From the IMG/VR virus record IMGVR_UViG_3300000115_000043, positions 1 through 36,873 of that record: a DNA stretch of 36,873 bases, one strand, 5' to 3'. The DNA is from a virus. Under the pieces are notes generated by a model. That model was not told the origin of the DNA, made no database searches, and saw nothing but the letters and a program-made list of their open reading frames with translations. Numbering within the stretch: position 1 is the stretch's first letter; every line of letters begins with the position of its first letter. A program made the position numbers and the translations under genes. Of this stretch, positions 1 to 36,873 are shown piece by piece.

Positions 1-111
1 TATGAATCAGTATTAGATCAACTTAATGCAGATATCTTACAAGATGCTGATAGAAAAGTCCTAAGTAAATATAAGAGGCAATACTTCACTTCCGCAGGTA
101 TACTAGACTAA
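1..111 (+). CDS. 3' end of an unidentified phage gene (partial)
   Basis: Frame 1 is open from the window edge to a TAA whose last base is the first base of the next ATG. Only the last 36 residues are visible. They are charged, probably helical, and end in FTSAGILD. No family is recognisable from this stub. Because head-closure and tail genes follow on the same strand, it is probably a head or packaging gene, but that rests on position only. Confidence 0.75.
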   Translation, partial: YESVLDQLNADILQDADRKVLSKYKRQYFTSAGILD

Positions 112-302
112 TGAGCGAATTAAAATTCCCTGATGGGACAAAGCGTGAAGATGCTGTCAACGAATTAATTGATGACGAGCAATTCAAGGAAGCAGTACTA
201 AAACAATTTAATTACATGAGAATTAAAGGAATTAACTTAGTACAAGACGCAGATGATTTAGTAAATCTTTACTTAAAAATCTGTAAATCTTTCGAGAAGT
301 AA
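111..302 (+). CDS. Small hypothetical protein, 63 aa
   Basis: A small charged protein of unknown function. Its ATG overlaps the stop of the preceding gene by one base (taATG) and its own stop overlaps the next ATG in the same way. This spacing recurs throughout the plus-strand genes and supports the start and translational coupling. The sequence is mostly helix-forming and rich in Asp, Glu and Lys, with no membrane segment and no cysteine motif. Co-expression with the zinc-ribbon gene downstream is likely. I do not recognise the family. Confidence 0.8.
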   Translation: MSELKFPDGTKREDAVNELIDDEQFKEAVLKQFNYMRIKGINLVQDADDLVNLYLKICKSFEK

Positions 303-541
303 TGGCTCGCTACGACTACAAGTGTTCTAAATGTGAACATGTATTCGAAGTACAACACTCAATACACGATGAACCAAAAATCAAATGTGAGAAATGTAAA
401 GCAATCTCTAAGAGACAAATTAGCAGTAGAGTTAATTTATATGGAACTGTTGGGATTGATTGGAATACTGATCCTTCTAAGGTTTCTCCATCAATGAGAG
501 AAAAAGCAAGTAAAGCAGCTAAAAGAAAAGTACAGTTTTAA
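302..541 (+). CDS. FmdB-family zinc-ribbon protein, 79 aa
   Basis: The N-terminus MARYDYKCSKC.HVFE is the typical opening of FmdB/CxxC_CxxC regulatory proteins. The knuckle C8-x2-C11 is followed by C29-x2-C32 (KCEKCK), giving one four-cysteine zinc site. The C-terminal 40 residues are basic (SMREKASKAAKRKVQF) and may bind nucleic acid. Members occur in many bacteria and tailed phages, often close to head genes, and their phage role is not established. The start overlaps the upstream stop by one base. The stop codon overlaps the stop of the convergent minus-strand gene on the palindrome TTAA, so there is no room for a terminator between the two operons. Confidence 0.85.
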   Translation: MARYDYKCSKCEHVFEVQHSIHDEPKIKCEKCKAISKRQISSRVNLYGTVGIDWNTDPSKVSPSMREKASKAAKRKVQF

Positions 542-723
542 TCATCTTCAAACCATTCTTCAGGAAAAGAGTGGTTTCTTTGTTCCACTTCCCACTCTTT
601 AGCTTCCACATAGTAATCCAAGCGAACAATAAACCAACTAGATATTTTATCTATGATTTTACTTGTAGACCTAGCTAATTCCATAATTTTAATATCTAAG
701 GGTGCTGTAATCCAAAACCACAT
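538..723 (-). CDS. Small hypothetical protein, last gene of the minus-strand operon
   Basis: A 61-residue protein beginning MWFWITAPLD. I chose the ATG at 723 over one 30 bases upstream because a GAGGAG ribosome-binding site lies about 8 bases before it, inside the end of the preceding gene. The N-terminus is hydrophobic and tryptophan-rich but short. The rest is amphipathic and the C-terminus is acidic (EEWFEDD). It could sit peripherally at a membrane, but no family is recognisable. It overlaps the upstream gene by 28 bases and converges tail-to-tail with the FmdB gene. Confidence 0.65.
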   Translation of the reverse strand: MWFWITAPLDIKIMELARSTSKIIDKISSWFIVRLDYYVEAKEWEVEQRNHSFPEEWFEDD

Positions 724-941
724 GATCCATTCTCCTCTTCTTCTGTAGTACAATCTTCTACTTGACCTGTAAATGCTTGGTGTTGTTCTAAGTCATCACA
801 CCTAACACCATCACACCAATAGTTGTAAACTATCTCTTGTTGGTTTCCCATATTGTGCATTATGTCTGAGAGCATGCTCATTTCCATAGCCATTTGACCC
901 CAAGTACTCATGCCCATAACAATTATTAATGAACTAATCAT
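696..941 (-). CDS. Small Met-rich hypothetical protein, 81 aa
   Basis: It begins MISSLIIVMGMSTWGQM, a hydrophobic methionine-rich start that could be a short signal or membrane segment. A more polar part follows with cysteines at CDGVRC and later single cysteines, then a stretch of five acidic residues. The ATG directly follows the TAA of the preceding tiny gene (TAAATG), and an AGAGG motif stands about 9 bases upstream inside that gene. It might be exported, with disulphides or a metal site, but this is a guess and no family was recognised. Confidence 0.65.
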   Translation of the reverse strand: MISSLIIVMGMSTWGQMAMEMSMLSDIMHNMGNQQEIVYNYWCDGVRCDDLEQHQAFTGQVEDCTTEEEENGSCGFGLQHP

Positions 942-1070
942 TTATTCTTCCTCTGTTTTCATATCATCTTCGTGAACTATTTCTACATCCATTGGAATGT
1001 GAATAGGTGGATCTATGAAATGTATATCTATAAATTCCCCACCACTGTTCAAGATAATTTTTATTTTCAT
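942..1070 (-). CDS. Tiny hypothetical protein, 42 aa
   Basis: It runs from ATG at 1070 (MKIKIILNSGG) to TAA at 942-944 and ends in an acidic tail (DDMKTEEE). The start abuts the TAA of the upstream tiny gene and its own stop abuts the next ATG, so it is one link in a chain of end-to-end reading frames. No clear Shine-Dalgarno sequence precedes it, so translation may depend on termination-reinitiation. The residues just before the acidic tail look like short beta strands. Function unknown. Confidence 0.55.
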   Translation of the reverse strand: MKIKIILNSGGEFIDIHFIDPPIHIPMDVEIVHEDDMKTEEE

Positions 1071-1172
1071 TTATCTATCTATGACACCTGGGTGTAGGAC
1101 TTGTGTCTTACTTAGCCCCTGATATCTGTGTTTCTTTTTTGACTTCGCAGCTCTACGCTCTAATCTGTTCAT
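1071..1172 (-). CDS. Tiny basic protein, 33 aa
   Basis: The ATG at 1172 overlaps the TGA of the cytosine methyltransferase gene (ATGA junction), and the TAA at 1071-1073 is followed at once by the next ATG. The product MNRLERRAAKSKKKHRYQ... is strongly basic in its first 17 residues, as expected for a peptide that binds nucleic acid or ribosomes. The back-to-back junctions are the main evidence that it is translated. It is too short to assign to a family. Confidence 0.5.
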   Translation of the reverse strand: MNRLERRAAKSKKKHRYQGLSKTQVLHPGVIDR

Positions 1173-2779
1173 TTCTTGTTCTCTCTTTCATATAGACTGT
1201 CAAACACAAGTATACCGAACTTTATAGAATTCGCAATGCAAATACCAACAAATTCAGCACAAGCAGGAACTACTGCATTTCCTAGTGCTTTGATCTTATT
1301 AATCCTGTCTTCTTCGTTTTCTACTGTTCTTGGAACAGTTTCCCAAGGCTCTATAAGATATTCTTCTGTATAGACTCCAGGGTTTTCTGAAAGTTGACCT
1401 TTTGGATTTATTCCTTTTTCTATCCTAGCTGTGCTTGGTCTACTGCTAGAAACTAATGGTGTTTGCCACTTATCTCTTTTCCATTCAATGTCAGTAACTT
1501 CTGTAAGTTCTTTATCAAACTTTAAAGGACTTAAGTAAGGTTTTATTTTTTCCCAATCTTCAATACTTGGATAACTGAAACCTGAAGTATCTCTTCTAAA
1601 CCAATGTTCAATAGTAGATTTCTTTATACCTTCAGTGCTATCAAATAATTGCTTTGCTGAAGTAACAGTTCTCAAGTAATCAACAAACTCTTCTTGAGTA
1701 GGCAAATTATCTCTTCTTACCATTAAATGATCTTTGTATTGTTCAAACAATTCAGGATTTTCTATAATCTCAGATATTGCTACTTGGTCAGCTAAAGCAA
1801 CCTGTATTCTTTGTCCTGAGCTTCTTTTGTCTTTTCCTTGAAGTAGTTTTGTCGCGTGTTTCAAAGCGTCATTTTTTGAATCAGCTAAGGTTGGAGTTCT
1901 CCACATATTGTCGTTGCTATAACCCCAATAGTTAGGTAATCCTAAATCTCCTGCCAATCCGCGGGGAAACCCATAAGTAGTGATACCCATTGGCTGTTCA
2001 ATCTTTTCCCAATAAGTTTCGGGTTTCTCTCCCCCATGTCCTGCTCTAGAGTCGATCCATGTTTCCCTGCTTTCACTGATGGAGCTTGTTTGTTTATTGG
2101 CTTCGAGGCCTGACTCGCTCTTGGTGTTGACCACAATTTGGGATTCTCTCTCAAGTTCCCTGTGCTTTTTCTCTTGCTCTTCTTGGATTTGTCTCCACGA
2201 TAAAGAGCGTTCTCCAAAGCTTCCCCTGTTCTCGGTTTCAAGTAATCCATAGTGTTCGGAGTTTCCCACGATGAATATTCTTTCTCTAAGGTGCGAGGCA
2301 TTAACCGAGGCTGCTGATACAACTTGCCATTCAACACTATACCCGCTGTCGGAAAGGAAAGAAACAACTCTTGCGAAAGCTCCTCCTTTGTTTCCTTGGT
2401 CGTCTTTGGCTGTGAGGAGTCCTCTGACATTTTCTGCCACAACCCATTTTGGTCTAAGTACGCTAATGGCTCTTTCGAACTGATACCATAACATTCCTCG
2501 TTCATCTTCTTCACTCATTCCTTTCCTGTTACCTGCGTAACTAAAACTCTGACAAGGGAATCCACCAATAAGCATATCGATAGGTTCCAACTCTTCAAAC
2601 TTAACTTCATTAATATCTTTGTTAATAACTTGTGATCTTGGAAATCTTTTTTCTAAAACAGAACAACAGTACTCATCAAACTCTACTTGCCATACAGTCT
2701 CAGCACCAAAATCAGATAGACCTCTTTCTATTCCTAAATCAAGACCACCAATACCACTAAATAAACTACCTATTTTCAT
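1169..2779 (-). CDS. DNA (cytosine-5)-methyltransferase, 536 aa
   Basis: Transfers methyl from S-adenosylmethionine to C5 of cytosine in DNA. Motif I is FSGIGGLDLG (residues 7-16). Motif IV is GGFPCQSFS with catalytic Cys76. Motif VI is ENV (116-118). Motif VIII is near LRERIFIVG (164-172). Motif X is ALGNAVVP (498-505). The interval between VIII and X is long, about 325 residues, and should hold the target-recognition region. It contains WRTPTLADSKN and HWFRRDTSGFSYPS, segments I associate with phage and metagenomic methyltransferases. The start overlaps the MT-A70 gene (ATGA). No restriction endonuclease is visible nearby, so it is probably an orphan protective enzyme. A second frame within it is also open for 190 codons (listed separately). 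Confidence 0.93.
   Translation of the reverse strand: MKIGSLFSGIGGLDLGIERGLSDFGAETVWQVEFDEYCCSVLEKRFPRSQVINKDINEVKFEELEPIDMLIGGFPCQSFSYAGNRKGMSEEDERGMLWYQFERAISVLRPKWVVAENVRGLLTAKDDQGNKGGAFARVVSFLSDSGYSVEWQVVSAASVNASHLRERIFIVGNSEHYGLLETENRGSFGERSLSWRQIQEEQEKKHRELERESQIVVNTKSESGLEANKQTSSISESRETWIDSRAGHGGEKPETYWEKIEQPMGITTYGFPRGLAGDLGLPNYWGYSNDNMWRTPTLADSKNDALKHATKLLQGKDKRSSGQRIQVALADQVAISEIIENPELFEQYKDHLMVRRDNLPTQEEFVDYLRTVTSAKQLFDSTEGIKKSTIEHWFRRDTSGFSYPSIEDWEKIKPYLSPLKFDKELTEVTDIEWKRDKWQTPLVSSSRPSTARIEKGINPKGQLSENPGVYTEEYLIEPWETVPRTVENEEDRINKIKALGNAVVPACAEFVGICIANSIKFGILVFDSLYERENKK
1942..2514 (-). CDS. Open +1 frame nested inside the cytosine methyltransferase gene (possible overprinted gene)
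   Basis: This 190-codon frame is shifted by +1 relative to the methyltransferase. It can start at GTG (2514), preceded by AGGA about 4 bases upstream, or at ATG three codons later (2505). Its product does not look random. It contains FPTAGIVLNGKLYQQP, SSWETPNTMD, a basic run ending in NLREN, LWSTPRAS, and ends RLNSQWVSLLMGFPADWQEI. From memory these resemble a segment common in phage cytosine methyltransferases, where the last part corresponds to the LNP.WVEWLMGFP.GW motif and to motif IX. The main frame keeps motifs VI and VIII over the same DNA. It may be a real overlapping gene, a relic of frame switching, or an echo of conserved nucleotides in the main frame. Confidence 0.4.
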   Translation of the reverse strand: MKKMNEECYGISSKEPLAYLDQNGLWQKMSEDSSQPKTTKETKEELSQELFLSFPTAGIVLNGKLYQQPRLMPRTLEKEYSSWETPNTMDYLKPRTGEALENALYRGDKSKKSKRKSTGNLRENPKLWSTPRASQASKPINKQAPSVKAGKHGSTLEQDMGERNPKLIGKRLNSQWVSLLMGFPADWQEI

Positions 2780-3312
2780 GACTCATTACCCCATGTATCC
2801 CAACCTTCAGTACTATTTCTTGCGAATAGTTCTATTCGAGGAAGGTCTCCGACAAGTTCTATTATTTTTTCTCTAACTATGTCAGGTTTCTTTGAATGTC
2901 TTTCAATAGGACTTTCTATAACACTATGAACTCCTGCACTTAATCTTTTAGGTTTACCTTTAACACCAATCAAACATATTTCTGCATTAGATCTAGTCCA
3001 CCTACCCATTCCCCAAAAATTTGTATCAGTAGATACTTTGTTCTTTTTTATCCATGTAAAACCATTTGTTTTATATGTGAAACCCCACGCTTCGAATAAA
3101 GGTATTGTTTCTATTAATTTAGGAAATGTTGTCCATAAAAACAAGATACAGTCATCATCAGCTATATCTTTTACAGGTAAATTACAAATATCATCAATAG
3201 ACATTGTAGGATAATGTCTTACAGCACCGCCTCTGTTTTTAGAGGGATCATCATAAGACCATGGTGGATCAGCGTAAATTATTTTATATTTTTTATTTGG
3301 AAATTCAATCAT
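2776..3312 (-). CDS. MT-A70 family adenine-N6 methyltransferase, 178 aa
   Basis: Predicted to methylate adenine in DNA using S-adenosylmethionine. The signature DPPW (residues 15-18, in IIYADPPWSYDD) is the catalytic motif of the family. Other family features are FLWTTFP, the central SNAEICLIGVKG segment, and the C-terminal LPRIELFARN followed by GWDTWGNE. The length is normal for compact phage versions. The last codons overlap the cytosine methyltransferase start (ATGA), so the two enzymes are translationally coupled and probably act together against host restriction. A GGAG lies far upstream (about 16 bases), so initiation may be weak. Confidence 0.93.
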   Translation of the reverse strand: MIEFPNKKYKIIYADPPWSYDDPSKNRGGAVRHYPTMSIDDICNLPVKDIADDDCILFLWTTFPKLIETIPLFEAWGFTYKTNGFTWIKKNKVSTDTNFWGMGRWTRSNAEICLIGVKGKPKRLSAGVHSVIESPIERHSKKPDIVREKIIELVGDLPRIELFARNSTEGWDTWGNES

Positions 3313-3342
3313 ACTAATTAGACCACTCCAAAGTAAAAAAGG

Positions 3343-3882
3343 TTACATGTTTTCTTCTTTTTTCCATTTCTTCTCCCATTCAATTACATCAGACCAACAC
3401 CACTCGCTTGAAGACCAATCTCTCCATTGAGTTTTACCATATATGTCTTCGGCAAGTATAGAGGCAAATAAAATGTTGTAATAAGGAGAGAATTGTACTT
3501 TTTTGAATTCAAAACCAAAATCTGTTTTGGAAGTGGGACCTGTATATGGTTGCCCATGATACAGGATTACCCACTCATTCCACCTTGGTAGATCATACTC
3601 CTCAGCAACCCAATTCCAAGTCCAAGGAACAAATTGCATAACGCCTGAGTCGGAATTGTCATCACGATATGCAGTATCTTTTCCCCTGCTTTCGCACCAC
3701 CCAATTCTTACTGCTGTGTCTATATTTTCGAAGTCAAAGTGTTGAAGATAAAGACTTGAATATTGTTTCATTTTTTGAGGGATTTCTTCCCTACATTCTA
3801 AATGTTTATTGATAAAATCAGTTTCTGTGCCAACCAGGGGTGGCGAAAAACTTGCTAAAAATAGCATACATTCAGCTATCAT
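3343..3882 (-). CDS. Lytic transglycosylase (SLT/lysozyme-like) with possible signal peptide
   Basis: Predicted to cleave peptidoglycan glycan strands. The catalytic block is AVRIGWCESRGKDT (Glu64 in the ES pair), followed by SDSGVMQFVPWTW, the usual GxxQF..TW substrate-binding segment of SLT domains. The first 17 residues (MIAECMLFLASFSPPLV) are hydrophobic and may be a short signal peptide. This start is supported by AAAGGAG a few bases upstream. Lying in an accessory operon rather than among the tail genes, it is more likely to serve lysis than entry, but a virion enzyme cannot be excluded. The CESRG form of the motif is common in actinobacterial and actinophage enzymes, a weak hint of host. 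Confidence 0.85.
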   Translation of the reverse strand: MIAECMLFLASFSPPLVGTETDFINKHLECREEIPQKMKQYSSLYLQHFDFENIDTAVRIGWCESRGKDTAYRDDNSDSGVMQFVPWTWNWVAEEYDLPRWNEWVILYHGQPYTGPTSKTDFGFEFKKVQFSPYYNILFASILAEDIYGKTQWRDWSSSEWCWSDVIEWEKKWKKEENM

Positions 3883-3904
3883 ATTCTCCTTTGTTTTTTG
3901 ATAG

Positions 3905-4174
3905 TTAATCTATAATAAGCATTTCTGCGTCTGCCAAAGCTAGTTTTTTAGACTTACCTGCTCCTGTACCGATCAAAGCATAACTTTGTTTAGTACCTAC
4001 AGATTTAACTTTGAACACATCTGCTTCGTGAGAGCTCATATAAGGGTTCCACCTCACATGTATCATAAACTCTCCTTTGTGGATTATTTCATCCTCAAAA
4101 GCAGGTGCAGTGTCGACATAAGGTACTTCTACCAAAATATCTCCTTCTTCTATCTGATACTTAATTATAAACAT
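3905..4174 (-). CDS. Small protein with dsRNA-binding-like C-terminus, 89 aa
   Basis: First gene of the minus-strand operon. The last 50 residues read like the second half of a double-stranded RNA-binding domain: strands (DVFKVKSVG and SYALIGTG), then GAGKSKKLALADAEMLI. That matches the G.G.SKK.A...A pattern of the domain's second helix, where the lysines contact the RNA backbone. The first helix of a classical dsRBD is not obvious, so the assignment is partial. No Shine-Dalgarno sequence is visible before the ATG; the preceding bases are AT-only. A phage dsRBD protein could bind structured phage RNA or mask dsRNA, which is speculation. Confidence 0.7.
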   Translation of the reverse strand: MFIIKYQIEEGDILVEVPYVDTAPAFEDEIIHKGEFMIHVRWNPYMSSHEADVFKVKSVGTKQSYALIGTGAGKSKKLALADAEMLIID

Positions 4175-4234
4175 AAAATTTGCAATTGTGCAAGGATATG
4201 TTAAACTTTTTAATACTAATAGAGGAGAGCAAAT
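4175..4234. promoter_or_regulatory. Divergent intergenic region with inverted repeat and candidate promoter
   Basis: This 60-base gap separates the minus-strand accessory operon from the divergent HTH gene and must hold both start signals. It contains an inverted repeat TTGCA-ATTG-TGCAA (4180-4193), a plausible operator. On the plus strand TTGTGC (4186-4191) could be a poor -35 box for TAATAC (4211-4216). That would put the transcript start near the AGAGGAG ribosome-binding site and give a very short leader. The HTH protein encoded beside it is an obvious candidate to bind the repeat (inference). Confidence 0.4.
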
Positions 4235-5053
4235 TTGGAAAGTAAAACATACACACCAAAAAAATTAACAAAAGACCAAATAGTAAGTTTTTTGCAACAA
4301 GAACCATCCAAAACCAATACAGAATGGGGTAATGAATGGGGCGTTTCAAGAGAGAGAGTTAGACAGTTTAGACTTAGATTCGGTCTTCCAACAGTTAAAG
4401 CTTTTGATCATGAGCTATTCGGTAAAGTTATTGCTGCTTGTGAAAACAGTAATGGAATATTAAACGCAGGATTATTTACTCATATACCAAACTTTGGAAT
4501 AAGAACATTAGAAAAGTGGATGAATGAAAATGATGAAGTTAGGAGACAAGTAAACAGAGCTTTGAAATTAGCTTATCAGAATGCTTACTTTCCTACTACT
4601 AAAATGTGTAATTCTTGCGAGACAGTATTGCCTGTATCAAAATTTTATAAATCAAAATTTGGAAGAGATAAACTTATGCTTAAATGCAAAGAGTGTGACA
4701 TAAAACAAGTTCAGTATTACTACAATAAAAGAAACACTCCTGAAGTAACTGTAGAAGAAAAAAAGTGTTCTATATATAAAGAAGCAGGAATACTACCTGC
4801 AAGTTTTTTTCACAGGTCAAGAAAAACAAGTACAGGACTTCAATACAACTGTATTCATTATGGTAAAGCGTATTCAAAATGGAAAAATAGATTTGTTAAA
4901 GCCAACTCTATAGAAAATGATATGCAAAGAAGAGCTGAACTTAATCTTTTAGGGGATTGGAAGAAAAAAGCTTACGATGAAGGACTTTTAAATCTTAAAA
5001 AAGATTTAGACAATATGTCCTCAACAGTAGAGAACCAACAAGTATTCGGCTAG
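4235..5053 (+). CDS. HTH protein with one intact and one degenerate zinc-knuckle repeat, 272 aa
   Basis: Probable DNA-binding regulator or nuclease relative. Residues about 25-55 (EWGNEWGVSRERVRQFRLRFGLP) fit a sigma-region-4-like helix-turn-helix. The middle carries two tandem units of the form C..C...LP.S.Fy......L...C..C, as often seen at the start of phage HNH proteins. In the first unit all four cysteines are present (CNSC and CKEC). In the second, each pair has lost its second cysteine to tyrosine (CSIY and CIHY). No HNH core is visible. The start is a TTG, chosen because AGAGGAG lies about 7 bases upstream and no better start fits. It diverges from the accessory operon across a short gap. 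Confidence 0.75.
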   Translation: MESKTYTPKKLTKDQIVSFLQQEPSKTNTEWGNEWGVSRERVRQFRLRFGLPTVKAFDHELFGKVIAACENSNGILNAGLFTHIPNFGIRTLEKWMNENDEVRRQVNRALKLAYQNAYFPTTKMCNSCETVLPVSKFYKSKFGRDKLMLKCKECDIKQVQYYYNKRNTPEVTVEEKKCSIYKEAGILPASFFHRSRKTSTGLQYNCIHYGKAYSKWKNRFVKANSIENDMQRRAELNLLGDWKKKAYDEGLLNLKKDLDNMSSTVENQQVFG

Positions 5054-5075
5054 TATTAATATACTATCTGATTTG

Positions 5076-5136
5076 AAAGTGGTCGGTGTTTAAAGTTTCA
5101 CGCAAGTGAAGGTTTTATCAGGACACCGACTATTTT
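5076..5136 (+). terminator. Large structured intrinsic terminator with GNRA-capped inner hairpin
   Basis: An outer stem pairs 5076-5089 (core GTCGGTGT) with 5123-5136 (core ACACCGAC). The core is 8 perfect pairs, extended by A-U pairs and two G-U wobbles. Inside it, TTCAC (5097-5101) pairs with GTGAA (5106-5110) around a GCAA loop, a GNRA tetraloop. A U-rich run (TATTTTCTTTATTT) follows. It ends the regulator gene and insulates the tail promoter that starts about 20 bases later. The inner hairpin is more elaborate than a simple terminator needs, so a stable small RNA is an alternative. Confidence 0.7.
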
Positions 5137-5158
5137 CTTTATTTGGGGTATTCCTTAA

Positions 5159-5174
5159 TGTTATAATTAATCTA
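5159..5174 (+). promoter_or_regulatory. Extended -10 promoter giving a leaderless tail-operon mRNA
   Basis: TGTTATAAT (5159-5167) is a perfect extended -10 element (TG-N-TATAAT). The hexamer at 5162-5167 lies exactly at -12 to -7 if the A of the ATG at 5174 is +1. No good -35 box lies 16-18 bases upstream, as is usual for extended -10 promoters. No Shine-Dalgarno sequence lies between the promoter and the ATG. Transcription is therefore predicted to begin at the start codon itself. The same TGTTATAAT string recurs at 33699-33707. Confidence 0.7.
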
Positions 5175-5521
5175 TGCCACAATTAACAACAGCTTTATTA
5201 AACGAATCAATTGACATAGAAAGACTTTCAGGAACCGAAACACTTGATGATAGAGGAAACATTAGTACTGCATTCTCATCAAGTTCTTCAAATGTTCAAG
5301 CAAGAGTAGTTTTTTCAGGAGACACTACAGAAGAAAACACTGATGGTTTATTACAAAATTTAATAACATTAAGAATCACTATTCCTGCTGTTACTGATGT
5401 AACAACCAAAGATAGAATTTTATACGACTCAAAAAAATGGAATATTGTTGGTGTAAAAAATGTTAAAGATAGATTTGGTAATTCTTTTTATAAACAGCTA
5501 ATAGTTCAGAGTGGTTACTAA
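5174..5521 (+). CDS. Head-tail joining / head closure protein, 115 aa
   Basis: Resembles the Phage_H_T_join (SPP1 gp16-like) family, which closes the portal channel and links the head to the tail. Family features are an N-terminal stretch on the type of quantity measured (IDIERLSGTETLDDRGNIS), a central VQARVVFSG, and the C-terminal KDRILYDSKKWNIVGVKNV with the strand YKQLIVQSG. The length is normal. It is the first gene of the tail operon and is probably translated from a leaderless transcript, because the promoter leaves no room for a leader. Its stop overlaps the next ATG by one base. Confidence 0.8.
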   Translation: MPQLTTALLNESIDIERLSGTETLDDRGNISTAFSSSSSNVQARVVFSGDTTEENTDGLLQNLITLRITIPAVTDVTTKDRILYDSKKWNIVGVKNVKDRFGNSFYKQLIVQSGY

Positions 5522-6609
5522 TGGCAGCTCCTAAAGTAAAACAACAAATTATAGGTAGATCTCTAAGAAGTTTTAGATTAACAAAAACTCATAGAGCTAT
5601 GAATAGGTATTTAATTTATACAGACTCTGAAATAAATAACTATGGTCTACCAAGAGATCTTAACGATACAAGAAACTTTATTTACACACTCTCTGTTGCG
5701 TTAGAAGATGCACAAAGCGTTCTTCCTCTTCCTGTATTAGGAAAACTAAACAGATACAACTTGGCACTTGGTAGAGCTATTGGAGACTTCAACGCTCTTA
5801 AGAACACTATAGAAAAAAATACAGACAGATTTCAAGTAGCAGGTATAGGAGAAAGAGCTGTACGAAGAGCTGGTGGTAAAGTTGCAGGTAAGGTTATAGG
5901 TGTTATTCCAGCAGGAACTTCTTTTTTCGGAAATGTTGGATCTCGTTCTCTTAGGTCTGTTGTAGGAGCTAATGCAACGATTACTTTAGATAGAATGGTT
6001 AAAAAGTTGAGACCAGGAACTGTCTCTACTCGAATGATTGCTAATTTCGATAGAATGAACATGCAAGCTGAAAACAGAGCTGAGTATTTAGCAGAATATA
6101 TTTTTCAAAAAATAGGAGAAAAAACTCCTCGTGATAGTGATAGATTATTAAATTCTCTTGCCATGAGGAAAACAAGGTCTAATTCTAAAAAAGACACAGG
6201 AGATTATTACATTAAAATTGGTAATGTTAAACCTATGCCTGATCCTAATGTTCCTTATCCTTGGGTTGTAGAGTTTGGTATAAACAAAGGCTTCAATAAA
6301 GAAACAGGATTCATGGACGCACTTCTACCTATTCCTAGAAGATTCCAATTCTTAAGAAGCGTCACAGGCCCTAGACCTGAAGGAGATACTTACTTTGGTG
6401 GTTTTTATAATAACGATAATAGAGGTCCATTCGATAGGTCAAAGAAGAACACCAATAAAGGTGCTATGGTTAGAAGAGCGTTATACGAAATATACCATGA
6501 GGCACCAAAATACAACATGAGTGCAGCTCTTGGAGGAAAATTTAGGACTAATCCATTTAAAGATATTTATGAAAAGAATAATATGAATAATTGGGACATA
6601 CCTTTCTAA
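5521..6609 (+). CDS. HK97 gp10-like head-tail connector protein with long N-terminal extension
   Basis: The C-terminal half has the HK97 gp10/neck pattern. TPRDSDRLLNSL is the usual (R)TG.L..S element, then PYPWVVEFG (the YA..vEfGT element), and a final GAMVRRALYEI helix. Ordinary gp10 proteins are 110-150 residues, while this one has 362. The first 180 residues, basic and helical with a Gly/Ala-rich stretch (AGGKVAGKVIGVIPAG), are an extension I do not recognise. The gene sits between head closure and tail terminator genes, the expected place for this function. It overlaps both neighbours by one base. Confidence 0.7.
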   Translation: MAAPKVKQQIIGRSLRSFRLTKTHRAMNRYLIYTDSEINNYGLPRDLNDTRNFIYTLSVALEDAQSVLPLPVLGKLNRYNLALGRAIGDFNALKNTIEKNTDRFQVAGIGERAVRRAGGKVAGKVIGVIPAGTSFFGNVGSRSLRSVVGANATITLDRMVKKLRPGTVSTRMIANFDRMNMQAENRAEYLAEYIFQKIGEKTPRDSDRLLNSLAMRKTRSNSKKDTGDYYIKIGNVKPMPDPNVPYPWVVEFGINKGFNKETGFMDALLPIPRRFQFLRSVTGPRPEGDTYFGGFYNNDNRGPFDRSKKNTNKGAMVRRALYEIYHEAPKYNMSAALGGKFRTNPFKDIYEKNNMNNWDIPF

Positions 6610-7058
6610 TGTCAATTAATTTACCAGATTCAGAAGTACTGTTTAGAACTTGGGCTCTAGACCAAACTTTAATATCCGATATTGTTGGAACAGGAATAGC
6701 AACAAGGCTACCTTCAAATGCAACACTTCCTTTCGCTGTTATATTATTAAATTCAGCAACCGCAGAAAATGTAAATGGTGCACCTATTTGGTTAGCAAGT
6801 GTTGATGTAGATTGTTATGCAGGTAAATATGGATCTGATAACAATAAAGGAACCCCTGATTTCGCAAAAGCATTTGAATTAGCTAACGCCTTTGTTCGTT
6901 GTGCATTTGATTTTCCAGGTAAAAAATACTCAATAACAGGACAAGATGGAAGAGTACATGGGTTTAATCCAATACAAGGTCCATACAGGATAGATAATAC
7001 AGAGAACGATTTGGCACGCTATACTGTAAATGTAGGTATGTATTATGGAGAAGCGTAA
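6609..7058 (+). CDS. Tail terminator / tail completion protein, 149 aa
   Basis: Assigned mainly from position between the gp10-like gene and the major tail protein, and from a fold-like pattern of a helical start (SEVLFRTWALDQ) followed by strands (PFAVILLNSATAEN, ASVDVDCYAGK, ARYTVNVGMYYGE). This is typical of lambda gpU / HK97 gp10-region terminators, which cap the tail tube. The start at 6609 overlaps the previous stop (taATG) like most genes here. A TTG 18 bases upstream is possible but would add a longer overlap without a better ribosome-binding site. Confidence 0.65.
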   Translation: MSINLPDSEVLFRTWALDQTLISDIVGTGIATRLPSNATLPFAVILLNSATAENVNGAPIWLASVDVDCYAGKYGSDNNKGTPDFAKAFELANAFVRCAFDFPGKKYSITGQDGRVHGFNPIQGPYRIDNTENDLARYTVNVGMYYGEA

Positions 7059-7336
7059 TGAAAAAAATTAAGTTAAACCCTTACATAAGAGATTTTGACG
7101 CTATAAGAGATGAAAAACTCGATCTTATCATTGGAAAAGATTGGGTAGAAGTATCATCTGCTGATTGGAAAAGGATGAAAGAAGCTGGAACCAAACAAGG
7201 AGATACAATACTTCCTACTTTTATAGAAGAAGAAGAAGGTATGGGAGAAGTAAAAAACTTTATCAAAGATGATAAGGTTAAGATGGAAGAGCTTGAACTT
7301 GAGGATACCGACTTAGTAATAGAAGAAGAGGAATGA
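7058..7336 (+). CDS. Small acidic hypothetical protein, 92 aa
   Basis: Begins MKKIKLNPYIRDFDAIRDEKLDLIIGKDWVEVSSADWKRMK, then an acidic C-terminus ending in IEEEE. There are no cysteines and no membrane segment. Small acidic proteins at this position, between tail terminator and tail tube, are common in siphoviruses and usually uncharacterised. The ATG overlaps the previous stop by one base, and a 34-base gap follows before the major tail protein. Function unknown. Confidence 0.75.
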   Translation: MKKIKLNPYIRDFDAIRDEKLDLIIGKDWVEVSSADWKRMKEAGTKQGDTILPTFIEEEEGMGEVKNFIKDDKVKMEELELEDTDLVIEEEE

Positions 7337-7370
7337 CAAATTCCTCATAAGTTATAGGTAGGTATAAGTA

Positions 7371-7976
7371 ATGGCACAAAGTATTACAGAGGTTTTGCTC
7401 GGAACAGGTACTCTATATACTGCACTTGAATCAGATTTAAATGGAAGTAGCCCAAATGCTACTTTCCCTTCAAATCCTTCAGCAGGTCCAGACAGTTCGT
7501 ATTGGACAGATATAGGTTATTCTGAGGGTGGATTCTCATTAGAATATGACAAAACATTTGAAGATGTTATGGTCGCGGAAGAGATTGATCCGATTAAAAC
7601 AATCAAGACTGCACAAGAAGTAAGAGTTACAGGCGAACTTGCACAAGCTTCATTGTCTAACTTAAAGTTAGCAATGGCGGGTGGAACAGTTACTGCTGAT
7701 ACTCCTTCTTCAGGTTACAGCACATTAGTTCCCCCAACAACAGACTCATTCTTAGAGTATGGTCTTTTGTTAAGAGTTAACGCTCCAGGAACAGATGAAG
7801 CTGGAACAGGAAAAGTTAGGGACATTCATGTTCCTAGAGCAGTGAACATTGGGGCTTTCTCAATGGTTCATGCTAAAGCACCACAAAAGGTAACAATCAC
7901 AGTTGAATATAAAGTGTTGAAACCTAATAGTGATGCTCCATTTAGCAACATATTTAAAGTTATAGATACTGTTTAA
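7371..7976 (+). CDS. Major tail (tube) protein, 201 aa
   Basis: Predicted tail tube subunit. It lies directly before the tail assembly chaperones and tape measure, as in nearly all siphoviruses. The size is typical and the sequence alternates strands, with GYSEGGFSLEYDKTFEDV and QKVTITVEYKVLKPNSDAPFSNIFKVI near the end. The central segment with PIKTIKTAQEVRVTGELAQAS matches the general pattern of such proteins. A TAGGTAGG motif upstream may serve as ribosome-binding site. A short 5-bp hairpin after the stop (7968-7983) is too weak to call a terminator. Confidence 0.8.
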   Translation: MAQSITEVLLGTGTLYTALESDLNGSSPNATFPSNPSAGPDSSYWTDIGYSEGGFSLEYDKTFEDVMVAEEIDPIKTIKTAQEVRVTGELAQASLSNLKLAMAGGTVTADTPSSGYSTLVPPTTDSFLEYGLLLRVNAPGTDEAGTGKVRDIHVPRAVNIGAFSMVHAKAPQKVTITVEYKVLKPNSDAPFSNIFKVIDTV

Positions 7977-8001
7977 TTACAGTTTCTAAGATAGGAGAGT
8001 T

Positions 8002-8352
8002 ATGTCAGATTTTATGGATTTCGATAAGGCTTATGAAGAGCTGGTTGAAAAAAAGCTAGAGTTTAAGGTAGCTGGAAAGAAATATAGTATTCCTGGACAG
8101 CTACCAGCTAGTGTGGTTTTAGGTCAGCTTGCAATATTAAACGATGCAGGCGAGCCCGATCCAAAACAAATAGGTAAATTCTTAGAAGAGCTTCTCGGAG
8201 CAGAAATTCTACAGGATATGATGGAGAATAAAGTCTCTTGGAAACAATTGGAAGAGCTACTTAATTGGTTATTAGTTCAATACGCTGTTATCCCTGACCC
8301 AAATGCGGTTGGTGGAGAAGCAGACGATGAGGATCCTGATAGCCCAAAATAA
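8002..8352 (+). CDS. Tail assembly chaperone, short form (lambda gpG-like), 116 aa
   Basis: Zero-frame product of the tail chaperone locus. It is acidic, with LEFKVAGKKYSIPGQLPASVVLGQL near the start, a recurring pattern in chaperones that coat the tape measure during tail assembly. AGGAGAG precedes the ATG. The last codons are AGC CCA AAA TAA, so the stop falls directly after a CCCAAAA slippery heptamer. Termination gives this short form and slippage gives the long form listed next. The short form normally predominates in this class of loci (family knowledge). Confidence 0.85.
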   Translation: MSDFMDFDKAYEELVEKKLEFKVAGKKYSIPGQLPASVVLGQLAILNDAGEPDPKQIGKFLEELLGAEILQDMMENKVSWKQLEELLNWLLVQYAVIPDPNAVGGEADDEDPDSPK

Positions 8353-8624
8353 GTATCTCTACTAACGATGTCTTAGAAAGATTTTCGTCAGTAGAGTCAG
8401 ACTTCCATCGCTTCTACAAGATAGACCCATTGTCCATATCGTGGAGAAAATTCAAAGTATTACTTTTTTCTTTAGTTTCTCAAGAATCAGCTTTTTACGC
8501 ACCCTACCATGCAGAAATGTATGAAGAAATGAAAACGAGAAATGAAAAAGAATCCGATTTTACAAAAAACAAGCAAAAAACAAAAGTTTCTCTTGATGTC
8601 GCTATGAATGATTTAGGAGTATAG
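8002..8624 (+). CDS. Tail assembly chaperone, long form by -1 frameshift (lambda gpGT-like), about 207 aa
   Basis: A -1 slip at 8343-8349 moves translation into a frame that stays open to TAG at 8624 and adds 91 residues. The added part reads ISISTNDVLERFSSVESDFHRF..., then LSISWRKFKVLLFSLVSQES, the pattern of the T domain in siphovirus chaperones (DFhrfY.idPl..sWr.f..Ll). This frame has no credible start of its own: its first potential starts lie inside the conserved segment and lack a ribosome-binding site. The T domain is expected to recruit tail tube subunits while the G domain binds the tape measure. Confidence 0.85.
8343..8396 (+). promoter_or_regulatory. Programmed -1 frameshift signal: CCCAAAA plus stem-loop
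   Basis: CCCAAAA (8343-8349) is read C-CCA-AAA in the zero frame, a canonical X-XXY-YYZ slippery heptamer, with the TAA stop immediately after. Seven bases later a stem begins. CTCTACT (8357-8363) pairs with AGTAGAG (8390-8396). After one A-C mismatch, ACGA (8365-8368) pairs with TCGT (8385-8388), leaving a 16-base loop. The spacer length and 12-position stem are those expected of a frameshift-stimulating hairpin. A pseudoknot with downstream bases was not resolved by eye. Confidence 0.9.
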
Positions 8625-8627
8625 GCA

Positions 8628-11600
8628 ATGGCTGACTTTAGTATATTAGTTGCAGCGAAAGCTTCCTTAAAACAAGCTCAATCACAATTATCATCTTTTG
8701 GTGCTAACGCGTCCAAAACAATAACTAAATTTACTTCTGGATTATCCGCAGCAGTGGGTACTGCAGCAATGGGTACTTTAGCTGGTCTTGCTTTGGCAAT
8801 GGCTGGTGGTGCAGCAGCTGCAGTTAAATTCGAAAACGAATTTGCAAATGTAAAAAAGACTATGAACGATGTTCAAGATCCGCAGGTCTTTAAAAATATA
8901 TCAGATGACATTCTTCGTTTATCAACAGAGATACCAATTATGGCAGGGGAACTTGCAGGTATTGCAGCAGTTGGTGGACAGTTGGGAATTGGAGCAGATG
9001 ATATCTCTAGTTTCACAGAAGTTGTTGCTAAATTAGGTACAGCTACAAACATGTCTGCAGAACAAGCAGCAACCTCAATGGCAAGATTTCTTAATGTTAC
9101 CAATGAACAAACAGATGCTATTGGTAAATATGCAGCAGTACTCGTTGAATTAGGAAACAGTACAGCAGCAACAGAAGGAGAGATAATTCTTCTTGCACAA
9201 AACTTTGGTGCCACAGGTAGCATAGTTGGTTTGAGTACAGAAGAGATACTTGCTTTCTCAGCAGCAATGAGAGAGACAGGTCAGCAGTCTCAAGCAGGTG
9301 CTACAGCTCTAGGTAAATTATTTTTAAATCTCTCTGACGCAGCAAAACTTGGTGGCAGTGAAATGGCTCAGTTTGCAGAAACAGCAGGGATGGACATAAA
9401 TCAGTTTAGGAGATTAATAGAAACTGACATAGGAGAAGCAGCACAAATATTCTTAGGTGGTCTGAACTCCATGAATGAAGAGGGAAGATCAACAACTGCA
9501 ACATTAGAAGAATTAGGTTTAGGAACTATTCGTGTACAAAGAGCTTTACTTTCTTTAGCAAACAACGAAGAAGGTTTAACCGAAGCAAGAAAGAGAGCTA
9601 ATGAACAAGCTATAACTCAAAATGCTTTGAATGATGAAGCAGCACAAAAATTCGAAACTGCTTCTATGAAAATAACACAGATCAAATCTGCTCTTAATGC
9701 AGCTGCAATAACTTTTGGAGAAATATTTTTACCTGTTCTTAAAATAGTCCTAGATGCCTTGATTGGTTTCGTTGCAGTTCTTCAAGCTGTAGCTGAAATG
9801 TTTAGAGAAATGCCTGGGTTGTTAGCAGGTCTCGTAGCAATTCTTTCAGTATTGTCTGGAATGTTTATTAAAACAGGTGTAGCTACTTCAGGTTTTGCTG
9901 CAGCATTTTCTAAAGTCTTAGCTATAGGTCTCAGATTTATGGGAATAGCAGGTATCGTAGTGGGTGCATTTGCTCTAATTGGAAAAGCAGTAAAGAAATA
10001 TAGAGATGATATAAAAGATGCAGAAGAAGTTTCTTCTGCTGTAGATGGAATTATTAGCAAAATAAAAGTTGACTTAACAAAAGGTTTTGATGCAGAACCT
10101 ATAACAAAAGAAGAATGGACAGATTTCTTAGCTAACTTACCTGAAGCAACAAAAGAAGCAGTTGAACAAGGTGTCAAAAAAGGCATGCTTGGAGAAGAAG
10201 TGTTCAACGCAATAGTTAGTAGTGCTGATGGATTACCGAAAGCATTTAATGCAGCATTCGCTGATGTTGTTGATCTAGATGAAGGCTTTTTCGCTAGCGG
10301 AGACATGGACATTGGCGAAGTTACAAAAATGATTGAAATGATTAAAGACGCAGGATTAGAACAACAACTTGCTCCTGTTCTAAAAACTCTAGAGCAGTAT
10401 AAATCAGCTCTTAGTACTTCAACTAAAAAATCTAGAGAGCAAAGAGAAGAACTAATGGAAATCTTAAAAGTTCAGTTTTCAATATTCCAAGGTGTAGAGA
10501 ACGAAAAAGCAGCTCGTGATGAAATGATTTCAGGAGCGTTAAACAAGCATTTTGAACATGTAGGTAAAATAGATCGCAGAACTGTAAGTCTTCTTAAGAC
10601 AGAAGAAGGTAGATTAAAGCTAGCTAAAGAACTTGCTAATGGACCTAATGGTATCAAAGTATTTAAAGACATACTTGGAGATACTGTAGGAGTTGCAGAA
10701 GAGTTAAATGAAGAGTTCGAAGGGACAGAGACAAACTTAGATTCTTTGTTAAGAATATCTAATGACTTTAGAAATAAGATAGATAAACTATTTAACCCAA
10801 TCAAAGAACAATTTGAATTACAAAAAAATGAGAGAGACTTAGCTAAAGCACACAAAGAACATGCTGATTTACACAAAGAACAGAAAAAACTAACTGCAGA
10901 CGATCTCACTCTACAACAAGAATTACAAGACCTTGCTTCTGCCAATCTTGAAACTGAAGAAGAAAAATTAGAAATACAAGAATTAAATAACGAAGCTCTT
11001 GAAATAGAACAGAAGATAAGAGAAGGAAATGCTCTATCTGCTGATCAATTTTTAAAGAAAGAAAAACTCAAAAAAGAATTAGCTCAAGTTAATGCTGCTA
11101 TATCTCAAGGCTCTTTAGAGTTCCCTGAAAAGGAACGACAATTTATTCAAGATCAAATAGATGCTATTGACGAAAAAGCATTGACTCAAAAAGATGCTGA
11201 TGATAAGCGTAAAAAAGCTGGAGAGATAGCACAAACAGCTGAAGAGAGAAGACTACAAGCTATTAATGATATTGAGCAAGAAAGAATACAAATAGGGGAA
11301 AGACTAGCAGAAATCCCTGATGAAATATTAGACACACATCAAGACATTCACGAATTACAAAGAGATCTTGTTGGCAATCAACTTGATATGATACAGGCTC
11401 AATCAGATTACAACACTCTAAAACAAGATGAACTTAAGATGACTGCTGAATTACTCGGAATGAATATGGCTCAAATTGATGGTCTTATGACTTTAATGAA
11501 TCATGTGAGAGTAGAGTCAGGACCTATGGGTCAAGGTTATTTAGATAAGTTGCTAGGAAACCTACCTCAGCTTATGACTTTGTTAGGTTATGACACAGGT

Positions 11601-11945
11601 AATTCAATTACAGGTCCTCAAGCAGATAGTTTGTATAAAAGTTTTATGTCAATGGGTAGCAGTTATGCAAATATGAAACCTACTTTCAGACACATGGGTG
11701 GTAACTTCAAACCAGGACAAAACTATGTTGTCGGAGAATATGGTCCAGAAATGATGAAAGCTTTCCCAGGTGGTGGTGGTCAGATTACTCCTATGGATTC
11801 AAGTAGAGGAGACACTGTAAATAATGTTACACTTAATGTAACAGGTCTTCCTTCTGATCCAATCTCCGCAAGAAGGACAGCACAACTAATACAAAAAGAA
11901 TTAAATAAACTTAAAGGAGATGGAAGGTCAGGCGTTGTTAGGTAA
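8628..11945 (+). CDS. Tape measure protein, 1105 aa
   Basis: Sets tail length and is ejected with the DNA. Residues about 70-330 match the TP901-type core (FENEFANVKKTMNDV, PIMAGELAGIAAVGGQLG, TNMSAEQAATSMARFLNVT). Hydrophobic segments lie near residues 40-65 and 360-450 (LLAGLVAILSVLSGMFI, FMGIAGIVVGAFALIG). A long charged coiled coil follows at about 720-930. The C-terminus has the common FRHMGGNFKPGQNYVVGEYGPEMM element. No lysozyme or peptidase domain is evident. At about 0.15 nm per residue the tail would be close to 165 nm. The ATG follows the frameshifted chaperone stop by three bases, with AGGAG about 9 bases upstream. Confidence 0.95.
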   Translation: MADFSILVAAKASLKQAQSQLSSFGANASKTITKFTSGLSAAVGTAAMGTLAGLALAMAGGAAAAVKFENEFANVKKTMNDVQDPQVFKNISDDILRLSTEIPIMAGELAGIAAVGGQLGIGADDISSFTEVVAKLGTATNMSAEQAATSMARFLNVTNEQTDAIGKYAAVLVELGNSTAATEGEIILLAQNFGATGSIVGLSTEEILAFSAAMRETGQQSQAGATALGKLFLNLSDAAKLGGSEMAQFAETAGMDINQFRRLIETDIGEAAQIFLGGLNSMNEEGRSTTATLEELGLGTIRVQRALLSLANNEEGLTEARKRANEQAITQNALNDEAAQKFETASMKITQIKSALNAAAITFGEIFLPVLKIVLDALIGFVAVLQAVAEMFREMPGLLAGLVAILSVLSGMFIKTGVATSGFAAAFSKVLAIGLRFMGIAGIVVGAFALIGKAVKKYRDDIKDAEEVSSAVDGIISKIKVDLTKGFDAEPITKEEWTDFLANLPEATKEAVEQGVKKGMLGEEVFNAIVSSADGLPKAFNAAFADVVDLDEGFFASGDMDIGEVTKMIEMIKDAGLEQQLAPVLKTLEQYKSALSTSTKKSREQREELMEILKVQFSIFQGVENEKAARDEMISGALNKHFEHVGKIDRRTVSLLKTEEGRLKLAKELANGPNGIKVFKDILGDTVGVAEELNEEFEGTETNLDSLLRISNDFRNKIDKLFNPIKEQFELQKNERDLAKAHKEHADLHKEQKKLTADDLTLQQELQDLASANLETEEEKLEIQELNNEALEIEQKIREGNALSADQFLKKEKLKKELAQVNAAISQGSLEFPEKERQFIQDQIDAIDEKALTQKDADDKRKKAGEIAQTAEERRLQAINDIEQERIQIGERLAEIPDEILDTHQDIHELQRDLVGNQLDMIQAQSDYNTLKQDELKMTAELLGMNMAQIDGLMTLMNHVRVESGPMGQGYLDKLLGNLPQLMTLLGYDTGNSITGPQADSLYKSFMSMGSSYANMKPTFRHMGGNFKPGQNYVVGEYGPEMMKAFPGGGGQITPMDSSRGDTVNNVTLNVTGLPSDPISARRTAQLIQKELNKLKGDGRSGVVR

Positions 11946-12327
11946 AATAAAAGATAATCTAGGTTTGATAGCAACTGCTTTAGCTCTTATGGGAACAATA
12001 GGAACAGGTTTATCAACTGCTGGCGAAATAGTAAACACTCTTCAAGGCATAGATGAAAGAATGAACAATATAGAGTATGAATTTACTGCTCTCAAAGAAA
12101 GCACTTATGTTCAAGGCGATATAGCTGTACTGTTTGAAAAAGTTCAGAAACTAGAAATAGCTAATGATACTAACCAATATGTTCAAATCGAAAAATGGGA
12201 ATGGGACGATATCAAAATACAAATTACTCGTCTTGAAACACAACTTATAGACCAGGAACAAGACTTAAATGTAGTTAGAGAAATACAAACTAGATTAGCT
12301 TGGATAGAAGCGAACTGTTGTAGATAA
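11920..12327 (+). CDS. Membrane-anchored coiled-coil protein, possible holin-like, 135 aa
   Basis: One hydrophobic segment (residues about 13-33, GLIATALALMGTIGTGLSTAG) is followed by about 90 residues of charged heptad-like sequence. Two cysteines stand at the C-terminus (ANCCR). That architecture, one membrane helix plus a coiled coil, is seen in some phage holins and membrane-associated tail factors. The gene overlaps the tape measure by 26 bases. The ATG at 11920 has AAAGGAG directly adjacent, which is too close to work well, so the in-frame TTG at 11935 may be the true start. Its place among tail genes also allows a role in DNA entry. Confidence 0.65.
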   Translation: MEGQALLGKIKDNLGLIATALALMGTIGTGLSTAGEIVNTLQGIDERMNNIEYEFTALKESTYVQGDIAVLFEKVQKLEIANDTNQYVQIEKWEWDDIKIQITRLETQLIDQEQDLNVVREIQTRLAWIEANCCR

Positions 12328-12449
12328 TGATTGATAATAAACAAAAAGATATTCTAAAACCCTGCGAGTCAGAAAGAAAATGTGGTAATTATTTTTATAG
12401 TACTAAGTATAGGTACTGTGAACAGTGTAGAAGTAGGGAGATGTGCTAA
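12327..12449 (+). CDS. Tiny cysteine-rich protein, 40 aa
   Basis: The ATG overlaps the preceding stop (taATG) and its TAA overlaps the next ATG, so it is embedded in the operon by single-base junctions on both sides. Five cysteines lie in 40 residues: C13, C19, C31, C34 and C40. The pattern C-x5-C-x11-C-x2-C could hold one zinc ion. An aromatic basic stretch (YFYSTKYRYCEQCRSR) lies between them. It resembles a minimal zinc ribbon, but no family can be named. Confidence 0.65.
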   Translation: MIDNKQKDILKPCESERKCGNYFYSTKYRYCEQCRSREMC

Positions 12450-12607
12450 TGGGTTTTACTAAGAAACCACAAAACATGAGAAGCCTTAAAAGAGGTATTT
12501 TAGGGAGAATGAAACAAGGAGAAGATATAAACCTTATGCTTGCTCCATACCCAAGAGAGGTGCAAGTTGAAATTGTTACTTGGATAAAAAGGAAATTAGA
12601 TGGCTAA
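12449..12607 (+). CDS. Small basic hypothetical protein, 52 aa
   Basis: Begins MGFTKKPQNMRSLKRGILGRMKQGEDINLML and ends VTWIKRKLDG. It is basic and mainly helical. The start overlaps the stop of the tiny cysteine-rich gene by one base and its own end overlaps the Dit-like gene by eight bases. An AGTAGGGAG stretch just upstream may act as ribosome-binding site. Small basic proteins at this spot may assist tail-tip assembly, but nothing in the sequence proves it. Confidence 0.6.
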   Translation: MGFTKKPQNMRSLKRGILGRMKQGEDINLMLAPYPREVQVEIVTWIKRKLDG

Positions 12608-13871
12608 TACAATGACCATAGGGAGAATTACATTTACTTCTCCAAACAGTATCAGAGAAAGTTCTATACAAACAGGACAAAGAAATTCATTAGATCGAAG
12701 CTTTAGCTTTAATGGAACTTTGTGTGGTACAGGTTCAGGTCAAGCCTACATAGATAGTTCAAAAAAATTAAGAGACGAATTAATCTCAATGGGTAATTCG
12801 GACTTATTACTACCTATTACTTATGAGGGAGATACAACTATGGAAGGATTTGGTAAAGTTACTTCTATGGATGTATCTCCTGTAAAACTTGCAACAGGTT
12901 ATTTTTCTTATCAAATAGGATTCGAGATGAAAGGTAGACCATCTGAAATGATGTTTGAATCAAATATGTCAGGTGCTCTAATACAAAACTCACACTCCAT
13001 TACAACATCTAGTACAACTTATGCACCTTGGCATGCTGTACCTGTAAATACTTTTAATTATAAAAATGATTCAAGACCTGTGGGTGCTACAAGGTCAACA
13101 GAAAATGGAGACTTGTCTTTTTTCTATGATGCAGATTTAAGAACTTATTCTTCTAATTGGATAATAGATCCTGTAGATTACTACAAGGGTGCAGCTAAAG
13201 TAACTATAGATAGCACAGTAAAAACAGGATATTTAACAAGGAATTTACCAACAGGCGTAGAGCTTTCTAATGGCATAGTTAAAATTACTTCAGGAAGTAC
13301 AACAGATGAATCTAGATTTACACTATCTTTCTATGACAATGGTGCTTATACAAGCGATAGGGAAATTGCAATATCTTCAGGTAGTTCAGAAACAGAATGG
13401 AATGTGTGGCAAACAGTACAGATTTTAAGAAATGAACCACAAGAAGTTGTTGTTAGATTTACTTCTTATTCAGATGATACTTTTGGAGATGGAAGACTTA
13501 CAGTTGACCTAGGGTTGAAGAGAGGTGCTCATCATGTTTCTATGGTTATCTCAGAGGGGGGAACTTCAGACAGAACTGCAAATACAAGAAAAAATCTTAA
13601 GCTAATTACCGCAAATACTGTTGCAGATGATACAGGATATATGATAGAAAGTAGTACAGACTTATCAGGACAAAAATTTATGATTGGGAGTCCCCAGGGA
13701 TATACAGCAGATACAACTAATAGATTGATACATTTATCGAATTCTCAGTTTAAATGCTTTTTAGGTTATGTTTATAACTCTGCTTCCCCTGAGAACCATA
13801 ACACTGCAGATGCAGTAAGAGACCAATACCTAGAAAGTTTGTACGAAAATATTCGTTTAGTGAGGGCATAA
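12600..13871 (+). CDS. Distal tail (Dit-like) protein, 423 aa
   Basis: First large protein after the tape measure, the usual place for the distal tail protein that forms the hub between tube and tip. The N-terminal 120 residues (MTIGRITFTSPNSIRESSIQTGQRN..., then GFGKVTSMDVSPVKLATGYFSYQIGFEM) show the strand pattern of tail-tube-like hub domains. The remaining 300 residues are beta-rich, with a possible carbohydrate-binding jelly roll (GLKRGAHHVSMVISEGG, TGYMIESSTDLSGQKFMIGSPQG). Evolved Dit proteins with inserted binding modules are known in other siphoviruses. The assignment rests on position and pattern rather than a signature motif. Confidence 0.6.
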   Translation: MANTMTIGRITFTSPNSIRESSIQTGQRNSLDRSFSFNGTLCGTGSGQAYIDSSKKLRDELISMGNSDLLLPITYEGDTTMEGFGKVTSMDVSPVKLATGYFSYQIGFEMKGRPSEMMFESNMSGALIQNSHSITTSSTTYAPWHAVPVNTFNYKNDSRPVGATRSTENGDLSFFYDADLRTYSSNWIIDPVDYYKGAAKVTIDSTVKTGYLTRNLPTGVELSNGIVKITSGSTTDESRFTLSFYDNGAYTSDREIAISSGSSETEWNVWQTVQILRNEPQEVVVRFTSYSDDTFGDGRLTVDLGLKRGAHHVSMVISEGGTSDRTANTRKNLKLITANTVADDTGYMIESSTDLSGQKFMIGSPQGYTADTTNRLIHLSNSQFKCFLGYVYNSASPENHNTADAVRDQYLESLYENIRLVRA

Positions 13872-16800
13872 TGGCAGTTACAGAAAGGCACATGGGTGTT
13901 GGTAACTTTACAGTATCTTTTTCTCAAGAGTTTACACCTACAGAAATAATTGAATCTATTAAAGAGTGGGGGCATATTGTCATAACTCCTCAAGAAGTAG
14001 ATGTTAATACTCTTTCAGACGCAGATGTTCTTTCTACTTCGAGATATACAGGTATAGTTTTAAATAGATCCTTAGAAGAAGGTGTAGTTGATATATCAGG
14101 ACAAGGATTACAACTCTACTTAGGAGATGGTCAGTCTAAAGGAATGGTCATTGCTGAATCTAAAAATGTTGGAAAAGTAAGAGTTTATACAAATACCACA
14201 TTGGCTGAAACTCTTTTCAACTCCTCAGTAAGCACAGGAAAACCTTATGGAATTCTAAGGAACGAGGCAGGTAATTCTCAAGCCATAACACAAGGTGTTA
14301 TTTACGAGCCAAGTGGAACTTATATTGGTCAACATTTTGTTCAAACAGCTTTATCTGCATTAAAAGAAGTCGCTGAATTTTTTAGCATAGAATATAGAGT
14401 TAATCCAAATGCAACTATTGACGCAGGTCCTGCAGCTAACTTATTTGCTGGAGTAAACTCCGATCCTTCAACAATTGTTGTTAAAACAGGATATGGAGAA
14501 GATCCAAACTTTGATGGCGTAGTACCTCAAGGACTAAGAACAGAGTTTGATGCAACTGATTGGGTTTCACGAGTAGACTTTGTCGGAGAAGTAGGATATT
14601 TCGACTCAGCAACTGATGTAGCTGGAGAAGCAAACATAGGTTCTAATCCTTATAAAGATTTACATGGAAACGCATTAAGTAGAAGTGGATTAGTCCAACA
14701 GCCTGAGATTGCTGTAAGTCAACTTAATTCAAGAGCACAACTTATGTTAAATGAGTTATCTAGAGTTAAAAAAGTTTTGAACTTAGATTTAGAGCAGTAC
14801 GAAGTTTCTGGAGATATGCAAGTTGGAGACTTTATATTTGCTTTTGATCCTGATATTGGATTTATAGACACTTCAGTTGACGCTACCGCAGAATCAAGAG
14901 ATTTATACGAAGTTACTTTTAGAGGACAAATTATTACTCCTGTAAAAGTAAGAGTTGTAGGATTAACTTTCCCAATAGCAAATGGTATGGGTGTTTACTT
15001 TAGAGATAAAGATGGAAACTACACAGACCTAACTCAGTATGTTCAATTTGAATCTGGAGCAGCACAAGTAGAACTTGGCGATGTTATTAGATTTATTGGC
15101 GATGACCTACGATTTGATGAGTTTTCTTTAAACAGGGTAACTGCTGGCGTATTCTCTATTCCTGACCTACCAAGCACTCCTACGCTTCAATCAGGCACAT
15201 ATCTGAACGCAACAGGAGATTCAATAGGATTTATTCGTGTAACAGTGGCAAAACCGACTAATGTCGATGGATCTCAGATAACTGATGGTAGTCATTACAG
15301 AATAAGGTATAAAAAAACAACTGATGCACAATATTCTTATCAAAACTTTCCATTTACAGGTGTAAGTTCAGAGAGCTTATTAATACAAGATTTAACAGTA
15401 GGAGTTACATACGATGTAGGTGTTGCTGCAATTGATAAATCAGGATTCAAGAAAATGTCTACCTATGATGGATCAGGGGAAGATTTATATACTAATACGC
15501 CAAGTGTTAACGCTAGCTATGCCACTAACGCAAGAATAGAGATTGAAAAAGATGGTCAAGCACCAACTAAACCTAAAGCAGCAACTATTGCAGCAGGTCC
15601 ATTGCGTGTCCAGGTAACACATTATCTAGGAAAAGATGGAACAGATGGTAGTGGAAATCCTTTTGGTAACTTTACAATAGAAGGAGATGTTGACCACTTA
15701 GATATACATGCTGTTACACAAACAGACAATGTACAAAACTTTACTGTAAATACTGCAAATAAAATTGGAGAGATCAGAGTCACTTCAGGAAACCTACTTC
15801 AACAAATTCCTGTTATAGGAACAATTGAGTTGGAGGATTCAACAGACCAATACTTTAGAATAGTAGCTGTTGATAAATCAGGTAATGAGTCCGATCCTTC
15901 TGATGGGCAAACTGCAACAGCTAACTTAATTGCTGAATCTAACATAACAGATGCAACTATTACTACAGCCAAAATAGGAGAAGCTCAAATAACAAACGCT
16001 CTTATTGCAGATGCAACAATAACTACTGCAAAGATAAATGACCTATCAGCAGATAAAATAACATCAGGAACTATTACAGGTGGAGAGATAACTGTTGGTG
16101 GTGTTTCAAATACTTCAGGGTTTATAAAATCTTATAACTACTCAACAGGTTCTGCAGGTTTTAGTATTAATTCAGATGGAACAGCAGAGTTTCAAAACGC
16201 AACTATTAGAGGTACTTTAAATGCTTCTGATATAACTGCAGGAACACTAAATGTAAATGCTTTAACTTCTGATGGAAGTATTGATGGAGATAAAATAACC
16301 GCTAACTCTATTACAACAAGTGAACTTAATTTTACTCCTGCTACTTCTAGTGATTTATCAAACTATGTAACGATAAGTTCTACTACTGCAGGAACATTAG
16401 ATATTATTGCTGACGATGTAGAAATACAAGGCAACTTAAGTGCTACAGGAACTATTACAGCAGATGCAGGATTTGTTAGTGGTGTTGCTATTGTTCCTAC
16501 TTCTACAACTTCTGCAGTTAATATGAACGATACCTCTACTTTAACAGACAGTCTTACACTTTCAGGTAGTGGTCAATTTAGAACTGCTTCGTCTGGTCAA
16601 AGAGTAGAAATATCTTCTGCTTTTGGACCAGAAGTAAGATTTTTTAATTCATCAGGTACTGATGTTGGTGCATTATCTCAATCAGCATCTCTTGTACAGC
16701 TTAGAACAGGAGCTATTGCATCTAATAATATGCAAATTTTAGCTTATGGAAATCTTAATATTGCTGCTGCAGGTTCTGATGGAATTAATTTTTCTAGTGG

Positions 16801-17734
16801 TGCAGCAGGTACAGGACAACCAGAAATAAGAATTGGTGGAGTAGCAGGTAGTAATAAATATTTAATAGTAGATTCTCAGGGTAAATTAGATTATTCTTCC
16901 TCATCTGTATCAGGTGGTGTTACTTCTATAACTGCAGGTGGAGAACTTTCTCTTGCAGGTGCAGGTACAGGAGATGTAACTATTACACACGCTGATTCTG
17001 ACCACGATAATCAGTATTATACAAAAGACACTATGAACACCTTACTTGGTGCTAAATCAAGTACAAGTCATGGTCATAATTATGGTAACTCGAACCTCAC
17101 TGATAGTGATGTAACTAATAACTCTGCAGTGCAGACAGGTTTTAATCATGCAAATTCTGGTCATGTAAGTAATAACAGTGTAAATCTTGCTATTCAATTA
17201 CATTCAGGAGATGCAAACGCACACCACAGTGAAAACTTTGTTGCTCAACATGATAACAATGAACATAGTACAGATTTTGCTTCTCTAAGTAGTTATAACA
17301 ATCACTTGAATAACTTACACTTTTCTGACCAAAGACTCAAAAATGATGTACAAGAGACTACTTTTGGGCTTGATTTCATAAACAAGCTTAGACCTGTTGA
17401 TTTCACATGGGACAGTCTTTACTTAGATACATACTATGATGAAGAATATTTTAGTGAACTCAAATCGCTTTTAGGTAATCAACAACAAGGTTTTATAGCT
17501 CAAGAAGTAAAGCAAGCTGTGTATGAAACCAATCAGTCCAATACTGATTTTGGAGGCTTTTTATCTGTAAATATAACAGAAGAAGATCAATTAATTAAAG
17601 ATGAAACAGGGACAACAGACGACATAAACAAACTTGATTACTTACAATTTATAGGTCCATTAGTTAAGTCAGTTCAGCAACTATCAGCTAAGATAGAAGT
17701 ACTAGAAGCAAGAATTGATGAGCTAGAAGGTTAA
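13871..17734 (+). CDS. Tail-tip / fibre protein with FnIII-like and C-terminal Peptidase S74 chaperone domains, 1287 aa
   Basis: Probable central tail-tip and receptor-binding protein. The first 370 residues are tail-hub-like. A fibronectin-III-like domain lies near 430-540 (HYRIRYKKTTDAQYSY...DLTVGVTYDVGVAAIDKSG), followed by a second beta domain with a DKSGNESDPSDG motif. Then comes the ITDATITTAKIGEAQI repeat typical of the spike part of J-like proteins, and a collagen-like or beta-helical shaft. The C-terminal 136 residues are an intramolecular chaperone of the endosialidase (S74) type. FSDQRLKND holds the predicted autocleavage serine at 1152, and the domain ends in the coiled coil VQQLSAKIEVLEARIDELEG. 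The chaperone should trimerise the fibre and then release itself. RBS-less taATG overlap with the Dit-like gene. Confidence 0.85.
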   Translation: MAVTERHMGVGNFTVSFSQEFTPTEIIESIKEWGHIVITPQEVDVNTLSDADVLSTSRYTGIVLNRSLEEGVVDISGQGLQLYLGDGQSKGMVIAESKNVGKVRVYTNTTLAETLFNSSVSTGKPYGILRNEAGNSQAITQGVIYEPSGTYIGQHFVQTALSALKEVAEFFSIEYRVNPNATIDAGPAANLFAGVNSDPSTIVVKTGYGEDPNFDGVVPQGLRTEFDATDWVSRVDFVGEVGYFDSATDVAGEANIGSNPYKDLHGNALSRSGLVQQPEIAVSQLNSRAQLMLNELSRVKKVLNLDLEQYEVSGDMQVGDFIFAFDPDIGFIDTSVDATAESRDLYEVTFRGQIITPVKVRVVGLTFPIANGMGVYFRDKDGNYTDLTQYVQFESGAAQVELGDVIRFIGDDLRFDEFSLNRVTAGVFSIPDLPSTPTLQSGTYLNATGDSIGFIRVTVAKPTNVDGSQITDGSHYRIRYKKTTDAQYSYQNFPFTGVSSESLLIQDLTVGVTYDVGVAAIDKSGFKKMSTYDGSGEDLYTNTPSVNASYATNARIEIEKDGQAPTKPKAATIAAGPLRVQVTHYLGKDGTDGSGNPFGNFTIEGDVDHLDIHAVTQTDNVQNFTVNTANKIGEIRVTSGNLLQQIPVIGTIELEDSTDQYFRIVAVDKSGNESDPSDGQTATANLIAESNITDATITTAKIGEAQITNALIADATITTAKINDLSADKITSGTITGGEITVGGVSNTSGFIKSYNYSTGSAGFSINSDGTAEFQNATIRGTLNASDITAGTLNVNALTSDGSIDGDKITANSITTSELNFTPATSSDLSNYVTISSTTAGTLDIIADDVEIQGNLSATGTITADAGFVSGVAIVPTSTTSAVNMNDTSTLTDSLTLSGSGQFRTASSGQRVEISSAFGPEVRFFNSSGTDVGALSQSASLVQLRTGAIASNNMQILAYGNLNIAAAGSDGINFSSGAAGTGQPEIRIGGVAGSNKYLIVDSQGKLDYSSSSVSGGVTSITAGGELSLAGAGTGDVTITHADSDHDNQYYTKDTMNTLLGAKSSTSHGHNYGNSNLTDSDVTNNSAVQTGFNHANSGHVSNNSVNLAIQLHSGDANAHHSENFVAQHDNNEHSTDFASLSSYNNHLNNLHFSDQRLKNDVQETTFGLDFINKLRPVDFTWDSLYLDTYYDEEYFSELKSLLGNQQQGFIAQEVKQAVYETNQSNTDFGGFLSVNITEEDQLIKDETGTTDDINKLDYLQFIGPLVKSVQQLSAKIEVLEARIDELEG

Positions 17735-17736
17735 TT

Positions 17737-17946
17737 ATGGTTATAGAAGAGTTTAAGTTTTCAGGACGAGAAAAAACCGATCAAGAAAAAATAATAGAGT
17801 TAAAATCTACAATTGAGTTTTTAGAAGATAAATACATAGAAGAAACAGCTAAAGAAGAACCTATAGCCGAAATAGTTACTAAATTAGAAACAGATATTAT
17901 TTCTAAAAGAGAAGAATACGAATCCCTTGGAGGAATTTACGATTGA
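17737..17946 (+). CDS. Small coiled-coil protein, 69 aa
   Basis: Charged and helical (EKIIELKSTIEFLEDKYIEE...), with heptad spacing over most of its length and an aromatic end. It starts three bases after the S74-containing fibre gene and its stop overlaps the TTG start of the next gene. Small coiled-coil proteins beside fibre genes are often assembly helpers. That role is inferred from position only. Confidence 0.7.
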   Translation: MVIEEFKFSGREKTDQEKIIELKSTIEFLEDKYIEETAKEEPIAEIVTKLETDIISKREEYESLGGIYD

Positions 17947-18710
17947 AGTATTCGTTGGGGGGCAAACAATTCATAGAGTTCAAAACAGATGTAGAAGGTC
18001 TTGAAGAATTTGCACCTGTAAAACCTTCTAGTTTTTATTTACCTAAATGGTTTAAGAGTATGTCTGAAGCAATAGAAGTGGATGCTCAACATGAAAAAGG
18101 TAAACCTAATTACTTTGGTAAAAAAGGAGATACAGCCAAAAAGTTTTCAACAGGAACAGTCAAAAGATGTCCAGCTATTGTCGATTTAATTACCGAGGGT
18201 TTCATAATACCAATGTGGTGTGATTTTCTTGTACAAAGAGATATGGAAACTATTGAGTGGGATAATAAAAATTTTAAGTATGGTCTTGAGTTTCATAGTC
18301 AAAAACAAATCGCTGGGTGGGATTTAAAAAAAACAGACTTTTCAGAAGCAGTAAAGTTTGTCAATCCTTGGAGAATATATACACCACCAGGTTATTCAGT
18401 AATGTTTTTAGCACCAACATACCAATTTGAAAGAAGATTTACAGTATTACCAGGTATTGTAGAAACTGACAATTACAACTCAGTTAACTTCCCAACAGTA
18501 TGGCACACAACTAAGGATGCTATAATTGAAAGAGGAACGCCATTTATACAGGTAATTCCATTTAAAAGAGACAAATGGAATCTAGATGTATCTCAAATGA
18601 CAGATGAAGATATTCGTGCAGAGGGAATTCAAAGAAATACTCTCGGTACGAAATTCAAAAATTCCTACAGAGATTTAATTTCTAGGAGAAAGAATGCCAG
18701 AACTAACTAA
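17943..18710 (+). CDS. Conserved-looking phage protein of unknown function, 255 aa
   Basis: A soluble, aromatic-rich protein with features I associate with a hypothetical family found in marine phages next to tail fibres: the N-terminal KPSSFYLPKWFKS, the central VKRCPAIVDLITEGFIIPMWCDF, and VNPWRIYTPPGYSVMFLAPTY. The function is unknown to me. The start is TTG, overlapping the previous TGA (TTGA), with GGAGG about 9 bases upstream. No better ATG lies near the conserved start. The repeated WKRDKWNLD-like segment near the end suggests a beta-sheet enzyme or a binding fold, but no catalytic motif is recognisable. Confidence 0.75.
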   Translation: MKYSLGGKQFIEFKTDVEGLEEFAPVKPSSFYLPKWFKSMSEAIEVDAQHEKGKPNYFGKKGDTAKKFSTGTVKRCPAIVDLITEGFIIPMWCDFLVQRDMETIEWDNKNFKYGLEFHSQKQIAGWDLKKTDFSEAVKFVNPWRIYTPPGYSVMFLAPTYQFERRFTVLPGIVETDNYNSVNFPTVWHTTKDAIIERGTPFIQVIPFKRDKWNLDVSQMTDEDIRAEGIQRNTLGTKFKNSYRDLISRRKNARTN

Positions 18711-18903
18711 TTCAGAACAAGAAAATTTATTACTTCAACAAATTAAAGAAGCTAGAGGTAATTTATTCCATCACGAAATGGATGAGATTACAGAAGCTGA
18801 TTATGGTGCAGAAATGCGAACACAATGGGAGAATGTAAAAGCAGACCTTCAAGCTAGAGTAGATAGACTTGAAGCCAAATATACTACAATGTTTGGCGAC
18901 TAA
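18694..18903 (+). CDS. Small helical protein, possible fibre assembly helper, 69 aa
   Basis: Almost entirely charged helix with heptad spacing (NVKADLQARVDRLEAKYTTMF at the end). It overlaps the previous gene by 17 bases and the next by one, with TAGGAGA before its ATG. Lying directly before two long fibre genes, it may be a chaperone or connector for them, on position only. Confidence 0.7.
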   Translation: MPELTNSEQENLLLQQIKEARGNLFHHEMDEITEADYGAEMRTQWENVKADLQARVDRLEAKYTTMFGD

Positions 18904-20141
18904 TGGCTGATTTAATAAATGAGGGTAATTCAAAGATAGAGGTAGTAGATAGCTCTACTGATTCTCTAGCTAAAATAATTGCCGAAATCAATGGTGTAGA
19001 AAGAATACACCAATCCTCTACTCTTTTAACTTTCACAAACCCTAACGATCAGTTAGAAACAGGTAACGCAACAGACGATCAGAATGGTGCTGCTTCAACC
19101 TTTAATGGTTTACAAGTAAATGACTCGACTATAAAAATACAATCTGGAGATGGTTCTTCTGTACCATTATCTAACCTTTACCTTGATGGTAAATCAATTA
19201 TTTCCGATAAAACCTTATCTATTGGTACTACAGGGCAAAAAGAACTTCACTTTGGTACAAATGGAACACAATGGGTAAAAATTACAGAAAGTGGATATTT
19301 AGATTTCCAAAAAATGACAATCAATGGTTCTCAAGGAACTGCAGGACAATACATAAGAAATGCAGGAAATGGAACTATCGAATGGTCAACTATTGATAGT
19401 AATAATGCTTTTGGAACAATAACAGTTGGTGGAACTAGCTTAGATGCAGGTAGTGTTGGGGATACTGTCACATTCACAGCAGGAGATAATATTACTCTTA
19501 CTCCTGATTCAAATACAAACTCTTTAACTATTGCAGCAACTCAACCAAACATATTCTCAACTATATCAGTGTCAGGTCAAGATGACATAACAATTGACCA
19601 GGCTTCAGATACTTTAAATTTTGCAGGTGGTACAGGTATCGCAATAACTACAGATGCTTCTACTGACACTATAACTATTACGAACACAGGTACTTCTAGT
19701 GGATCCACAGAAGATGTATTTAAAACGATTAACACACCTTTCGGAGCTGATGTAGTAGCTGATAGTTCTAATGATACTTTAAATTTGATGGGCGTAGGGA
19801 TAACCATTACAGGAGATGACGCTAGTGACACAATCACATTTACAAGTGAAGCTTCAACAACCCTATCTCCTTTAGGTTATTTGCAATGGACTGATTATTC
19901 AGGAGCTATAGATAAGGTTCCTTTAAAAAACTTTTTTATTAATAAAACTTTTAGTGGTTCAGTAAATGGTGGGGGTACATCTGTAGGTATGGCAACGAGG
20001 GCTATTCGTATGCTAGAATCAGATGGTAGCACTTATGATTTTGTAATCATGCCTGCTAATAGTTCTGGAGATAGTCTGACATTCACATTCACACAATCCG
20101 ATGGAACACAAGTAACCAAAGACATAACAATGGCAGCGTAG
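18903..20141 (+). CDS. Repetitive tail fibre protein, 412 aa
   Basis: Likely a trimeric fibre. The N-terminus (MADLINEGNSKIEVVDSS) may be the attachment region. From about residue 170, three diverged repeats of about 50 residues run in the form F.TI.V.G...(A)DS..DTL.F.AG.gI.IT.D..tDTITIT, a pattern typical of beta-prism shafts. A compact C-terminal head follows (PLGYLQWTDYSG... to the end), rich in strands, with GGGTSVGMATRAIRMLESDGS. There is no S74 chaperone. It overlaps the previous gene by one base. A GTAGGGAATTAA stretch separates it from the giant fibre gene. Confidence 0.75.
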   Translation: MADLINEGNSKIEVVDSSTDSLAKIIAEINGVERIHQSSTLLTFTNPNDQLETGNATDDQNGAASTFNGLQVNDSTIKIQSGDGSSVPLSNLYLDGKSIISDKTLSIGTTGQKELHFGTNGTQWVKITESGYLDFQKMTINGSQGTAGQYIRNAGNGTIEWSTIDSNNAFGTITVGGTSLDAGSVGDTVTFTAGDNITLTPDSNTNSLTIAATQPNIFSTISVSGQDDITIDQASDTLNFAGGTGIAITTDASTDTITITNTGTSSGSTEDVFKTINTPFGADVVADSSNDTLNLMGVGITITGDDASDTITFTSEASTTLSPLGYLQWTDYSGAIDKVPLKNFFINKTFSGSVNGGGTSVGMATRAIRMLESDGSTYDFVIMPANSSGDSLTFTFTQSDGTQVTKDITMAA

Positions 20142-20149
20142 GGAATTAA

Positions 20150-23100
20150 ATGGCAGCAAAAAATCCAATAAGAGGCGATTATTCGGGTTCCGATTTAGTC
20201 GGTTTTGCAGAGTTTCAAGCAACAGACTTTATAGCAATAGCTGATGGTGGTACAGGTGCAATTTCTTCAGCAGGTGCTAGAACTGCTTTAGGAATAGCAA
20301 TAGGTTCTGATGTACAAGCTTACGATCCTCAACTTACAGATGTAGCTAACTTAACTCCTACAGATGGTGGTTTTATAGTCGGAGATGGTTCAAACTTTGT
20401 TTTAGAATCAGGAAATACAGCTAGATCTTCACTAGGATTGTCCTCTTCGGATAGTCCACAATTTACAGGTTTAACATTAACTTCTATATCTATTGATAGT
20501 GTTACCTTATCTACAATAGTTACAGAATCCGAAGGTATGTCTGGATCAGACAATGACACTTCTGTTCCAACAACTGCTGCAATAATAGACTACATATCCA
20601 ACACTGTTGATACTACAGAAGAAGTACAAGACATTGTTGGAGCTATGGTCACAAGCAATACCGAAACATTAATCGGTGTTACTTATGACGATAGTGATGG
20701 TACTTTAGACTTCGTTGTTGATAATGATTTAGCTAATTACTCCAATACAAACTCAGCTTTTATAACAAAATCAGGGATAAGTGTTACAGACTCAGGTGGA
20801 GATGGTAGTTTAAGTTATGATAATTCAACAGGGATTATCACTTATACAGGTCCTAGCTCTACAGAAGTAAGAGCCCATTTATCAGCAGGTACAGGTGTTT
20901 CTTATTCTTCGGGTCAATTTAGTATTGGTCAAGATGTAGGAACTACTGCAGATGTAACTTTTAATAGTGTTGCAGGAAATGTTACAGGAACTGTTTCTTC
21001 TATTGCTAATCATGATACAGATAGCTTAAGTGAAGGAACGACCAATCTTTATTACACAAGTGCTAGAGCCAACTCAGACTTTGACACAAGATTAGCTACT
21101 AAAGATACAGGAGACTTATCAGAGGGCAGTAATTTATACTTTACTAACGCAAGAGTTGATACTGAAATAGACAGCTATCTTAGTGGAGGAACAGGAGTTG
21201 CTGTATCCTCAGGAGTAATAAGCATAGGACAAGCTGTTGCCACAACCTCAGATGTTACTTTCAATGACTTAACAGTTTCAGGAGACTTAACTGTAAGCGG
21301 TACCACTACAACAGTAAATACCGAAACCATTGCTTTAGCTGACAACATAATAGTTTTTAATTCAAACGCAACAGGTTCTGCTACAGAAAATGCAGGAATA
21401 GAAATTGAGCGTGGAGATGACACTAACAAAACATTAATTTGGGATGAGAGTGCTGATAAATGGACAGTAGGATCAGAGACATTTATTGCAGGGACTTTTG
21501 AAGGAGCCTTGATTGGAGATGTCACTGGTAATGTTACTGGAGATGTAACAGGAGATATTGATGGTGCAATAATACTATCTGGTAAGAATCAAACAGGTTC
21601 TACAATTGGTGCAGGTGTACCAGTTTATATATCTGGGCAAGCATCTTCTGGAACAGAATTTACAGTAGCACCAGCAGATGCAGATGGTTCTGGAACAATG
21701 CCAGCAATTGGTATAACAACTGCTTCAACTAATAATAACGCAGCAGTATCAATATTAACTTTTGGTAAATTTGTAGGTTTAGATACTTCCTCGTTCTCAG
21801 TTGGAGATTCTCTTTATGTATCAACTTCTGGAACTTTAGTTAACACTCCTCCTACAGGAGAAAGTGCTTTACTTCAAAAAATCGCAAAGGTAACAAGAAG
21901 TCACGCATCAGATGGTGCAATATTTGTTCAAGGTGCAGGTAGAAGTAATGCAGTACCTAACTTAGATGATGGAGATATATTTATAGGTAATGCTTCTAAT
22001 CAAGCAGTTACTGCTAGCTTTAATACAACTTTCGATACCCAACTTGCAACAAAAGATACTGATGACTTATCAGAAGGTACTAACTTATATTTCACAGACG
22101 AAAGAGTAGATGACAGACTCAATAACTTATTAGTCGCAGGAAGTAATATAACTCTTACCTATGATGATTCTGCTAATACTCTTACTATTGCAGGGGTTGA
22201 AGATAACTTTGCTAATAATACAACAGATGATTTAGCTGAGGGATCAACCAATTTATACTTTACAAACGCTAGGGCTCAATCTGCTCTTACAGGCGGAACA
22301 GGAATCTCTAATACTTCAGGAACTCTAGCAATAGACTTTACTGAATTCGATACAGATAATGTTGTTGAAGGAAGCTCTAGTTTATACTTTACAAATGCTA
22401 GAAGTAGAGGTTCAGTATCTGTAGCTTCGGGTTCAGGTTTAACTTACAATAGTTCTACAGGAGAGTTTGGAACTTCTTCAATACCTAATGCTCAATTGGC
22501 CAATAGTGCAATAACTATAAACTCAAACGCAGTTTCTCTTGGTGGATCAGTTAGTTTAGACACTGATGACATTACAGAGGGTAATAACCTTTACTACACA
22601 ACAGGAAGATTTGATACAGCATTAGCTACAAAAGATACAGATGATTTAACTGAAGGGTCAACTAATCTGTACTACACAGATGCTAGAGTCGAAAGCTATA
22701 TTAGTGGCGGAACAGGTATTGACTTCTCTTCAGGTGCTATATCCATAGACTCAACAGTAGTAACAGAAAGCTCAACAGATACACTTACTAATAAAACAAT
22801 TAGCTTTGAAGACAATACAGCAATTGTTACTTTTGCTGTTACTGTTTCTAGTGCTTCAGGTTCTAATAAATACTTTTTAGATGGAGAGAGTTCTGCAAGC
22901 GTTCAATTAATACCAGGCGTTACATACAGGTTTGATCAATCAGATAACTCTAACTCTGGACACCCTTTTGCTTTGTCAACAAGTGAAGATGGAACCAATT
23001 ATACAACAGGAGTAACTACCAATGGAACAGCAGGTTCCTCAGGTGCTTATACTCAAATAGTTGTAGATGGTGCTACTGCAGATAGATTATTCTACAAATG

Positions 23101-26100
23101 TACAGCTCACTCAGGAATGGGTGGCGGTGTATTGGAAGTACAAGGAAGTGCAATAGTTGAATTTGCTGTAACTGTTGCAAATGTTAGTGGTAATAAGTAT
23201 CACTTAGATGGAGAAACAGCAGCAAGTGTACAACTCATACCTGGAATGGTATATAGATTTAATCAATCAGACTCTTCAAACTCAGGACACCCATTTAGAC
23301 TATCTTCAACAAAAGATGGTACACACAACAGTGGATCTGAATACACAACAAAGGTAACAACCTCAGGTACTCCAGGTTCTGCAGGTGCATATACTCAGAT
23401 TGTTGTTGACGCAGCAACTTCAGATTCTTTATATTACTATTGTTCCTCACATTCAGGAATGGGTGGGAATGCTGTTATATCTGTTCAGGGTGTCTCTCTA
23501 GCAGATAGTGATACAGATGATTTAACAGAAGGCAGTTCTAACCTTTACTTTACTAATGCAAGGGCTAGAAGTGCAATATCTGTAACTGATAGTGGTGGAG
23601 ATGGTTCTTTATCATACAACAGTTCTACAGGAGTAATAACCTTTACAGGTCCATCTGCTGCTGAAGTCAGAGCACACATATCTGTAACAGATTCAGGTGG
23701 AGATGGTTCTTTAGCTTACGATTCAGGAACAGGTGTAATAACATACACAGGACCTAGTGCTTCAGAAACAAGAGCTCATTTTACAGCAGGAACAGGTATT
23801 GGAATATCCTCAGGAGAAATCAGTATAGGTCAAGCAGTTGCTACAACCTCTGATGTAACATTCAACGATCTTATCGTATCAGGAGATTTGACAGTATCAG
23901 GAACAACTACAACAGTTAACACTGAAACAATAAACCTTGCAGATAATGTAATTACTTTAAATAGCAACGAAACAGGAACACCAAGTCAAAATGGTGGTAT
24001 CGAAATAGAGCGTGGTACTTCAACTAACAAAACTCTTATTTGGAATGAAACTGATGACAAATGGACAATAGGTTCTGAAACTTTTGTAGCAGGAACTGTA
24101 GAAGCTAACTTAACAGGAAATGTAACAGGTAATGTTGCAGGAAATGTAACAGGAACAGTATCTGATATATCTAACCACGATACTGATAGTCTTACAGAAG
24201 GTAGTAGCAATCTATATTTTAGTAACGAAAGAGTTGATGATAGAGTTAGCTCTTTACTGACAGCAGGAACTAATGTTTCACTAACTTATGATGACTCAGC
24301 TAATACATTAACAATTGCTTCAACTGATACAAATACACAGCTTTCACAAGAACAAGTAGAAGATTTTGTTGCAGGAGTTGTTACTGCAGGTACAGGAATA
24401 TCTGTTACTTATGATGATAACGCAGGAACATTAACAGTTGCGAATACTGCTTCAACAAGTACAGAAGATGTACAGGATATTGTTGGCTCACAGATTGTAA
24501 CAAATGGTTCACACACAGGTATTTCATTTGCTTATGACGATGCTAATGATGGTGCTATAGACGCAACAGTTTCATTATCAGGATTTAGTACAAGTAACTT
24601 AGCTGAGGGAACTAATCTTTACTACACAACAGCAAGAGCAAATACAGATTTCGATACAAAGATAGCAGCAGCAGATACAGGAGACTTATCCGAAGGAACA
24701 AATCTTTACTATACAAATGCTAGAGCTGATGCAAGAATTGCAGCTGCTGATATACAAGACCTTTCAAATGTAGGTTTTTCTGCACCAGGAGCCACAGAAG
24801 ATCAGAAAGTTATTACTTGGGACAACTCTGCAGGTAGCTTTGCACTTTCTTCAGTATCTGGTCTTTCAGGTTCAGGAGAAACAAACACAGCTTCTAATGT
24901 TGGAACTGCAGGTGTAGGTGTCTTTAAAGGTAAAACAGGCGAAGATTTACAGTTCAAGAAAATAAATGCAGGTTCAGCCAAGATAACAATTACAGATGAT
25001 ACTTCTAATGACGAAATAGATATTGACTTTGGTTCTGTAGCTGCAGGAGACTTAAGCGATGTAACTACTTCAGGCGTTACAAATGGTCAAGCATTAGTTT
25101 ATAGTTCAAGCAACTCAAGATTTGAACCAGGTAATGTTACTGCAACAATAAGTGGACTTACTGATACAACAATCAGTTCATTACAAGCAAATCAATTCAT
25201 AAAATATAGTGGTTCAGCTTGGGTAAATGTAACTGTAGATACAGACGACATTGGCGAAGGTTCAACAAACCTTTACTACACTGACGCTAGAGCACAAGCT
25301 TCTATTACAGGTGGAACAGGTATTTCAAACACTTCAGGTACTCTTGCTATAGATTTTACAGAGTTTGATACAGATAGCTTAACTGAAGGTTCAAGCAACC
25401 TCTTTTATACAAGCACAAGATTTAACACTGATCTAGCAACTAAGACAACAGATAATCTTACAGAAGGTTCTACTAACCTTTATTTCACTAATGCGAGAGT
25501 AGATACAGAAATTGATTCATATTTATCAGGTAGCACAGGTGTCACATACTCAGGTGGAGCAATATCTATTGGACAGGCAGTTGCAACAACTTCTGATGTA
25601 ACCTTTAATGATCTGACAGTATCTGGCGATTTAACAGTTTCTGGAACTACAACTACAGTCAACACAGAGACAATCAACTTAGCTGATAATACAATTACTC
25701 TAAATTCCAATGCTACAGGCTCAGCAACTGAAGATGGTGGTATTGAAATTGAGAGAGGTAGTGATACTAATAAGACACTTCTTTGGAATGAAACTACAGA
25801 TAAGTGGACAGTTGGTTCAGAAACATTTGTAGCTGGAACATTTGAAGGTAATGCAACAGGACTTACAACTACAGCATTTACAGGATTAACTGCAGACAGT
25901 TCTCCTGCTGATGACGACCTCGTTATGGTTTATGACTCAAGTGCTAGTGCTTACAAAAAGGTAACAAAATCAAACTTTGCTGGTAGTGCTAGTGGAGGAC
26001 TCACAGGTGCATTAGACTTTACACTTGCAGATACAACAGAAGACGATATTGACTTCTTAAATCTTGGAGCAACAGGAACAGATGTAGAGGTAACTCTAAC

Positions 26101-26746
26101 AGATGGAACTGTAGATCCAATACAAATCACTTCAACAAGTGCAAGTGCTACAGCTTTCTCAGATAATGATAACGATACAAAGATACAGGTAGAAACAACT
26201 TCTGATATTGATGATATTAGAATCTTTACTGCAGGTTCAGAAAGAATGCGAATTGAATCTGATGGTGTTGTCGATATCAAGTCAGCAAAACTTAAAATTA
26301 ATGGTGGTGCAGGAACAAATGGTCAAGTACTTACTACAGGTGGCGATGGAACAATAAGTTGGGCTGATACAGTCTCTTCATTAGCTGCTAATGACTTAAC
26401 AGATGTAGCAACTTCAGGACAAGCTTCAGGAGACAGCTTAGTTTTCAATGGTTCAAATTATGTTCCTCAAAGACCTACAAATATAGAAGATGCTGATGGA
26501 GATACAAGAGTTCATGTAGAAGAAAGCTCTGACGAAGATAAAATACGATTTGATACAGGTGGTAGCGAGAGATTTGTTATGGATACAAATGTTACCGCTT
26601 CAGCACAAGGTGGTTTCTTCTTACATAGACAAACCCTGGCTTCAGGAGAGAGTTTTTCAATAGCCTCAGACACAGGAACAGTAGCAGCAGGTCCAATGGA
26701 TGTAGAAGGAACATTAGACATTGCAGGTACATTGGTTGTTGTATAG
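20150..26746 (+). CDS. Giant repetitive tail fibre with two cupredoxin-like domains, 2198 aa
   Basis: The largest gene in the window. About 14 copies of the element D.DDL.EG.(T/S)NLYFTNAR occur along it, interspersed with strands of the form GTGI..SSG.ISIG. Three 95-residue modules (residues 358-452, 1225-1319, 1806-1900) are near-identical in protein sequence. Two tandem cupredoxin-like domains lie at about 891-1000 and 1001-1114. Their copper-type ligand sets are His938, Cys984, His987, Met990 and His1047, Cys1098, His1101, Met1104. The C-terminal 250 residues hold SERMRIESDG and a final strand-rich cap (GSERFVMDTN...). There is no chaperone domain. It is probably a very long trimeric shaft reaching the cell surface. 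Confidence 0.85.
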   Translation: MAAKNPIRGDYSGSDLVGFAEFQATDFIAIADGGTGAISSAGARTALGIAIGSDVQAYDPQLTDVANLTPTDGGFIVGDGSNFVLESGNTARSSLGLSSSDSPQFTGLTLTSISIDSVTLSTIVTESEGMSGSDNDTSVPTTAAIIDYISNTVDTTEEVQDIVGAMVTSNTETLIGVTYDDSDGTLDFVVDNDLANYSNTNSAFITKSGISVTDSGGDGSLSYDNSTGIITYTGPSSTEVRAHLSAGTGVSYSSGQFSIGQDVGTTADVTFNSVAGNVTGTVSSIANHDTDSLSEGTTNLYYTSARANSDFDTRLATKDTGDLSEGSNLYFTNARVDTEIDSYLSGGTGVAVSSGVISIGQAVATTSDVTFNDLTVSGDLTVSGTTTTVNTETIALADNIIVFNSNATGSATENAGIEIERGDDTNKTLIWDESADKWTVGSETFIAGTFEGALIGDVTGNVTGDVTGDIDGAIILSGKNQTGSTIGAGVPVYISGQASSGTEFTVAPADADGSGTMPAIGITTASTNNNAAVSILTFGKFVGLDTSSFSVGDSLYVSTSGTLVNTPPTGESALLQKIAKVTRSHASDGAIFVQGAGRSNAVPNLDDGDIFIGNASNQAVTASFNTTFDTQLATKDTDDLSEGTNLYFTDERVDDRLNNLLVAGSNITLTYDDSANTLTIAGVEDNFANNTTDDLAEGSTNLYFTNARAQSALTGGTGISNTSGTLAIDFTEFDTDNVVEGSSSLYFTNARSRGSVSVASGSGLTYNSSTGEFGTSSIPNAQLANSAITINSNAVSLGGSVSLDTDDITEGNNLYYTTGRFDTALATKDTDDLTEGSTNLYYTDARVESYISGGTGIDFSSGAISIDSTVVTESSTDTLTNKTISFEDNTAIVTFAVTVSSASGSNKYFLDGESSASVQLIPGVTYRFDQSDNSNSGHPFALSTSEDGTNYTTGVTTNGTAGSSGAYTQIVVDGATADRLFYKCTAHSGMGGGVLEVQGSAIVEFAVTVANVSGNKYHLDGETAASVQLIPGMVYRFNQSDSSNSGHPFRLSSTKDGTHNSGSEYTTKVTTSGTPGSAGAYTQIVVDAATSDSLYYYCSSHSGMGGNAVISVQGVSLADSDTDDLTEGSSNLYFTNARARSAISVTDSGGDGSLSYNSSTGVITFTGPSAAEVRAHISVTDSGGDGSLAYDSGTGVITYTGPSASETRAHFTAGTGIGISSGEISIGQAVATTSDVTFNDLIVSGDLTVSGTTTTVNTETINLADNVITLNSNETGTPSQNGGIEIERGTSTNKTLIWNETDDKWTIGSETFVAGTVEANLTGNVTGNVAGNVTGTVSDISNHDTDSLTEGSSNLYFSNERVDDRVSSLLTAGTNVSLTYDDSANTLTIASTDTNTQLSQEQVEDFVAGVVTAGTGISVTYDDNAGTLTVANTASTSTEDVQDIVGSQIVTNGSHTGISFAYDDANDGAIDATVSLSGFSTSNLAEGTNLYYTTARANTDFDTKIAAADTGDLSEGTNLYYTNARADARIAAADIQDLSNVGFSAPGATEDQKVITWDNSAGSFALSSVSGLSGSGETNTASNVGTAGVGVFKGKTGEDLQFKKINAGSAKITITDDTSNDEIDIDFGSVAAGDLSDVTTSGVTNGQALVYSSSNSRFEPGNVTATISGLTDTTISSLQANQFIKYSGSAWVNVTVDTDDIGEGSTNLYYTDARAQASITGGTGISNTSGTLAIDFTEFDTDSLTEGSSNLFYTSTRFNTDLATKTTDNLTEGSTNLYFTNARVDTEIDSYLSGSTGVTYSGGAISIGQAVATTSDVTFNDLTVSGDLTVSGTTTTVNTETINLADNTITLNSNATGSATEDGGIEIERGSDTNKTLLWNETTDKWTVGSETFVAGTFEGNATGLTTTAFTGLTADSSPADDDLVMVYDSSASAYKKVTKSNFAGSASGGLTGALDFTLADTTEDDIDFLNLGATGTDVEVTLTDGTVDPIQITSTSASATAFSDNDNDTKIQVETTSDIDDIRIFTAGSERMRIESDGVVDIKSAKLKINGGAGTNGQVLTTGGDGTISWADTVSSLAANDLTDVATSGQASGDSLVFNGSNYVPQRPTNIEDADGDTRVHVEESSDEDKIRFDTGGSERFVMDTNVTASAQGGFFLHRQTLASGESFSIASDTGTVAAGPMDVEGTLDIAGTLVVV
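21221..25849 (+). repeat. Three 285-bp modules, same protein but different codons
   Basis: Copies lie at 21221-21505, 23822-24106 and 25565-25849 inside the giant fibre gene. All begin SIGQAVATTSDVTFND and run through TVNTETI to GSETF.AGT.E. Over the 29 codons for TSDVTFND...TETI, the first and third copies have no amino-acid difference, yet 24 of the 29 codons differ. The second copy is likewise recoded, with one amino-acid change in that stretch. Confidence 0.85.
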
Positions 26747-26847
26747 TGAGTAATCCTATTGACTATAATGAGATAGAGAAAGAATTGGGAGATCTTTTGT
26801 CAGAAACAGACACAGAAATCAATATAAAACCTGAGGGAACAGAATAA
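26746..26847 (+). CDS. Tiny acidic protein between fibre genes, 33 aa
   Basis: The GTG start overlaps the TAG of the giant fibre gene by one base and the TAA overlaps the next ATG by one base. The gene fits the local junction style exactly. The product MSNPIDYNEIEKELGDLLSE... is acidic and helical and ends KPEGTE. It could be a fibre connector or chaperone fragment. Without those junctions it would be too short to call. Confidence 0.6.
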   Translation: MSNPIDYNEIEKELGDLLSETDTEINIKPEGTE

Positions 26848-28007
26848 TGTCAGAACTTAATGTAGATACAATAAATGAGCAAACATCTGCTAATGGTGTA
26901 ACCATAGATGGTGTCTTAATAAAAGATGGCAGTATTGGAAGTGCTTATTTAGATGCTTCAACTACTGAAACGATACAAACTTTAACTTCTAGCTCAGGTG
27001 CTTTAGCTATCAATATGAGTAGTGGAAAATCAGGAACTATTACTTTAAGTGAAAATGTTACAAGCATTGCTTTTACAAATATTCCTACAAGTGGACACGC
27101 AACATTTACATTAAAAGTTAAGCAAAATGCAAGTACTGCTTATACCCTTTCAGTCGAAGCAATTACTGTCAATGGTGGTAGTTCAGCAAAAGTATTTAGA
27201 CCTGCAGGACAAACCTATACATCAACTTCTACCAATAGTGTTGAGGATGTTTTAGTATTTGAGTTTTATAACGCAGGTACACCATTTCTTACACAAACTA
27301 AAAATTATCAACAAACATCAACACTTCAAGGCTCTAACTTATTTTTCAATTTAGATTTTAACAATACGAATTGTTATAGTGGGTCAGGAACAACTGTTAA
27401 CGATTTATCTGCAACAGGTTTTGATTTCAATGTGGTAGGCAGTCCTAATTTTAGCACAGATGGTAATGGAGATTATAGATTTACAAGTTTTAGTACTTCT
27501 AATTATTTACAAAGTGCAAGTAATACAGGTATTTCAACAAACACAGAGCCATTAACAGTTACTGCTTTAGTTAGTGAAAGTACTACACAAAACTATTCAG
27601 GTATATGGGGACAAGGTTATGACACTCAACAAACACACATAGCAGGTATTTCTTATAGTGGTAAGTTTGGTACAGACCATTGGCAACCAGGTGGTTGGTA
27701 TGCTGCTGCACACAGTTTAAATGTAAAGTATTTAATTACTTGGGTTTTTCCTACAGTTGCTGATAGGTCAACTGCAAATGGTAAAATTTATTTTTCTGGT
27801 ACAGAACAGTCTAAGACATTGTATGGCTCTAGTACTCCAAATGCACCTGCTAATGATACATTACAAATTGGAACTTGGAAACCATCTCGAACAGATATGA
27901 CTTTTATTGGAAGTATTTATGCAGTAGCAATGTGGAAAAGTGAATTGACACCATCAGAAGTAGCTGCAAATCATAATGATTACTACAGTCAAAGGTTTAC
28001 AATATAA
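26847..28007 (+). CDS. Tail fibre / adhesin with C-terminal LamG-like lectin domain, 386 aa
   Basis: The N-terminus (VDTINEQTSANGVTIDGVLIKDG) is a signature shared with the gene at 28298 and with many marine phage fibres, probably the attachment segment. Residues about 40-150 form a small beta domain (GTITLSENVTSIAFTNIPTSGHATFTLKV) also shared with that gene. The C-terminal 230 residues (LFFNLDFNNTNCYSGSGTTVNDLSATG...) match the concanavalin-A-like LamG fold. Its end (FIGSIYAVAMWKSELTPSEVAANHNDYY) has the usual final strand and helix. It probably binds a surface glycan. Confidence 0.8.
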   Translation: MSELNVDTINEQTSANGVTIDGVLIKDGSIGSAYLDASTTETIQTLTSSSGALAINMSSGKSGTITLSENVTSIAFTNIPTSGHATFTLKVKQNASTAYTLSVEAITVNGGSSAKVFRPAGQTYTSTSTNSVEDVLVFEFYNAGTPFLTQTKNYQQTSTLQGSNLFFNLDFNNTNCYSGSGTTVNDLSATGFDFNVVGSPNFSTDGNGDYRFTSFSTSNYLQSASNTGISTNTEPLTVTALVSESTTQNYSGIWGQGYDTQQTHIAGISYSGKFGTDHWQPGGWYAAAHSLNVKYLITWVFPTVADRSTANGKIYFSGTEQSKTLYGSSTPNAPANDTLQIGTWKPSRTDMTFIGSIYAVAMWKSELTPSEVAANHNDYYSQRFTI

Positions 28008-28288
28008 TGCCTACTAGAGAAGATGCCCTCGCTTTGTTTCCTGAAGGATATACACCTTCAGAAAAAGAAATAGAAAAAAAATTAGAACAATTAATTGTCG
28101 CATATCAAGATTTAGAAAATAGTTCTTACGAATACAGCGAAGCAATAGAAGGTAGAAAATTAGAATATCCTAGTTTAGAACAACAATTAGATTTGCTTTT
28201 CAAAGATATAGATAATAACACTCTTGATAAAACAGGAGATTTTTATACAAAATTAAAAGCAGTAAAAGACAACAACCCAAAACCATAA
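28007..28288 (+). CDS. Small fibre-associated protein of the YPS..QLD type, 93 aa
   Basis: Contains EYPSLEQQLDLLFKDIDNNTLDKTGDFYTKLKAVKDNNPKP. From memory that block recurs in small phage proteins next to tail fibre genes, often annotated as tail assembly or fibre-linked. The N-terminal 50 residues are helical. The gene at 30416 shares the (Y)PS helix and the D-NPKP ending, so the two are probably paralogues. One-base overlap with the LamG adhesin suggests it helps that protein assemble (inference). Confidence 0.75.
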   Translation: MPTREDALALFPEGYTPSEKEIEKKLEQLIVAYQDLENSSYEYSEAIEGRKLEYPSLEQQLDLLFKDIDNNTLDKTGDFYTKLKAVKDNNPKP

Positions 28289-28297
28289 GGATAAATA

Positions 28298-28762
28298 ATG
28301 GCTAGTGAAATAAAAGTAGATACAATATCAGAGAATACTTCCAATAATGGTATCACTATCGATGGTGTCAATATAAAAGATGGTGCTGTAGTAGGAGCTT
28401 TACTCAAAGACTATGCTGAAACAAAACAATCACTATCTAGTTCTTCAGGTGTTATTGCTATTGATATGGCAAATGGAAACACAGGAGCAATAACTTTAAC
28501 TGAAGCTGTAACAGATATAGATTTTACAAATGTACCAACTTCAGGATTATCAACCTTTACCTTACAAATTACACAAGATTCTACAGATAGAACTGTAGCT
28601 ATAAATGCAGTAACAGTTAATGCAGGATCTAATCTAACAGCTAAAACTACAGCAGGTGGTGGATATACAATGTCTACAGGATCTGGTGCAATAGATTTAG
28701 TTACATTCTTATTCGTAGATGCAGGTACCCCTTTTCTAAACGCATTACAAAACTTTAGTTAG
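28298..28762 (+). CDS. Tail fibre protein lacking a lectin domain, 154 aa
   Basis: Aligns with the first 155 residues of the LamG adhesin at 26847: the same VDTISENTSNNGITIDGVNIKDG opening, the same strand domain (GAITLTEAVTDIDFTNVPTSGLSTFTLQITQ) and the same DAGTPFLN ending. It stops where the lectin part would begin, so it is either a truncated paralogue or a stand-alone base for a separately encoded tip. AAGGATAA precedes the ATG. Confidence 0.75.
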   Translation: MASEIKVDTISENTSNNGITIDGVNIKDGAVVGALLKDYAETKQSLSSSSGVIAIDMANGNTGAITLTEAVTDIDFTNVPTSGLSTFTLQITQDSTDRTVAINAVTVNAGSNLTAKTTAGGGYTMSTGSGAIDLVTFLFVDAGTPFLNALQNFS

Positions 28763-28770
28763 GAGCAAAT

Positions 28771-29340
28771 ATGCCATTAGGTAGTGCAAGATTTGGACTT
28801 CTAAGTGCAGTAGCAGCTGGTAGTTTAGAACTTATTGAAAGTCAAAGTATTACTTCTTCTACATCAACTATGAATTTTACAAGCATAAAAGAGGATGAAT
28901 ATGATATTCACTTATTACAATATAAAGCATTTGCAGTTGATACTACTAATGCTAGACCAATAATGAGATTTTATGAAAGTGGCACTTTAGAAACTGCTAG
29001 CGTTTATCAATCTGCACATAAACAAATGAGAGCTACAGGAACTTATTCAGAGCCAAAAAGCACAGGACATTCTTATATAAGATTAGGTGGTGGTGGTAGT
29101 AATTCAAACGATCCCGATAATGGTTATGTTTACATATACAATGCAGGAAATTCAAATAGATATACACAGACAAATGAACACACAACAGGTATTTATTTTG
29201 GAGATAATACTTTAATTTCAGAATTTGGTGGTAGCGTATTACCACAAACAAGTGTTGTTGATGGACTACAAATTTTAACTTGGTCTACAGGTAATAACAT
29301 AACTAATCTACAAGCAAAATTGTTTGGTGTAAAACAATGA
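28771..29340 (+). CDS. Small beta-rich tail-fibre protein, paralogue 1 of 3, 189 aa
   Basis: Begins MPLGSARFGLLSA, then LELIESQSITSSTSTMNFTSIKEDEYDIHLLQYKAF, and ends ITNLQAKLFGVKQ. The three consecutive genes from 28771 to 30394 share the frame: short N-terminal strand, SVTSATS-like segment, D.Y/D.C..(V/L), a central variable part with a Tyr/Asn-rich YIYNA or MFNP strand, and a final FGV/YGL strand. They look like a tandemly duplicated family of jelly-roll or lectin-like binding units. AGGAGC precedes the ATG. The last four bases overlap the next gene (ATGA). Confidence 0.7.
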   Translation: MPLGSARFGLLSAVAAGSLELIESQSITSSTSTMNFTSIKEDEYDIHLLQYKAFAVDTTNARPIMRFYESGTLETASVYQSAHKQMRATGTYSEPKSTGHSYIRLGGGGSNSNDPDNGYVYIYNAGNSNRYTQTNEHTTGIYFGDNTLISEFGGSVLPQTSVVDGLQILTWSTGNNITNLQAKLFGVKQ

Positions 29341-29885
29341 GTAATCTAATACTAATTGATGAAACTACTGTTACATCAGCAGCAAATAGAATAAGTATTA
29401 CAGATGTATTTTCTGCTGATTACGATACTTATTGTATTCAAGTTGTAGGAACTTCAGCAGCTACAAGCACAGCTAATAATAATATGGATGTTCAATTAAT
29501 AAATTCTAGTGGAAGTGTTATTACATCTACAATATATGACAGCGAAATGATGTATGCTAGGGGTTTTAGTGCAACTTATTTAGAGATTGGTGGTGCTAGT
29601 AGAGATGAAATTGCAATAATGTATCACGATACTGCTGCAAATAACGCTTTTGGTAATATGACAATGTGGATGTTTAATCCATTCCAATCAGATAGTTATA
29701 CATTTCAAGTTCAACAAAGCTCGGGTTACGCTAGGGATGGAGCTAGTGCTATAATCCCTATGTTTCACAAAGGTATTGGAGTGTTAAAACAACAATCTAG
29801 TATTACAGGTTATTCTTTTGTTAACAGAAATAGCCTTAACATATCTACAGGCACCTTCAGAACTTATGGGTTGAAAGTCGACTAA
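29337..29885 (+). CDS. Small beta-rich tail-fibre protein, paralogue 2 of 3, 182 aa
   Basis: Opens MSNLILIDETTVTSAANRISITDVFSADYDTYCIQVV and ends GTFRTYGLKVD, matching the frame of its two neighbours in the first 40 residues and the last strand, while the middle (MYARGFSATYLEIGGASRDEI) differs. It overlaps the previous gene by four bases and the next by one. The middle is where paralogues diverge most, as expected of a receptor-contact surface. Confidence 0.7.
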   Translation: MSNLILIDETTVTSAANRISITDVFSADYDTYCIQVVGTSAATSTANNNMDVQLINSSGSVITSTIYDSEMMYARGFSATYLEIGGASRDEIAIMYHDTAANNAFGNMTMWMFNPFQSDSYTFQVQQSSGYARDGASAIIPMFHKGIGVLKQQSSITGYSFVNRNSLNISTGTFRTYGLKVD

Positions 29886-30394
29886 TGGGATTAAAACAAA
29901 TAGCTTCAGAAACAGTTACAAGTGCTACATCTTTTGTAGATTTAATAGGAACAACAACTGATGATTGTTATATGATTGTAGTCAATGGATATATACCTAC
30001 TTCTGATGCAGCAGATTTAAGAGCAAGAGTTTTAGAAAGTTCAACACCCAATACAACTGCAAATTATGATAGAGCTTTTTTAGCTATAAGAACTGATACA
30101 ACTTATAGTAATCAACCAAATACTAATGAAACTTATTATGATTTAACAACTGCTGTAGGTAATAGCACAGGAGAACAAATGAATGGAATTATGTATCTAT
30201 ATAATGCTAATGACAGTAATGAGTTTACATATATTACTGCTGAAAATTCTCAGTTATCACACACAGCTTTGTTAATAGGTAATCAAGGAAGTGCAGTGTT
30301 TACAAGCGATAGTCAAGTAAATGGTATAAGGTTTTATCCAAATACAGGGACTATAGCAAGTGGGACCTTTACACTTTACCAAATCGAAGAATAA
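29885..30394 (+). CDS. Small beta-rich tail-fibre protein, paralogue 3 of 3, 169 aa
   Basis: Opens MGLKQIASETVTSATSFVDLIGTTTDDCYMIVVNGY and ends IASGTFTLYQIEE. It shares the opening and closing strands with paralogue 2 and a YLYNANDSNEFTYI strand that matches YIYNAGNSNRYTQT of paralogue 1. The central sequence is otherwise distinct. One-base overlap with the previous gene. It is the last of the triplet before a possible internal promoter. Confidence 0.7.
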   Translation: MGLKQIASETVTSATSFVDLIGTTTDDCYMIVVNGYIPTSDAADLRARVLESSTPNTTANYDRAFLAIRTDTTYSNQPNTNETYYDLTTAVGNSTGEQMNGIMYLYNANDSNEFTYITAENSQLSHTALLIGNQGSAVFTSDSQVNGIRFYPNTGTIASGTFTLYQIEE

Positions 30395-30397
30395 AGA

Positions 30398-30406
30398 TGT
30401 TAGAAT
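30398..30406 (+). promoter_or_regulatory. Possible extended -10 element (weak)
   Basis: TGTTAGAAT fits TG-N-TAGAAT, close to the TGTTATAAT elements elsewhere, but overlaps the AGGAG ribosome-binding site and ATG of the next gene, so transcripts would start only 2-3 bases before the codon. Possible but unproven. Confidence 0.25.
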
Positions 30407-30415
30407 AGGAGATAT

Positions 30416-30742
30416 ATGGCAAATTTAGATGAAATCAAAAGCTCGGCAAGAGCAGAATTACAAGAACTTAGAGATGGCGATGGAATATTTAAGTTAGTTA
30501 ACAAAGAGAGATTGCCAATAACTGATGAAGAGTTTGAACAAATGATCCTGGATAAGGCTAATTATGAGTTTGATCAACAAGAAAATGGTTATAAAACTGC
30601 TAGACAAGAATCCTATCCATCAGTAATAGAATTTATGGAAGCCTATACAGAAAAAGAAATAGGTGGAGATTCAACTAAGTGGGATGCTTATGTTGTTAAA
30701 TATAATCAAGTAAGAACAGATAATCCAAAGCCAGGAGAATAA
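30416..30742 (+). CDS. Small fibre-associated protein, YPS-type, 108 aa
   Basis: Helical, charged protein. YPSVIEFMEAYTEKEI, WDAYVVKYNQVRTDNPKP and the ending match the pattern of the smaller protein at 28007 (YPS helix, then K..V..DNPKP). Both lie directly among fibre genes. It may be a tail fibre assembly factor, one per adhesin group. AGGAG stands just upstream of the ATG. I do not recognise a named family with certainty. Confidence 0.7.
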   Translation: MANLDEIKSSARAELQELRDGDGIFKLVNKERLPITDEEFEQMILDKANYEFDQQENGYKTARQESYPSVIEFMEAYTEKEIGGDSTKWDAYVVKYNQVRTDNPKPGE

Positions 30743-31000
30743 ATGTCAATATTAAAAGTAAATGAGATAAGACCAAGAACTACAGGAGCTAGTGTAGATG
30801 TTACAGTTCCATTTGGCTTAAAAGGTTATTCAACAACAGATAGAGATAATTTAACAAGTTTATCTGCTGGCGAAACAATATGGAATACGACAACGAGTAG
30901 ATTACAAGTGTATAATGGTAGTGGGTGGACAGAATTTATCACATCATCAGATGTTTCTGGTGGAGCAAGTATTGGTCTAGTCCTCGCGTTAGGTGGATAA
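30743..31000 (+). CDS. Short tail fibre protein with YNGSGW motif, 85 aa
   Basis: Carries the fibre motif TTDRDNLTSLSAGETIWNTTTSRLQVYNGSGWTEF. The same R-D-x-L/I-x-S-A-G-E-x-I-x-N-x-T/S-T-S-x-L-Q-V-Y-N-G-S arrangement is present in the gene at 33739 and in many phage fibres. The short N-terminus (MSILKVNEIRP) resembles the VDTI opening of the adhesins. At 85 residues it is probably a linker or adaptor. It starts one base after the previous stop. Confidence 0.75.
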   Translation: MSILKVNEIRPRTTGASVDVTVPFGLKGYSTTDRDNLTSLSAGETIWNTTTSRLQVYNGSGWTEFITSSDVSGGASIGLVLALGG

Positions 31001-31006
31001 TAAATT

Positions 31007-31336
31007 ATGGCAGAAGCATTTAAATCAGTTCAAGCAAGTTTAGGTACTACAGCAGATACCTCTATATATCAATGTCCTTCATCAACAGAGGCAATAGTTA
31101 TATTATGTCAGGTTTCTAATGTAGATGGAACAAATGCAGCAGATCTATATTTAGATTATTACGATTCTTCGGCTACAGCTGCTAGTGCGTTAGCACACAC
31201 AATCTCTATACCTGCAGACTCATCTTTCAACCCAATCGGGGGAAAGTTAGCTTTAGAAGCAGGAGATCAACTTAGATCATGGGCAGGAGCAACAGGAGAT
31301 CTTGAAATAGTTCTTTCTATTTTAGAAATTAGCTAG
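31007..31336 (+). CDS. Small beta-sandwich tail protein, 109 aa
   Basis: The pattern is IYQCPSSTEAIVILCQVSNVDGT...DLYLDYYD, then SIPADSSFNPIGGKLALEAGDQLRSWAGATGDLEIVLSILEI. This is common in small phage proteins annotated as structural or fibre-tip: strands around a GD.L segment and a final strand. The gene at 34203 has the same layout. Probably a beta-sandwich that caps or decorates a fibre. Unnamed family. Confidence 0.7.
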   Translation: MAEAFKSVQASLGTTADTSIYQCPSSTEAIVILCQVSNVDGTNAADLYLDYYDSSATAASALAHTISIPADSSFNPIGGKLALEAGDQLRSWAGATGDLEIVLSILEIS

Positions 31337-31344
31337 GAGTAATC

Positions 31345-32118
31345 ATGCCAAGAGGTAGAATGCGTGGCAAGAGACCTAGAGATTATAATAGTCAAACTAG
31401 ATCTGGTCTTTATACTGTAAATTCACAACATGATGCACAATTAAATAACGAATGGTCATCTTTTCCAGGGGAATTATCAACTAATCCTGCTACAAGTGCC
31501 TCACAAATTTACTTATATAGTCAAACCGATGGAGATTATTATATACAACCATCTAACTCTCAAACAACTAGAAAAGTATATGTAAATTTTTCTCAAAGCA
31601 CAGTTTCGGGAAAAGGTTTAACTTTAGTAGCTGTTGGTAGAAATGGCGATTGGTGGAATAATTCTGGTACTAATCAAAACAATATGATAGCTAGCAATAC
31701 AGGGAGTAATACTGTTGCTTACTTACAGTCATCTTGGATAGATGCTCTAATCGGAGATTGGAACGATCTTCACATGGTTATAAATAGAAGACTTTATGGA
31801 GATTCTTTAAGGCTTACAGGAGATCAAAATGGTACTTTTTATTGGTCTACATTTAATTCATCTAACACAGGATATAGTGCTACTTATAAAAGATACACAG
31901 GTTTATGGAATGCAGGAAGTAATAGTTGGACTGAAACAGGATCAGGTTGGGGAGACTCAGGACCTAACAACTGTGAAAGAAGTTTTACATGGACTTGGAA
32001 TGGACATGGTGGAACTGAAGGTTGGGCTCATGGAAATGGTTGTACATTTTCTGGTGGTTACTCTTATGGTGGTAACACTCACTCTTTAGATAGGGTAAAT
32101 GTTTATGTATATAGTTAG
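31345..32118 (+). CDS. Putative receptor-binding protein with fibrinogen-like domain, copy 1, 257 aa
   Basis: The N-terminal MPRGRMRGKRPRDYNSQTRSG is nearly the same as in the gene at 32837 and may be an attachment peptide. The main domain (PATSASQIYLYSQTDGDYYIQPS... then VYVNF....GLTLVAVGR...WW) follows the G.Y.I.P....V..D/N...G.GW(T)L start of fibrinogen-related lectin domains. The C-terminal third is Gly, Ser, Trp and His rich (FTWTWNGHGGTEGWAHGNG). Such domains bind glycans. The match is by pattern, not by search. AGGAG precedes the ATG. Confidence 0.6.
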   Translation: MPRGRMRGKRPRDYNSQTRSGLYTVNSQHDAQLNNEWSSFPGELSTNPATSASQIYLYSQTDGDYYIQPSNSQTTRKVYVNFSQSTVSGKGLTLVAVGRNGDWWNNSGTNQNNMIASNTGSNTVAYLQSSWIDALIGDWNDLHMVINRRLYGDSLRLTGDQNGTFYWSTFNSSNTGYSATYKRYTGLWNAGSNSWTETGSGWGDSGPNNCERSFTWTWNGHGGTEGWAHGNGCTFSGGYSYGGNTHSLDRVNVYVYS

Positions 32119-32126
32119 GAAATATT

Positions 32127-32837
32127 ATGTCAGATAGAGGTATATATGGATGGAAAGCAGGCAGACCTACAATGACTGACCAAAATAATACTGGAAATTT
32201 TAATAATGATGAAAACATACATCTTATAGAAACTAATGCTAAAAATACAGGTGGTGTTCCTGTAACCTCAAGTTTAATTGTAGAGTGGGATGCAGGCAAA
32301 GAGCCTAGTTATAGTGGTTCTGGTACTACTTGGACTGACCTTAGTGGTAATAATAACCACGCAACATTAACAAACCCTAGTTGGAACTCAAGTGGATATT
32401 TTAACTTAGCTACTAATTTTCAAGTTTCTAAGACAGGTGTTTTAGGTAGTGATAGAACAGTAATTTATGTTATGCAAACTACAGATACACAATCTCTTTT
32501 TGACAGTAATGGCAATACAGGTGGTTCAGATTATCTAGCTGCTTATAGATCAGGTAACAAAGGTTACTATTCTAATGTAACCATAGGTGCTGTATATAAA
32601 AATAATTCATCTTCTAATATTCGTTATAACTTATATGACAATATAAGAACTTCTAATGCAATTATGATTTCTTTTGTCAATGCAGATTTCAATTGGACAG
32701 GTTTTGGATTTAATTATTATGGTAGCTATCAGTTTGGTAGTGGAAAGCTTTACGCAGTTCTTATATACAGTCGTAACTTAAGTCTTAGTGAAATCGGAGT
32801 ACTTTACACTTATTACAATGGAAGGGGTATTGTCTAA
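32127..32837 (+). CDS. LamG-like (concanavalin A-type) lectin adhesin, 236 aa
   Basis: Residues from about 50 onward (SSLIVEWDAGKEPSYSGSGTTWTDLSGNNNHATL) match the first strands of the LamG fold, and the final LYAVLIYSRNLSLSEIGVLYTYYNGRGIV matches its last strand and helix. The same layout ends the adhesin at 26847, but here the N-terminus is short. The aromatic DFNWTGFGFNYYGSYQFGSG may line the sugar site. It sits between the two fibrinogen-like proteins with one-base overlap to the second. It probably contributes glycan binding at the tail tip. Confidence 0.75.
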   Translation: MSDRGIYGWKAGRPTMTDQNNTGNFNNDENIHLIETNAKNTGGVPVTSSLIVEWDAGKEPSYSGSGTTWTDLSGNNNHATLTNPSWNSSGYFNLATNFQVSKTGVLGSDRTVIYVMQTTDTQSLFDSNGNTGGSDYLAAYRSGNKGYYSNVTIGAVYKNNSSSNIRYNLYDNIRTSNAIMISFVNADFNWTGFGFNYYGSYQFGSGKLYAVLIYSRNLSLSEIGVLYTYYNGRGIV

Positions 32838-33673
32838 TGCCTTATGGAAGAATGCGTGGTAAAAAACCTCGTAATTATACAGCAGCTACAAAATCAGGAT
32901 TGTTCGGTGTAAATGAACAAATGATTATGCAAGGAGAAAATCAATGGTCTATTGGCATAGGAGAAGATGTAAATGTACCTGCTACAAGTGCTGATGCTAT
33001 ATATGCCGAAAACTCTGCTGCTACAAGTGGTTTGTATTACATAAAAAATAATAATGTCGATACAGACTTAGCTTGGTGTGAAATAAACTATCAAAATTCA
33101 GGTAAATCTTATGTTTTGTTGTTTTCAGCAACTAATGTATATGGATCTACAGCTAATTGGTGGAAAGGTCAATATATGAACACTTCAGTATTTGAAAGCA
33201 ATAGTGGAACTATGCACGCTAATTGGACTTCTCTTGTTAAGAAAAATCTTAAATTAGAAACTTGGAATCACTTTGGATTTAACGAATTATTAATAATTGA
33301 AGATCACAACAATGATGTCAGTTGGAAATCTTATAAACACCCTACAACTCAACCTATGAACTATTATCTTGGAAATACAGGATCAAGAGGTTGGTACTAT
33401 AATGATGGAGATATGATCTCAGGTGGGACAGGTAGAAGATCATTTACTTCAAATAGAATACACTATAACTACAGTCTTAGTAACGATGGTGGCAGATTAG
33501 TTCCAGATCCTCCAAGTAATGAAGCTTCAGGTGGTTTTAACACTCATGTTGATGATGGAACAGGTTATTCATGGAAAGGTAATTTAACTCGAAATGATGG
33601 TGGTAGACATTACAACAGCAATGGAAGTACAAGCAACCATACCTGTTGGTTTCTAGCTAGAGTATGGAATTAA
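32837..33673 (+). CDS. Putative receptor-binding protein with fibrinogen-like domain, copy 2, 278 aa
   Basis: Paralogue of the gene at 31345. It shares MPYGRMRGKKPRNYTAATKSG at the start and PATSADAIY, a G.YYIK strand and a LLFSATNVY...NWW strand in the domain. The rest differs: copy 2 has LETWNHFGFNELLIIEDHN and a C-terminal GGRHYNSNGSTSNHTCWFLARVW. Same attachment sequence with different binding surface suggests alternative or joint receptor contacts. It overlaps the LamG adhesin by one base and ends the cluster before an internal promoter. Confidence 0.6.
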   Translation: MPYGRMRGKKPRNYTAATKSGLFGVNEQMIMQGENQWSIGIGEDVNVPATSADAIYAENSAATSGLYYIKNNNVDTDLAWCEINYQNSGKSYVLLFSATNVYGSTANWWKGQYMNTSVFESNSGTMHANWTSLVKKNLKLETWNHFGFNELLIIEDHNNDVSWKSYKHPTTQPMNYYLGNTGSRGWYYNDGDMISGGTGRRSFTSNRIHYNYSLSNDGGRLVPDPPSNEASGGFNTHVDDGTGYSWKGNLTRNDGGRHYNSNGSTSNHTCWFLARVWN

Positions 33674-33698
33674 CACTGTGCAAAACCATAATAAAGTC

Positions 33699-33707
33699 TG
33701 TTATAAT
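33699..33707 (+). promoter_or_regulatory. Extended -10 promoter inside the fibre cluster
   Basis: TGTTATAAT, identical to the element upstream of the tail operon, stands 32 bases before the ATG at 33739. TGTGCA at 33677-33682 is a possible poor -35 box with a 19-base spacer. The start site would be near 33714, leaving a 25-base leader with a GAGGG ribosome-binding site. It lies in the only sizeable gap (65 bases) between fibre genes. Confidence 0.65.
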
Positions 33708-33738
33708 GAGAAAAGATATATATATCGAGGGATAATTC

Positions 33739-34194
33739 ATGGCTAATAGAAAACATTTAATTCGAGTTGTTACAACAGGCGGAGATACCACAGGTTTCTC
33801 TGAGTTTGTTGCAGGTGCCACAGATGGTGGACCTTTAATTCCAAGTTTTACAACTACAGAAAGAGATGCAATATCTTCAGCAGCAACAGGCGAAGTTATA
33901 TACAACTCATCAACCTCAAAACTCCAGGTATATAATGGTTCTAGTTGGGACTCATTAGAAGCAGGAGATGTTACAGGAGTAACTACTGACGCGTTATCAG
34001 GTTTATCTGGTGGTGTAGGATCAGGAGTTGCAGACTTAAACATTGATATTACAAGACTTGCAGATGGTACTTCTATCGATGTTGACGAAGACAATGACTT
34101 AGTTCTTGTTTATGATAACTCAGATACCACTTTAAAAAAGATGAACCCTGTTCAACTCAACACTACTGAAGCGTTGCAGTGGATGGGATTATAG
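33739..34194 (+). CDS. Tail fibre adaptor with YNGSSW motif, 151 aa
   Basis: Contains FTTTERDAISSAATGEVIYNSSTSKLQVYNGSSWDSL, the fibre motif also present at 30743. After it come GDVTGVTTDALSGLSGGVGSGVADLNIDITRLADGTSIDVDEDNDLVLVYDNSDTTLKKM and a short end (NTTEALQWMGL). The last part has the strand pattern of proteins that join fibre segments. First gene after the internal promoter, with GAGGGATAATTC before the ATG. Confidence 0.75.
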   Translation: MANRKHLIRVVTTGGDTTGFSEFVAGATDGGPLIPSFTTTERDAISSAATGEVIYNSSTSKLQVYNGSSWDSLEAGDVTGVTTDALSGLSGGVGSGVADLNIDITRLADGTSIDVDEDNDLVLVYDNSDTTLKKMNPVQLNTTEALQWMGL

Positions 34195-34202
34195 GAGAAT
34201 AA

Positions 34203-34532
34203 ATGGCAATATATACAGCAGCCGAACTAAATGCTAGTGAGACACTTGGTACTTCTGAAGCTGAAATTTTCAGTAACAGTAACAAAATAATTATCAAGCA
34301 ACTCATATTGGCAAACTACACAGCTACTGATAGAACTGCACAAGTTAAAGTTGTACCTTCAGGTGGAACTACAGGAGATGAGCATATCATTTTTGGAGAT
34401 ATAACTGTGCAAGCTAACACAACTCAAGTCATTGACTTGGCTATGGTTGTTGCAGCTAATGCGTCTATCAGAGGTTTAGCTAGTGCAGCTAGTTCAATAA
34501 ATGTACATATTTCTGGCGTAGAGGTTACCTAA
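34203..34532 (+). CDS. Small beta-sandwich tail protein, 109 aa
   Basis: Same length and layout as the gene at 31007: opening strand, SN.(K)IIIKQLILANYT, then strands, VQANTTQVIDLAMVVAANASIRGLASAASSINVHISGVEV. It may belong to the same family of fibre-tip or decoration proteins. ATAGGAGAATAA precedes the ATG. One-base overlap with the glycine-rich fibre gene that follows. Confidence 0.7.
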   Translation: MAIYTAAELNASETLGTSEAEIFSNSNKIIIKQLILANYTATDRTAQVKVVPSGGTTGDEHIIFGDITVQANTTQVIDLAMVVAANASIRGLASAASSINVHISGVEVT

Positions 34533-36172
34533 TGCCTGAGATTCAGATACCTGAACCAATCTTTTTAGAAAGACTTGGTGGGGAAGAAATATATGGTTTT
34601 GGACAAGATGGAGATGTAACAATATCTTCTAATACTTCACTTACTCGTGATATGTATTACAACAACTTAACAATAAACTCAAGTTGTGATTTAGATACTA
34701 ATGGGTATAAAGTCTTTGTTAAAGGTACATTAACCTTTACAGATGCTACTTCTCGTATAGGTAGATTTACAGGAAAAGCTAGTGATGGAACTCTCAAAGG
34801 TGGACTCGCAGCAGGTACTGACGCTTCTGATACATTAGGAGGAAGATCTGCAGGGCAATTATATTTTGTTACAGAATACAACTCAGGTACTAGCAAACTT
34901 AGATTAGATGGTACAGATCAACCTACTCTTACAATGTATGTAGGCAATACCTATACCTTTGACCAAGTATCACAATTTGCAATAGGACATAGAGTCAAGT
35001 TCTCTACTAATAGTGATAACTCAACAGCTTACACAACAGATGTAACAGAGTCAGGGACACTAGGAACTGATGCTAAAACAACTATAGAAATAACAAGCAG
35101 TACTCCTTCCACTCTTTATTACTATGACGAAAGCCAAGCAAATGCAGGTGGAACTATAAACATTGTTTCAGAAGAACCTAATAAATTTTTTTCAGGTAGT
35201 AATGAGTTTTACAATCTAACAACAGCACTTACAGGAGTTAAGTTCGATCCAACCTCAGGAGAGTATAAATCTTTACAAGGTGGTTCAGGTGGTTCTGATG
35301 GTTCTGTTATTCATGCTGCTGGAACAGGAGCTGATGGAGGAGACTCCAATTGGTCTGATTATCAATCAGTAGGTGCCGATGGTGGTAAGGGAAACCCAGG
35401 TAACGCAGCTACTCCTGGAACAGGAGCTGTTGGAGGTGGAGTTGTTGTAGTAATCGCTAAAACAGTTTCAGGTAATGGAACGATCAGAGCAGATGGAGAT
35501 GATGCTTCTGCTCCTTCTCAAGGTACTGCAGGTACGCCTGCTCCAAACGCTACTACTCCAGGTAATACAAACACACACCCTGGAAATACAAATACACATC
35601 CTGGAAACAACTATTCTTATGGGTACTCTTATCCAGGTAATAATTATTCTTATGGTTATTCATACCCTGGAAACAACTACTCATATCCTGGAAATACTAA
35701 CGCTGCATATACGCACTATCACTATAACCATTATCATCCGCCTTCTCCTCCAATTAATAACTATGTAAGCCCAGGGTTTTCACATCAACATTATCATTTA
35801 CACCCAGGAAATACTAATGCAACAAACTATGGTTCAAATAACACGAACTATGGTTCTAACAATGGATCAAACTCTACAAACTATGGTTCTAACTATGGTT
35901 CAAATCCAACTAATTATGGTTCAAATCCAACTAACTATGGTTCAAATCCAAGCACTGCACATCCTGGTGGTGCAGGAGGATATGCAGGTAGAGCTAAAGG
36001 TGGCTTCAATGCAGGTGGTGGAACTGTTATACTTGTTACAGGTACCAAACCTTTACCAGGTTCTTTAACAGTTGCAGCTGCTGCAGGTACTTCAGGTGCA
36101 GGAACAGCAACATCAGGTACAGTCGTAACAGTTTACAATATCGCAGCTACAGATACAGATCCAGGAGCATAA
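34532..36172 (+). CDS. Glycine-rich tail fibre with degenerate cupredoxin-like insert and His-rich HxH tip, 546 aa
   Basis: Residues 20-75 (IYGFGQDGDVTISSNTSLTRDMYYNNLTIN) are shared with the gene at 36174. Residues about 110-212 are a cupredoxin-like domain. Its first ligand His153 is present, but the Cys position is Asp199 and the other ligands are missing. A glycine-rich segment follows (GGSGGSDGS, GAVGGGVVVVIAK). Then comes a low-complexity region of HPGN, YSYGYSYPGNN and NYGSNPT repeats, containing five HxH triplets at 395-397, 400-402 and 418-424. The C-terminus is glycine-rich again (GGTVILVTGTKPLPGSL). HxH triplets bind iron in the T4 gp37 fibre tip; the same is inferred here. Confidence 0.8.
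   Translation: MPEIQIPEPIFLERLGGEEIYGFGQDGDVTISSNTSLTRDMYYNNLTINSSCDLDTNGYKVFVKGTLTFTDATSRIGRFTGKASDGTLKGGLAAGTDASDTLGGRSAGQLYFVTEYNSGTSKLRLDGTDQPTLTMYVGNTYTFDQVSQFAIGHRVKFSTNSDNSTAYTTDVTESGTLGTDAKTTIEITSSTPSTLYYYDESQANAGGTINIVSEEPNKFFSGSNEFYNLTTALTGVKFDPTSGEYKSLQGGSGGSDGSVIHAAGTGADGGDSNWSDYQSVGADGGKGNPGNAATPGTGAVGGGVVVVIAKTVSGNGTIRADGDDASAPSQGTAGTPAPNATTPGNTNTHPGNTNTHPGNNYSYGYSYPGNNYSYGYSYPGNNYSYPGNTNAAYTHYHYNHYHPPSPPINNYVSPGFSHQHYHLHPGNTNATNYGSNNTNYGSNNGSNSTNYGSNYGSNPTNYGSNPTNYGSNPSTAHPGGAGGYAGRAKGGFNAGGGTVILVTGTKPLPGSLTVAAAAGTSGAGTATSGTVVTVYNIAATDTDPGA
35560..35952 (+). repeat. Low-complexity minisatellite-like repeats encoding Pro/Gly/Asn/Tyr units
   Basis: Two in-frame arrays. The first (35560-35703) repeats HPGN and YSYGYSYPGNN units. 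The second (35825-35952) repeats the nonapeptide-like NYGSNPT unit. The HxH stretch lies between them. Unit lengths are multiples of three, so copy number changes would keep the frame. Confidence 0.85.
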
Positions 36173-36173
36173 C

Positions 36174-36833
36174 ATGGCAATAATAGAAATCGGAGTAACA
36201 CCAACAGACTATGAATCATTTGATGTAATACCTGACAGCATATATGGCTCAGGAATGGATGGTAATGTAACTATCTCGTCTAATACAACATTGACTAGAG
36301 ATATGTACTATAACAATCTAACAATAAATGATGACATACACTTAGACACAGCAGGATATAGAGTATTCGTAAGAAATTCATTAATGATGTCTAACACTAA
36401 CTCAGAGCAAGCAACTTGCTCAATAGGTAGAAAAGGTGCTGCTAGTACAACAGGAACGCTTAAAGGTGGTACTACAGGAAACGCTACTGATAGTGTAGGA
36501 GGAGCAGGAAATGGAACGACAGCTACTGCACCAACAGAAACCCTTAATTATTTTAACCACCCTGACTTAGCAATAACAGGAGTGATAGTCCATGGTGGAG
36601 ATTCAACACCTTCTCCTATATTTGGGGGATCGGGAGATACTGTAAATGCAGGTGGAGGAATAGTTGTATTATGTGCAAGAAACATAAGTGGCTATGGGAC
36701 TGTTTATGCAACAGGAGAATCTACTACAGGTGGTGGAGCAATATTTTTAGTTAGCCAAGACATACCTTTGACAGGTTTAGCAACCGATGTCACAGGACAT
36801 AGCAATGGTAATGTCAAAACCTTTAAGGTGTAA
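36174..36833 (+). CDS. Glycine-rich tail fibre, short paralogue, 219 aa
   Basis: Residues 18-70 (IPDSIYGSGMDGNVTISSNTTLTRDMYYNNLTIN, then LDTAGYRVFVRNSL) are close to the start of the gene at 34532. The C-terminal GGGIVVLCARNISGYGTVYATG and GGGAIFLVSQDIPLTG match the glycine-rich strands of that protein. It lacks the cupredoxin-like insert and the His-rich arrays. AGGAGCATAAC precedes the ATG. It probably arose by duplication of the larger gene or gave rise to it. Confidence 0.8.
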   Translation: MAIIEIGVTPTDYESFDVIPDSIYGSGMDGNVTISSNTTLTRDMYYNNLTINDDIHLDTAGYRVFVRNSLMMSNTNSEQATCSIGRKGAASTTGTLKGGTTGNATDSVGGAGNGTTATAPTETLNYFNHPDLAITGVIVHGGDSTPSPIFGGSGDTVNAGGGIVVLCARNISGYGTVYATGESTTGGGAIFLVSQDIPLTGLATDVTGHSNGNVKTFKV

Positions 36834-36835
36834 AA

Positions 36836-36873
36836 ATGGCTACTGTAATGATCTACTACAGTAGAGAAGATGG
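36836..36873 (+). CDS. 5' end of the next gene (partial)
   Basis: The ATG starts three bases after the previous TAA, with AAGGTG upstream. Only MATVMIYYSRED and part of the next codon are visible before the window ends. It follows the fibre cluster on the same strand. The family cannot be told. Confidence 0.55.
   Translation, partial: MATVMIYYSRED

Follow-up and report, generated by a model that had tools for sequence, protein, structure and literature searches.

Sequence evidence for a proposed antiparallel hairpin, locked residue by residue and turning at a histidine cluster, in a glycine-rich phage tail protein

The tail protein gene and its surroundings

The window analysed here is a stretch of viral DNA of 36,873 nucleotides (IMG/VR record IMGVR_UViG_3300000115_000043, positions 1 to 36,873), and all features of the tail protein and its paralogue described below lie on its plus strand. 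The viral genome record is 46,390 bases long. Near the end of the tail gene block, which includes a tape measure gene (8628-11945) and a tail tip gene with an S74 chaperone domain (13871-17734), an ORF call at 34532-36172 gives a tail protein of 546 aa (P0001). Residues 27-211 match the tail fibre profile phrog_30742 (E=1.2e-10); only one of 25 relatives matches this profile at 1e-3, so the family at large can be called tail fibres only tentatively. The next ORF, at 36174-36833, encodes a paralogue of 219 aa with the same scaffold, recognised by its identity to the N-terminal scaffold of the tail protein, and this pair of genes recurs in relatives. The closest named phages, taken from the neighbouring fibre gene and from residues 122-210 of the tail protein, are mostly marine, namely Synechococcus, Roseobacter and Pelagibacter phages, and from these matches a marine host is likely. 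Elsewhere, three proteins of one genome, encoded at 17943-18710 in the window and at 3430-4314 and 5099-5842 in L122, appear similar by eye, the first of them matching phrog_7084 (function unknown, E=7.6e-76).

The tail protein is built from several distinct parts. Its N-terminal scaffold (residues 18-109, 34583-34858) is common with the downstream paralogue, at 57% identity to 36234-36518, and within it residues 31-80 were modelled by AlphaFold2 with a pLDDT of ~83-88. There follows a cupredoxin-like inserted domain (residues ~110-212, 34859-35167), delimited by alignment and 37% identical to two copies in the same phage's 2198-aa fibre; by alignment it is present in the window and in relatives L001, L002 and L010 and absent from the others. 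Residues 116-209 hold a degenerate copy, and the 2198-aa fibre itself (20150-26746) carries two cupredoxin-like repeats (GHPF ... FYKCTAHSGMGG) in which the set of copper-site residues seems complete, the Pfam Copper-bind match being weak (E=0.15). A glycine-rich scaffold containing GGGVVVVIAKTVSGNGTIRADGD comes next (residues 250-341, 35279-35554), defined by invariant columns and modelled in part by AlphaFold2. It leads into an outgoing arm of PGNNYSY and GYSY units (residues 342-394, 35555-35713), a histidine-rich tip (residues 395-424) and a returning arm of PTNYGSN and YGSN units (residues 425-476, 35804-35959), the two arms being delimited by their length lock and complementarity, and a C-terminal glycine-rich scaffold, HPGGAGG...GGGTVILVTGTKPLPG..., placed by alignment, completes the protein (residues 477-546, 35960-36169). 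The excursion formed by arms and tip is held between two glycine-rich scaffold strands, and the paralogue next door has none at that place.

The tip reads HYHYNHYHPPSPPINNYVSPGFSHQHYHLH and corresponds exactly to nucleotides 35714-35803. Alignment and histidine counts divide it into an H.H..H.H module, a PPSPPINNYVSPGFS turn and an H.H.H.H module, so that its eight histidines make up four non-overlapping pairs and, read with overlap, five HxH triplets (HYH, HYH, HQH, HYH and HLH). The sequence-only reading of this DNA had drawn attention to five such triplets within 30 residues, and they are indeed there and far above chance, shuffled sequences of this protein with its 13 histidines averaging 0.29 HxH and never reaching five in 20,000 shuffles.

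Three scans of viral contigs yielded 30 distinct excursion sequences, or 31 with that of the window, a set with few and mutually related members. Scanning with only the tip and the returning arm brought back the same contigs and no others, and a search of genome contigs found no relatives. All 31 sequences have exactly five HxH, with all eight histidines invariant; loss of the pattern in relatives that keep the repeats, which the sequence-only reading had named as evidence against its proposal, is seen in none of them. Each has one H.H.H.H module (HTHYHWH, HQHYHLH or HQHYHFH) and one H.H..H.H module (HYHYAHSH, HYHYNHYH and similar), and the residues between the histidines vary (T/Q, W/L/F, S/W/Y/T). 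Both CAT and CAC are used at each of the eight histidine columns, which indicates that the pattern is kept by selection at the protein level and does not reflect a DNA repeat.

Equal lengths and complementary units in the two arms

Arm length was counted as the residues between the invariant RAD[GA]D and the first histidine (L) and as those between the last histidine and the following [PT]GG[AR]GG motif (R), these two anchors being the sole choice that the comparison required. Every one of the 31 sequences gives a difference L - R of 24, with R ranging from 40 to 67 and taking 13 values; when partners were shuffled, the match averaged 4.2 of 31 and reached at most 14 of 31 in 100,000 trials. 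On a tree of the scaffold built without the excursion there are at least 17 changes of arm length, each equal in both arms. The nearest pair, L015 and L103, have almost the same DNA, and between them each arm shows the loss of one codon, ~9-12 residues from the tip and at roughly mirrored places.

The arms also correspond in composition. By eye, from the tip outward, the 4-residue GYSY faces YGSN or YGAN, the 7-residue PGNNYSY faces PTNYGSN, and the rarer 6- and 9-residue units face units of their own length. The Tyr/Asn/Gly/Pro repeats previously described as a low-complexity frame around the histidines are real, but they are not just low-complexity sequence, being ordered units laid out in two arms. 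We assigned residues to two classes, X (YSY, TNTH) and Y (NYG[SATN]N and close variants), which were set after inspecting the sequences, and with these classes X lies opposite Y at 616 of the 616 positions classified on both sides, like never facing like; the fraction with shuffled partners has a mean of 0.56 and a maximum of 0.81. YSY centres stand opposite an NYGS-type centre at exactly equal height in 180 of 207 cases, against 17% (maximum 33%) after shuffling. Four mosaic sequences (L002, L010, L019 and L097) have arms that exchange types partway, and they do so at equal height on both sides. A direct (parallel) arrangement of the arms was also tried and gave at best 433 complementary against 21 alike, the mirror arrangement being better at 616:0. 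A search of the DNA for inverted repeats that might have produced the mirror found none.

The length lock and the mirror complementarity together strongly indicate antiparallel pairing of the arms. Mutual information favoured odd offsets (+1 and +3) for the register when arm orientations were pooled, and since these two are indistinguishable we claim no pairing at the level of individual residues. The window and the two relatives nearest to it have the histidine modules in the reverse order from the other 28 sequences, and all four combinations of arm orientation and module order occur (21, 7, 2 and 1), so that what is conserved is the pairing and not the order.

Proposed architecture and competing readings

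On this strong sequence evidence we read the excursion as an antiparallel hairpin locked residue by residue. The 30-residue histidine stretch would form the turn of this long hairpin, which would project from a glycine-rich phage tail adhesin; the chain would reverse close to the conserved INN, with the histidines immediately beneath, and every residue of one arm would have a fixed partner in the other. The arms may pair as extended (beta) strands to give a stiff rod, which in the window would comprise ~52 residue pairs plus the tip and measure ~20 nm at 3.3 Å per residue, if the strands are extended. The 7-, 6- and 9-residue units would upset the regular inward and outward alternation expected of a plain beta ladder, which counts against this reading and makes any exact strand geometry tentative.

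Such a hairpin is most likely oligomerised, presumably as a trimer with three outgoing and three returning strands like the needle of T4 gp37, and the alternating histidines of both modules would then point inwards and bind transition metal ions. On a strand, the four side chains of an H.H.H.H run share one face, as is usual for HxH metal sites; the H.H..H.H module carries a one-residue shift relative to plain alternation. In the established gp37 geometry each ion takes two histidines from each of three chains (see PMC11705849), so that eight histidines fit at most four sites, not five: up to four octahedral sites would be expected in a trimer, and one or two tetra-His sites in a monomer. The metal would pin the strands together at the tip, or the tip would be the part that contacts the host receptor, or both; by analogy with gp37, trimerisation and metal binding in its manner are plausible, and the ions may serve to grip or rigidly probe the host cell. 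Taken whole, with hairpin, oligomer and a metal-coordinating histidine tip on a glycine-rich adhesin, we judge this explanation to be probably correct, though we hold it with reserve.

Structure prediction contributed little to the choice between this explanation and others. When run with 25 full-length relatives, AlphaFold2 left pLDDT below 50 in the arms and at 36-48 in the tip; a run on nine C-terminal parts whose arms were about equally long gave a worse model (mean pLDDT 31), again without resolving the arms. Low confidence of this kind, together with repeats that expand and contract, would be in keeping with arms and histidines that were drifting low-complexity sequence with no defined structure, yet disorder accounts for neither the length lock in 31 of 31 sequences, nor the 616:0 complementarity, nor the paired deletions. 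We consider such drift extremely improbable, and the length lock all but rules it out unless some unknown process at the DNA level copies length changes from arm to arm; no inverted repeat was found.

The same hairpin could instead be monomeric, its two long strands alone projecting from a polyglycine adhesin like gp38, and the eight histidines of a single chain would then make one or two tetra-His sites (for Zn, Ni, Cu or Fe) or bind a receptor directly. Glycine-rich strands do lie on both sides of the insertion, and in Salmonella phage S16 gp38 the loops likewise leave a monomeric polyglycine sandwich (PMC6851490); given this resemblance of the scaffold the trimer assumption may be wrong. 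Other relatives, moreover, have different long and often His-rich excursions at the same place, as a variable receptor-binding loop predicts. However, a two-stranded ribbon of such length would be hard to hold straight and soluble alone, and no PDB chain matches the protein, gp38 included, so we regard a monomer as unlikely, while keeping it in serious view. Somewhat less probable again, to our minds, is a real hairpin whose histidines are free of metal in the virion and act in receptor contact, binding for instance carboxylates, phosphates or a host receptor that itself carries metal, or serve as a pH switch. The position of the tip would suit such a role, since arm complementarity would make it the outermost point of the excursion, but the eight histidines and their alternating spacing are strictly conserved where the intervening residues vary, which fits coordination geometry better than a contact surface.

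Comparison with known fibres and the wider class

The sequence-only reading had suggested that this fibre might use the device of T4 gp37, a six-stranded antiparallel needle in which HxH motifs bind iron (PMC7291167, PMC9659904), without evident relation to that protein. No relationship in sequence was found: neither the single sequence nor a 25-sequence profile found a homologue among PDB chains, gp37 and gp38 included, a Pfam search of the tail protein gave no match, and a Foldseek search of the first, weak AlphaFold2 model against the PDB gave nothing below E=1.6. Likeness of device holds in part. As at the tip of gp37 and lambda Stf, the chain of a tail fibre protein would run out along a needle and back, here as judged from sequence only, and the HxH motifs are conserved at the turn of this putative out-and-back hairpin. 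In gp37, however, single HxH are spread along both arms (883, 915 and 929, then the head, then 966, 980, 989 and 998) and the turn bears a variable head of its own, whereas here they are packed within ~8 residues to either side of the turn and the arms have none; the histidines are themselves the head, and the arms consist of Tyr, Asn, Gly, Ser and Pro. The gp37/Stf arms, which served as a positive control for the length lock, are only loosely coupled, with outgoing/returning lengths, read off printed positions, of 46/57, 42/52 and 56/66 and an exception of 56/57 in L184, in contrast to the exact equality found here, and gp37 showed no pair of complementary repeat types. Within that family, a GTKTTSSFDY-type duplication occurs in L184 in the outgoing arm only, and in L160 in both. 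We would say that the excursion may work like, rather than be, a gp37 needle.

The fibre of Alteromonas phage R22Y is likewise marine, known from prediction as an AlphaFold trimer, and has six conserved HxH proposed to bind iron, but these align to gp37 and are spread over ~315 residues (24-340), and the consulted part of that report does not describe mirror arms (PMC11705849). S16 gp38 appears to resemble the present protein in its glycine-rich strands, hypervariable distal loops, place at the tail tip and similar style of scaffold, although a long hairpin or HxH cluster is not described in the part consulted (PMC6851490), and the 25-sequence profile search of PDB chains gave no match to it.

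More distant relatives carry other sequences at the same scaffold position. L031, L035 and L039 have repeats of 15 and 18 residues of the NPNNAPTYTYTAG type and lack HxH; their TYTYTAG repeat arrays have spacings that seem palindromic around a unique tip, those of L035 running 15, 18, 15, 15, 18, 15 from the tip outward on both sides. A mirror shuffle test was suggestive only for L031 (P=0.008) and L035 (P=0.04) and uninformative for L039 and L032, and a mirror score from residue identity was noisy in these relatives. Possibly the arrays of L031, L035 and L039 are a length-locked hairpin in another alphabet. Very His-rich excursions stand at the same position in L036, L042, L043, L047 and L048; in L043 (D/S)NHHHT-type repeats form a pair of similar blocks, each with a Cys at its end, that resemble a metal-binding array.

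We found no description of mirror arms of this kind in the open-licence literature, and on balance we think that this is a fibrous architecture not described before, in which two repeat 'letters' (YSY/PGN and NYGSN/PTN) would be obligatorily opposite, the length lock would be exact to the residue, the rod extendable and the tip interchangeable, with four plus four histidines here and, at this point of the scaffold in distant relatives, other tips and alphabets. The pairing rule is simple, a unit of type X facing one of type Y with lengths equal, and strand pairing can be read from protein sequence through length covariation, as RNA stems are, which is informative where structure predictors leave a region blank. 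If the tip binds iron, an unrelated and probably marine phage lineage would join those for which iron-carrying tails have been proposed.
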